Shown here: positions 1-64,000 of the stretch, piece after piece | Position numbering within the stretch: the first letter of the stretch is position 1 | How the letters are laid out: every line of letters starts with the position of its first letter | Translations under genes and position numbers: made by a program | The notes under the pieces: generated by a model | Told to the model about the DNA's origin: nothing | Databases searched by the model: none | The model's input: only the letters and a program-made list of their open reading frames with translations | NCBI GenBank assembly: GCA_037447655.1 | Contig: JBBHKE010000312.1 | Coordinates: 73,454 to 137,453 of the forward strand | Reading direction: 5' to 3' | Source of the DNA: Zygnema cylindricum | Taxonomy: Eukaryota; Streptophyta; Zygnematophyceae; Zygnematales; Zygnemataceae | DNA: 64,000 nt

Positions 1-726
1 GGCACCAATCAAAATACTGTGTTGCACAGAAAAGTACAGGTGGCGGTGTACTTTATGTACGGCCATCGTACGACATGGCCAAAAAGTCGACACATGTCAT
101 ATCCGGATTTGTTCCCATAATCTCCGGAATTGCCGCGATCCAATGTGATTGTGCCACGTGTCATTTGACGTGACGATGACCGAAAACCGCCAAAACGCCC
201 ATTCCACGATCTCGGCATCTATCACGACCGTTCGATCAAGATCGGCTTTTAAATCCAGCCGTCGAAAATCAATGCGCGGTATTTGTTTCGCTGCTGAAAC
301 AAATGCGCGGTATTCATTTAGTGAAGTACTGTACGCCGTACGTAGAATTAAACTGTGTCTATGTTACATGTCTGTTCTCGCCATTAAATGAATTTATGAC
401 ATCACATATTTAAAGACTTATCAATTCCAATATATCTTAGCATTGATCTTAGTCTATAGGATAAGGCTTATGTTTAAGGGTGTTTTGACGGTCGGTAGGT
501 ACCAGGATCAAATCCTGGGACAGTTAAATACCTTTTGGTAAATCTACCTAGATTCTACTACTTGTCTCTCTAGGCAGCTTAGGCAGCCATAACTGTAGCT
601 CCCTCTCTAGCCTTCAGTGACTACAAGAAGTGTGGGGGTTAGAGAGAGGAGTTAGAGACACACTGCCTCTGTTTCTTTTCTATTTCACCCTAGAAAACTA
701 TCCTAAGAAAAACATTATTATCTACA
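1..726 (-). mobile_element. Partial copia LTR (TGTAGA..TTTCA family), cut by window edge
   Basis: Read on the minus strand it starts TGTAGATAATAATG at 726 and follows the same order as the better preserved LTRs at 19360-20428, 39818-40868 and 45220-46264: purine-rich hairpin, tRNA-like segment, G-box and the GTAC-rich U3 end. The last roughly 300 bp lie outside the window. The tRNA-like segment (on the plus strand here) has a perfect 5-bp T-arm at 502-518 followed by TTTT at 533-536. No internal coding region is seen beside it, so it may be a solo LTR or the end of an element to the left. Confidence 0.8.
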
Positions 727-762
727 CAAAATAGACCTAGAAAATACAAATATTTCAAAAGC

Positions 763-1028
763 AATGTTGTTTCGCGTATAAAAACAAAATTAGCGGAACG
801 GTTTAGTACGGATAGTCGTGGATTTGTGTTAACTACCTCACTTTTCGACTGATGGAACTTGACCCTTATATTTGTGTAAACTACCTCACTTTTCGAGTGA
901 TGGAACTTGCCCCTTATTTTATAAGGGACAAGTTCCATCAGTCGAAAATTGAGGTAGTTTACACAAATCCGCGACTATTCGTACTAAAACTGTACCGCTT
1001 ATTTTGTTTTTATATAGAAAACAACATT
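763..1028. repeat. Foldback element / long-hairpin MITE
   Basis: Positions 763-868 are repeated in reverse complement at about 919-1028 (outer ends AATGTTGT and ACAACATT). The centre (870-918) holds a partial extra copy of the inner arm. The whole 266 bp would fold into a long imperfect hairpin. Short reading frames crossing it are by-products of the palindrome. No transposase is encoded, so it would be non-autonomous. Confidence 0.75.
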
Positions 1029-1619
1029 ACATAGAATCTTGTCAACACTCTTTGAAGGTTTGGGAGGTAATACTCACCATCGGATGTTCATCCGCGAGAC
1101 GTTCGCTTCATTTTTCTCTGTAATTATCAACCTACCTCTAGGAGGTGGGTTTGCAGATATAAAAAAAAAAAAATCACGACACGTTGGACCATTAGCCTAC
1201 GTGTCCCGATGGATAACCAACGAAAAATCACAAAATTTGCTTAAAGTATGTACCTTTTGAAAATGCAACTGAAAACAAAAAAAGTAATCTCGAAGCTGTC
1301 CTTCGTTGCGCTATTTGTGGCAACGCTCTTTCATCACACTATTTCCGACAAAGGATTTTCGTCATGTTCGAAAACAAGAACCTTAAAAAACGGGATGGCG
1401 TAAAAAGTTTTGTCGTATTATGACTTGTTAACGCAGGTACATGGTACGCAATGAAGTGAAATTTGTCGGTGTGAAGATTTTTAAAATATTTTGAATTATC
1501 CGTTCAAAACCCAAGTGGTGCCACTCAATGTTCGTGGCTCACAGATTCTTCGTGATGGAACATCGACTCAATTAACCCGGCGCGTAGAGTTAGCCGTACG
1601 ATTACAAAAACGACTGATG
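1029..1619. other. AT-rich intergenic stretch, no gene seen
   Basis: It contains a poly-A run near 1160-1172 and short random open frames only. I see no recognisable protein, RNA gene or repeat. Confidence 0.5.
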
Positions 1620-2020
1620 GAACCATTGTTCAAAGGTAGGCGTTTTTATGGTAGGCCTTTCGTAGGCGCCTTTATCCTAAGTTGTGTTATGGGCTTTTCA
1701 TGTGATCTTCTTAGATCGCTACTTTGATCAGCGACATTTCGATCGTCTAAATCTGACGATAGTCCTATCGTAAGTTTTGTTATGGGCTTTTCATGTGATG
1801 TTCTTGATAGCTACTTTGATCAGCGATCGTGCGATCGTCTAAATCTGACGGTTTTAAATAAAAAAAAAACTCAAAACTCACATAAAAAAAAAATTGTCCG
1901 AATGTTTTTCAAAATTTATCATGACGTTTAATTCTCTATCGATCGATGTACAACTCAACCATGTTTTATTTTTTTTCATTTTGCGACCAATACAATATGA
2001 GTCATAAGGTCATATTGTAT
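1620..2020 (+). repeat. Dispersed repeat R1, copy 1
   Basis: It shares order and sequence with 5515-5760 (same strand) and 4111-4300 (opposite strand): GTAGGCGTTTTTATGGTAGG, then GTTATGGGCTTTTCAT, then a GATC-rich part, ending in the inverted repeat CAATATGA...TCATATTG. Within this copy the GTTATGGGCTTTTCATGTGAT block is duplicated in tandem (about 1680 and 1778). No coding capacity is visible. It could be the remnant of a non-autonomous DNA transposon or a degraded LTR. Confidence 0.6.
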
Positions 2021-2027
2021 GTTTTGC

Positions 2028-2712
2028 GCATAGTTGTTCATAGCGATTAGTGCAAATGATTCAATCGCGACGAATTATACGTAGGGAACGCATTGAACCT
2101 TTTTAACAAATCGTTAAAAATCGTTAATGAATTTTCATCCGTACTATTCCGTACATGTAAAACAAAAATTTTGACACATATGTGGTCGTACGCTGTATCC
2201 TTTAAGCCGCACTTAAGTAAACCCTTTAACAAAGTTGTTCAAAGCGTTTAGTGCGAACGATCCAATCGCGACGAATTATGCGTAACAACGCATTGAACGT
2301 TTTTAACAAATCGTTAAAATCGTTAATGAATTTTAATCCATACCATTCTGTACATGTAATACAAAAAGAAATTTACATATAGCGGAGTTTGTACATTTTT
2401 CGTACACTTTCCGTATCTTTTTGTAATTGTCCGTACATTTTTGGTACAATTGCGTACATTTGCCGTAAAATATGTGTTCAGTTTACCGGAAAAAAAGTAC
2501 TACGAAGTGCAACGTATCTTTTGGTCAAAGTTCGTACATTTACCGTACAGAATCGTACAGTTATTGTAAAATATCGTACAATTTCTGTAAATTAGCCGTT
2601 CCGTTTACAGCACAGAAAGTACATCTCATTTTTTTGCGATTTTTTCAATAGTCACGAATTATACGTTTCAATTAGAAAAAAAGAAAAAATCGCACAATTT
2701 GAACAACTATGC
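2028..2712. mobile_element. Terminal-inverted-repeat DNA element D1
   Basis: It has perfect 13-bp terminal inverted repeats, GCATAGTTGTTCA at 2028-2040 and TGAACAACTATGC at 2700-2712. A 140-bp subterminal block is repeated in tandem at a 201-bp spacing (2033-2172 and 2234-2373). A related element in opposite orientation lies at 10679-11517. There is no transposase frame, so it is likely non-autonomous. No target-site duplication could be settled by eye. Confidence 0.7.
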
Positions 2713-3123
2713 TTTAACATCATTTTTTTATCGTTTAAATTTTAAAAGGCTTGTCCGCTCGTGTGATTGACCAATTTCTTTTTAGTACTACGTACTCTAT
2801 GTTGTGTATCGGCAAGAATTTTATCGCGGTAACACCGATACCGGATGCTATTGGTTATCGAACGCTCAAGGGTCCCAATATATCGCTCGGAGACTAACAA
2901 ATTCTTTATCGGCAATAAGTGGAAAAAATATAGTACGCTATATAATAAGACTTTAAAATATACTGGATTTTATTTTTCACTGTATATAGCGTGGCAGGCC
3001 ATGTGCAACAAAGTGTTACGTACTCTGTGTAGCATAATAACGACAGTTCAATACGACGCATAAACCGTACAATTATCGCGGATAGTTATCGACACTAGTA
3101 TTATCGTGATAAATGCAATTCTG
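2713..3123. other. Intergenic stretch, no gene seen
   Basis: AT-rich with CG-containing words such as ATCGCG and TATCGC. The 72-codon open frame at 2845-3063 has no recognisable motif and looks like chance. Confidence 0.45.
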
Positions 3124-4110
3124 TGTCCTCCATTTGACTACAGAATACAAGAAGCCTCCACATAGTTGTTAACAAGCCCACTTTAACCCACAGCCACTGC
3201 TGGCCAGGCAATCAAACTGACAATCTGAATGCACCCCTGTGTAGCCTGGACTCCTCTGAGTGCGTAGGAAAAAGAATCTCTGAAAACGCCCAACCAGGCG
3301 ATAAGTTATGAGGCAGTAAAAATGCCAATTTGTACAAACTCTCAAAGGGAGAGGTCGCCTACCCAAAATTTTCTAAGTCCTGATTCCCTCTAATAACTTC
3401 TATCTACTGAAGTACGGACCAATCAGATTATTGTACCGTACCAAAAAGTACTACTGCCGGTGTACCTTTTGTAGGGCCTATGTACGACGGGACTATTAAG
3501 CGGACGCGTGTCTCCTTTTCACTCGTCCGTAGATTCCTCGAAATTCCTATGACCGAATGTCATCTCTCCACGTGGCTCCAGGTCATGCCACGTCACTAAA
3601 TGCCAAAGTGACTACTCCGGGATTTCGGCGATGATGTGCGCCGTTGGATTTGCAGTGAGACGCAATCTTGGCCGTAATAAATACTTGCGCAATATTTGTT
3701 TCGTTGTCGAAACAAAATGCGTGGTATCCGTTTTGAATTGGTACATTCATAAAATTGTATCCATGCACGCCGTACACAGTTTTAGTTAAATGGATTTGCT
3801 CCTTCTGAAATATATATATATATCTATCACATACTATAGCATTTAGCATTGGTCCTACTCTAGTAGGATAAAGCTAACCACTATTGGTCAGCTTGACGAA
3901 CCGTAGGTACCGAGATCAAATCCCGGGTCCGTCAGGTAAATTTTTAGTAGCCTTAAAAATATCTGTCTGTTGAACTAAGGCAGCCATGGATAAACCACTC
4001 TCTCTATCCTTCAGTGACTACAACAAGTATGGGGGCTAGAGAGAGGAGGTGTAGGCAGGCTGTCTGTCCTTTTTCTTTTTCTTTTATACTAACATTTTAA
4101 ACCTAGACCT
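3124..4110 (-). mobile_element. Solo copia LTR (family of P1/M1)
   Basis: On the minus strand it shows the purine-rich hairpin (about 3985-4060), a tRNA-like segment with T-arm at 3910-3926 and T5 at 3941-3945 (both read on the plus strand), the G-box region near 3570, the GTAC-rich U3 end near 3430, and the conserved end GTAGTCAAATGGAGGACA. No internal region adjoins either side. Its upper boundary runs into repeat R1 copy 2, so that junction is uncertain. Confidence 0.75.
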
Positions 4111-4300
4111 TAAGACCCATATTGTATTGGTCACAAAATGAAAAAAAAAGGTAACAGGGTTGAGTTACACATCGTTCGATAGAGAATTAAACGTCATCGT
4201 ACGATCTTTGATCAAAATAGCGATCTAAGAAGATCACATGAAAAGCCAATAACACAACTTGCACCTACCAATGGCCTACCATAAAACGCCTACTTTTGTA
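4111..4300 (-). repeat. Dispersed repeat R1, copy 2
   Basis: Reverse complement of the second half of R1 copy 1. It includes the poly-A/T tract, the ATAGAGAATTAAACGTCAT block and the GATC-rich part near 4215. The terminal CAATATG inverted repeat is cut by the neighbouring LTR, which suggests the LTR arrived later. Confidence 0.55.
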
Positions 4301-4321
4301 CTATGCTATGGAATGACTCTT

Positions 4322-5310
4322 CTGTTGTTCTACAACTACTGTTGCAGGCGGAGAACCAGCAGTAGTAGTAGAAGTAGACATGAAAAACAACAGAAACTAT
4401 CAAAGTACCTACTCAACAGCCAACTTTGAACTGACACAAAATATGACTCAGAACCCCAATATGCTTCAAATTTGATACAGTGATACACAATACAGTAAAC
4501 TAAGAATTCCCAAAATTGCAGCACAAATGACCGAGTAAACCATAAGATATGATGTCTGGAAGTTTCCCAAAAACTGCCCTTAGAAAATCATATTCCCAAA
4601 ACTGGATACTACAAAATTGGCTAAGTCCTAATTTATATACTCACAGTGTGTATCTACTGATCTACACTAATTCGGGTAACCGTTACTACGGTTATTATCC
4701 TGACTAACGACAAAGCATCCTACCCGTACGTCACTGTACCTAAAAAAACCCTAATTGCTATTTTCTAAAAACCTGATTAATAGAACACTATTTTATGTCA
4801 CACTAAACGACAAACTAATGTTATTCAAATATTTACAGAAAATTGAACCGTACACAAAACGTTCTAACCGTACACAAAACGTTCCAAATGCTTAGTCAGC
4901 GGTGACCGCTAAAGTCCAGCCGAATGTGGTTGTGCAGTACGAAGCACCTGAGTGCTTCGTCACTTGTGGTCCCACGCGAATCACGCTTGTGGTCCCTCGT
5001 GAATCACGTTTGTGGTCCCAGGTGAATCGCGTCCGTTGGAACAGATTCGATTGACGATGGTACCGTCGAACTGTACCATATGTTTCCGGAATACTCGGGA
5101 CAGATCTCGTTCGTCCGATCATGTGAATCGCATCGTCAAATTTTTGACACGTATGCTTGACTGTCGGCGCTACTCCAAAAACCTGCATACGTTCTTTCGC
5201 CGACACGTGTCCCTGCAAAAGTACAATACACTCTACTGTACCTTTTGCAACTGTAACACTAATTAAGGTAAGTATTATTAGGAGAAATATCCTAAGTTAT
5301 TTTTACCCCT
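4322..5310 (-). mobile_element. Solo copia LTR (N1-like family) carrying a gag start
   Basis: On the minus strand the LTR ends with an ATG-initiated stub reading MSTSTTTAGSPPATVVVEQQ (about 4322-4381). This matches the gag start embedded in the LTR ending at 14474 (MSTSTTSATAPP...). Upstream it shares the ACTTAG...ATAATACTTACC...AATTAGTGTTACAG start block with the LTRs at 12240 and 13550. It holds a 23-bp triple tandem repeat (4963-5031). No pol follows, so it is a solo LTR. The far boundary is approximate. Confidence 0.65.
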
Positions 5311-5514
5311 ATAAACTGAAATAAAGATTTATAAACTACAACATCTTCATTCACGGTAGAACATGCGGTCACGTGACGGTCGCGTTCATGGTCACTGTAG
5401 TACATATTTTGTACTTTATCATCGCGTTTTTGGCAATAAAATCTTCTTCAAAGAACCGCCGATCCGTACATGGGCAATAGACGATTCGGTCTAGGGTTTA
5501 CAACAGAGTTCAAA

Positions 5515-5775
5515 AGTAGGCATTTTTATGGTAAGCTTTTGGTCGGCGCCTTTATCGTAAGTTGTGTTATGGGCTTTTCATATGCTCTTTTTAGATCACT
5601 ACTTTGATCAACGACCGTCCGATCATCCGAATCTGGCGGTGTAAATAAACTTTTTTGGTCCGAATGTTTTAATTGGTCAAGTTTTTGGTCTGAATGTTTT
5701 AATTTGTCCGAATAGGTCCGAATACAATATGAGTCTTAAGGTCATATTGTATGTGTTTTCATACCATTCATATTG
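5515..5775 (+). repeat. Dispersed repeat R1, copy 3
   Basis: Same order as copy 1: GTAGGCATTTTTATGGTAAGC, GTTGTGTTATGGGCTTTTCA, GATC-rich part, then CAATATGAGTCTTAAGGTCATATTG at 5713 onward. Confidence 0.6.
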
Positions 5776-6117
5776 TATGGGCCTACTCACCTACTCTTGA
5801 ACTATGATGAGAGCAGAGGCCCCGTTACTGCTAAAGTTAACGGACACGTGTGCACACATCCTCCCAAACAAGAGATTAAGCCTCACGTCTCGATGAGAAG
5901 CGACGAAAAAATATGCGCCAAAAAAAGTGGAGCTCGTTTAAGGCCTAAAAAATCTCGACCGTGTCCTAATCTTTTCGATGCTGTCAAATCGCACAATCCC
6001 CGGGAAGAAAGTAAGACATCACAAAATAAAGGACAGGGGAAGAAATCAAGAAAGCAAAGGTGGAAAAATATGGACTCTACTGTACATCCGAGGTTCTTTA
6101 CGAGGGCTAGTAGTTAA
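5773..6117 (+). CDS. Hypothetical basic open frame, 114 codons
   Basis: It reads as a Lys/Arg-rich, low-hydrophobicity protein with a KKSRKQRWK-like basic patch near the C-terminus and no cysteine cluster or membrane segment. It begins at the inverted-repeat end of R1 copy 3, which makes the first codons suspect. I recognise no family. It may be an exon piece, a decayed transposon frame or chance. GC content is higher than its surroundings, which is the only positive sign. Confidence 0.25.
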   Translation: MYGPTHLLLNYDESRGPVTAKVNGHVCTHPPKQEIKPHVSMRSDEKICAKKSGARLRPKKSRPCPNLFDAVKSHNPREESKTSQNKGQGKKSRKQRWKNMDSTVHPRFFTRASS

Positions 6118-6392
6118 GAAAAACGTGTGTCCCTGTGTCCACACCGAGAAGAGATAGTCTCACACGCCGTAATCGGGTATGGCAATAGGGTCATAGAGTT
6201 TGTTTTGTCTTTTTTTATAATAAAACAAAAAAAAAAGAAATAAAATAACCCCAAACATATGCGCGGAGAATACGAGGTGTGCCCGCCAATTACCGCATTG
6301 GCGCGTGCGAAAAAGCTTCAAAAAAATGCAAGGTTCAGTACAGTATTGTACTCTACTGTAGTGTGCCTTTCAAGCTTTCAGCTTCTTCACAT
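6118..6392. other. Short intergenic stretch, nothing recognised
   Basis: It contains an A-rich tract (6215-6245) and a CG-rich block. No repeat or gene was recognised. Confidence 0.4.
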
Positions 6393-7531
6393 TGTTGATA
6401 TTTGTGTATTTTCTAAGTCTATAGTAGGATAGAAAAAGGCAAGGGAAGTCTGCCTCTAACTCCCTTCTCCAAGCCCCCACACTTGTTGTAGTCAATGAAG
6501 GTTGGATAGGGAGAAAGAGCCATGGCTGCCTAGGCTCTCTAGAGAAGACAAGGGGTAATTTAGGTAGACTTACCAAAAAGGTACTTAACGGACCCAGGAA
6601 TTGATCCTGGTACCTACCGCTGTCAAGTCACCCGTAGCCGTTAGCTTTTTCCGTTAAGTCTATAACTAATGCTAAGGTGTATAAGGTTTGATGTATGTTT
6701 AAAAAATTACATGTAGAGATTTCCATTTAAATAGGTTAACGTCAAATAGAACATAGAATTAGTTGTACCTAAGTACCGGACAAAACAAATAGTACAGACA
6801 TTTGTTTCGACGGTCTGTATTACATGCCGATATAAATCAACAGTTGTGGTTCGAGCCGGGATTCCGGAATGGCCGCCTTGGGGTTTTCTGGCTTCGCCAC
6901 TCCGGATGACACGTGGCAAAAACCCGGAATGTTGCGAGATCGCCGGAATGCATGCTGACAAATTCGGATGTGACAAATGTCAGTATAATGGCGATGTTGT
7001 ATAATGTCCGTACAGAAAGTACTCCGACACATGTACTTTTTTGTACGGTACACTTATGTGATTGGTCCGTACCTAAGTACTAGGGGGTTTAGAGAGGGGT
7101 TTAGGACTTAGAATATTTTTGAGTATGTAGCCGCCTCTATCCCAAAGAGCATCTTGTATAAAAGGTAAACTTTGGCCAACCATAACAATAAACTCAATTG
7201 ACCATTTTCAGTGATTTTTTTTGCTGCGCGCTAAAAGGAGTCCAGGCTACACAAAGGTGTAGTCGGTTAGAGTGTTTGTATGCCAGGGTCGTTCCATTTC
7301 TAAGGGAAAGTCAAAGTGGGGAATGTTATCCAAAACTCATACTCTAACTTTGCATTTTGTGGTGGAACTGAGCACACAGAAAGTCTTATTTCATATGGGT
7401 GAAGCTGTTATGGGGTTGTGATTGTCAAGGGGTCAATCATTTGGGTTTATATAATCCTAGAGTCGACACTATCTAGATTAGCTTCTTTGGACCTGCGAAT
7501 TGTGTGTGGCAATGGAGCCCATAGAATTACA
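6393..7531 (+). repeat. 5' LTR of TG1
   Basis: It runs from TGTTGATATT to AGAATTACA. In order it holds the purine-rich hairpin (about 6450-6545), the antisense tRNA-like cloverleaf (6583-6659), a G-box TGACACGTGGC (6907-6917), a CCAAT-type GATTGGT (7060), a TATA-like TATAAAAG (7157) and the R-U5 part. The gag ATG at 7512 lies inside its last 20 bp. Confidence 0.85.
6583..6659 (-). ncRNA. tRNA-like cloverleaf antisense in LTR
   Basis: Read on the minus strand, ACTTAACGGA (6650-6659) pairs with TCCGTTAAGT (6583-6592) over 10 bp. Inside are a small AGC/GCT D-like hairpin, a CTAC/GTAG anticodon-like stem and a perfect 5-bp T-arm with 7-base loop (CCAGG-ATCAATT-CCTGG, 6594-6610). A run of five T follows at 6575-6579, where a pol III terminator would sit. 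The length (77 nt) is tRNA-sized. No standard anticodon identity is claimed. It may be a tRNA-derived pol III unit captured by the LTR. Confidence 0.6.
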
Positions 7532-8648
7532 GGTTATGGGCCCACCATCTAGGGTGCCTATGTTTGATGGAACTGACTTCACTTATTGGGAGTTCACGAT
7601 GGAGGGATTGCTTTTCGAAAAGCACTTATCGGGAATCGTTTCGGGACAAGTGAGGTGTTCGCCACCGAGCTTTCGAGGAATTCACTATGAAGAATTATCT
7701 GGGGCTTTCCATAAAACCAACCGGAGTAAGGATGCAACGGAAGGTGAAGGGAATATTGTTATAGAAGAGGGAAAAGGGGAGAAGGATAAAGGGACACCGA
7801 TGGTGAGGGGGGCTAGGCTCTCGGCTACGGTTCCACTTGTGGGGATTATAACTGAACCAAAAACTGAAGAAAATGACAAGAAAATTTGGGAATATAAAAA
7901 CACTATAGCAAAACATCTTATACTTAGATATGTGTCTAAGTCCATAGCTATCACTATTTTAAATCTAACAAAGTCTTCGGAAATTTGAGAAACACTAATT
8001 CAGATTTATAAAAGTGAGACTATACATAGGCGACAGTTAGTAAAACAGGAAATAGAGGCCTATGTTTTTAAAGGCGATAGCATGATAAAGGTTTGCAATG
8101 ATAAGGTTGCGTTATGTGTTGAGCTTGCTAGTGCGGGATATGTAGAATCTGACGAGAGAAAGATTAATACAGTAATCATGAAGCTTCCAGATGAGTACGA
8201 AGACATCATTTACCGTATGCAAGGAATGGATGACTCCTCGTGGACTTGGTGCATTACCATGGAGATGATTCGTGTGAGGGAAAGCACTTTGGAGCTTCGT
8301 AGGGGAAGTGACACGGTGAATGCATTTACAACTGGTGGTGACTGGCGGAAGCATGATGAGAGGAACGGCGGTAACGAGCAAAAGCGTGATGAGTGGAAGA
8401 AAGACAAAGGTAAACTTTATAAGAACTTCGGTGGAAAGAGAGGGAGACGAAAAGAAAGGGGAGCTTTGAAAAAATGGGTTTGCTTCGCTTGTAGGAAACC
8501 GGGTCACTATATGGAGGAGTGTCCTTGTTTGGAAGAACTTAGAAGTTGGTATGTGAATGAGGAAGAAGTGGAAGAGGAGAAAGAGGATGAAAATATATTG
8601 GAGCTTCTTCACATTGGTAGAATGGAGAATAGAGAAAAATACACATAA
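7512..8648 (+). pseudogene. gag: Copia Gag of TG1 (one internal stop)
   Basis: Structural capsid/nucleocapsid protein that packages element RNA in cytoplasmic particles. The ATG lies in the LTR and the frame runs through the primer site, giving VMGPPSRVPMFDG. The capsid-like core includes WEYKNTIAKHLILRYVSKS and KLPDEYEDIIYRMQ. A CCHC knuckle (CFACRKPGHYMEEC) lies at about residues 331-344. A TGA at 7986-7988 replaces the Trp present in the TG2 copy (IWETLSQIYKS), and a TAA closes the frame at 8646-8648. Long antisense frames here are shadows. Confidence 0.85.
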
Positions 8649-9236
8649 ATTCCACCAAAGCAACAATGTGCTTTTGGAGGTATAAGGGAAGTAAAGGGAA
8701 GGGAGGTACTTGAGGGAGTTAAAAATAATGAGGATAATTTTATAGATATGTTGGAAACAGAAAACAGGTCGGATAAGGAGGCTTCAACGGATTCCGAGGA
8801 AAGGGGAGAAGTAAAACTAGAGGGGGTTTTAAAGGATAGGGGAGAAGAGAAATATTTAATGAAAGGTTTAGGGGAGGAGAAATATATATTGGGAATAAAG
8901 TCAAAAAGTGATAGTGGAAAGAATTCCATGGGAGAGAATGAGAAAATTTCAGAAAATGGGGTGAGTATCATGGATAAATATATGAGTAGGGAAGATGTAG
9001 ATTTTATGAGGGACTTAGTGGGGACTCTTGATTTAATGATAAGTTTGGGGGGTAATGGCTTTGACATCACTAATGGGAGTGATGCCATTTATGAAGGTGT
9101 GCTTGTAAAAGAGATAGCATCTAGGTGTGTGTTGCAGATTGGAGATGGGGCTGGCTATTTGAACTGCAAGAGGGAAATTGGATTTTGTGTGGATGGAAAA
9201 GAGATGAGGTGGATAAATATTTGCTCGGATTTATGA
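8649..9236 (+). pseudogene. Pol remnant patchwork of TG1
   Basis: It continues the gag frame without a stop. It joins a protease-leader piece (CAFGGIREVK), an acidic stretch, a piece of the RT C-terminus (MKGLGEEKYILGI, compare MKDMGEEKYILGIQVERD in N2) and RNase H pieces (DLVGTLDLMISLGG; GKEMRWI). Catalytic protease, integrase and RT are absent. The same junctions occur in TG2, so the deletions predate this copy. Whether the fused tail has a role is unknown. Confidence 0.75.
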
Positions 9237-9260
9237 AAAGTGGGATGCTTAATAAAAAGG

Positions 9261-9811
9261 AAGGGAGGGGCAGGGAATCAACAATTCCATTTTTTTTTGT
9301 GTAATTAACAATTTCCAAAATCCTTATGCCCTCCAGATATGCGTTTATGCTATTTAATGGAAAGGTGAAACAAAGATTAACTCAAATAGAAACTGTTAGA
9401 AAAAAAACAGGACGCAGGGAGAAGTCTTTTTGGAATTTACTCCATTGTCTCTATCACTGCTTGCACTATAATTGACTAATCGTACAAGAAAGTACAAAGG
9501 ATTTAAAGGATTTCCACGAATTTCTTGCAAGGGCTAAAAAAAATAAAAAAACATTTAAGTTTCCAAAACAAACAAAAAGCTAAAGCCATCCCCCCTCCCT
9601 CCACTTCCTTTCCCTTCCCTTCCCTCCCCTCTCAAAAAAGATGAATACATGCCATGGAGGCATTAAGATTAAAAAGAGAGTTACTAACAATGACAACAAA
9701 AAATCATTGAAAAGTTCAATGAAAAAAATGATGAATAATTCAGAAACTATCACATTTCCACGCCTTCCCCTTTCTCTCCCTTTGAAAAACCCTGACTTAG
9801 GGCAGCCTTAC
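9261..9811. other. Intron-2 region of the cyclophilin gene, no exon seen
   Basis: On the minus strand this follows cyclophilin exon 2. I looked for the next conserved block (GYK..FHRVIKDFM) and did not find it. The stretch is A/T and pyrimidine rich, and the truncated TG1 element abuts it. Confidence 0.45.
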
Positions 9812-10264
9812 CTGAACTCCCCCGTGCAAAATTGTCTGCATTCGCCACATACGACAAAACACAAACAAAGTATGAGTCACATTATACCAATGTAAAAAGC
9901 AGCGAGAGAGTGGAAATAGGAACAGATAGGAAGGAGACTGGAAATACTAGAAAAGCCTAAACCACTATAAAACCTCACCTAAATTCATGCCTTTTGACAT
10001 TCCTCAACAATGTAAAACTAAAGAAAGGGCATAAAAAATAAGAAACGAGACAAAAACGATTGATCTGCTCGAACAAAACCGAGCCGTAAAATCAAATTCG
10101 TATCCTTATCACCTGAAATTCTCCGCTGTTCTCGGAACAATATCGGCAAAAAGCTCCATCTTGATGCGTCCCGCAGCCACTCCCCCGATAGTAATGTCAA
10201 AGAAGACGACCGGATTCTTCGGATTTTGCGGCCGGAGATGCCATTCCGTCACCGTTTGCGCCAT
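9812..10264 (-). CDS. CYP22: Spliceosomal cyclophilin (CYP22/PPIH type), first two coding exons
   Basis: Peptidyl-prolyl cis-trans isomerase of the type associated with U4/U6 snRNP in the nucleus. Exon 1 is 10113-10264 (minus): ATG at 10262-10264, in-frame TGA upstream, protein start [20 protein letters not shown] followed by [19 protein letters not shown] and PRTAENF. The donor is CAG|GTGATA. Exon 2 is only 24 bp (9812-9835), flanked by TGCAG and GTAAGG, and encodes the rest of RQFCTGEFR in phase. The N-terminal WHxRP(Q/P)[10 protein letters not shown] is characteristic of plant CYP22. Later exons (FHRVIKDFM, catalytic residues) are not visible to the left, so the gene has a long transposon-filled intron or is truncated. 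Intron 1 spans 9836-10112. Confidence 0.88.
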
Positions 10265-10278
10265 GCCCGGCTCCAAGG

Positions 10279-10300
10279 CGCCACGTCACGTCACGCTACG
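10279..10300 (-). promoter_or_regulatory. TGACGT/ACGT-core cluster just upstream of cyclophilin ATG
   Basis: On the minus strand, overlapping GTGACGTGACGTGG lies 15-30 bp before the start codon, matching bZIP-type TGACG/ACGTGG sites. It would lie in the 5' UTR or core promoter. Function is inferred from the motif alone. Confidence 0.25.
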
Positions 10301-10678
10301 GTCCGCTATGTCTACGTGTATTTTCCGTACGGTATGGTGCGGTAATGCGCTTCTCGTCTCCTCCAAACGGAGCCTGTCAAAAGTCTAACCGAAGCTGATC
10401 GGCACTTACGGCAACGAAACCCTAAAAACACAAAAAAGTGAAAAAAGTTCAAAAACGGCCGTAGTTTTACATGGAACGTTGAAGCTGTCGAGTTTCCAAC
10501 TTCCCAGCAAAAGCTGCTGCTGAAAAGAAACGTGCCCCGCGGATTGCAGTAGCTTTGAATAGGAAAAGACTTTTTGTATAGTTTACCGTAACTACAGTAG
10601 CGACGTACAATCAAAGTTTAAATGTGCGAAATAGTATGCCCTCACTACATGCATACAATGTGATTTTGTTTACAACCA

Positions 10679-11517
10679 GTGTTGTTCAAATCGTGCGATT
10701 TTTTCAAATTTTAAGATTGAAACGTATAATTCGTGACCTTTAAAAAAATAGCAAAAAACGCGCTGTACTTTCTGTCCGGTAAACTGAACGGCCAGTTTAG
10801 GGGGAAAGTACAATAGTTTCCGTAAAATGTACGTTTTTTTACGGGAATGTACGAAATTCGAGGAAAACATATATCGCAGTTATTAATATTTTCTGTCCAG
10901 TGAACTGAACAGAAATATCACGGAACCTGTAAGTCATTCCATCAAAAATGTACGGACATTTTCGATAAGAGACGTTGAAACGTCACACTATTTTCGCGAA
11001 GTAAGCTTGAAAGCTGTACGTGCGTCTTTTTCAATTTTTTTTGAAAGAAGCCGCCATGGAATGTTGAAAACGCAACCGCAAAGGATGCCGCCTCCGTATG
11101 TCCTACCATGGCTGTCAGTTAGTTCAGAGAGACGGATTTTGACAAAATGTGTCCCTGTACAACATTCGAACCTGGATCTAGCTTCCGTATGTCCTACCAT
11201 GGCTGTCATTTAGATCGGAGAGACGAATTTTGACATAATGTGTTTGTACAACATTCGAACCTGGATCTAGGGCTTGAGAAAGCCTATTATCACATTCCCG
11301 GCTACCAGTTGATCAAGGTAAATTTGTTTAAATAATAATTAATATTTAATGCTCATTTAACGAAACCCCGTTTTTTGTTTGTTTTACATGTACGAAATTT
11401 GTACGGATAAAAATTCATTAACGATTTTTAACGATTTGTTCAAAACGTTCAATGAGTTCGTTACGTATAAATCGTAGCGATTGAATCGTTCGCACTAAAC
11501 GCTATGAACAACTATGC
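10679..11517. mobile_element. Terminal-inverted-repeat DNA element D2
   Basis: Relative of D1 in opposite orientation. The right end TGAACAACTATGC (11505-11517) is identical to D1's terminus and preceded by the same CGATTGAATCGTTCGCACTAAACG-type block. The left end (about 10679) is an imperfect version (GTGTTGTTCA), followed by the GTGCGATTTTTTC block that D1 has at its other end. It contains an insertion with a 91-bp tandem duplication (11094-11184 and 11185-11272). No transposase frame is seen. Confidence 0.6.
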
Positions 11518-11699
11518 TTCTCCATCAAGTCGTGTCAGCAATGGAATCTATCGCGTACGTGCTTTCTTTCGATTGGATGCACGTAGATTCCTGTTTTGAC
11601 GGCGAGCGTCGTCAAAGATTCTAAAAGCAAAATGTCCAAACTCGTTTCTGTACAACCAGCCGCAAAATAAAATGACGGGAATGTACAGGTTGTACGTAC

Positions 11700-11882
11700 C
11701 TGTTTTGCAAGCAGGCGCAGCAAATTCCGGATGACGATGGATGGTGGTGGAGGCGTCACGGCACATTCTTCAACAAACTTTTTGCGATGGTTTTCGTCGA
11801 ATATGATTCCCGCCTCTTCGAAGGCGCGCGGCAAATGTCCGAAGGCGCGGTGCTCGTACGTGACCTTTCCACGCGTAAACAT
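11700..11882 (-). CDS. Hypothetical first exon, 61 codons
   Basis: The minus-strand ATG at 11882 opens a GC-rich frame (HRAFGHLPRAFEEAG, KKFVEECAVTPPPP) that ends at a good donor, CAG|GTACGT (exon end 11700). The frame continues to 11535, but the 3' part is AT-richer and has the look of intron. Upstream are a GCCAATCA box and a TATAAA abutting the ATG. I recognise no family. Support is base composition plus splice donor only. Confidence 0.3.
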
Positions 11883-12239
11883 TTTATAAGTCCGGTGATT
11901 GGCTAGTGTCCTCCCTGAGGAGAGTAGTCATAGATGTCTCATGCGCATAAAACGCACGCATGAAACGCCAAAAAAAAACGAATATGCGCATGAAACTAAG
12001 TTCAAAATTTTTAAAATGCGTTGACCGACTTTGACTACATACAAAAAATAAAAAATAAAAAATAGTAAAACATTTAATTGATAACGAAAAATACGATGAC
12101 AACTTAATCAAAATTCCAAAATTTCTAAAAGAGAACCAACGACGACAGTCTCTTCACTGGACGCCGAACCTGCAATCAGCGATCCGACTGTCACGTCGCC
12201 AGCGACCAGATTGAGTCCTCTTTATGCCTCAGCTGTGAG
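11883..12239. other. Intergenic stretch, nothing recognised
   Basis: It contains A-rich runs near 11970 and 12040-12070. No supported gene or repeat. Confidence 0.4.
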
Positions 12240-12915
12240 AGAGAGTTGTTCAGGACTTAAGCTATTTTTGGTTGAGTTCGGTTCAGTACTTACCGAAATT
12301 AGTGTGACAGTGAAGTTGGGAGTTCACGGTTCATTCACACTTGGGACACGTGTCGTCACTTGGGAGAATGCGTGAGTATGTCCTCCGTGGACGTACGGAA
12401 ATTCGACAGGACCACTGGACTTCGTAAAGTCAATTCTACGGTGCCAAATCCTCTAATCGGACCGCTGACAGCCGCCGCCAACAAATAGTGACGAGGCGTG
12501 ACTAGATCATTATCACTTTACGTTGTCTAAACTTCGGTGTAAATATTTGTGATAGAATGTTAGATGTACGGCTGGAATGCCTCCGTACAGCTTAGTGTAG
12601 TTTCGGTGTATAAAAGTAGGACTTAGTGAATTTGATTTTTAGGAACAAATGATATGAAAACTGTACACTCAGTTTTATGTAATTTCATTTCTACATATCT
12701 CACAGATTTGTGAGCAGAATTGATTGAAATTTTGTGTGTATGTTCCTTTGTATGTTATCTACATTGTGGCAAATTTTCAGGACGTTTAGTCTGTCAAAGT
12801 TTCTGTTCAGCCATCGGTATTTGTGGAAGCTTCCTCTCTTGATTTGTTCTATGATGACTACTGCTGCATCTTCTTCATCTTCAGTGCCAGCAGTTGTGTC
12901 AGAACAACAAATTGT
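12240..12915 (+). mobile_element. Solo copia LTR-like segment (N1-like family)
   Basis: It begins with the ACTTAAG...ATTAGTGTGACAGTGAAG start block shared with 13550-13640, has the GGAATGCCTCCGTACAG block shared with 52245, and ends with an LTR-embedded ATG stub (MMTTAASSSSSVPAVVSEQQ, about 12853-12915), comparable to the stubs at 4322 and 14414. No primer site or gag follows. Boundaries are approximate. Confidence 0.55.
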
Positions 12916-12929
12916 ACTCTACATTTTTG

Positions 12930-13545
12930 CGATTTATTTGTACAGTTGTAACTTTAGCAATACGGCCCTTAGGGTACTTTCCCATGTGCTAAAGTTACAG
13001 TTATTTTATGTCGTTTTCCTCCATAACTTAGAAAAAAACGTGAAAATCTGCAGCCGTAACGAAAAATTGAAATTACTACCGTACAAATTCCGTTGCCTTT
13101 AAAATTTCATATGTACTAAAGTTTGTCATCTAGCGCGATGCAGTTTGTTATCTAGTGCGTTTCGACCCACTTTCGCATCTTTCCAGCTCATCTTCAAACT
13201 TGTTATAAAATGCCATCATAAGGTGATTTTACATCATATTCCATTAGGTGAACGAATAGGTAGATGCTATCACACGTGTCGGAGGTTTTTGACAATTTTT
13301 GTGCGCGGTGTACCAAAAAAGAAACCCATTGTAAGTTTCCAACACGTGCCGTGACTTTTTTCCGTGCGTTTTTTTCCGTACAAGGGCCGTGGAGGGGGTC
13401 TCGACCAACAAACGCCATTTCGCGAAAATGATGTCCGTGAAAACGCCTCTCTTTCTCTCCCTCTACCAATACTGCATCTATCTCAGAATTCTTGCAATGA
13501 AAAACGTCATTAATGTCGGTTTGAAAGCTTTATCTTCAGTACATA
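12930..13545. other. Intergenic stretch, nothing recognised
   Basis: Several 60-90 codon open frames overlap on both strands without motifs. A CACGTGTCGGAGG block near 13272 resembles the LTR G-box region but the rest does not align. Confidence 0.4.
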
Positions 13546-14474
13546 GAGTTGTGAGGGGAGGTTTTATGACTTAGAATATTTTTTGATAACTTTGTTCTAC
13601 TACTTATCTAAAATAGTGTGACAGTGAAAAAGTAACTCTAGAGTGTATGGTACGGTTACATAGACACGCGTCAGCGTTTGAGAATAGCGTAGGTATTGCG
13701 GAATGACTTTGGACACATGTCGCACATCGGGCGAGTGATATTTGCAAATCGGCGGACGAAAAGCGAACCGAACATCAGGGAAATCAATTGTCTCGGACAA
13801 ATTCCAGATGGAGATTTCAATCATACGAACGATCACGATTCAAGTGTGGACCACGGTTGACGAGTTGCCTTGTAAGCACTCCAGATATTTGTACAAAGAT
13901 AACCATAGTCGGTTGGACTTATTTGGGTGTTGGTGACTAAGTAGCAACATTATGTGTACGGCGCCAAATTGAAATACTTCATGAAACATGTTTTTGTTGT
14001 GTAACGCATTTGAAAATAGTGTTTTACTATTTAGATTTAGGCTAGTTGCGAATTGGTTTTTGGAAGTACTTTAGGTACCCTGTCGTACTACTGTACAGTA
14101 CCACTATTCCAAGTGCAAACATCTGATTAGTCAATGAGCAGTAGATACTCACTCAGTGTAAAAAGTTTAGGACTAAGAATTATTCTTGTATTCAATTATG
14201 GGATAATGGGATTCTAAAGGCAGTTTTTGGGAAACTTGCGGGTCATATATCTTATGGTTTACTCAGTCAATTTTGGTGTAACTTTGGGAGTTGACGGTGT
14301 GTATGCTCGTTATCTTGAATGCTGAGTTTTGGGTAAATTTAACCTATGAGTCAAGTTTTATCGTGTGTTAAAGATCAATGTTTGTGAGGATTTCTTGTCA
14401 AACTTCTGCTTAATTATGTCTACCTCTACAACTAGTGCTACAGCTCCACCTACACCAGTTGTCAAAGAAAAATA
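13546..14474 (+). repeat. 5' LTR of a partial N1-like copia
   Basis: It shares TATGACTTAGAATATTTTT with the N1 LTR (30324, 35150) and AATAGTGTGACAGTGAA with the LTR at 12240. It ends in a gag start stub beginning MSTSTTSATAPPTPVV at about 14416 and a primer site GGTTATGGGCC at 14475-14485. The left boundary is uncertain. Confidence 0.6.
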
Positions 14475-16198
14475 GGTTATGGGCCTGTCTCCAATAATTC
14501 CTGAAGGTGAGGGAGAAGGAGAGTGAGAAGGAGTGGGAGAAGCATAGAGGGAGAAGCAGAGAGGGAGAGAGAGAGGGATAGGCAAAAGAAGAGGGGGAAG
14601 GAGAGTGAGAGGGGGAAAGAGTGGGGGAAGGAGTGAGTGAGAGGGAAGGTGAGAGGGACGGAGAGAGTTAGAGGGGGAGGGAGAGGGGGAGGGAGAGGGG
14701 TTAGGAGAGGGGGAAGGAGATGAAGAGGGAGAAGGAGAGGGAGAAGGAGAGGGAGAAGGCGATTGATATCTAGAAATCACTCAAGGCGTCTTATGAGAAG
14801 GCGAATGTTCAAGAGGAACTTCTGTTGGCAGGAAAAATTTGGGACTACAAATACTCGGGGGAACAATGGCCGAGTATACAGATAACTTTCGAGCTCTTAT
14901 TGATTCTCATGCTTGTGCTGGTGGTACTTTTCTTGAGTTACAGCAAGGTGCTCTCATCATTAGAGGTATTCCAAGTAGTATGAAAGGTGCATCTGCTGAA
15001 TTAAAAAAGCATGATAAAACTAGTTGGACATTTCAGTTGGCCATCAATATCGTCTTAGAGGAAGAGTCGACGTCAAAGATGCTTAATGGAGGAAAGCAAG
15101 TAGAGGCTTTTAACACAGACTTTGAATGGAAAAATCAATTTAACCAACAGAGAAATCAGTTTAATCAGCAGAGGTATCAGTTTAACCCGAATCAGGGTCA
15201 GTTTAAACTGTTTAATCAAGGTCATAATAGATAGTCTTTTACTGCTTGTTTTTATTGTTCAGAGAGGGGTCATGGATATAGGTACTGTCTTAAACTCAAA
15301 AAGGTGAATAAAACAAGTTTATATCGGCCAGGATGGCAGCAAAGGCAGTTTAACCAAGGCTTTTGTGGTCAACAGTTACAAAACAACTCATTATTATCTT
15401 CATTTGTCACTCAGGAAGATGAGTCTTTCACCTTGAATGAGCAAGATGACTTGGAGTTATTTGCCATGGTGGTAGCAATGGAGGGCTCAAAGGACGCCGG
15501 ATGGATCATAGACACAAGGGCATCGGCCCACATGTGTTGGAACAAATGACTTTTTACCAATCTGAAGTCAACACCTGCAAAGAATATCTACTATGCTTGT
15601 GGCATGAGTGTCCAGACTTGTGCTCAGGGTGATGTTTCATTGTTGGTAGATGTAGGAGGACAGCAAGTTGAAAGAACTCTTCATAATATATTGTATGTTC
15701 CGTATTTCAAAAAGAATTTGTTTTCTACTTCTCTAGTTGAGGGCAAAGGCTTTGAAGTCACCCTTAAAGGGGGTAGGCAAGTTGTAAGCAAACTAGGAAT
15801 GATAGCAGTCACAGGTATTAGAGATGCAAGCAAAATTTATCGCATAGATATGGCTAATACTAAGGAAAATGATGTTCTCTACTCAAGTGTTATATCTGAG
15901 AATGAATTATGGCATAAAAGACTAGGTCATGTTAATTATGACAGCTTGAAGAAAATGGTTACTGCTGGCAAAATCGAAGGTGTTTTTCTTACTAATTAGC
16001 CGGTTAAGACACGTGATGGGTGCTCTCTAGGAAAGATTCACAAGTTTCCATTTCCACAGGAATCAGAACATAGATCTACAAAGGTTTTGTAGCTCATCCA
16101 TTCTGATGTTTTGGGACCGGCTCAAGTGCCATTTGCTGGGGGGGTTCGTTTTATCGTCACCTTTACAGATGACTTCTCTAGGTTCACCAAGGTATACT
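14475..16198 (+). pseudogene. Copia gag-protease-integrase fragment
   Basis: After the primer site the first part of gag is replaced by a GA-rich simple repeat (14503-14766). Capsid homology resumes at 14839 (YKYSGG.MAEY), followed by Gln/Asn repeats (NQFNQQR), a CCHC knuckle (CFYCSERGHGYRYC, about 15247), a protease core with DTRASAHMC (usual DSGAS altered), the GAG-pre-integrase WHKRLGHVNYDSL and the integrase start (IHSDVLGPAQVPF). TAG/TGA stops at about 15231, 15547, 15996 and 16090 inactivate it. It is cut at 16198 by another LTR. It is closest to N1. Confidence 0.8.
14503..14766. repeat. GAGGGA/GGAGAA simple-sequence tract
   Basis: Nearly pure purine strand of GAGGGAGAAGGAGA-type units. 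It sits where the first capsid segment should be encoded. The long Ser-Pro frame on the opposite strand is its shadow. Confidence 0.9.
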
Positions 16199-16750
16199 TT
16201 GTCGAAATCACTGTTTTAGGGAAGGTATTTTCTAGGTCTTAAATTAGGTGAAATAAACAAAAGACAAAGCACAGGCAGCATGCCTCCACCTTCTCTCTCT
16301 AACCCCCATACTTGTTGTAGTCCCTGAAGAGGAGAGAGAGGGCGGTGGAGTCATGGCTCCCTCAGCTTCATAGACAGGTCTCAAGAGTGACCTAAGTCAC
16401 TCTCAACAAAAAGGTTGAGTTCGGCAGGACTTGAACCTCCGACCGGCAGAGCGAGGCGTAGCCGTCTGCTCTTACCTGTCTGTCGTAGAAGTCCGTTTAG
16501 GATACATAGGGTTTGATAGCTATTTAAACATTAGCAAGATCATTAATTCGTTCAATAGAATAATAAATTAAGAACATAGAAACTAGTTAAGTTTTCGTGC
16601 GCACGAAACAAATGTACCTGGCATTTGTTATTTTGGACGGCGAACATTAAGAGCCGGTTTTGATCCGACGGCCCGCATCGTCGCCGGAATCCCTGAATGG
16701 CCGTCTTCGCGGTTTTTAGACGTGACATGACTTGGCAATACGTGGAGGAG
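16199..16750 (+). mobile_element. Truncated copia LTR (P1 family)
   Basis: It starts TGTCGAAATCACTG like the P1 LTR (TGTTGAAATCACTAG) and carries the purine-rich hairpin (16280-16350) and antisense tRNA-like segment (about 16420-16495, with the T5 stop as AAAAA at 16408-16412). It breaks off near 16750 where gypsy LTR sequence begins. It was inserted into the integrase of the preceding copia. Confidence 0.75.
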
Positions 16751-16764
16751 TCCTGCAAATGACC

Positions 16765-16986
16765 CCCAAATACGAGTGCTTACCACAAAAAATGATCATG
16801 TCCACTGCTGCCCACCTCCCTCCCATAGATATGCATGCCAAATAGGAGAGACACTTCGACCAGGAATGGGAATGGGTGCATAAGACGGCGAAAGTAATCC
16901 CCTCCCCCTTCGTTTCCCAACCTAGCCAGGGAAAGGGATTGGGGTCTCGGTAATCGGGTTGGTATCCCAATTTCACCCCCTCTTAG
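16765..16986 (-). repeat. Gypsy 3' LTR remnant and polypurine tract
   Basis: The minus strand reads AAGAGGGGG (16976-16986) directly followed by TGAAATTGGG. A CTTAGTC...GACTAAG inverted repeat (16982-17001) overlaps the tract. The LTR breaks off near 16765 against the copia LTR. Confidence 0.6.
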
Positions 16987-17018
16987 TCAACTGGGACTAA
17001 GACAAACAAAAAATTTAA

Positions 17019-17243
17019 TTACCCGCTCCATTTGCAGTTCCCACAAAACCATAAGCTGGAGGGTAGAGGGCATGGTTCCCATGAGGAGGGGAGACAGGCT
17101 GGATGCCAACACTGACAACACTGATTGCAGACCAAGACGTCGTGTAGCTTGGAGGGTTGATTGCAAGTTGTTGAACAGGAAAGAGGATCAACAAAGTAAG
17201 TTAAACGGAAAGTGGGTTCGTCCTCAAACCCCGAAGATGGCAA
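17019..17243 (-). pseudogene. PHD finger at gypsy integrase C-terminus
   Basis: On the minus strand, Cys/His spacing CSTTC...LVCNQCCQCWHPACL...WFCGNC fits a C4HC3 PHD finger, the fold that reads histone tails. It follows the integrase C-terminal region (RVVEVSNKGVLTLEGKDG, about 17300) after one frameshift, and a stop comes right after the finger. In this position chromoviruses carry a chromodomain, so the likely role is steering integration to particular chromatin. The first pair is spaced C-x3-C rather than the usual C-x2-C. Confidence 0.7.
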
Positions 17244-18514
17244 GGGGCCATATTGAGTTGATTCTCTTTAATTCTTCGACCATCCTTTCCCTCCAATGTA
17301 AGAACCCCTTTATTAGAAACTTCCACCACTCTCAAATTTACCCGAACGACACAAATATCCAACCTGTCCTTTTTACAGTTGCATCCGATGTACAAAGCCC
17401 CCTGACATAAATTGTCGCTGTCGTGGCATATAATTCCCACTCCCGTGGTGAGAATACCACAATTGATCTCGGTGTTGAGTTGCTTGCGAATATCCCATGG
17501 CGAGTGGTATCTCTCGATGAAATATCTTGGCTCTGTCAGCGATTATTTTTTTGACTGTTCCTTTGTCATCCATCTCCGAGAGGACCACCGCTTGGGCCGA
17601 TGCAGCCCCGGGCAAGATGGGATGCTCTCCAAATAGAATGAAATAAAGGTTGTATGAGTAAAGAGAAGCATGCCTGCTGAATCTGTCGCCCATAGCAATC
17701 CAAGGCACCCTTCTGACCCACTCCCCCAAATCTTCTTCAACTGCATATTTTCGTAGTGACCGCTTCACTGTCTGTGCGCACCTTTCAGGCAGAACGTCGG
17801 CTTGCGGGTGGTCACGGCTGGTCAGCCGATGGTCGACCAGGCATTTTTTCAAGAGGTTGTTAAATTCTCCGGCAAATTCGGAGCCTTGGTCGGTTAGAAC
17901 TTATGAAAGCGCCCCAAATTCGGCAAAAACCCTTTGCAAAAAGGCATCTGGAATTGACTTGGACTCTTTTTGGGGCAAACCACCAATTCGATCCAATTGG
18001 AAAAATGTTCTATCATGACCAGCACGAAGAGGTTCGCCCGCTTGCTGGTCAGAAGAGGTCCCAAAAGATCCAAAGACCACCGATAAAACATCCCCCGGAT
18101 AGGTAGCGAATGAAGCTTAGTTTCGCATTTCTTTTCAAACGCTTCATTGACTCGATCGCAAGAGGAGCAAGTTTGTACAATTCGATTGACTTCGGTTCGC
18201 AACCCGTGCCACCAATAAGAACCTGCAACAAGGGAAGTGCTCCGCTTTTGCCCGAAATGTCCACATTGCTGATGGAGATTCGAAATTAGAGTTTCTCGGT
18301 CTGAGGGGGGAGGAACCACTTTCCTCATGCTGTCTGACCATTTATGGAGGAGAACGCCTCTGTCCAAATCATACGCAGCCATCCGGGTCTGCACTCGAGA
18401 TAATTCGATTCCAGTCAAGTGGGGAAGAGGTGACCCATGCTGGATAGATTGGAGGGCACCGGGGTCGTTCCAGATATCCTTCCGTCTGGCCTTTATGGGC
18501 GCCTGCCCCTCCAC
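17244..18514 (-). pseudogene. Gypsy integrase
   Basis: It inserts element cDNA into chromosomes. On the minus strand: the H-x3-H / C-x2-C zinc module (HQQCGHFG ... CSSCDR, 18270-18150), catalytic core with Asp in WSLDLLGP (about 18070), TDQGSEF (about 17890) and Glu in LPERCAQTVK (about 17780), then the C-terminal RDQL...VGIICHDSD region leading to the PHD finger. At least one frameshift separates core halves (about 17880) and another lies near 17430. The D,D,E residues are all still present. Confidence 0.85.
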
Positions 18515-19359
18515 GTCGGCCTAAAAATTGATAGTTACCCCCCAGATTGGGGAAGCCAGATGAAAGCGGAGGATGCTTGGATGAGTCCCTGGCTGATTTT
18601 AAGGACTTCATCATGCCGAGCCCCGGTAGAATCCATGGTGGAGGGATCGGGGTTCCGGCTAAGTCCATCGGCATTCCCATGGATATCCCAACTCTATGAA
18701 TAATGTTGAAATCATATTTTTGCAGGATAAGAACCCATCTGGCGAGTTTGCCGGTTAACTTACTATTTTCCATGATCCATTTGAGTGGTTGATGATCTGT
18801 GATCAAGGTGAAATAGACCCTGTACAAATAAGGATGAAAATGCTGGATTGCCCAAACCGCTGCGAGTAGCTCTCCGTGGTAACTGCTATAATTCCCTTCT
18901 GCTCTGTTGTTGCTCCGGCTAGCGTAGGCCACCACATATGCAGCTCTATCATCATCGACTTGAGCCAAATCTGCTCCCAATCCAAACCTGCTCCAATCAT
19001 TATAAAGGAGGAAAGGCCTCTGGTGATCAGGCATTCGGAGCACGAGTGTTGCTTCAGAGCATCCTTCAAGAACTTGAAGGCGATCTGTTGTTCTTCGGCC
19101 CAGTGCCATCCTTGGTCTTTCCGCAATAGTTGGTTGAGGGCCTGAGCGTGACTACTGAACTCGGGGATAAACCGCCGATAGTAGTTGGCTAGACCTAGAA
19201 AGGTGTGAATGGTTGAGTTGTCATGCGGTGGGGGAAGAGCGTTAAGGGCTGTTACCTTGACCATGTGGGGACCCACGGTCCCGGGAGTCACCTCATGTTG
19301 GAGGTAAATGATTTTTTGTACCCCAAAAATACCTTTGCCTTGGTGACATTTCAAGCCCG
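18515..19359 (-). pseudogene. Gypsy RT end and RNase H
   Basis: On the minus strand: RT thumb/connection (FLGLANYYRRFIPEFS, about 19180) and RNase H with LLYNDWSRFGLGADL (first acidic residue changed from the usual DAS), AYASRSNNRAEGNYSSYHGELLAAV and LITDHQPLKWI. This module degrades template RNA during reverse transcription. One frameshift lies near 19000. It joins the RT palm across the solo LTR at 19360. Confidence 0.85.
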
Positions 19360-20428
19360 TGAAACTCTGAGACCTTTATAAGTCCTCAGAATAGACAGCT
19401 TCCAAGAAGCTTCTAAGATAACCCTGACCCCTTTGTGTTTCAGCAAGAACAACTGCCACCTTGGTACGCAAAAACTTTGACCACCATAATCCCTGTGAAG
19501 GGAAGACTCCCGTGAGTCGATAGCAAAAAGAATCTCTGAATTTGCTCCCATGAGAAGTATGTTATGGAGGGTCAAAGTTGACCTTTTGTACAGAAGCTCT
19601 CTGGGAGAGAGGGTCCTATCTTCCAATTTTTCTAAGTCCTATCTCTCTCACAGACTCTATCTACTGACGTACGGAGCGAATCATATTACACTTTCGTACA
19701 CAAAAGTATAGCTGCCGGTGTACTTTGTGTACGGATATTGTACGACATGACCTAAAAGTCAACACATGTCATATCGGGATTCGGTCCCGTAATTCTCGGA
19801 GATGCCGCTATCCAACGCAATGTCGCCATGTGTCATTCGATGTAGCGTCTACCACAAACCGCCGAGATTCTTTTCCGCGATCTCGGCTTTCTTCCCGACC
19901 GTCCGATTGAATGCAAATTTCAATCAGAGCTGTCATAAATACTTACGCGGTATTTGTTTCATTTAAAGAAACAAATGCACGGTACTTGTTTCTTCTCTGT
20001 ACCGTAATCCATACTTCTAAATAATTGACTCTATGTATTTTGTAAGCAGTTGTCGTTAAATGAAAATCCTACGTGGTAATGTTTAAATATATATCAAACC
20101 CTATAGCATGTATCATTAGCTCTAGACCTAACGGATAAGGCTACCGTCTACCGGCTGCCAGACGTCCGGCAGGTGCCACGGTCAATTCCTGGTTGCATCA
20201 CTAATCCTTTTAGTAAATAAACTACCATTTAATAAGTGAACTAATCTATTTCCTGTAAATTTCTGGATAGCCTAGGTTCCCATGGCTCTAGCTTCCTCTC
20301 CAACTTCTCAATGACTGCGACAAGTGTGGGAGTTTGAGAGAGAAGTTAGAGATAGACTGCTTCGGCTTCTTTCTGTATTTCTATTTAGACTTAGAAAATA
20401 CTTACAAAAAAAACCAACAATTTCTACA
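19360..20428 (-). mobile_element. Solo copia LTR (N2 family) inside gypsy RT
   Basis: It runs TGTAGAAATTG (20428 downward) to GAGTTTCA (19360). Flanks are GCCCG (19355-19359) and GCCCA (20429-20433), a 5-bp target-site duplication with one change. It carries the hairpin, the tRNA-like segment (T-arm 20176-20192, TTTT 20208-20211, both plus strand) and the CATGTGTCAT version of the G-box near 19829. Confidence 0.9.
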
Positions 20429-21168
20429 GCCCACTGCTTAAATGGTCCGGAGGACGATCTGCATATGCTCCAAGTGTTCTTCAAAGGTCTTTGAGAAGAT
20501 GATCAAATCATCAATATAGCACCGGGCACAATAGATTCCCCGGAGTGCTTCATCCATGGCCTGTTGGAATTTGGCTGGCGTATTCTTAAGCCCGAATGGC
20601 ATGTAAGTCTATTCATAAAGTTAGGAACCTGCCCAAAAAACCGTTCTTTCCCGGTGCTTTAGTTCCATAGAAATCTGGTGGAAACCGTTTTTCATGTCCA
20701 GAGAGGAGTAGATAGTGGCACCAACAATGGAATCGAATATGTCTTCCGGGGTTAGCATCGGATACTGGTCAGAAATGGTGGCAGTGTTCAACATGCGATA
20801 ATCTCCACACATCCGGAAATCTACAGTTTTCTTGGACGAGTCCTTTTTGGGAAGGAGGACTTCGCGGAGGCGAACCCATGAAGTCCTATACCTTCTTGAA
20901 CCAATCCGACTTCCACCAAAGTGTGGACTTTAGCCGTGATGAATTCCTTCTCATTGAAGCTGAGAGGATACTGCTTCCGCCAAACAGTAGCTGTCTCGTT
21001 GATCAAATTGATTCGGAAAGGGGTCCCTTTGTAGATACGGACATGTGTTTCTGACCATGAGAACACTTGCTTGTTTTCGGCCAACAGTTTGGAAAGCCGC
21101 GCCTTCTGCTGAGGGTTTAACTGCTCCCCTAGGGTCCAATCCATTTTCCCGGCTCTACGACAGCCCAA
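20429..21168 (-). pseudogene. Gypsy reverse transcriptase palm
   Basis: RNA-dependent DNA polymerase. On the minus strand: GTPFRINLINETATVWRKQY (start, about 21030), MCGDYRMLN (about 20810), YSSLDMKNGFHQI (about 20700, first catalytic Asp) and CYIDDLIIFSKTFEEHLEHM (about 20510, the YxDD box). A TAA follows at HMQIVLRTI just before the solo LTR, and another break lies at 20630. The segment joins the methyltransferase end at about 21300-21400 through a poly-C-containing spacer. Confidence 0.87.
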
Positions 21169-21429
21169 GCTTCCGACGGTCTACCCTAGAGGTTGATGTC
21201 AAATTCCAACCCTACCGGTGGATCTGCCCCTACCCCTCTGGCTAGGACACTATTGCTGACAACTTCCGGTAAGCCCTAGCCATCTGAGCTGCCCCACCCC
21301 CCCCCCCCCCCCCTCTAGGAAAACTTGCAGTGGTGAAATGTGGTTTTTTTGTCTTCTCCTTTCTCTCCCCCCCTCAAGCTGCAAAGTTGCCTGAATCGCT
21401 AACAATTGAGGAGCTTAAAGGTATATAGC

Positions 21430-23610
21430 CCTGATTCCGGGGACTTGAGACTAGAAAATGCGAGTGCATGCTTGAGCACCCATGTGATCGAATTCAAATC
21501 CATACTTTGCCCAATTAGGCTCCATCTGTGAAGGTCTGAAATACTTAGTGCTGCCGTGGTTTTTTCTGAAATCCCATCGCTTCTTCCCGTTCTGCAATCG
21601 TTGGTGTTGTCAAGATTCCCGCCTTTTTGTCAAAAATCATTCCCGATGCTCCTTTTTGATATGCGTGACTGTGAAGGAAAGAGACCAAAGTCGGTAGAGC
21701 TTTACGTGGTGATCCTGGTTTGTTCTACTAGTAGAAAGGGGAGTGGTCGGGCTGTGTCACTGGTGTGGCCATCCTACTTTTCGCAAGAATTTGTTGCACA
21801 TAATTTTGCGGATTGGGGATTTACTTTGCCAATAGTTGCTGGAGGACTAGAAGCGTGATCATATTGGTCCAATATGTCTTTACTGGGTGTGCCCAGGATC
21901 CCATCTGTGCGGCATCGAAAACTAAGAGAGCTCCTGAAATCCGGGTTACCTGATTCCAGCTGTCCGCAACCTGTTTCTTTTTATCATCTCCTGGGTGGAC
22001 ATTTTCCAGAACGTACCCCACCGGTGTGTCCTGGAGTTGTTGAAGCCACGTGATTAATTCGATCATTTGGTAAAATGTTCCACTTCTGCGGTCTTGATGC
22101 CCTTTTCCTTATATCGCTAAGGAGTGTCCCTGACAAGGCCAGCTTGCCAACACCAAATCCACTCTTTCCAAACTGGCTAGATGGGTCCCCATGATGTTTT
22201 CTACATTTTGGGGAAGACTCCAGTGAACTTTTGAAAAAGCGGTCATCGGAAGCTGTTGAGGATATAGGTGATGAATCTGGTGGAGGCGGTGTTCGCTGAT
22301 AGCCCGCACCTCAGGTGATATTTCCACGGCTGTGTAGAAATTAATGATCCATTTTAAATATTTTCTAGGTCTAAATAGAAATATAGAAAGAAGCCGATGC
22401 AGTCTACCTCTAACTTCTCTCTCCAACTCTCAAACATGTCGCAGTCACTGAGAAATTGGAGAGGGAGCTAGAGCCGGCTATCCAAAGGTTTACGAAAAAT
22501 TTATATTAATTAGGGGTTTATTACTAAAAGGTATGTGTCGGCCACAGGATTTGATCCTGGTACCTATCGGCCGGCAGACAGCAGGTAGCCAGTAGCCTTA
22601 GCCGTTAAGTCTAGAACTAGTGTTACGTACTATATGGTTTGATATTTATTTAAACATCAATACGTAAGATATTTCATTTAAATGTAATTAGTTTACGGGA
22701 TACATAGATCCGGTAATGTAAAAGTACGGATTACGGTACGGACAACAAATCAGTACCGCCCATTTATTTCTTTAGTGAAACGAATACCGCGCATGTATTT
22801 ATTACGGCTATGATTAAATTCGAATTTAATCGGACGACCGAAATTAGCGCCGAGATCGCGGAAGAAGATTTCGGCGGTTTGTGGCCATCGCCACATCGGA
22901 TACCACGTGGCAAAATTACATTGGATCGTGGCATCTCTGGAGATTATGGCACCGAATCCGGATATGACATGTGTCGATATTTAGGCAATGTCGTACAATG
23001 TCCGTATATAAAGTACACCGGCAGCTGTACTTTTGCGTACGGAACTGTAATCTGATTGGTTCCGTACATCAATAGATAGAGTCTGTGAGAGAGATAGGAC
23101 TTAGAAAAATTAGGAGATAGGACCCTCTCTCCCAGAGAGCTTCTGTACAAAAGGTCAAATTTGACCCTCCATAACTTACTGCTTAGGGGAGCAAATTCAG
23201 AGATTCTTTTTGCTATCGACTCAGGGGAATCTTGCCTTTACAAGGGTGTAGGTGGTCAAAGTTTTTGTCGCCAGGGCGGTAGTTTTTTTTGCTGAAACAC
23301 AAAGGGGTCAGAGTTATCCTAGAGGCTTCCTGAAAGCTGTCCACTCTGAGGACTTATCGAGGTCTCAGAGTTTCAGGCTGCATATGACTCCACCAGATAT
23401 CATATTTTCAAATCGGCTTCCAAATCGGAACTAATTCCCGAAAAGAGAGATATAATACGGAGTCCGGAATCGGGGACTGCCAAGGACACTTGTTGTCGAT
23501 TGAACTCCACATTACCGTACTTGTGTGTTGAAGCGTCAAACATGATGAAAAGACTGCATCTTTTAATGATAATGCCGAAAATGTCAGATCCACTCTCCGC
23601 CAAAGTTTTG
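21430..23610 (-). pseudogene. C5-cytosine DNA methyltransferase domain in gypsy pol
   Basis: It transfers a methyl group from S-adenosylmethionine to cytosine in DNA. Minus-strand motifs in the canonical order: I, RIISLFSGI (about 23432-23450); II, YAAVEISPEVRAISEHRL (about 22300); IV, DLVLASWPCQGHS with the catalytic Pro-Cys (22126-22155); VI, GYVLENVHPGDD (about 22000, Glu-Asn-Val); VIII, AQMGSWAHPVKTYWTN (about 21870); target-recognition side with PRKALPTLVSF (about 21680); IX, TPTIAEREEAMGF (21571-21609); X, LIGQSMDLN (about 21505). A solo LTR (22333-23375) splits motif I from II. Stops after motif I (TGA), after IV (TAA), in the recognition part (TAG TAG) and frameshifts inactivate it. 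It lies between protease and RT. Confidence 0.88.
22333..23375 (+). mobile_element. Solo copia LTR (N2 family) inside the methyltransferase
   Basis: It runs TGTAGAAATTAATG to GAGTTTCA, 1043 bp, with a perfect 5-bp duplication GGCTG at 22328-22332 and 23376-23380. It holds the hairpin (22400-22480), the tRNA-like segment (T-arm 22544-22560 and T4 as AAAA at 22526-22529, minus strand) and a CCACGTGGCA G-box (22911). It is the product of LTR-LTR recombination of a full element. Confidence 0.93.
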
Positions 23611-24403
23611 CCACATGCTATAATCTTTTCTTATATTCCTCTTCCCACTGCTTAGTAATTTGGAATTGCTAGATTTCTTTGGCGATATCTTTGGAGCTGC
23701 CAAACAGTTTCGTTGGAGATAATGTAGTATATACAGGGTAGCAACCAGGCACTGGGACATTTGTCTTCCCCCAGTTCCATAAATAAAAAGGAACCACTAC
23801 TTTGGTTCCTTCGGGTTTTCCGAGGTCTCGAACAGTACATTGTTCGTTCCCCACGCTCAAACTCATATTAAGTCGGGTCCAAGTGGCCATTCCCAACAAA
23901 ATTTGGAATTGAGTTCCTTCCACCACCTAGAAGGGAAGCTCAATTTTTACCCGTTGGCCTCCGTCATCAGAAAACTTGATTTCCATGGCCTTGATTATTC
24001 CATGGTTTGGTTGAATACCGCTGCTTACAGTGCTTAAGTAGATATTGTTTGGCCAGATTTTGGGCCGGAGTTCCTCGAGCATTTTTTGCAAAGCGGAGGT
24101 GGTGATGAGGTTGGGGCGCGCTCCAGTGTCAACCACAGCGTCTTGGTATCCCCCGTACCTGTTGAGCTTGAAGCTGCCGGTTCCGTTCGGTATAAGGGCC
24201 ACTGATAAGGCTTTGTAGTCCCTATCCACAATAGGTGTTTTCGGCTCGGTGGACACAAAGACTGCGGACGCAGAGTTCCCCCCCTTTCCAAAATGGATCT
24301 CCTCTCCAAATGCTTGAATGAGGATGTCTTCGGGCACGTTGTGGGAGGATGCGAGAGTCTTCACGTGTGTGAGGGCGTATTGCATGAGGTGCCAGACTAG
24401 CAT
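23611..24403 (-). pseudogene. Gypsy aspartic protease
   Basis: Retropepsin that cuts the polyprotein. On the minus strand: YQDAVVDTGARPNLIT, with the catalytic Asp-Thr-Gly at about 24121-24135, and the end EGTQFQILLGMATWTR (about 23900), which is the ILLG strand typical of the family. A spacer (NEQCTVRDLGKPEG..., FYLWNWG) leads to the methyltransferase. Frames change at about 23927 and 23620. Confidence 0.85.
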
Positions 24404-26800
24404 GACTGCCAGTTTGGAGGAAGGGAGTGTATCCTTCGGTGAAGGCTAGGATGAATTTGGTTCCTGCATAACCTGATCTTGTCCTTCGGTCTCATTCTCG
24501 GATCAGGAATCTACAACTGGAGGTGTTAAAGGAGTGTCATTCTCCAAGCAATCTGCCATGTTTTTTTCAAGCCAGTCCTGATTGTCCTTTTTCTCTCGTT
24601 CTAGTGACTCCTTCTCCTGCTGTTGTTTCTCGTTCTGGTAGTTTTTGAAACCGCGAGGCAATTTATGTTTGGAAAGAAGAGATGGCGGATGATTCGGTTT
24701 GACTCCTAGGTCGATGGCGCTGTTCAGCATTACTGTCTTGGGAGTAAATGACAAAGGACCGATAGCTTTCCGGTTGTGATCCCTTTGACCCATTTTCTAC
24801 CTGTCTTGTCGTTGCATCGAGGTGGAATTGCGGAGTTGGCGTCGGCTGTCTCCCACCCCAACATTCCAATCTTCGGACCGGAAGGTTCGGGCATGGTGGG
24901 CATTTGGGGGTTTCAAATCCCAACCTAATAAGTCATCATCATTAGCACGCGCTGTGCTTTGAAGTTCAAGCTCCGCGAGCTTTTGCAACAACTCATGTTT
25001 TTTGTTTTTGGAGTCGTTGTGCTGCCGTGAGAGGAGCAGGCCGTGAATAAGATCCCAAGCCGAGGGCATCCAACTTTGCAGCCATTGCGGCCAATTGCTG
25101 ACTTTGCTGCTTAATGATGATCTTTGGTGTTAACCTTGCCAGAGCAGCTGATGCCCGCTCAAGTATCTTTGGCGTGGATAGAACTTGTCGCCCCCAAAGG
25201 TAAAGAAGTTAAAGTGGGAGATAGTTAACGACCGTTTCTCCCTCTCAAGTAATCAAAGCAAATTGCATCGTTTCCTTGGAAACTCCATTTTTCCGGAAAC
25301 ATTGCCCTTCCTTGTGCCCCATGAAACCACAAGCTTCACACTTAACGCCTTCGGTGGTATATTTACTCCGGATCTCGTTGGAGATTTGGGCGTCATCAAA
25401 CTTTGGATGTTTGATTTGGCGCAATTGTGATTGGGACATCTTAGAGGTTTCGCTCCGGTGAGTTAGACGGTAAGTGTCCTTTGTTACTAGCGTCTCCTCT
25501 CCCCCCCCTTCTCTTTTAAGCCTTTCTTGCTGTTTCCGGGTCCTTTCTGCACGTTGTTTCTCCTATTCCTTTAGCTTCAAGGCCACCTCCGGTTAAAGTT
25601 TCCGTGTGCAGTGCTTCCACCCATGACCGGATTGCTGACAATTTAGGCAATTGTAAAGGAAAACTCAGTCATCAGCTCCCATTGCCGGTTATAACCTGCT
25701 ATCAGCCACTTGCTTCCCTTTGAGCTTCCGCAAAGCTTGAAGTTCAGCTTTTTCCTCCTCACTCAAGGTGGTCTCCCCGGTGAATCCTGCAAAATTTGCA
25801 CGGGCCTTGCCTGTCAGGACCTTCTCACTTGCCTCACTGTGGACGGAGTGATCTTACAATTTTATCGCCACCAGCAAAATGCCCTTGGTGGAGGGATTAA
25901 TGTCTTGAATTGCCTGTCGGACAATCCAATTATCGAGAGTTGTTTGCCCTTTTGGCCCGAATGAGTTACGGACGGCGATGAAATATTTGGTGGCCATCGC
26001 CGAAAGATCAATGGTGGACGGTTTTGTTTTCTGACAAAGGCTGGAGAGTTGGTTAAAGAGGGTCTGCGGAGTCTCGTTCATCAAACAACGGAATTCCGTG
26101 AATTCCTTGATCGCAAACTCGTTCCTCTTGGTGTAAAGGAGTCTCCAGATATTAAGCAGGGTGGTACAAGGGTTCGGATTGGCCACCATGCGAGTTGGTG
26201 CCTAGGCTACCTGGATTGCTTGCAACGGGTTAACATATGCACCTCCTTGGGCCTGTAGTTTCATGTCCTGTGTGAAGGTAGCAGTCACAGGGGCTGCAGC
26301 CGCTGCAGCCAAGTCAGCCTCCGCTTGTAAGACTGCAACATCAAGGGCTGGATCCGAGATCTTGATGCATCAAAAGAGGTTGACGCTCTTTGTAATCCGC
26401 CAACGCCCCACCTGAAAGGTAGTTGACCATCATGGGAAAGAGAGTTGTTTTGAAGTCATCCGGAATGGCTCCTCCCCAGTACTTATTGATTTCGGATTGA
26501 GTGAAAGATTTCCACAACAACTCGAAATCCGAAAGTGCAATCCTTGAGCTATCTCCCGTAAAGATCATGATAACCCCCATTTCTTTTTCTTCGTCTGCAG
26601 TATTGGTGAAATGAGAAGAGAAAGGCCCTGTGACACTGACAAACTGGGCAGGCGAGATGACCCCCGTGTCCTCTTCCTCGGGAACGGAACCGTCTCCTCC
26701 TCCGATAGGAAGTGCAGCCCTAAAAGGTGTCGATCCCTATCCCAGAGAGGATGTACCAGCGCCAGAAAATATTGTTGGAGGAAAGATATTCCCCACTATT
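24404..26800 (-). pseudogene. gag: Gypsy Gag
   Basis: Capsid/nucleocapsid polyprotein. On the minus strand: an acidic N-terminal part (PIGGGDGSVPEEEDTG, about 26700), capsid helices (LWKSFTQSEINKYWGG, 26500; FTEFRCLMNETPQTLFNQLSS, 26090), and two CCHC knuckles: CEACGFMGHKEGQC (about 25310-25350) and CLNCQQSGHGWKHC (about 25605-25650). A Gln/Glu/Lys-rich coiled-coil-like tail lies near 24600. Many stops separate the pieces, so the start codon is not certain. Confidence 0.75.
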
Positions 26801-26900
26801 CCTCTATATCCAAGAGAGTATTGTTCTTTTCGGAGAACCTGATCCACCGATGGGATGTGGAGGCGAGGTCAAGGTCCTTGGGGAAGGGTTGGTGGCGGAG

Positions 26901-27769
26901 AAGGGGACAGGTGTAGATGTAAGGCATTCCGAGACGGCCATGCAGCAGTCTTCTCTAAAAACTGGCAACGTTTTAACATAGAAACCTTTCTGCTCAAAGA
27001 CATAGGAATTAATTTAGCTCTACGGATTAGTGAAAGCGTAGGATAAATGCCATATGGCAAGATAGGAACTTTTGCAAATTAAAAACGGGAATCCAACATT
27101 GGGAATTTGTCGTTTTCTGGCAAGCTTTGTCTCGGGATTTGTCGAACCTTGTTACAGTTAGGGTTTCACCTAAACATTTAATGACATGATAGTTTTGAGT
27201 TAGGGTTTTCTTTCAGACCCATAGTCTATGCAAGTGGCTGTCTCTGAGCTCCATAGTTTCTTTGTACCAAGTCTTTACCTAATCAAAGCGGCGCAAGCGA
27301 GCTTGTAAGGTTTCCCTCCAAACTGTGTTCTACTTGTCGTGGTGTACGAATTGTGTTGTGCGGATTAGGTGTTTTCTTGCTGTCAGAGTGTTGACTTTCC
27401 AGTTTAGCTCTCCTTCAGTCTGGCCTAAGGGAATATCGGCTATCCCGGCTCCTTCGTCCAGCTATGGAAGGGTTCTTGCCTGTTGGTTGGACTCCTGTAT
27501 GGAACATTAAAAGACTTCAGGGCCTAGTGGCCTGTCGCAAATACAAATTCCATCCTTACGAACTTGATTTTACTTTGTCCTTTTGTGCTATTTGCTTATT
27601 CTATGTGTTTGGCATGTTTCGCTTTTGGAGCGGATTCATTTATTATTTTTTGCAGTATACATGCTTTGTACTCTGGTAATGGTCGCGCGTGCTATACGTA
27701 TGGAATGTTTATCTATTTTTTGGTGTTTATCGGCGACCCAGGATAGATTTGATGCATGTCATTCACTGT
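26901..27769. other. Gypsy 5' side or intergenic, no gene assigned
   Basis: I expected the gypsy 5' LTR here but found no copy of its 3' LTR start (TGAAATTGGG). Short frames on the plus strand (27325-27750) are unremarkable. A TTAGGGTTT-type word occurs twice (about 27160 and 27205). Confidence 0.4.
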
Positions 27770-28271
27770 TGTACTGTCATGCACGACAGATCCTTATACT
27801 GCATGGCCACAAAGGTGACGTCTGTCACATCCGAACTTTTTATGATGCTTTCCGAAGATCCCGTAAACCAATGAGATGTCGCCACGTGTCATTCGGTGTG
27901 GAAGTGACCGATAACCACCAAAGCGGCCATTCCGTAATGTCGGCTCGCACCATGGCCGTCCGATCGAAGTCGACTATTAGTACAAGTCGTCGAATTATAA
28001 GTCCGTAGCATTTGTTTCCTACTGGGTATAAAATGCAAAGGAATTTATGTTCTAAAAGTCCGTTTTGATAGCTAAATGGAATTCCCTATGTGTACACGTG
28101 AAATAGTTATCGTACCCTATATATCCTTACAGAGTTCCTAAACTATATGATAAAGCTAACGGCTACCGGCTACTCTAACAAACGTTAGTTACCAGGATCA
28201 AATCCTTGTTGCGGCAGCCTTTTCCGTAAGGTCTTATCTTAGCTTGCTTACTGTCTTTTTGGGCAGCATAG
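27770..28271 (-). repeat. M1 3' LTR, distal part
   Basis: It matches 51370-51699 and 57059-57180. It has the GCCACGTGTCAT G-box (27880) and the tRNA-like segment (T-arm 28192-28208, TTTT 28220-28223, plus strand). It stops at the P1 insertion, with target CATAG at 28267-28271. The left end is truncated. Confidence 0.8.
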
Positions 28272-29234
28272 TGTTGAAATCACTAGATTTAGGGGGTATT
28301 TTCTAGGTCTGAATAGATTAAAAGCAAAAAGAAAACGCATAGCTAACCTGCCTCCACCTCCTCCTTCTAGCCCCTATACTTATTGTGGTCACTAGAGGAA
28401 AGAAAGGGCGGTGGAGCCATGGCTGCCTCAGCTCCATAGGCAGGACTGAAGAGTGACATAAGTCACTCTTCAGCAAAAAGGTGAGTCCGGCAGGACTCGA
28501 ACATCCGACCGTTAGAGCAAGGCGTAGCCGTCAGCTCTAACCGGTTTGTCGTAGGAGTTCCTTAGACTACATAGGGTTTGATTGCTATTTAAACAATGTT
28601 TAGGAACTTTAGTTGGATTAACGAAATTACGGATAAAGAACATAGAGACTAGTTAAAATATGGTGCGAACATGCACCGCACGAAACAAATGTACCAAACA
28701 TTTGTTTTCAACGGCTAGTATTAAAAGGAGGTTAGGATTCGACGGTACGTATCATAGCTGAGATCCGGGAACAATCGCTTTGGCGGTTTTTAGGCGTGAC
28801 ATGACCTAGCGCCACGTGGCAAGGAAATCCCGGGAGCATGAGGAAGAGTCTGAAAGAGACATACGCTCACTCCATGACCTTGTCGTACATAGGTCGTACA
28901 GAAAGGACATCAACCATGGTACCTTTCTCTACTTCAATAGATAAGGGTTGTGAAAGGGGTTTATGATTTAGAGGATTTAGGAGGTAGCCGCCTCTCTCCC
29001 ATAGTATTTCAATAAATCTTGGCATCTTTGCCACTTGATAACAAATCGCCTAGTTGGGCGTTTTTCTGTGATTCTTTTTGCTGTGGACCCAGAGGAGTCC
29101 ACAGTGCATAGTGGTATAGTCAGATTGTTTATTTTCCTAATTGGATAGCATTCGTCTTAGTTGAAAGTGGGTCAGTCAAACACTGCCTAGAGGCTTCCTG
29201 AATTCTGCAGTCAAATGGGTGATACAGAATTGCA
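28272..29234 (+). repeat. 5' LTR of P1
   Basis: It runs TGTTGAAATCAC to CAGAATTGCA. It carries the hairpin (28345-28425), the antisense tRNA-like segment (about 28481-28556; B-box-like GTTCGAGTCC on the minus strand; T5 as AAAAA at 28475-28479), the G-box GCCACGTGGCAA (28811) and an ATG (29214) that opens gag. A degenerate primer site GGTAGGGGCCCACC follows. Confidence 0.85.
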
Positions 29235-30285
29235 GGGTAGGGGCCCACCCTTTAGAGTGCCCATCTTCAACAAATATGGGTTCATTTATTGGGGAGCCAT
29301 GATGACAGGGGCCTTGTCTAAAAAACGATTCTAGGGTATTGTCAACAACTGAAACGTCGATCTCATGGAATCCCACCGGGGTTTAGTGGAGTGAAGTTTT
29401 CTGTAGCAGCACCTGCCCCAACGAGGAGGCACATGATGGGAACAACAGTGTGTACAAATATAGGAAAGGGATGGAGCCTTCTCTTACTCCAATCGCCACG
29501 GCAACCGGGGCTGTGGCCGTGAAGACCAGGGAAAACGATATTCAAACGTGGTAATACACAAACATGGTTGCCACGCATTTCATTCTGAGGCACCTTACTC
29601 AAGCTTTGGGAACCTTCCATCTTCACATTCTCAAGGCAGAGGAGTTTTGGAAGACATTAGTGGAGATCTATAGAGATGGCACCAATCAAAAGCTCCAATT
29701 GGCCGAGCAAAGGTTAGGGGATTACACTTACAAAGGGGGATAAATGTTAGACTACAGTAATGATCTCTCTTGTTTGATAATGGAGATGGAGAGTGCCGAG
29801 TGGACAGGTACAATGAAGATGAAAGCCAACACCCTCATTATGAAGTTGCCTTATAAGTATAAGAACATAGTGTATCGAGTGCATGATATGGATGAGAGTT
29901 GTTGGAAGTGAAATACAGTGGTCCGGATGATACTTGTGCAGGAGAACGCTATTGAGATTCAGAGAGGAGGAAAGAGCATTCAAGCTCTAGCTGTCGGGAC
30001 AGACCGGTGGGAGAAGGATTCGAGGAAGCCGTAAAACACCTTAAAATGAGAGAGATTTTAGTTTGGAGGACCGAGGCCCCCAAAAGGTCTTTGTCGTTTT
30101 TGCAAAAAGCCAGGACACTTCATGGTGGAGTGTACCAAGCTGTCAGAGTTGAGACTCCCACGGAACCGTAGAGGGGGTTCTTTTGGAGGGAGAAAAAGAC
30201 ACTTGTGGTCGCACAAGTCAAAGGGGAGACCGAGGAGGACGAGTTATCTGAGGAGGAGTATGGGGAGCTCCTTCTTGACAAGAAT
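29214..30285 (+). pseudogene. gag: Gag of P1
   Basis: It opens in the LTR (MGDTELQ), then reads GPPFRVPIFNKYGFIYWGAMM with stops already at the primer site. Capsid similarity to N2 gag continues to a CCHC knuckle CRFCKKPGHFMVEC (30092-30133). The acidic linker ends EELLLDKN-like at the N1 insertion and resumes LEEKEIHWKQKC at 35821. Several TGA/TAA codons make it non-functional. Confidence 0.8.
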
Positions 30286-30861
30286 ATTGAAAAGTAAGCT
30301 TTAGTAAGTCTTAGAAATTTGAGTCTATGACTTAGAATATTTTTGGAATACCAACTGTTCAATATTGACCAAATTTAGTGTGGATTTTTTTGTAGTATCT
30401 ACACGAATTGATATCTTTAAGTTAATTAGTGTGTAGGGCCGCCAATGAATGTAGATATGATAAGAATCACCCGGATTTTTAGGGTATAGATATTGTTAGT
30501 GGACAACTCTGGTCCAAACACTTAGATTTTTGTAAGTAGGGTGTCTGGTGAACCATGTACATACGTTTTAGATGTTTTCTAGATGTTTTATATGTTTTCT
30601 AGATCTTTTAGATGTTTTCTAGATCTTTGGAGTATTTAGTTCAATTAGGATTGATCAATTCAATACAGAATGTACATTCTACACAAGAATTAAGGAAATG
30701 AGAGCACTGAGTGCAGTTTAAGGTGTTTTATGCTCTATTGTCTCTAATTTGCTTGTAGTACATGTTTGTTTGGTTAAAATACATCTTTCGTTTGGAGTTA
30801 CATATCTTACACTATAGATCTAGTCTACTAGGCATTTCTCTTTGGGTTTGCTTCCGCTAAC

Positions 30862-31623
30862 ATGTCTGATAATGGCTTAGCTCCTATTGCAAGTGCTCCT
30901 ATTAGCCCTAGTGCCCCACCTGCTCCTGCTCGTGCAAGTGTGACTCCTAGTGGGAGTGGATCACAGCTGAGTCTTAATGCCCATGACCTACAACAGGTTA
31001 TGGGCCCACTGCCCAAATTGCATATTTTTGACGGCAGTGACTACTTATACAGGGAAGATATGTTGAGCTCATATTTCGAGGAGAGGGATTTGTCACCCAT
31101 TGTGGAAGGAACAGCGGATGTGACTACGCCGGATTGGAGAAAGAAGAATCTCCATTACCTCAATGTCTTGAAGCATTTTATGACAAAAGATTTGGTAATG
31201 TCGTATCTTGAGATGAAGAAAGCATCTGATGTTTGGTTTAGTGTACGTGCTATGTATGTTCAGCTAGATGTTACCGTCCAGACAAACATAGCCACTCAGA
31301 TTTTTGAATTTAAGTATTCTGGAGGTAGTATGTCAGATCATTGTCATGCTATGAAAAGGTTGTTTCTTCAGAGTACTAGTGCAGGTGGGGACTTTTCACC
31401 ACCTCAGCAGGCTATGTTGTTGATGAGAACTTTGCCCGATGAATATAAAGGAGCCATGGATAGGCTTAGGGCTATTCCACAGAGTCAATGGAACATAGCA
31501 TTAGCAATTCAACTTATTTTGAGTGAAGAAGCTAACCAAATGTCACAAAGAGGTAGTAGTAAGTCTGTTCAGGCACTAGCTTACCAGTTTTCGGATTCTA
31601 AGATTGGCAGTGGCAGTGGTTAA
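30862..31623 (+). CDS. gag: Gag of N1, starting inside the LTR
   Basis: 253 codons to a TAA at 31621-31623. The first 45 codons (MSDNGLAPIASAPISPSAPP...) lie in the 5' LTR and therefore also occur at the end of the 3' LTR (35684). The frame then reads the primer site as VMGP. Capsid domain: LPKLHIFDGSDYLY, DVWFSVRAMYVQLD, LPDEYKGAMDRLRAIPQSQW. A CCHC knuckle (CYYCDEKGHMFRMC) lies in the same frame just after the TAA, so the TAA is either a mutation or a read-through stop. Confidence 0.85.
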   Translation: MSDNGLAPIASAPISPSAPPAPARASVTPSGSGSQLSLNAHDLQQVMGPLPKLHIFDGSDYLYREDMLSSYFEERDLSPIVEGTADVTTPDWRKKNLHYLNVLKHFMTKDLVMSYLEMKKASDVWFSVRAMYVQLDVTVQTNIATQIFEFKYSGGSMSDHCHAMKRLFLQSTSAGGDFSPPQQAMLLMRTLPDEYKGAMDRLRAIPQSQWNIALAIQLILSEEANQMSQRGSSKSVQALAYQFSDSKIGSGSG

Positions 31624-34600
31624 GGTAGTGGTCCTAGAAGGTCACCATTAACCTGCTACTATTGTGATGAAAAAGGGCATATGTTCAGAATGTGTCATGC
31701 TTATAAGAGAGCGACAGCCACAGGAAATTTTTGCTTTGGTTGGGACGAAAGCCCGGTTCCTTCTCAATCAGGTGGTCGACCAACTGCTCTTTTCAATGAA
31801 CTTAAGGAGGAGGATGTAAGCAGCTTTCCCGACAACAGTGAAAAGAAATACTTTGCGATGGCACAAACAGCGGAAGGCGTGGAGGAAGACGAATGGATTA
31901 TGGACTCCGGCGCATCTGCCCACATGTGTCGCAATCGCCACCTATTTGAGAGTATTCAATCTATTTCACCCATCAAAATTTGTTTTAGTGATGATACCTT
32001 TGTTGAGTCAATAGCAAAAGGGAGGGTGTCGCTTATGTTGAACGTAGAGGGAAAACCTGTGAAAAGGGTTTTAGAAGATGTGTTGCATGTCCCAGTTTGT
32101 AAAAGAAATATTTTCTCTATGTCAGTGGTAGAAAAGAAAGGTTTTAAAACTATATCTGAGAATGGAAAGAAAACAGTGAGTAAGAATGGGAAAATAGCCG
32201 CAAAGGGATTTGCTGGAGGAAACAATTTGTATCGGTTGAGTCTTACAAATGATAATGACAATGATGTTATGTACTCAAGTGTAATCAATGATTGTGATTT
32301 ATGGCATAAACGTTTAGGACATGTGAATTATGATAGATTAGAAAAGATGGTAAATCAAAAAATGGTGGAAGGTGTAAAAATTAGTCAAAAACCAACATCA
32401 AATGTAAGTGGTGGTTGTGAAATTGGAAAAATTCATAAGTTGCCTTTCCCTTCGCAAACTGATCATAGAAGTAGCAGGGTGCTAGAACTAATTTATTCAG
32501 ATGTATGGGGGCCATCTAGGTATCCATCTGTGGGAGGTGCTAAGTTTATGTTTAACTTTACTGATGACTATAGTAGATTTACTACAGTTTATTTTTTGAG
32601 AAGTAAGGATGAAGTTTTTTCAAAATTTAAAGAGTATAAGGCTGGGGTTGAGAATCTACATGAGAAAAAGATAGCGCGATTTAGATCTGATAATGGAGGG
32701 GAGTACATTTCTAATGAGTTTGCAGAATTCCTAAAATTGTATGAAATCTCACGTCAACTAACCGTTCTTTATTCTCCGGAACAAAACGGTGTTTCAAAAA
32801 GGATGAATAGGACCATATCAGAGTGTGTTAGGACAATGATGGCTGATATGGACATAGATTTCAAATTTTGGGCAGAGGCTATACATTGTGCAGCTTATGT
32901 GAGAAACAGGCTAGAAACAAGGGCAGTAAAAGATAAAACTTTTTATGAAATGTGGATAGGACACAAACCAGATGTAAGTCACGTCAAAGTGTTTGGAAGT
33001 AAGGTATTCTTGCTAGATAATGATCCACAAAAATGGAAATTAGAGCCAAAAGGTATACCAGGTATATTTTTAGGGTTTGATGATCATGCCAAGGGTTTTA
33101 AAGTATATGACATTAAGAGAAATAGAGTTGTGGTAGCCAGAAATATCATAGTGAAGGATGAGGGAAAAGGAGTAGATGTATTTAGTCAATGTAGCGATGA
33201 AAAGAAAAGTTGAAGTGTTGATTATATCTTTTTAGAGGAAAATCCCATGTTTTTCAAGAAAAATGTAGAAAATGCATCTAGTTTATCTCAAAGTAACTTG
33301 CAATCATCTTCTCCACCAGAAATAGGAAGTGTTATGCCCGAATGCGTTGCAGACTCTCCTCTACCTCAAGCCGAAAATGAATCACAAGAAGAATCACATG
33401 TATCAAGGAGGAGGACTCAACCATCTATACCAGCGACCGAATTTCCAGGTGGAGTTAGGCGAAGTGCACGACTCAGGGGAGAAAGTGCAGCCTTTGCTCA
33501 CTCAGCACACACAGAAGACCCTCTAACGTTAACGGAAGCTTTTTTCAGTAATGAAAGGGAACACTGGGTGGAAGCGGTTAATGAAGAAATGGAGTCCATC
33601 ATGGAGGCCCAAACATGGGATCTGGTGAAACTTCCTCCTGGAAGAAAGGCTATTGGAAGTAAATGGGTGTTTAAATTAAAATTAAACCCAGATAATACCA
33701 TAGACAGGTATAAGGCTCACTTGGTTGCTAACGGATATAATCAAAAGGAGGGGATAGATTATGGAGAAACATTTTCACCGGTTGTAAGGTTTCCATCTAT
33801 CCGCATCTTACTTACATTAGCTGCCATAGAGGAATTTGACATCCACCAAATGGATGTCAAAAATGCATTTTTGCATGGTGATTTAGATGAGGTCATTTAT
33901 ATGAAGCAGCCAGAGGGTTATGAGGAAGCAGGAAAACAAAATCTTGTGTGCAGACTTTTAAAATCTTTGTATGGCCTAAAACAGGCCCCTTGGGCAATGG
34001 AACCGAAATTTAGATGAGTTCTTGACAGGATTAGGATTTACTAGAATTAGTTCAAATCATTCAGTATATGTGATGTGTCGTGATAATCCTGATGAGGTGA
34101 TATTCATTGCTGTGTATGTTGATGATTTGTTGCTAATTAGTAGGAACAAAGAAGGAATTGCTAGGGTAAAACACGCTCTTAATTCAAAATTTGAAATGAA
34201 GGATTTGGGTGAGGCTAAATACATTCTTGGAATACAAGTTGAAAGAGATAGAGAAAAGAAAATCATTAGGCTAACTCAAAAAAAAGCGATAGGAAACATG
34301 TTGGACAAATTTGGTTTGACTGATGCCAAAGGTTGTGCAACTCCTATGGAGTATAAGCAAAAACTTGAACGAATTGAGCATGAGTTTGGAGTCATAATAG
34401 ATGAGGAACAGAGTATAGAAGAGCAAAAAATTATGTCCCAAGTACCATACAGACAAGTAGTAGGAAGTCTGATTTACTTCATGAATTGCACTAGGCCCGA
34501 TATTGTGTTGAGCAGAAGTCTGCAAAATCCACGAAAGAGATTAGGAGGCAGCAAAAAGGGTCTTAAGATATCTTGTTGGGACTAGAAATCTTTGGCTTAC

Positions 34601-35087
34601 TTTGGGAGGGGACAAGGTTGGCATTAATACTTGGAGTGATGCTAGCTATGGTGATGTGCCTAGTAGGAAGTCTACAACTGGGTATGTCATTCAGATTGGA
34701 AGTGGAACTTGTAGTTGGAGTAGTAAACTTCAAAAGGTCACGGCACAATTGACTATGGAAGCCGAATACATGGCTTCGAGTGAAGCCTTGAAAGAGTTGC
34801 TATGGATTAAGGCATTTCTTCAAGAATTGGGTTTTACGCAACACGGGACACAAATAATGTGGTGCGACAATCAGGTAGTCATTTCGGTGGCTACAAGCCC
34901 AAGTCACCATTTTAAGAGCAAACATATGGACATTCGGCTACATTTGGTACGAGAGAAAGTATTGGCAAAAGTGGTCAAACTTTGTTATTTGGCTGATGAG
35001 AAAATGGTTGCGGACATGCTGACAAAAGCACTTCCCGCTCCTAAGTTGGAGTACTGCAGAAAAACATGTGGTCTAAGTGAGTAAGTC
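31624..35087 (+). pseudogene. pol: Pol of N1 (protease, integrase, RT, RNase H)
   Basis: It stays in the gag frame to 33992. Protease DEWIMDSGASAHMC (about 31890). GAG-pre-integrase LWHKRLGHVN. Integrase D,D,E intact: IYSDVWGP (32495), RSDNGGEY (32685), SPEQNGVSKR (32775). [21 protein letters not shown] (33661), VYVDDLLLI (34117, YVDD box). RNase H: EAEYMASSEALKELLWI, CDNQ. Defects: TAA 31621, TGA 33211-33213, a one-base insertion near 33992 (LYGLKQAP then shift) and small deletions near 34510-34590. Otherwise well preserved. Confidence 0.9.
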
Positions 35088-35107
35088 TTCTAAAGCTTAA
35101 GGGGAGT

Positions 35108-35818
35108 ATTGAAAAGAAAGCTTTTGTAAGTCTTAGAAATTTGAGTCTATGACTTAGAATATTTTTGGAATACCAACTGTTCAATATTGACCAAATTTAG
35201 TGTGGATTTTTTTGTAGTATCTACACGAATTGATATCTTTAAGTTAATTAGTGTGTAGGGCCGCCAAGGAATGTAGATATGATAAGAATCACCCGGATTT
35301 TTAGGGTATAGATATTGTTAGTGGACAACTCTGGTCCAAACACTTAGATTTTTGTAAGTAGGGTGTCTGGTGAACCATGTACATACGTTTTAGATGTTTT
35401 CTAGATGTTTTATATGTTTTCTAGATCTTTTAGATGTTTTCTAGATCTTTTGAGTATTTAGTTCAATTAGGATTGATCAATTCAATACAGAATGTACATT
35501 CTACACAAGAATTAAGGAAATGAGAGCACTAAGTGCAGTTTAAGGTGTTTTATGCTCTATTGTCTCTAATTTGCTTGTAGTACATGTTTGTTTGGTTAAA
35601 ATACATCTTTCGTTTGGAGTTACATATCTTACACTATAGATCTAGTCTTCTAGGCATTTCTCTTTGGGTTTGCTTCCGCTAACATGTCTGATAATGGCTT
35701 AGCTCCTATTGCAAGTGCTCCTATTAGCCCTAGTGCTCCACTTGCTCCTGCTGGTGCAAGTGTGACTCCTAGTGGGAGTGGATCACAGCTGAGTCTTAAT
35801 GCCCATGACCTACAACAG
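35108..35818 (+). repeat. 3' LTR of N1
   Basis: Near-identical to 30286-30996. It ends with the same gag start stub (ATG at 35684), which here runs out of frame into P1 sequence. Confidence 0.93.
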
Positions 35819-38800
35819 AGAATTTGGAGGAGAAAGAGATCCATTGGAAACAAAAGTGTGCTCTTCGAGACATTCGGGAAGCTCCACAAGGAGGATGGAT
35901 CATTGATTCAAGTGCATCCATGCATATGTGACGTGACAAAGACCTCTTTACCAAGCTAAGAAAGATCCCTACTGTAGAGAGAGTATGGGAATGGGAGAGT
36001 TGTTACTACAGATCTAGTGGGTTTAGTAGATTTGAAAGTCTTAGTGTAGGGTAAGACTTTTATACTCACCTTCTAAGATGTACTCTACATTCCTCAACTG
36101 AGAAAAAATCTTTTCTCTGCCTCTGTATTAGATGATAGGGAATTTGATATCTTGGATATAAAGGGAATATTTACAGCTAAGTATGAGGATGAAGTATACT
36201 TCACAGTCGATAAGGGTAGCCAACAAATGTTTAGGCTTAACCTAAGTAATGAAAAGAATAATGCTTATTATGTTGGTGTCCCAAACTTGATGATTTGGTA
36301 CAAGGGGTTGGGGCATGTGCACTTTGATAAGCTGAGTGAAATGAAGAAGCTTGGTGTAGTATAAGGCATTTAGTTTGGGGATAATGAAAAGAAGGATGAT
36401 TGTAGTGGATGTGCCCAAGGTAAGACTCACAGACTCCCCTTTCCCCAAACTGGAACATATAGAGGTGAGAAAGTAGTAGATTTGGTCCACACAGACATCT
36501 AGGGACCGGCAAAAGTACCTTCGGCCGGAGGGAAAAGGTTTATGTTGACGATTAGTGACGGATGGTCTAGATACTCTAGAGTGTACTTCCTAAAAACAAA
36601 GTCTAAAACACCAAATTATTCTAAAGAATATAAAGCATGGAGTGAGAAGCTGCACGGAACCCCTTTCAAGAGAATAAGGAGTGATAATGGGGGAGAATAT
36701 ACCTCTTACTAGTTTGAGGATACTTGAGGCATGAGGGAGTTCAGCATCAAAAAATTGTACCAAAAAATCCAAAACAAAATGGGGTAGCTGATAGGTTGAA
36801 CCAGACTTAAGGAGATAGTGTACGTAGTATGTTGGCTGACAAGAAGATAGAAAAAATGTTTTGGGTAGAAGCCTTGAACTGTGCTAACTACATTAAGAAT
36901 AGAGTCCTTACCACAGCCGTGAAACAAATGACACCTTATGAGAGATGGGTTGGAAGGAAACCAAATATATCTCACCTAAAAGTATTCGGTTGTCAAGTTT
37001 AGAGTCTTGACAGGATTAGGAGAAATTGGAAACTGGATGTTAAGGGAAAACTTGGATATTTTGCGGGATATGATAACGATATCAAGGGATATAGAGTTTA
37101 TGACTTAACTAAACAAGATATTATTCTGGTAAAGCACCTAGTTGTCATGGATGAAGGGTAGTCATTTGATCCCTTCAAATATACCAAACAGATAAGAATT
37201 TGTTTTGAGTCTGAGAGTGAGGAGGACTCGGATCTTCTCGGAAGGGATATGAGTGAAAAAGTGATTGGGGATTCAGGGGAGATCCAAGATAGGGGAGATA
37301 TACCGTAATCTCCCTATATCCCTATGCATTCTGAGGAGACAGAGGAGGAGGAGCCAAAACCGACTTCCATGGATAGGGAGCCGATGAGACTGTGAGTGGG
37401 AACCTGAGACTTCCCTCCATTCCAGCTTGGGACTTTAAGGGAGGACCAAGAAGCAACAAAAGGCTACAAGAGAAACATGTCGCTCACAAGGTAACTTAGC
37501 AATCTCACTCTGAAAAACCTCAGTCATACTCGGAGGCAATGAACATTCCGGAGAAAGACTGATTGGTTAGAGCCATAAATGATGAGATGACCTCCATCAT
37601 GGAAGCAAAAACTTGGGAACTGGTGGACTGTCCTTCGGACAGAAAAACCAATTGGGTGCAAATGGGTGTTTAAACTGAAACTAAACCCAGATAAAACCAA
37701 GGAATTCACCCAAAAAGAGGGGATAGATTATAAGGAGACTTTTGCTCCTCTCGTTCGGTTCCCATCAGTAAGGATTTTCCTCAGTCTAGCGGCAGTAGAA
37801 GATATGGAAATACACCAGATGGATATTAAGACCGCCTTCCCCAATGGTGAGCTAGAGGAAGAAATCCTCATGCGGTAACCAGAGGGGTTTGTAGAGGAAG
37901 GAAATGAGAGCAAAGTCTGTAGACTCATAAAGTTCTTATATGGACTCAAACAAGCTCATAGTCCTTATATAGACCAAAACAGGCTCCCAGACAGTGGAAT
38001 AAGAAATTAGATGAGTTTCTCACCGGTTTGGGATATATCCGGATCAATTTTGACCAATCTATTTACATGTTTGAGGATGAGAATGGTGATATTTTTATTG
38101 CAATTTATGTGGATGATTTGCTGGTGTAAAGTAAGTCAATGGAAAAGATCAATACGTTAAAGAAAGATCTTAGAAGCAGATTTGACATGAAGGATTTATT
38201 GGAGGCAAGATACATTTTGGGAATTCTAGGGGGAAAAAGATTATCATACTTACTCAAAAGTAGCTATAGGGAATATGCTTGAGAAATTCCAGATGGAAAA
38301 GTCAAACAATTGTACCACTCCCATGGACTTGAAGAAAGTAAGTGATGGGAGTGTAGAAGGAGGAATGATAATCTTAGATGATCAGATGAGTCAAGAAGAG
38401 AGACAGTTTATGAACACTATTTCTAACAAGCATGCTGTATGATGCTTAATCTACTTTATGAACTGTACACGGCCATACATAGTGGCACCAATTAGAGTCC
38501 TCAGTAGGAGTCTTAATGATCCTAGAAAGAGAGTTTAGGAGGCAGCCAAGAGAGTCATAAAATGGTTGCATTTTGGACGAGAGCACACTAACATCACTAC
38601 TTGCAATGATGCGAGTTATGGGGATGTACCTATGAGAAGATGCACTTCTAGGTATTTGTTGTATATGGGAGAAGGTGCTTGCTGTTGGAGTAGCAAACAA
38701 CAAAAGGTTGTTGCTCAGTCCACTATAAATGCTGAGTACATGGCCTCTTGTTCTGATGTTAAAGAGTTGATGTGTGTCAAGTCTTTGTTGCAACAATCGA

Positions 38801-39060
38801 GGTATATCAAGGAGGGAGTGCATGATGTTTTCTGTGAAAATCAAGTTCTTATTGCAATTGCAGCCAATCCAAAACATCAATTCAAGGCTAAACATATGGA
38901 CATAGATTGAGTTTTGTGAGGGAAAAGGTTGAAAACAAAATTGTGAATCTTGTGTATAGGGTTGATGGAGAAATGGTGGCTGATATGATGACCAAACCTA
39001 TGCCCTCTCCCAAGTTAAAATATTGTAGAGAAAAGTGTGGACTAAAAAAAAAGTTGAAAT
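35819..39060 (+). pseudogene. pol: Pol of P1
   Basis: Heavily decayed. Protease IIDSSASMHM region (about 35905), pre-integrase GLGHVHFDKLSEMKKLGVV (36305), zinc pair CSGCAQGKTHRLPF (36400), integrase VHTDI*GPAKVP (36486) and RSDNGGEYTS (36677), RT LNPDK...VRFPSVRIF (37680-37790) and YVDDLLV (38108), RNase H DASYGDVPMRRCTS (38605) and CENQ (38835). A polypurine tract (AATAAGGGGAG) precedes the 3' LTR. It is closest to N2 and M1 pol. Confidence 0.85.
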
Positions 39061-39081
39061 TAGATTAGAAAATAAGGGGAG

Positions 39082-39817
39082 CATTGAAATCACTAGATTT
39101 AGGGGGTATTTTCTAGGTCTGAATAGATTAAAAGCAAAAGGAAAAAGCATAGGCAGCCTGCCTCCACCTCTTTCTTCTAGCCCCCATACTTCTTGTAGTC
39201 ACGGAAAGTATGAGAGGGCAGTGGAGCCATTACTACCTCTGCTCCATAGGCAGGACTGAAGAGTGACATAAGTCAATTTTCAACAAAAAGGTGAGTTTGG
39301 CAGGACTCGAACATCCGATCGGTAAAGGGAGGCGTAGCTGTCACCTCAAACCAGTCTGTCGTAGGAAGTCGTTAGACTACATAGGGTTTGATTGCTATTT
39401 AAATAGTGTTTAGGAACTTTATTTATATAAACGGAATTACGGATAAAGAACATAGAGAGTAGTTAAAATATGGTGCAAACATGAACCCGCACGAAACAAA
39501 TGAACTGGACATTTGTTTTCGACGGCTAGTATTAAAAGTCGGTTAGGATACGACGGCAAGTATCATCGCCGAGATCTCAAAATAGCTGTTTTAGCGGTTT
39601 TAGGGCGTGATATGACTTAGTGCCACGTGGCAAGATAGCATTGGGAAGCGAGAATCTCGTGAGCATGAGGACAAGTCCGAAGGAGACAGACGTTCACTCC
39701 ATGACCTTCTCGTACACAGGTCGTACAGAAAAGACATCGGCCATGGTACCTTTCTGTACTGTACAATCTTTTGATTGGTTCGTACTTCAGTAGATAAGGG
39801 TTGTGAGAGGGGTTTAG
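39082..39817 (+). repeat. 3' LTR of P1, first part
   Basis: It matches 28272-28970, including the hairpin, tRNA-like segment (T5 as AAAAA at 39285-39289) and G-box (39621). It stops at the N2 insertion. The duplicated target TTTAG is 39813-39817 and 46265-46269. The LTR resumes at 46270-46539. Confidence 0.88.
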
Positions 39818-40868
39818 TGAAACTCTGAGACCTCCATAAGTCCTCAGAGTGGACAGCTTCCAAGAAGACTCTAGGATAACTCTGACCCCTTTGTGTTTCA
39901 CCGAAAACAACTGCCTCCCTGGCTGACAAAAACTCTGACCACCTGCACCCGTGTGAAGGCAAGACTCCCTTGAGTCTATAGCAAAAAGAACATCTGAATT
40001 TGCTCCCCTGAGCAGTAAGTTATGGAGGGTCAAAGTTGACCTTTTGTACATAAGCTCTCTAGGAGAGAGGGTCCTATCTCCTAATTTTTCTAAGTCCTAT
40101 CTCTCTCACAGACTCTATCTACTGATGTACGGAACCAATCAGGTTACAGTTGCGTACGCAAAAGTACAGTTGCCGGTGTACTTTATGTACGAACATTGTA
40201 CGACATGGCCTAAATGTCGACACATGTCATATCCGGATTCGGTGCCATAATCTCCGGAGATTCCACGATCCAACGTAATTTCGCCACGTGTCATCCGATG
40301 TGGGGATGGCCACAAACCGCCGAAATCTTCTTCCGCGATCTCGGCGCTAATCCTGGCCGTCCGATTAAATTCGGATTTAATCGTAGCCGTAATAAATACA
40401 TGTGCGGTATTCGTTTCACTTACGAAATAAATGCGCAGTATTGATTTTTCGTCCGTACCGTAATTCGTACATTATATATTACCGGATCTATGTATCCCGT
40501 AATCTATTACAGTTAAATGATTTATCATACGTATATCTATTTAAATAGACATCAAACTATATACTACGTAACACTAATCCTAGACTTAACGGCTAAGGCT
40601 ACCGCCTTTTAGCTGCCTGCCGGCCGGTAGGTGCAAGGATCAAATCCTGTGGCCGGCATGATCCTTTTATATAAATAAACCCCTAACAAATATAAATTTC
40701 CTGTAAACCTCTGGATAGCTTAGGTAGCCATGGCTCTAGCTCCCTCTCCAATTTCTCAGTGACTGCAACAAGTTTGAGGGTTTGGACAGAGAGGTTAGAG
40801 GTAGACTGCCTCGGCTTCTTTCTATTTAGACCTAGAAAATACTAGAAAATGAACCATTAATTTCTACA
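39818..40868 (-). repeat. 3' LTR of N2
   Basis: Same order as the 5' LTR. tRNA-like T-arm 40634-40650 with TTTT at 40665-40668 (plus strand), G-box at 40284. Confidence 0.9.
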
Positions 40869-40881
40869 CTCCCCTTATTTT

Positions 40882-43800
40882 CTAGTCAATCTTTAATTTC
40901 AGACCGCACTTCTCCCAGCAGAAAATTAGCTTATGGGAAGGCACAGGTTTGGTCATCATATCTGCTACCATCTCACTATCTAGTTTGTACTCTAAACTGA
41001 TTATTTTGTTTTCTACTTTCTCTCTAACAAAGCTGAGTCTAATGTCCACGTGTTTGGCTTTAAAATGATGTTTAGGATTGGCAGAAATAGCGATTGCTGC
41101 CTGATTGTCACAAAAAAAATTCTGCACACCACTCTTAAGGTGACCAAGCTCGCTAAGCAAAGACTTGACCCACATCAATTCTTTTACAGCAGAGCAAGAG
41201 GCCATATACTCAGCCTCCATGGTGGACTGAGCAATAACCTTTTGTTGTTTGCTACTCCGACAGGAAGCCCCATCACCCACATATAATACATATCCAGAAG
41301 TGCATCTCCTCATCGGAGCATCACCATAACTGGCATCACTCCAAGTAGTGATGTCAGTATTCTCCCCACCCAAATGCAACCATAGATCCCTAGTTCCTAT
41401 CAAATATCTAAGGACTCTCTTAGCTGCCTCCCAATCCTTCTTAGTGGAAGCATTCAGACTTCTACTCAGCACTCCTACATATGCAGCTAAATCCGGCCGG
41501 GTACAATTCATAAAATATATTTGACTTCCCACTACTTGCCTGTAAGGAATAGTCTGCATGAACTTCTATTCTTCAGGAGATAATTCTTCGTCTAAGACTA
41601 TGACTCCTTCTTCCTCACTCCCCTCACTTCCCCTCTTCAACTCCATTGGAGTTGTACAACTATAAGATTTATCCATTTGAAATTTTTCAAGCATGTTCCA
41701 TATTGCTTCCTTTTGAGTCAGTCTTATAATTTTTCTTTTACGGTCTCTTTCTACTTGAATTCCCAAAATATATTTTTCTTCCCCCATATCCTTCATTTCA
41801 AATCTCCCCTTAAGTTCGGTTTTCAGTTTATTATTTTTTTCCATTGATTTACTTAAAACAAGAAAATCATCAACATAAATTGCAATAAATATAAAACCTT
41901 CCTCATCTTCGAAAACATAGATTGAGTGATCTGAGCTGATCCGAATATATCCCAGACCGGTAAGAAACTCATCAAGCTTCTTATTTCATTGTCGAAGCGC
42001 CTGTTTCAAACCATAAAGAGATTAAATCAGCCGGCATACCCTACTCTCCTCTCCTTCCTCCACAAAACCTTCGGGTTGTCGCATGAAAATCTCCTCTTCC
42101 AATTCTCCATGCAAAAAGGCTGTCTTGACGTCCATCTGGTGCACTTCCATGTCTTCCGCTGCAGCTAAACTGTGAAGTATGCAGACGGAGGGAAATCTAA
42201 CCACCGGGGCAAAGGTTTCCTCGTAGTCAATTCCCTCTTTTTGTGTAAATCCCTTTGCCACTAATCAGGCCTTGTAGCGCTCGATTGTGTTATCTGGGTT
42301 CACTTTTAATTTGAAAACCCACTTACAACCGATTGGTTTTCGGTTAGGTGGACAATCCACCAGCTCCCAAGTATCGGCTGCCATAATTGAGGCCATCTCC
42401 TCATTGATGGCTGTCTTCCACCGGTTTGTTTCTGGACAAGTCATCGCCTCTCCATAAGTTTGAGGTTCATCTTGATGAGATAGTTTAGTTACCTTGTTAT
42501 TAACTTGTTTTTCTTGCAGTCTTTTGCTACTTCTCCTCCCCCCTTCAAAATCTGAGGCCGGAGTAGATGGTTCTCGTGGATTCTTTCGAACAAACTCCGC
42601 TTCTCCCCTATCCTTTGATTCCGTATCAATTTCCACCACGTCTTCCGCTTCGGGTAGAGTTTTCACTGGAGTTTCCACAGTCGAATCCTTTTCGGTCTGA
42701 TTTGTACCTGCAAGAATGCCATCTTCTCTAAAACCTGGATAGTTAGGAAGCTCAAAGTCATCAGAATTTTCTGACTCAAATCTGATTTTTACTGACTTCG
42801 TATATTTGAAGGGATCCATAGACTTTCCTTCATCCATAACTACTAGATGCTTTACTAAGATTATATCTTCCCTTTTTAGATCATAAACTCTATATCGTTT
42901 AACATCCTCATCATATCCTAATAAGTATCCCGATTTTCCTTTAGGATCCAGCTTCCAATTGGACCGATCAGTATCTAGACTGAATACTTGACTGCCGAAA
43001 ACCTTTAAGTGAGATATGTCTGGTTTCCGGCCTGTCCATCTCTCATAAGGTATTTGATCTTTTATAGCTGAAGTAAGAACTCTATTTTTGAGGTAATTAG
43101 CACAGTTCATTGCTTCTGCCCAAAACCTTCTTCCTATCTTATTATCTGACAACATACTTTTAACACTATCACTTAGTGTTATATTTAACCTTTCAGTTAC
43201 CCCATTCTGTTCCGGGTTTCTAGGAGTGTCTTTTGGTGTTGGACCCCATCTTCCTTCAGAAAATCCTCAAACTGGTTAGAAGCATACTCTCCACCATTGT
43301 CACTCCGTATTCTCTTGATTGGAGTTTCATGGAGTTTTTCGCTCCATGCTTTATATTGTCTAAAACAATCCTGAGCTTCTGACTTGTTTTTCAAAAAATA
43401 CACTCGGGAATACCGAGACCAATCATCAGTGATAGTCATCATAAATCTCTTCCCCCCCGGTGAGGGCACTTTAGCCGGTCCCCAAATATTTGTGTGTACT
43501 AGATCTAGAATTTTTTCTCCCTTATAGGTGGTTGTTTTAGAAAAAGGTAATCTGTGTGTTTTACCTGGAGCACATCCACTACAATCACTTATATTATCAT
43601 TCTCACTGAACTTAATCCCTTCCACCACTCCCATCTTTTTAATTTCTTTTAACTTGTGTAGATTCACATGCCCAAGCCTCTTATGCCACATCATAATATC
43701 ATGAACACCAGCATAATAAAGTTTCTTCTTTTCATTACTTAAAACCAGCCTAAACATCCCATGGCTACCTTTCTCAGCATTGAAATAGACATCCTCCTCA

Positions 43801-44420
43801 AAGCTAGCAGTAAAGACTCCTTCCCTAGTGCTAGTAAAAAAACCCTTATTATCTAATACGGATGTAGAGATGAGGTTTTTGTTCAGCTCCGGAATAAACA
43901 ATACATCAGAGAATGTTACTATGGATGTCTTTCCTTCTACTAACACTTTCAAATCTACCGATCCTACAAGGGTAGTGGTGACTATCCTCCCATCCCCGTA
44001 CTCTATCTCTACGGTGGGAATATTTCTTATCTTAGTGAACAGGTGCCTATCATTACACATGTGCATGGAGGCACCTGAATATACAATCCAGTCTGCTTCA
44101 CCTTTCAATCCACCGTAAGCACATTTCTGCCTTCGTGGAATTTCGACCTCGTTTTTCGCCTCCAACTCCTCATCCAAAAGGAGCTCATCGTCCTCGTCCT
44201 CGGATTCCGCCTCATGTACCTGTGTCACAAGGGCCTTTTTTTTTCCTCTTGGGGTACCACTGGTCCGCCCCTCCTTTAACCAAAGCTCGGTTATCTTAGT
44301 GCACTCTACGATATAGTGCCCAGGTTTCTTACAAAAATGACATAAACCTTTGGGAGCCCTTGGTCCAAACTCGTCGGTCTGATTTTTCTGCTCCCTCCCC
44401 CCATAGTTTCCGACCGGTTT
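40882..44420 (-). pseudogene. pol: Pol of N2
   Basis: On the minus strand: CCHC knuckle CHFCKKPGHYIVEC (about 44340), protease ADWIVYSGASMHMC (about 44085; the catalytic Asp of DSG is Tyr), pre-integrase WHKRLGHVNLHKL with CSGCAPGK, integrase VHTNIWGP (first Asp now Asn) and RSDNGGEY, RT KWVFKLKVNPDNT (42310), VRFPSV, YVDD (about 41870), MKDMGEEKYILGIQVERD, and RNase H ITTWSDASYGDAPMRRCTSG, TMEAEYMASCSAVKELMWV and CDNQAAIAI. Breaks at about 44230, 43190, 42262, 42022 and 41560. Not functional. Confidence 0.88.
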
Positions 44421-45239
44421 CTAGGAATCCTTGTTCCTCCAATCGGTGGCAGTTGCCAAGGCTTGGCCACACTTTCCTCCCTTTCGGATCTCAATCGTAT
44501 TCTCCCAAACGAGAATCATCCCTACCACTAAGTTCCATACCCACCTTGAGTCCGGCAAGTCCTGCACATGGTTGACTATGTTTTCGAACTCATCGGGTAA
44601 CTTCATTAGTAAACAGTTAACCTTTTCTTTTTCACTAAAATATTTTCCCGCACTCTCTAGCTCCATAAAGAGTGTAGCAAGCTCATTGCAAAAATCCAAC
44701 ATCTTCCCCCCTTTGTATACATTCTCCTTAACTTTCTGATCAGCCAACTGTTGTTGCTGAATCGTACCACTTCGGTGCATCTCTATGAGAGCCATCGAAA
44801 TATCGGATGCCCTTTCTACCTCCAAAGGGGGACATGCAAGTCCTTGAGTGAGATGGCGTAGGATGAAGTGCTTTGCCGCCATATTGTTGAAGTCCCAGGT
44901 TTCACTATCATTCTCCTCGTTCCTCGGAATAGGTGACATGAATGCCAAACCAGTTGTTATTGGTGTGGTCGCCTCCTTCTCCTTTCCTTTGTCCACCACC
45001 TCTCCTTCTTTTGTTTCCTCCGTTGAAGGTGGATCCTCATTTCTAGTGAATCTAATTCCTCCAAACCCTGGAGGAATTCCAAGACTTGATGGACGCCCCA
45101 ATCGTCCACTCACTATCCCCCAAAACCTTTTTTCGCATAGAGCTCCTATCATCATACTTTCCCAGTATATGAAGCCACTTCCATTTAAGATTGGTACCCT
45201 AGAGGGTGGGCCCATAACGTGAAACTTTGATACCTCCAT
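44421..45239 (-). CDS. gag: Gag of N2, starting in the 5' LTR
   Basis: 272 codons. ATG at 45237-45239 is 20 bp inside the LTR end. It reads MEVSKFHVMGPPSRVPILNG across the primer site. Capsid-like region: DFNNMAAKHFILRHLTQGL, KGGKMLDFCNELATLFMELES, KLPDEFENIVNHVQDLPDSRWVWN. The frame stops before the CCHC knuckle, which lies just downstream with the pol part. It is the best preserved gag of its lineage here. Confidence 0.85.
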   Translation of the reverse strand: MEVSKFHVMGPPSRVPILNGSGFIYWESMMIGALCEKRFWGIVSGRLGRPSSLGIPPGFGGIRFTRNEDPPSTEETKEGEVVDKGKEKEATTPITTGLAFMSPIPRNEENDSETWDFNNMAAKHFILRHLTQGLACPPLEVERASDISMALIEMHRSGTIQQQQLADQKVKENVYKGGKMLDFCNELATLFMELESAGKYFSEKEKVNCLLMKLPDEFENIVNHVQDLPDSRWVWNLVVGMILVWENTIEIRKGGKCGQALATATDWRNKDS

Positions 45240-46264
45240 AAGTCCTCAGAGTCGACAGCTTCTAAGAAGCCTCTAGGATAACTCTGACCCCTTTGTGTCT
45301 CAGCGAAAACAACTGCCTCCCTGGCTGACAAAAACTCTAACCACCTTCACCCTTGTGAAGGCAAGACTCCTTTGAGTCTATAGCAAAAAGAATATTTGAA
45401 TTTGCTCCCCTGAGCAGTAAGTTATGGAGGGTCAAAGTTGACCTTTTGTATAGAAGCTATTTGGGAGAGAGGGTCCTATCTCCTAATTTTTCTAAGTCCT
45501 ATCTCTCTCACAGACTCTATCTACTGATGTACGGAACCAATCATGTTACAGTTGCGTACGCAAAAGTATAGCTGTCGGTGTACTTTATGTACGAACATTA
45601 TACGAGATGGCCTAAATGTCGACACATGTCATATCCGGATTCGGTGCCATAATCTCCGGAGATTCCACGATCCAACGTAATTTCGCCACGTGTCATCCGA
45701 TGTGGGGATGGCCACAAACCTCCGAAATCTTCTTCCGCGATCTCGGCGCTAATCCTGGCCGTTCGATTAAATTCGGATTTAATCGTAGCCGTAATAAATA
45801 CATGCGCGGTATTTGTTTCACTTACGAAATAAATGCGCAGTATTGATTTAAAGTGCGAAGTAGTGCGTGCATTATATATTAGGATCGTGTGTCACGTGTC
45901 CCGTGCAGTTAAATGATTTATCGTACGTATATCTATTTAAATATACATCAAACTATATACTACGTAACATTAATCCTAGACTTAACGGCTAAGGCTACCG
46001 CTTGTTAGCTGCCTGCTTGTCGGTAGGTGCAAGGATCAAATCTTGTGGCCGGCATGATCCTTTTATATAAATAAACCCCTAACAAATATAAATTTCCGGT
46101 AAACCTCTGGATAGCCTAGGTATCCATGGCTCTAGCTCCCTCTCCAATTTCTCAATGACTGCGACAAGTTTGAGGGTTTGGAGAGAGAAGTTAGAGGTAG
46201 ACTGCCTCAGCTTCTTTCTATTTAGACCTAGAAAATACTAAAAAATGAACCATTAATTTCTACA
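45220..46264 (-). repeat. 5' LTR of N2
   Basis: Hairpin (about 46120-46205), tRNA-like segment on the plus strand (about 45975-46045, TTTT 46061-46064), G-box GCCACGTGTCAT (45688) and the GTAC-rich U3 end with CCAAT-type ACCAATCA (45536). Confidence 0.9.
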
Positions 46265-46739
46265 TTTAGGACTTAGAGACTTTAGGAGGTAGCCGCCTCT
46301 CTCCCAGAGTGCTTGTATAAATCTCGGTATCTTTGCCACTTTATAATTTATCCTCTGGTTGGGCGTTTTTTGTGATTCTTTTTGCTGTCGACTCAAGGGA
46401 GTCTAGACTGCTTATGGGTGGAGTCAGATTATTTATTTGTTTGATTGAGTAGCAGTGGTCTTAGTTGAAAGTGGGTCAGTCAAAAACTGCCTAGAGGCTT
46501 CCTGAATTCCGTAATCAAATGGGTGATACATAAATTACACATAGGCAGCCATGGTTATAACTCTCTCTCCAATCTTCAATGACTACAACAAGTAAGGGGA
46601 CTTGAGAGTGGAGTGAGAAGCAAGTTGCCTTTGTTGTTTCACTCCTTTTATTTTTCCTATTCAGACCTAAAAAATACATAAATAAAAACCTTTAATTTCT
46701 ACACTCCCCTTATTTTCTAGTCACCTTTCAGTTTAAAAC

Positions 46740-49700
46740 CACACTCCTCTTTGCAAAATATTAATCTAAGAGATGGAACAGTCTTGGTCATCATATCTGC
46801 TACCATTTCACTATCTGATCTATATTATGACTTATTATTTTGTTCTCAATTTTCTTTCTAACAAAACTCAGTCTAATATCCATGTGTTTCGCTTTGAAGT
46901 GGTGTTTGGGATTAGTATCAATGGTAATGGCTACTTGATTATCACAAAATATTCTTTGGCACACCACTCTTAAGATGACAAAGTTCACTAAGCAAAGACT
47001 TCACCCACATCAATACTTTTACAGCACAGCAATAGGCCATATACCCAGCCTCCATTGTGGACTGAGCAATAACCTTTTGTTATTTGCTACTCCAGCAGCA
47101 AGCCCTATCACCCACATACAATTTATATCAAGAAGTACATCTCCTCATAGGGGTATCCCCATAGCTAGCATCACTCCAAGTGGTGATTTCAATATTGTCC
47201 CCACCCAAATGCAACCATAGATCTCTAGTCCTATGAGATATCTAAAGACTCTCTTAGCTGCCTCCCAATCTCTTTTAGTGGGAGCATTCAGACTCCTACC
47301 TAGTACTCCTACAGTTGCAACTATATCCGATCGGGTACAATTCTTGCCCACTACTTGTCTATAATGAATGGTCTGCATGAACTTCTTCACTTCAGAGCCT
47401 AACTCATCATCCAAGATTATAACTCTTTCTTCCACACTCCCATCACTTCCCTTCTTTAGCTCTATTCAAGTTGTACAACTATTAGCCTTGTCCATTTGAA
47501 AGCTTTCTAAGATGTTCTCAATGGCTTCCTTCTGAGTTAATGTGATTATCTTTCTATCGCAGTATCTATCTACCTAAATTCACAAAATATATCTTGCCTC
47601 TCCCATATCTCAAATCTCCCTTTTAGATTTGTTTCAATTTATTAATTTTGTCCATAGATTTACTAAAAAAAAGCAAATCATCAACATAGATTGCAATGAA
47701 AATAATGCCTTTCTCATCTTCAAACAAGTAAATTGAATGATCTGAGCTGATCTTTATATATCCTAGACTTGTAAGAAACTTATCAAGCTTTTTGTTCCAC
47801 TATCGGGGCCTGTTTTAGGCCATAAAGAGATTTGATCAGCCGGCATACCTTGCTTTCTTCTTCTTGTTCCACAAAATATTCGGGTTGTCTTATGAAGATC
47901 TCCTCTTCTAACTCTCCATGAAGGAAAGTTGTCTTTATGTCCAACTGGTGCACCTCCATGTCTTCTGCTACCGCCAGAGTTAGAAGAATATGCACGAAGG
48001 GAAACTTGACGATCGCGGCAAAGGTTTCTTCGTATTCTATTGCCTCTTTTTGGGTAAATCCTTTAGCCACTAACCGGGCTTTGTATAGCTCAATTGTATT
48101 ATCCGGGTTCAGTTTTAGTTTGAATACCCACTTACATCCAATCGCCTTTTTGTCAAGTGGACAGTCCACCAACTCTAGGTAGCGGCTGCCATAATTGAGG
48201 CCATTTCCTCGTTGATGGCTGTCATTTATCAGTTTCTCTTCCGACAGTTCATTGCCTCATTATAGGTTTGTGGTTACTCCAAATGAGACAGTTTGGTTAC
48301 TTTAAAGCTGATTTATTTTTCTTGCAGTCTTTTGTTGCTTCTCCTTCCTCCCTCAAAATTTGTCGCTAGTATAGATGGCTTTCGTGGATTCTTCTAACGG
48401 TTTCGGCTTCTCCCCTCTTCATTGGTTTCGGTTCAATTTCCACCACGTCTTCCGGTTCTGGTCAAGTTGTCACTGGAGGTTCCACTGTTTGTCCTCTCCA
48501 ATATGATTTGTAACTGGATGATCATCATCTTCTCGGAAACCTGGAAAATTAGGAAGTTTAATGTCATCAAAATTTTCTGACTCAAATCTGATTTTGAGTG
48601 AATTTGTATACTTAAAGGGATCTGTACATTTCCCTTCATCAATAACCGCTTGATGCTTCACTAGAATTATAACTTCTCTCTTAAGATCATAAACTCTATA
48701 CCCTTTGACATTGTTATCATATCTTACCAGATATCCTCGTTTTCCTTTCAGATCTAACTTCCAATTTGACCAATCTATATCTAGACTGAACACTTGGCTA
48801 CCGAAAACATTTTAATGTGAAACATCTGGTTTTCGGCAGGTCCATCTCTCATAGGGTATTTGCCCTTTTATTGCCGAAGTAGGAACTCTATTCTTGAGAT
48901 AACTTGCACATCTCATTTCTTTGCCCCGAACTCTTTTCTCTATCTTCTTATCCGATTGCATACTCCTGGCACGATCACTAAGTGTCCTATTTAACCTCTT
49001 GACTACACTATTTTGCACAGGATTTTCAAAGACCGTCTTTTGGTGTTGTACTTCATCTTCTTAGAAATTCCTCAAACTTATAGGAGGTACACTCTCCCCT
49101 ATTATAACTCCTTACTCTCTTAATAGTGGTTTATGGAGTTTCTCACTCCATGCTTTATATTCCTTGAAAATCTGTGGGCCCTCTGATTTACTTTTCAAAA
49201 AATTCACTCTTGAATTCCGAGACGAATCGTCGGTGATAATCATCGTAAATCTTTTATCTCCGGGTGAAGGCTCTTTCTAAAACTTTTTATCCTTTATAAG
49301 TGGCTACTTTTGGGAAGGGTAACGTGTGTGCTTTACCTTGAGCACATCCACTAGAGTCACTTAAATTTTCACTTTTTCCAAACTGAATCCCTTCAACTAC
49401 TCCCATCTTTTTTTTTCTTTCAACTAATCTAAACGAACATGTCCAAGCCTCTTATACCATAGCATTATATCATGAACACAAACATAATTAATTTTCTTCT
49501 TTTCATTTATAAAAATCAGCTTAAACATCCCTTAGCTACCCTTTTCAGCAGTGAAATAATCTTCTTCCTCAAAATTAGCAGTAAAGGTTCCCTTCCTAGT
49601 GCTAGTTTCAAAGCCCTTATCATCTGACACAGATTTTGAGATGAGGTTTTTTTTTAACTCAGGATTAAACAACACATCAGAGAATGTAACTATGGATGTC

Positions 49701-50120
49701 TTTCCCTCCATTAAGATTTTCAGATTTACCGATCCTACCAAAGTAGTAGTGACTTCCCTCCCATCCCCATACTCTATCTCTACGGTGGGAATCATTCTCA
49801 TCATTGTGAATAAGTTTTCATCCTTACACATGTGCATAGAAGCACCTAAACCCACAATCCAACGTGCTTCACCCATCAGTCCTCTGTAGGCACATTTCTG
49901 TTTTCGTGGAATTTTGACCTTGGTCTTCACCTCCATCTCCTCATCTAACAAGAGCTCATCGTCTTCAGATTCCTCCTCATGTACCTATGTCACAAGGGCC
50001 TTCTTCTTTCCTCTCGGAGGTCTTGTCTTCCCCTCTTTTAACCAAAGTTTTGTTAGTTTAGAGCACTCGGCCATATAGAATCCCGGTTTCTTGCAAAAAT
50101 GACACAGTCCCTCTAAATCC
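46740..50120 (-). pseudogene. pol: Pol of M1
   Basis: Decayed relative of N2 pol on the minus strand. Protease RWIVGLGASMHMC (DSG lost, about 49850), remains of pre-integrase (about 49440) and integrase, SAIKGQIPYERWTCRKPDVSH (48830), [15 protein letters not shown] (48110), RLVAKGFTQKEAIEYEETFA, VHQLDIKTTFLHGELEEEIF (47920), YVDDL remnant (about 47675), RNase H pieces (47170, 46900 CDNQVAITI). Stops and frameshifts throughout. Confidence 0.82.
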
Positions 50121-50287
50121 ATTTGTCCGGACTCATCAACCCCCCCCCCTCCATAACTTCATATCGATTTTTTTGGATCGTTGTTCCTCCAATCGGTCGT
50201 CTCTGCCAAGGCTTGGCCGCTCTTTCCTCCTCTTCGATACTCTATCGTGTCCTCTCGGACAATAATGATCCCTACCACAAAGTTCCA

Positions 50288-50987
50288 GGTTCACCTGGAA
50301 TTCGATAGGTCTTGTACACGGTTAACTATATTCTCATAATCATTGTGCAACTTCATGAGTAGACAGTTCTCTCTCATCTTTTCAGTTTCTACCTTTCTAA
50401 CACTCTCTAACTCCATAAAGAGTGTAGCAAGCTCATTACAGAAATCTAGCATCTTTCCTCTGTTGTATTCAATGCATATATTTTCGGATCTGCCACCTGT
50501 TGTTGATGAAACGTACCACTTCGGTACATATCTATGAGTGCCATCCATAGATTAGATGCTCTCTCCACCTGTAAATGGGGTGATGCAAGTCCTTCAGTGA
50601 GATGGCGAAGTATGAAGTGTTTTGCCGCCATGTTGTTATATTCTCAAGTATCAAATATCATTTACCTCGTTCCTCTGAACATATAACATGAATTCCGAGC
50701 CGATGGTTATAGGTGTTGCTATCGGTGTGATTGTTTTGTTTTCCTTCCCTTTGTCCATTACAATGCTTTCCCCATCCTCGTTCTCCTCCGGTGAAGTTGG
50801 ATCTGCTTTTCTGGTAAACCTGGTCCCGACAAACCCTAAAGGAATGCCTAAGCTAGATGGACGCCTCACTCGTCCACTCACTATCCCCCAAAATCTTTTC
50901 TCGCACAGAGCTCTTATCATTATACTTTCCCAGTATATGAAGCCAGTTCAGTTAAAGATGAGCACCCTAGAGGGTGGGCCCATAACC
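50288..50987 (-). pseudogene. gag: Gag of M1
   Basis: On the minus strand after the primer site GGTTATGGGCCCACC (50973-50987): MIRALCEKRFWGIVSGRVRRPS, MAAKHFILRHLTEGLASPHLQ, GKMLDFCNELATLFMELES, KLHNDYENIVNRVQDL. The CCHC knuckle CHFCKKPGFY lies near 50090. Frameshifts occur at about 50650 and 50540. It aligns with N2 gag throughout. Confidence 0.8.
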
Positions 50988-51699
50988 TACAACTCTAAGA
51001 CTTCCATAGGTCCTTAGAGTAGGTAGCTCACATGAAGCCTCTAGGATAGCCTTGCCCCTTCTGAATTTGCAGAACTCTAACCGCCACGTTGGTAGACAAC
51101 TGACTGATTTGACTTTACCCCTTTAAAGGCAAGACTCCCTGAGTCCACCACAAAATAAATTACGCGATTTGCTCCTCTGAGCAGTAAGTTATAATTAGCC
51201 AAAGGTGGCCTATAAATAAAGAATGCCTTTAGAGAGAGAGGCGGCTACCTCTAAAATTGTCTAAGTCTAAAACCTCTCTCTAAACCTTTTTATACTAAAG
51301 TACGACACTAATCACACGATTGTGCAGTACAGAAAAAAATACTAGTGCCAGATTTTTTTCTGTACGGTCCTTGTAATGCATGGTCATAAAGGTGACGCCT
51401 GTCACATCCGAACTTGTTATGATATTTTTTTGAGATCCCGTAAACCAATGAGATGTCGCCACGTGTCATCCGATGTGGTGGTGATCGAAAACCGCCAAAG
51501 CGGCCATTACGCAATGTTGGCTCGCACCATGGCCGTCCGATGCAAGTCAACTTTTAATACAAGCCGTCGAAATAAGTGTCCGTAGCATTTGTTTTGTGCG
51601 GTGTATAAAGTACAACGGAATCTATGTTCTAAAATCCGTTCTGATATTTAAATGGAATTCCCTATGTGTACACGTTTAAATAGTTATCGTACCCTATAT
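50988..51699 (-). repeat. M1 5' LTR, proximal part
   Basis: It holds the U5/R part, TATA region (CTATAAATA near 51212 on the plus strand), CCAAT-type ACTAATCA (51308), G-box GCCACGTGTCATCC (51459) and, at its right edge, the TATAT target (51695-51699) of the next insertion. The remainder is at 57059-57380. Confidence 0.8.
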
Positions 51700-52285
51700 G
51701 TTGGTTTGAAAAGTTAGTTTCGTGCGTGCGTGTTGTTTCGTGCGTACACAACGTTTCGTACTCGATTCTAATGGTAGCTTGATTTACTGTGGAGGTTCGA
51801 ATGGATTTGCGAATTGGGGGAGTAATGGTACTAATTGTATTGGAAAGTTCGATATTGGACTTCAAGGGACGCGAAGAAATATAGGCGAAAGTACGATTTG
51901 CGGAAAGGGAAAAAAATAATTTACGAGGTTGGAAGTATACATCGCACGAATGAAACGTAATGCGATGGGTGACATTTGATGAATTGGACGACGCATGAGC
52001 TACAGACGGCGGCGCCATCAGTTTGGTCATTTTGGTGAGGGACGCGAAATCGCGTCCATCACATGATATTTTTATTTTGGACAGTCCAGATTCGTTTGAC
52101 AAAATTCGTACGGTTTGTAAACATTTACAACAATGTTTTGTCTTTTGTGTATTAATTATAGGTGTAGATCTATTCATTCTGACTTATCTCGAAGTATTCA
52201 TTTATACTCAAATTAATAGAGGTAGTTGATTGATTACGTACGGTTGGTATGCCTCCATACAGTTAGTAATGAGCTCTAGTGTATT

Positions 52286-52335
52286 GTTGAAAAGAAGTAA
52301 TTAATATTCACTTCTTAATTTAGACTTTAGAGTGA

Positions 52336-52379
<44 letters not shown>

Positions 52380-53355
52380 TCACCATGGCTGCTGCCATAG
52401 TCACAAAGAAACAGGCAGACAGGCAGACATATTGATAGATTACCAAAATGTTACCCTTAACAAGATTTGAACACAGGTCAACGAAGTTCTTTACACATAC
52501 GCCTTAACCATTAAGGCATTAACGAAACGATACATTTATGCGGTTTGGTGATTTATTAAAGTGTTACGCAAACGTCACCTTCACTTAAACACACCAAAAT
52601 TGACGAAACGGCATCTATAGTCAAACGACGCTCGCGAACGCGAATGTAACCGTGTAATATACATGATAGGACGGACGACGTGGCCCCCGCCAAACCCGAA
52701 TGAATCTTTGGCGGATTTCAGAAATAGCGGCGCGCAGTGCCACGCGGCGCCACATCATTAAACACCATAAAAGATGAGAGGAGGAACGATGGCTCCCAAG
52801 CTGACAAGTGTGAACCAGAAGGCCATGTTGTACAGTGGCCGTACAAGAAGTACAATCGGCCACTTTACCTTCTTGTACTATACACTCTTTTGATTGGTCT
52901 AGGGTATAGTAGTAGGTAGGTGTGAGTAGGAGTTGAGGGACTTAGCGTGAATGAGGCGCCTCTCTCCAAGTGACCTTTTGTATTTATAAGCCATTTTTGG
53001 CAAACCTTAACTAACTGCTCAGGGGAGAAAATTCAGTGATTCTTTTTGCTACACACTCAAAGGAGTCTACGCTACTCAAGGGTGTAGACGGTCAGAGTTT
53101 ATGCTTGCCAGGGTGGTGGCATTTCAATGAGAAAGTCAAAGTGGGGAATGTTGTCCAAAACACATGTTCGAGCTTTGCATTTTTTGGTGAAACTGAACAC
53201 ACAGAAAGTCTTCTTTCATAGGGGTGAAGATGTATACGATTTTTGAGTGTCAGGTGTCAGTCATTTGGGTTTGTATCAACTTGGAGTCGACACTATCTAC
53301 ATTAGCTTCTTTAGGTCTGCGATTTCTATGGGGAAAAAGAACCCATAGAATTTCA
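52286..53355 (+). repeat. 5' LTR of TG2
   Basis: It begins TGTTGAAAAGAAGTAATTAA and ends AGAATTTCA. It contains a (GA)n microsatellite (52334-52378), an antisense tRNA-like segment (52444-52525, with the 7-bp hairpin GCCTTAA-CCA-TTAAGGC at 52501-52517) and a degenerate G-box GCCACGCGGC (52739). Confidence 0.82.
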
Positions 53356-54616
53356 AGTTAGTGGCCCACCATCTAGGGTGCCTATGTTTGATGGAAAAGA
53401 CTTCACTTATTGGGAGTTTACGATGGAGGGATTGCTTTTCGAAAAGCATTTGTGGAGAATTGTTTCGGGACAAGTGAGATGTCCGCCACCTGGCTTTGGT
53501 GGAACTCATTATGGAGAATTATCTGGGGCTTCCCAGAAAACTAACTAGTGTTCAGTTGTTACGGAAGGTGAAGGGAAAGTCATTGCCAAGGAAGGGAAAA
53601 AATGGGAGAAAGATACAGGGACACTTATGGAGAGGGGAGCTATGCTCTTCGCCACAGCTCCACTTAGAGGGGTTATAAGTAAAACTGAAGAAAATGATAG
53701 TAAAATTTGGGAGTATAAAAACACTATAGCAAAACATCTTATACCTAGATATGTGTCTAAGTCCATAGCTATCACTCTTTTAAGTCTAACCAAGTCTTCA
53801 AAAATCTGGGAAACACTAAGTCAGATTTATAAGAGTGAGACTATTCAGAGGCAACAGTTAGTAAAACAAGAAATAGAGGCCTATGTTTATAAAGGCGGTA
53901 ACATGATAGAGTTTTGTAATGATATTGTTGCGTTATATGTTGAGCTTGCTAGTGCGGGATATGTAGAAAACGAGGGGAGAAAGATTAATACACTACTCAT
54001 AAAACTCCCTGATGAGTACGAAAACATCATTTATCGTATGCAGGCAATGGGTGGCTCCTCATGGACTTGGAGCTTTACCATGGGGATAATTCTTGTGAGA
54101 GAAAGCACCTTGGAGCTTCGTAGGGGAAGTGAGAGGGTGACTGCATTCACAGTTGGTGGTGATTGGCGGAAGCGTGATGAGAGGAACGGCAGTGACGAGC
54201 AGAAGCGTGATGAGAGGAAGAAAGACAAAGGTAAACCTTATCGAAACTTCGGTGGTAAGAGAGGGAGAGGAAAAGAAAGGGGAGCTTTGAAAAAGGGGGT
54301 TTGCTTCTTTTGTAGGGAACCGGGTCATTATATGGAGAGATGCCCTTGTTCGGAAGAACTTATAAGTTGGAATGTGGATGAGGAGGAAGAAAGGGAAGAG
54401 CAGAAAGAGGATAAAAAAATCTTAGAGCTTCTCCACATCGGTAGAATTGAGAAGAGAGAAAAGTACACAAAAATTCCACGAAAGCAACCGTGTGCTTTTG
54501 GAGGTATAAGGGAAGTAAAGGGAAGTGAGGTACTTAAAGGAGTTAGACATGATGTGAATGTCAAGGAGTATAGAAAGCAAGATCTAGAATCTACAATTGA
54601 AAAAGGGAAAAAATAA
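53356..54616 (+). pseudogene. gag: Gag of TG2 (one internal stop)
   Basis: The frame is open from the LTR end apart from TAG at 53546-53548 and ends TAA 54614-54616. The primer site is degenerate (GTTAGTGGCCCACC). Order as in TG1: VPMFDGKDFTYWEFTMEGLLFEKH, KIWEYKNTIAKHLIPRYVSKS, KLPDEYENIIYRMQAMG, Lys/Arg-rich linker, CCHC knuckle CFFCREPGHYMERC (about 54303). The start codon in the LTR is frameshifted. Gag is clearly better conserved than the pol remnants. Confidence 0.85.
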
Positions 54617-55300
54617 AAAAAATGAGGATAATTTTATAGATATTTTGGAAACAGAAAAATGGTCGAAAAGGGAGACTTCAACAGATTCCGAGGAAAGGGG
54701 AGAAGTAAATCTAGAGGGGGTTTTAAAAGATAGGGGAGAAGAGGTATATTTAATGAAAGGTTTAGGGGAGGAGAAATACTCTTTGGGAATCATTATAGAA
54801 AGTATAGTGGAAAGAATTCCATGGGAGAGAGTGAGGGAAGTTCAGAAAATGGGGTAATTATCATGTACAAATATATGAGTACGAAAGATTTAGATTTTAT
54901 GAGGAACTTAGTGGGGACTCGTGATTTAAAGATACATTTGGGTGGTAATGGATTTGACATCACTAATGGGAGTGATGCCATTTATGAAGGTGTTTCTTTA
55001 AATAGATTAGCATCTTAGTATGTGTTGCAGGTTGGGGATGGGGCTGGATGTTTGAAATGCAAGTGGGAATCTGGATTTTGCTCGGATGAAAAAGGACTGA
55101 GGTGGATAAAATCCTTGCTTCAAATGCCCGAATTTATGAAAAATGGCATGCAAAATAAAATGTGTGATGCAATTATTATTTCGGTTCATCTAATACAATG
55201 TTTCAAATATAGGGGTATTTACTTAAAGTTTTATGAGGGGAAAAGAAAAAAGAAAAAAAAAGAAAAAAAAATATGTATAATTGTGTTTTGTTATTAAGTG
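54617..55300 (+). pseudogene. Pol remnant patchwork of TG2
   Basis: Same join order as TG1 8690-9236: acidic piece (STDSEERGEVNLEGVLKDRGEE), RT end (MKGLGEEKYSLGI), RNase H pieces (RNLVGTRDLKIHLGGNGFDI, GLRWIKSLLQMPEF, CDAIIIS). Frameshifts at 54600 and 54830. It extends about 150 bp further toward the 3' end than TG1 does. Confidence 0.75.
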
Positions 55301-55387
55301 TGAGTTGAAAGAAAAGTAGACTAGAAAATAAGGGGAGTGTTAAAATGTGTGGACTTAAATTAAAAGTTGACTAAGATTTAAGGGGAG

Positions 55388-56432
55388 TATTGGAAAGAAG
55401 TAATTAATATTCACTTCTTAATTTAGACTCTAGAGTGAAGAGAGAGAGAGAAAGTCACCATGGCTGCCGCCATAGTCAGAAAGAAACAGGCAGATAGGTA
55501 GACAGATTGATAGATTACCAAAATGATGCCCTAAGCAGGATTTAAACCTAGACCTACGGAGTACATAATAGACCCACGCCTTAACCATTAAGGCATTACC
55601 AAAACGATACACGTTTTTGGTTCAGTGAGGATTTAAATTGTCACGCAAACGTCATTTTCACTTAAACACTCCAGAATTGACGAAACGACATATATAGTCA
55701 AACGACGCTTGCGGACGCGAATCTAACCGTGTAAAATGCACGATCGGATGGACGACGTCACCCGCGCCAAACCCGAATGAATCTTTAGCGGCTTTCAGAC
55801 ATAGCCGCGCGCTGTGCCACGTGGCGCCACATCATTAGACGTTGGAAAAGATGGGAGGAGGACAAATGGCTCTCAAGTTGACAAGTGTCAACTAGAAGGC
55901 CATGTTTTATAATGGCCGTACAATAAGTACAATCGGTCACTATACCTTCTTGTACTATACACTCTTTTTGATTGGCCTAGGGTAGAGTACTAGGTAGTTG
56001 TGAGTAGGAGTTAAGGGACTTAGCGTGTTTGAGGTGCCTCTTTCCAGGTGACCTTTTGTATTTATAGGCCATCTTTGGCCAGCCATAACTAACTGCTCAG
56101 GGGAGCAAATTCAGTGATTCTTTTTGCTGCAGACTCAAGGGAGTTCAAGCTACACAAGGAAATAGTCGGTCAATGTTTTTGCTTAACAGGGTGGCAGAAT
56201 TTCTAAGGGAAAGTCAAAGTGGGGAATACTATCCAAAACACATGTTCAAGCTTGGCATTTTGTGGTGAAACTGAGCACACATAAATTCTTCTTTCATAGG
56301 GGTGAAGCTGTATACGAGTTCTCACTGTCAAGGTGTCTGTCTTTTGGGGTTGCATAAATTGGAGTCGGCACTATCTAGATAAGCTTCTTTAGGTCTGCGA
56401 TTTTTGTGGGGAAATGAACCCATAGAATTTCA
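55388..56432 (+). repeat. 3' LTR of TG2
   Basis: Similar to the 5' LTR but with a much shorter GA tract. G-box GTGCCACGTGGCGCC at 55816. The antisense tRNA-like segment (55525-55596) is listed separately. The U5 end is AGAATTTCA at 56432. Confidence 0.85.
55525..55596 (-). ncRNA. tRNA-like cloverleaf antisense in TG2 3' LTR
   Basis: On the minus strand ATGCCTTAA (55588-55596) pairs with TTAGGGCAT (55525-55533) as a 9-bp acceptor-like stem (one G-T). TGGTTAAGGCG follows like a D-arm/A-box, and TAGG-TTTAAAT-CCTG makes a T-arm/B-box. TTTT follows (AAAA at 55520-55523 on plus). Length is 72 nt. No functional tRNA identity is claimed. Confidence 0.55.
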
Positions 56433-56672
56433 TTATTTGTAGGACTTGGTCATTTTTGGACTTAGGAACTTTTTGTACCAAATCTGTTTTTTTTGTCATT
56501 TTTGGGAATTTCATCTAAGGATTGCTCTCATATGTATTGGCAAAATTATCTAAAATTTTGCGTGTGTGTTCCTCCTTGTATTGCAAATATTGTGGCAAAT
56601 TTGCTAACCTAGCATGTGTGTCGTTTGCTTGTAGCTTCATTGTGAAGTTGGTCAGATTTACCAAAGTTCTGG

Positions 56673-56984
56673 CATACTGTTTTTTTGCAACTTTGATTGA
56701 GTGATGGGATAAGTCTGTTTGGTATTTTATATGATTTTTTTTGGGAATACTAAGTGGCCTTGAAAATATCTGTTCATGTAGTTTCAGCATGTTTTGTTTA
56801 TTCTGTAGAATTCTAAGTGGATTCAAATCATACTGTTTTTTTGCAACTTTGATTGAGTGATGGGATAAGTCTGTTTGGTATTTTATATGATTTTTTTTGG
56901 GAATACTAAGTGGCCTTGAAAATATCTGTTCATGTAGTTTCAGCAAGTTTTGTTTATCTGTAGAATTCTAAGTGGATTCAAATT
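56673..56984. repeat. 157-bp tandem duplication
   Basis: Two nearly identical copies, 56673-56829 and 56830-56984, inside the right part of the solo LTR. They produce a duplicated antisense frame that is a shadow. Confidence 0.9.
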
Positions 56985-57058
56985 AGGCTGTTTTTGGGAT
57001 AGTCTGTGATGCTTCGATGGTAAATCCATGGCTGGAAATGGCTATGGACAACACTACA

Positions 57059-57380
57059 TATATCTGCACAGTTCTTATACTATAAGATAAAGCTAACGGC
57101 TACCGGCTACGTTGACGGACGGTAGGTACCAGGATCAAATCCTTGTTCCAACAACCTTTTTGGTAAAGTATAATCTTAGACTACTCCCTATCTCCCTGGG
57201 CAGCATAGGCAACCATGGCTTATAACTCTCTCTCTCCAGTCTTCAATGACTACAACAAGTGTGGGGACTTGGGAGTGGAGTGAGAAGCAGGATGCCTTTG
57301 CTATTTTACTCCTTTTATTTTTTCCTATTCAGTCCTAGAAAATACAAAAAATACATAACAAAAAACCTTTATTTTCTACA
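57059..57380 (-). repeat. M1 5' LTR, distal part
   Basis: It holds the LTR start TGTAGAAAATAAAGG (57380 downward), the hairpin (57205-57300) and the tRNA-like segment (T-arm 57129-57145, TTTTT 57157-57161, plus strand). Confidence 0.85.
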
Positions 57381-60300
57381 GTGACAATTTCGACATCACA
57401 GATTTAAGAAATTTCGGCCATAGCTACTCGATTTTGTTTTTTTTCGACTTTTCTCACGACTTGCCATAAAAATATACATAAAGGTAGTCAAAAGAATTAT
57501 TTTTCAAATATATTTCATTTAATACCCGAATTATCGTGCCTTGTTTTAAAAAGTGTGAGATTTAAAGCGATAATGAAAGGGAGAGAGGAGAGGCGAACGA
57601 CGGGGAAAAGTTATGCAAAGGACCCATGAATGAAAGCGGAGGTCCCAAGACTCCACCAGGTTTTTTTCTGTACATGTTCGTATTTTTCTGTACATGCGCG
57701 GCGACGAGTAGGGATAAAAATGGTGAGTAGTCTTTCTCGTCTTGAATTTTCCCACTCGTGTGGGCGCGTGCGTGGGCCATTTTTTATTCGTTGTTTTGGC
57801 TTTACCCAAAATCCAATAGCGAGGTGATTTTTGATGAAGTTTTTTGACGGAATGGATTCTTTTGCCCATTGGTTGAAAAAAAGGAAAACGTCAAAATGTG
57901 TTCACATGCCGAAAAACATGAAGTACGTTCAAAGTATCGACTTGACATTTGCTACACTTTTGTAACGATTTTTAACGATTTTTCAAATCGACCCTCTTCG
58001 GTTTTCTACGTATTGTACTGCGCCTTTGAATAGTGCGTAACATGCGTTTGATCAACTATGCTATTTTGTATCATACGATATAATAATGTATAATATATAA
58101 GATAAATGTATAACATGTCACGCCACATATTATAATCCGGTGTGTACTTTGAAAGTACGGAACTCAGTAAAAATGAACAACTGTAGCGTACAAAATAATT
58201 GTACAATACCGTGAATAAATCATTAAAACCAACTATTTATCGGCATATCGGAACAATTTATCGGTAAATACGACAACTATTCCTCAATTGATACATAGAA
58301 GCAATATGCCAATTATCGTTAAAGGTAGGTGAATTAAAGGTGCATTTCGATTATCGGTAAAAATGGAACCAATACATAACAATACAGCGCCAATCGTCAT
58401 TATAGTTTATTCATTTTTCGGGCAAATCCAAGTACGGTACTTTTTTTTTAACCACACAGATTTCAGATTTGCAATCAAGACATCGCGATCTAATGGTAAG
58501 ACCTTTATCTTGCGACAGAAATAGAATCCAACGGTCTATTACGAAGCTTAACTGCCCGAAAAGTTGTTTAACTCAAAACGATGAGCGGTTGTAGTATTTT
58601 GAATACAACGATTAAACAATTGCATCGGCACAGAGAGTGCAGTACGTACCGTTTAATCAAATGCGTTACAATCCAGAGCATCGCCGAGGAGAGCCCGAAG
58701 TTACTGCAAAAAGTTTGCGAACATCCGAGCATTTTCCTCCTAGCAAAAAAACGTCAGGTCTTCTCCGTTATGCTAGTGACGAGCAAGAGTTAGCCACGTG
58801 TTGCTGTGGTCTCCAAATGTTTCACGTCATCACTTTCCACGGTCTCCAAGAGGAAGAAAATTGAACTTAAAAAAAAAACAAAAAACGGAAAAAACAAAGT
58901 AAACCTTCGCATTAAATTACTGAAGGCGTGTCTCCATGTAACCAAAACTTTGAAACGTTACTTTGGATTTTAGCGCCGATTTTATGGTGTACTTTTAAAA
59001 GTGTGCCTATGTCAATCGTTACTTGTGCGTTCATTACTTTGAATATGTGACAATTGTAGACGTCTACAAAATGTGCGACAGTCTACAAAACGAAATGTAG
59101 ACGAGTACGAAACTACCTAAAAACGGCGACGGTTGTAGACGTCGAGGTTTTTGTGACGTTGTAGATGTTTAGGATTTTGTGACATAGCGAAGTCATGCTA
59201 CCATGTGACGTCATCAGTACGTACATTTTCCGCCATGGCTTCCCGATTTCGTTTTTCTTATCTTTTATCATCGATATGCCATCAAACTTAGACCAAAAAT
59301 ATTAAAAAAAAAGAAAAATATTATAACTTTCATTTGATACTATTATTACTGCATCTTGTGTAAATATGAGAGAAAGAGGAGTGGTCGAGTGAGAAAGAGG
59401 GGGAGAGACGAGGACGCCTTAAAATTTTGCAAATGACCCATGAAAGAAAGTAGAGGTCCGCGACCCCTGCAAAATTTTTCGGTACATATTTGTCATTTCT
59501 TTATGTGCATGCTCGTGAGGAGGAGTGAAAAAAATAGCGTGTACTTTCCTTCATGCAATTTTTTTTCGAAAACGTTTGACACGTGCAATACAAGTTTTCT
59601 ATTCGTCAATAGGGTAGTATTTTGATAAAAACCAGGTCGCGATTTGATTCCAGTGCAAGTGTGAAGATGAGCTGGAAGTGGGTCGCGATGAAAATAACGC
59701 CAAATTGCCTTACCTCCAAGTTCCAAGAAGACCCAAAATGTACTTGTGCTTTTGCCCCATTTTTCGTACGGCGTAATATTTTCTCGTTACAAGTCTCTTT
59801 TTTTGTGAAAACGACGGAAATAAACCTTTACTTGAACACATAGGGACACGCCTTGAGTGGAAAAACTTGCGTAGACCGTTTAGCTGTTTTTCTTTAATTT
59901 GTGTTTAACTTTCGAAAACTCCCAACATTGCCCGATTGTACACCTAGTCATGTATGTAACGCTGTTGTTATAAAGGGTTTGAAGGAAAAAAACGTTTTTT
60001 TTTTTAAAGACCGGATTCATGGACCATTGCATGGAGCGAGCCACATTTTTCACCATCTTTGGAACAAAACGGAAAAAAACTTCGAGAAGAACAAACATAT
60101 GTGTAAGTTTTTCAACGACAGTTTTGCGAGTCTATTTTTTGTTCTCACCGGATCCATTCCCAAATTTAGGCGAATCAATCCCCGGTTTACTGAGAGAAAT
60201 AACACTATTAGTATTAGTGAGGTTAACCTTCCATCAAGCGTTTCCCAGTAATTGTACGAACAGGTTTACTAGCAGTAATATTTGTAACACCCTTCCATTA

Positions 60301-60400
60301 GGTCGTGCCAGCGAAGGAGGTGTTAGATTGCGATTGGTACCACGTAGGATCCTGCTGAGCATCATCATTTCCAAATAGACAAAATCGCACCTGCGTACGT
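57381..60400. other. Low-copy intergenic DNA with a diverged duplication
   Basis: Beyond M1 no transposon coding is recognised. Blocks at about 57405-57730 and 59230-59545 share order: CGATTT(T/C)GTTTTT, GAGAGA(G/C)GAG, TGCAAA(G/T)GACCCATGAA(T/A)GAAAG, TTTTTC(T/G)GTACAT. The end of a D1-like element may be present near 57960-58070 (AACGATTTTTAACGATTT, GATCAACTATGC). Open frames of 60-119 codons show no known motif. Confidence 0.5.
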
Positions 60401-60440
60401 GTACGGGCAGACGCCGATTAAAATATCTAGTAGCGTCACG

Positions 60441-60977
60441 CTAATGTACAATCTTAACGTTCTTAGGGTTGTTGTCGTACCAACGACCACGAAAGCCATT
60501 GCAAAATTTAAATTTGTACAAATGGCCAAGAATGTACCATTTGTACGTGAATGTATTATCGCTGTACCCACGGTTATGAACCCCAAAATCCATGGCCATT
60601 TTTTTGTCGTCGAACAGGTTGGCTTTGATGTCAAACGGTACACTCCATTTGCCACATGTAAGTTTATTGCCCCGCTCCTGTCGTGGATCGACTCTCACTT
60701 TACAAGTGGACCAAAACACACGTCCAGTAATCACAAATTGTCTTCCTGAGGACAGTCGGAGGAGACTAGCTACGTACAGGAAACAAGAAGCGTTTGCGTC
60801 GAAAATTAAATTCGGACGGTGGTAAATTCCGCCAACAATATTTTGAAAGTCAAAGATGTCCAACCGATTGACCGTCAAATTTATACTCAACGGTACTTTA
60901 TTTGTACCAATGTGTACTTCAAACGTACGTTTTTTGACAAAATGACGTAAGTGACTGTGCGCAACCAAAACAGTCAC
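60441..60977 (-). CDS. Hypothetical protein, 178 codons
   Basis: Longest frame in the right-hand 6 kb. ATG at 60977, stop at 60441. Contains FCNGFRGRWYDNNPKN at the C-terminus, GRVFWSTCKVRVDPRQERGN and CGKWSVPFDIKANLFDDKK in the middle, with few long hydrophobic runs. I do not recognise a family. Overlapping plus-strand frames are shorter. No splice signals were needed. It could be a single-exon gene, an exon with extra sequence, or an old transposon frame. Confidence 0.35.
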   Translation of the reverse strand: MTVLVAHSHLRHFVKKRTFEVHIGTNKVPLSINLTVNRLDIFDFQNIVGGIYHRPNLIFDANASCFLYVASLLRLSSGRQFVITGRVFWSTCKVRVDPRQERGNKLTCGKWSVPFDIKANLFDDKKMAMDFGVHNRGYSDNTFTYKWYILGHLYKFKFCNGFRGRWYDNNPKNVKIVH

Positions 60978-60999
60978 TTGCGTGGTTCACACTTGAAAA

Positions 61000-62064
61000 A
61001 GGGTAAAACGGTATGGTATGAAAACAGTACTTTTTTTTGTCAGCCGTGAACTGGCACGTGACGCTAGCCTACGTCAACTAGCGTGTCGTGATAGGAGCCA
61101 CTTGTCCGTACGAAAATTAATCGCTTTGCGGACATGAAATGTACGAATCCTTCCAAACCAAAATGTACTGCCACGCAAGCATTTGAATGACCGAAAATAA
61201 CCGCGAAAGAACTTTGGACATGCCCTTTTTTTTTCTATCGGTGTTTTTTTTTTACATTACGTGTTCTCTTATGTGATTGGTCCGCTAGTTTGTTCATAAG
61301 ATTGCGACGGAATGAATTCTTGTACGGTTCACGTCCGTGCGCTTCGTTTTCGAAATTCTTAAAAAACGAAAAAGTGCATTCCGAACATGATGTCCGATGG
61401 CGGACGACAATTGCCGTTTGGTTTTCGCAGCTGTCGAGTTTTGACGCATAGAACTGCATTTTTTGTCCGCCGCTACGCTCCAAAACGGTCGAAGCCAACC
61501 GCCCCAACCGTCACCGCCGCGTTTTTTGTCATTTTACTAAATTTGGCGTACGGATCCCAAAATTTATTACATCGTTTTCCCATTTTTCCAAGTGTGAACA
61601 ACGCAAACAACCCCACCTTTTGCTTGATGGAAGGTTACCTTGATAATGTTTTTTAGCCACTGAAATCGTATTTTCTTGTCCGATTTTTAATTTGAGACCA
61701 CTAATCGAGCGCTGACAATTTTACCTTTCAATCACAACCGTCAGATCCACGATCCGACATGTGTGTACGGATAAAATATGTTTTAAGAGACGAAAAAAAT
61801 ATCAACCCTAAAACATATCAACCCTAATAACGATTCAGGGTGTAGTTTCTCAAAAAATTTACTGGCGCATTTACTTTTTTTGGTAGCATTCTCTTTTCCT
61901 CGATTCTCACGCCTAGCAAATTGCCAAGCCTCCCCTGATTTCCCGCGACTATCCCGCTTTTTGAGCTCCATTTTTTGCGAGATATGTGCTATTTCCTAAA
62001 CCACCGTTTTTTTAGCCGCAAATTGGCCCTACTGAGCCGAACTGAGCTAATTTCTCTTCTCCGT
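61000..62064. other. Intergenic stretch, nothing recognised
   Basis: Poly-T/A runs and CG-containing words. A GC-rich block at 61390-61530 (CGCCGCTACGC, CCGTCACCGCCGCG) might be exonic but shows no motif. Confidence 0.4.
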
Positions 62065-62069
62065 TACTA

Positions 62070-62266
62070 CACCGCCAATCGCTATTAGAGTCAAGGATTA
62101 AATAGCGTCAAAAAAAAATTAGCATTATTGATTCTAATTTAGTACCTGAGACGTGGCAGATTATGGTCCACCCACTTAAATAGCGTTATTAATTGTATTT
62201 CAGGTTTTTTTTTTTGAAAATAGGCCACCGAATTGGCGTTATATACTCTAATAGCGATTGGCGGTG
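62070..62266. mobile_element. MITE copy 1 (CACCGCCAATCG termini)
   Basis: Perfect 22-bp terminal inverted repeats, CACCGCCAATCGCTATTAGA+GT at 62070-62091 and its complement at 62245-62266. TACTA flanks both sides (62065-62069, 62267-62271). It is 197 bp long with no coding. The inner block ACGTGGCAGATTATGGTCC is shared, inverted, with copy 2. Confidence 0.8.
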
Positions 62267-62782
62267 TACTATGCTATTATCAGATACGACAGCCAAACGG
62301 TGGTTTATTCGTGACAGTCGACATTTATAACTGTTGGTGTTTCCGTGCGAGACAAACGTCGGGTGCGATTTCTTCAAATCTTTTACGCTCTAATTATAAA
62401 CTTCATTTTCGAAACGTCCGAATACGAAATAATTTGAAAAAGTCTCGATGCGGTTACTCCCGCCTCTTCTAGCGTGACGTCACGTGGAGAGCTCTTCGGA
62501 CGTATCAGTAAAACAAGGGGCGACTTCTGGAAAACAGCTCGATGTGTGACAGCTGTCATAATCCAAGCCCAGAAAGTCAAGCATTTTGTCAGGATGCAAA
62601 AAACACTCGTCCTTACAATTTGTCGTACAGAAAAACGTTCGACTAGGCGCCTAAAAACATCACCTTGTCTGTTAGGAACAGAATCTTCGCATCCGTACAG
62701 TTTACCTTTCGCGGAAGCCAGACGCAGTTGTCGACAAAAAATAAGTTGTTTGCTTCCTCTTTCGTCGTTTTCTGTCCCTTAA

Positions 62783-63034
62783 CGAACTTCTCTGCGACCT
62801 ATTTTCGCCAAATCTCCCAACCCGTCTCCTTCTGGCGGCGATTCAGGAGACGCAAAGGCAAAGCGCCTCGTCTTCAACCGTGAAACGGCACAGGCTGGAA
62901 GGCGGTACGTCTACTATGTCATGGTAAGACATGCGACGTCACAAGCAGTTCCAAAAAATAACGTGCGACCACAGATTGTAGAAGTTGACAACCGCCAGAG
63001 GTATTGTCGACGTATACAATCGTCACAAGCGTAA
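62783..63034 (+). CDS. Possible exon without its own ATG
   Basis: Open for 83 codons between TAA at 62780 and TAA at 63032. It reads RPIFAKSPNPSPSGG, DSGDAKAKRLVFNRETA, QAGRRYVYYVM. The GC-rich part ends at a donor-like ATG|GTAAGA (62923/62924), suggesting an exon end there. No clear acceptor upstream and no family recognised. Confidence 0.25.
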   Translation, partial: RTSLRPIFAKSPNPSPSGGDSGDAKAKRLVFNRETAQAGRRYVYYVMVRHATSQAVPKNNVRPQIVEVDNRQRYCRRIQSSQA

Positions 63035-63464
63035 GTTCTGATTTCGTCCTTACAAACATAGGGACACTTGAAAACCGGGTCCGGCGGATCCGCGTTAAAA
63101 TACAAAGTAAGTTCGCTTAAGTTACAAGTACATGGGGACATACCCTTACTATCAATAATACATGCCCATATATCGTGTGCAGTCGCCCTGTGCAGAGGTC
63201 GCAAAAGTCAAAATTTTACATAACCGAAACCGACCGTTTATTTTTTTCAAAATCTGAGTAACCGACGCCCGACCGGGTTATGTCACGCTCCAAAAATATT
63301 AACCGTTAACTGACCGGCGTTTACGAAAATAAAAGTTAACCGAAACTCGATTTCTCGCGACTAACCGTGCCCGCACGTAACCGAGAAAGTACAAAAATAT
63401 CTAATGTACGACGTATGAATAAGCCAATAATTACGATTTGTGCGAAATAAATAGTGTTTACTAA

Positions 63465-63800
63465 CGTGTCAGATTTGGGACGCTTTGTCACATTCCCTAA
63501 GATTTGCGAAATGAATAGTGTACTACACCGTGAATCGTTATTAGCCTTATGTACTCTATATCGGCACCCCAAAATTTGGACATTAATACCTTAAATAGAA
63601 CAAATTACACTATTTCAGGACATGGACCATAATCTGCCACGTATCCTGACACTAAATTTGAATGAATGGAGCTATTTTTTTCTTTACTCTAATAATTTAT
63701 ATACTCTAATAACGATTCGCGGTGTACCGTGTCAGATTTGCGACGCTTTGTCGCGTTCCCTAAGATTGCGAAATGAATAGTGTTACTACCGTGTCAGATT
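63465..63800. repeat. Tandem repeat unit split by MITE copy 2
   Basis: The block GTGTCAGATTTG.GACGCTTTG...AATGAATAGTGT occurs at 63467-63520 and 63728-63781, and starts a third time at about 63796. MITE copy 2 lies exactly between the first two. Confidence 0.7.
63526..63724. mobile_element. MITE copy 2
   Basis: Ends CACCGTGAATCGTTATTAG and CTAATAACGATTCGCGGTG are imperfect inverted repeats of the same family as copy 1. It contains GGACCATAATCTGCCACGT. Flanks TAC are consistent with a short target duplication but not resolved. Confidence 0.75.
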
Positions 63801-64000
63801 TGGGACGCTAATCATGATGTCACGTACTTCTACGATACCAAAGAGTACAAAGTACAATAATGTTGGATTGTATGGACAATACAATTTTTTTTTTTTTTTG
63901 TTTTTTGGTTGACCGACCGTAATCGACCGTTTTTTTTTTTTGTTAATCAACCGACCGCAACCGCCCGGCCCTCAAAATTTGGCAACCGAATCCGTTCCGG

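Follow-up and report, generated by a model that had tools for sequence, protein, structure and literature searches.

The closest described system to the locus analysed here is KnitGypsy-Dnmt3 of Klebsormidium nitens. As reported by de Mendoza et al. 2018 (PMC5890265), it is a gypsy element whose Pol frame contains, like those of the elements described below, an unrearranged DNMT3-class domain, and this domain is under purifying selection; the pointer to this study in an earlier reading made from the letters of the stretch (called the sequence-only reading for simplicity) was correct. According to the same study, SymbioDIRS-Dnmt3 and SymbioLINE-Dnmt are also retrotransposons with C5 methyltransferases and number in the hundreds in Symbiodinium, but they are DIRS (tyrosine recombinase) and LINE elements rather than gypsy and were reported as independent captures (PMC5890265). 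DIRS elements with Dam-like methyltransferases are likewise retroelement-borne, but their enzymes are of the adenine type and belong to an unrelated family (PMC5890265). In yeast, two tested SymbioDIRS enzymes performed de novo methylation of CG sites, and KnitGypsy-Dnmt3, the closest tested enzyme, gave no methylation, which its authors regarded as inconclusive (PMC5890265). A 2025 study mentions streptophyte LTR elements with DNMT3 members and terms them Copia (PMC12344493). In the accessible portions of the open-licence literature, including PMC12477816, PMC9033089, PMC6453930 and PMC9246332, we found no description of Marchantia copies, of the order RNase H-methyltransferase-integrase or, outside Symbiodinium, of an expansion as large as the one reported below. 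A gypsy-borne methyltransferase is therefore known already from KnitGypsy-Dnmt3, and the family presented here is broader and more varied than the descriptions found. The best explanation overall, to which we assign a probability of roughly three in four, is that the window (the whole 64-kb stretch of Zygnema cylindricum DNA analysed) contains a decayed gypsy-polyprotein methyltransferase nearest to DNMT3, and that its relatives most likely methylate their own cDNA.

The C5-cytosine methyltransferase lies on the minus strand at 21447-23516, flanked by the protease and the reverse transcriptase (RT) of a decayed Ty3/gypsy element. The sequence-only reading had listed seven C5-methyltransferase motifs in canonical order on this strand, and all seven were located: motif I (LRIISLFSGI, 23433-23462), motif II (VEISPEV, 22307-22327), motif IV (LASWPCQGH, 22124-22150, with PCQ at 22130-22138), motif VI (YVLENVHP, 21992-22015), motif VIII (21863-21910, its arginines replaced in the window copy), motif IX (TIAEREEAMGFQ, 21566-21601) and motif X (IGQSMDLNS.., 21474-21515, in a different frame from motif IX). 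The motif names and the assignment of the window residues to them are those that we take to apply. The domain survives in three pieces: an N-terminal piece with motif I and one in-frame stop (23376-23516, matching P0011 residues 23-69, E 6e-4), a main piece with motifs II, IV (Pro-Cys-Gln), VI (Glu-Asn-Val), VIII and IX and in-frame stops (21566-22351, matching PF00145 and 47% identical to P0010) and a C-terminal piece in another frame with motif X (21447-21584, matching P0010 residues 310-355).

Submitted singly, the open pieces of the window methyltransferase gave no Pfam match at E 0.1, and against solved structures they gave nothing notable (no match, or one unrelated match at E 0.95); the case for a methyltransferase thus rests on the longer reading with the stop masked and on the homologues. 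Once the stop at 22109-22111 was treated as X, a match emerged in the profile search proposed by the sequence-only reading: the part from motif II to VIII reached E 3.1e-6 and 27.3 bits against PF00145 (Pfam cut-off 22), and the middle part reached E 6.9e-8 and 32.5 bits against TIGR00675, far under the cut-off of 100.65. Two open genomic copies scored 48.8 and 51.8 bits with PF00145. A homologue search with a 269-residue query from the window frame returned seven proteins of 176-437 aa, all with PF00145 (best E 4e-43), and the same search with longer candidates allowed added seven more, the best at E 2.9e-66 with 95% of the region covered. The predicted structure of the P0010 methyltransferase domain is of fair quality (pLDDT 74, pTM 0.81) and shows strands alternating with helices, which may reflect a Rossmann-type fold.

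The surrounding element survives on the minus strand at 16747-26908 and is collinear with L080, a kin copy in the same genome, over 16747-19358, 20425-22336, 23376-26121 and 26065-26908. After subtraction of two inserted LTRs it measures about 8 kb, and both outer ends are gone. Its decayed Gag region with a CCHC-type zinc knuckle occupies 25245-26736 (P0012 match at 25254-25376, E 1e-6); the knuckle itself gave a weak Pfam match under the cut-off (E 0.057), and genomic copies align to about 26708-26908. The aspartic protease region with its N-terminal spacer follows at 23831-24877 (P0012 residues 391-728, E 2e-25), with a VDTGA motif at 24107-24133, also on the minus strand, and has no Pfam match of its own in the window. 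Beyond the methyltransferase come the first part of the RT with its leader (20429-21147, YIDD at 20504-20518, 55-69% identical to P0010; RVT_1 E 3.4e-6 and 27.3 bits, slightly under the cut-off of 29.6), the last part of the RT (19052-19357, 59% identical to P0010 residues 713-814), RNase H (18642-19079, RT_RNaseH E 2e-31, 68% identical to P0010) and the integrase with zinc-binding domain, core and C-terminal part (17034-18559, Integrase_H2C2 E 9.5e-15, 48-54% identical to P0010 residues 980-1488), all on the minus strand. Between 24877 and 17034, the window matches pieces of P0010 and P0012 in collinear succession. The element thus shows the protease-RT-RNase H-integrase order and the gypsy-type RT by which gypsy elements are recognised, and the best solved relative of the P0010 RT is Ty3. 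It is almost certain, in our view, that this segment of the window represents the methyltransferase part, now decayed, of a Ty3/gypsy polyprotein with the order Gag-protease-methyltransferase-RT-RNase H-integrase.

The window copy is a dead pseudogene and cannot act, as it contains in-frame stops, a frame change between motifs IX and X, replaced motif VIII arginines and two solo LTRs. The hiding of the element or the change in its regulation, which the sequence-only reading envisaged for a copy that methylates its own or host DNA, is conjectural. The methyltransferase is interrupted by a solo LTR of a copia-type family at 22333-23375, which is 80-88% identical to copies at 19360-20428, 39817-40869 and 45218-46264. 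This LTR, already proposed from the letters, is real: it is bordered by a 5-bp target duplication, GGCTG, and L080 has the empty site with a single CAGCC. The RT is likewise split, at 19360-20428, by another solo LTR of this family, which has the target duplication GCCC followed by one mismatch; L080 runs continuously across both sites. At sites where seven kin agree, the window copy has 58 C-to-T changes among 947 non-CpG positions versus 25 T-to-C changes among 1025; of its 55 CpG sites, too few to infer past methylation, 4 changed from C to T.

At 16747, where other copies continue, the window switches to an LTR-like repeat. The repeat pair 16200-16745 / 28272-28819 was considered as the element's own LTRs and rejected, because this repeat occurs once more at 39084-39618 and homology to the element ends at 16747. 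No LTR pair belonging to the element was found in the 64-kb window, and a search for the primer site with a pattern that we take to represent plant initiator tRNA gave one match with two mismatches versus 3.8 expected by chance.

That the segment might be a host methyltransferase gene lying by chance inside or beside the element could be argued from the nested insertions that break the element up. It is, however, collinear with P0010, P0012 and the fetched genomic copies, and putative host DRM genes lie elsewhere in the genome. We therefore reject a host gene beside the element, as the sequence-only reading had anticipated, and give this explanation next to no weight. The same position in the independent polyproteins P0010 and P0012 and in own-genome copies supports a gypsy-borne enzyme.

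P0012 (1458 aa) combines protease, methyltransferase and RT in one protein, with CCHC knuckles upstream recognised by eye, and P0010 (1494 aa) combines methyltransferase, RT, RNase H and integrase. Another homologue search, the third, yielded 82 proteins; 13 rows are named Marchantia polymorpha, a land plant that is not a tracheophyte, and one Klebsormidium nitens (P0066). The latter (KFL_009030040) has the order protease-methyltransferase-RT-RNase H-integrase, and we infer that it is one of the elements described in PMC5890265. The window clade is another branch than P0066 and groups with P0010-P0012. As in KnitGypsy-Dnmt3, the methyltransferase lies in a gypsy Pol frame in P0010, P0012, P0066 and the genomic copies L076, L077 and L083. 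The placement between protease and RT inferred by the sequence-only reading recurs in P0012, P0066 and 13 of 16 fetched genomic stretches.

The methyltransferase alignment comprised 87 rows, after 7 of 94 had been dropped as short, and revealed two arrangements. In type A (44 of the 87 rows, P0066 among them) the domain precedes the RT: 14 rows have the RT after the domain in the same protein, 28 have an upstream protease but lack an RT in the same protein, and P0002 and P0003, which show the domain alone, were assigned to type A by default. In type B (43 rows, including P0039, P0049, P0053 and P0068) it lies between RNase H and integrase, six of these rows having been typed by inference as their start is missing. 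Type B fell on one side of a single branch in quick trees of the methyltransferase and of RT-RNase H (support 98 each), and a careful tree with eight type B rows gave its branch a support of 100/99. The two arrangements would most simply reflect a single shift of the domain's position inside Pol, but they may instead go back to separate captures of two related genes.

Within type A, the locus L001 (positions 3-6632) has a first ORF with protease and methyltransferase that ends in TAG CAATCA and is followed in the same frame by RT, RNase H, integrase and a PHD finger. CARYYA is a leaky-stop context. Six other type A proteins (P0022, P0023, P0025, P0028, P0032 and P0033) end nearly alike (GGM.ALSAT.), the stop codon itself having been observed in L001. 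Together, the six protein ends and the L001 stop suggest production of the enzyme at the Gag rather than the Pol level in this branch.

Copies were sought in the 352.8-Mb assembly (2689 contigs) that contains the window. The search with the window frame found at least 132 places, merged into at least 130 loci, i.e. the window itself and at least 129 others that are 60-76% identical; equal scores in four pairs of places may reflect assembly duplicates. A PF00145 search found at least 123 places, and the union of both searches comprised at least 218 loci on 190 contigs. These searches score the best candidates, and more loci may therefore exist. Of the 218, the locus on contig C2414 coincides with a DRM-type motif and is probably a host gene, as others may be, so that 129 is the safer number for the window family. 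On C2414 (G000:C2414, at 27693 and 41642) two neighbouring GGSPCNN motifs of the DRM type were seen, which probably mark host DRM genes; DRM is restricted to streptophytes according to PMC12344493, and the motif pair therefore points to a streptophyte host. A search for the dirigent family gave no match, and neither did its control. A genome pattern search for PCN(D/N), covering serine in its TCN codons, gave no match. WPCQGHS in its exact DNA form (serine as TCN) was found at four places in the genome, and of the 53 loci in which the domain matched, most read WPCQGY. Among 54 own-genome loci that were read, many of them 3-4 kb long and some overlapping, 48 had an RT match.

Sixteen genomic stretches, mostly selected for open frames, were fetched. 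Unlike a segment standing alone as a host gene, which was part of what the sequence-only reading had named as refuting its view, the methyltransferase lies inside the element and is followed by RT and then RNase H in 16/16; integrase was found in 14/16, an upstream protease in 13/16 and a zinc knuckle in 12/16. In L076 and L077, open frames of 1520 and 1525 aa extend from the methyltransferase through the integrase. L083, of another subfamily, has a single frame of 2395 aa and end repeats that are identical over 420 bp, the fetched stretch ending within the second. Because of this identity the insertion looks recent, if the end repeats are LTRs. KnitGypsy-Dnmt3 was reported with DIRS-like repeats (PMC5890265). 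L083 has direct repeats at both ends, the second incomplete, and may have a DIRS-like arrangement too.

Selection on the methyltransferase domain was assessed by NG86 omega on 16 distinct open copies (120 pairs, of which 60 were saturated or undefined and four fell outside the dS bins). The median was 0.41 at dS <0.1 (6 pairs), 0.22 at dS 0.1-0.3 (22 pairs), 0.16 at dS 0.6-1.0 (6 pairs) and 0.11 at dS 1.0-2.5 (22 pairs), values that are biased downwards by the selection of open copies; compared with the Ka/Ks below 0.2 that characterises KnitGypsy-Dnmt3, the medians are lower at dS >0.6 (0.11-0.16) and higher at dS below 0.3. One close pair, L056/L074, had an omega of 2.1. The RT (13 copies) is more constrained, with 0.18 at dS 0.1-0.3 and 0.02 at dS 1.0-2.5. 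At the level of coding sequence, these values show purifying selection on the methyltransferase domain outside the window copy.

Residue conservation bears on whether the domain still methylates. The catalytic Cys is kept in 85 of the 87 rows (two gaps), the motif VI Glu in 87/87 and each motif VIII arginine in 86/87, near-invariance across strongly diverged rows that argues against a domain retained as a structural or nucleic-acid-binding module without methylation. Such a module would be in line with the replacement of the motif IV Pro by Glu (WECQ) in 16/87 rows, which keep the catalytic Cys (L083 is of this type as well), and with the inactivity of KnitGypsy-Dnmt3 in yeast, inconclusive as it was (PMC5890265); we consider it improbable.

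Among the methyltransferase classes compared, the enzyme is closest to DNMT3, and it lacks the motif rearrangement of DRM. Against solved chains the family profile scored 78 bits with DNMT3A, 45 with HaeIII, 42 with 4onj (which we take to be tobacco DRM), 37 with HhaI, 34 or less with DNMT2-type tRNA methyltransferases and 29 with named DRM2 chains; no chain named DNMT1 or CMT was among the 57 chains found at E 0.01. Pfam reported no DNMT3 companion domain in the scanned polyproteins, neither PWWP/ADD, which accompany animal DNMT3, nor DUF3444. The latter is the companion domain of plant DNMT3 according to PMC6453930. The profile scores also bear on RNA as a substrate. Methylation of element RNA or of the tRNA primer would fit the presence of RNA in gypsy particles and the tRNA methylation performed by DNMT2-type enzymes. 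RNA methylation was raised by the 2018 authors for LINE elements (PMC5890265), but in view of the 78 versus at most 34 bits we find it a shade more improbable here than a non-methylating module.

Descent from a host DNMT3 is plausible from these similarities. An origin from a phage or bacterial DNMT3-like enzyme is the less probable source, though one that deserves serious consideration: a Bacteroides phage enzyme scores 73.5 bits, close to the approximately 78 of DNMT3A, tblastn with P0005 matches 52 of 50,697 phage records (all below 60% identity), and the element has PCQ in motif IV, as does HhaI, versus PCN in DNMT3A. When three other phage enzymes served as the root of a tree with a single DNMT3A fragment and few outgroups, the retrotransposon rows instead formed one clade (99/98) beside DNMT3A and the Bacteroides phage row (96/91), where long branches meet. 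Neither P0011 nor an RT-RNase H piece detected a relative in scans of viral contigs, and a scan with the methyltransferase alignment gave 27 loci, known by their scores.

In the relatives with open frames, the methyltransferase would be made within the polyprotein, travel in the virus-like particle alongside the RT and methylate the double-stranded cDNA of the element before or during integration, such that the new copy arrives marked. Both positions of the domain lie within the complex that makes and integrates the cDNA, which makes cDNA methylation the simplest mechanism, and the de novo CG methylation by the Symbiodinium DNMT3s shows that retrotransposon enzymes of this class can be active (PMC5890265). 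Taken as a complete sequence of steps, this particle-borne scheme is tentative, and we put it a little short of even odds; we infer packaging, substrate, timing and benefit of the enzyme alike. A benefit could lie in protection of the cDNA, in passing as host DNA or in self-restraint that spares the host. Counting against the best explanation are the negative result with KnitGypsy-Dnmt3, the broken window copy, the omega of the methyltransferase above that of the RT (0.11 vs 0.02 at dS 1-2.5), its median of 0.41 in the closest pairs (dS <0.1) and the value of 2.1 for L056/L074.

Alternatively, the target might be the host genome, reached in trans, or the site of insertion, with a change of the chromatin there rather than of the cDNA. 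The many copies per genome and the PHD finger (PF00628) that ends the integrase in relatives, likely a chromatin reader that could bring the complex to chromatin, point in this direction, but the domain adjoins RT or integrase and hence sits in the cDNA-handling complex; we judge trans action unlikely. Returning to methylation of the element's own cDNA, a far-reaching extension would make it part of the normal life cycle throughout a streptophyte gypsy lineage. The domain would be older than the split between Klebsormidium and liverworts and would have moved once within Pol, between the position ahead of RT and that between RNase H and integrase in either direction, and never been lost; in genomes like the present one, the element enzymes would be abundant enough to shape the host methylome. 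This extension is speculative and in our view less likely still than trans action. DNA methylation usually targets transposons, and a gypsy lineage with its own methyltransferase is a natural system in which to ask why parasites mark themselves. With two domain positions and many open copies, the question is testable in streptophyte algae and Marchantia through methylomes, cDNA and insertions; at least one young-looking copy and the large copy numbers add to the value of the system.

Several minor observations concern the relatives and the surroundings of the element. Chromoviruses are gypsy elements with a chromodomain after the integrase. They thus carry a chromatin-reading module at the integrase end, and the relatives described here have a PHD finger (PF00628) instead of the chromodomain, plus the methyltransferase; the finger follows the integrase in the second ORF of L001, in P0068, in P0051 and in many type B rows. 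In P0068, at about 1800-1966 past the PHD finger, a DPWAG motif was noted by eye that may belong to an adenine-type methyltransferase, in a region with no Pfam match. L001 (CADCWO010000201.1), the one locus found in a scan of prokaryote genome contigs, is filed under a Synechococcales MAG; it is a eukaryotic-type gypsy element and looks like contamination of the MAG. In the window, the element is abutted on the plus strand, at 26909-27789, by the remains of another, L083-like subfamily of methyltransferase-gypsy elements whose coding part is missing: positions 26909-27543 correspond to L083 303-945 (83%) and 27546-27789 to L083 9241-9480 (76%), i.e. the leader sequence is joined directly to the 3' region.
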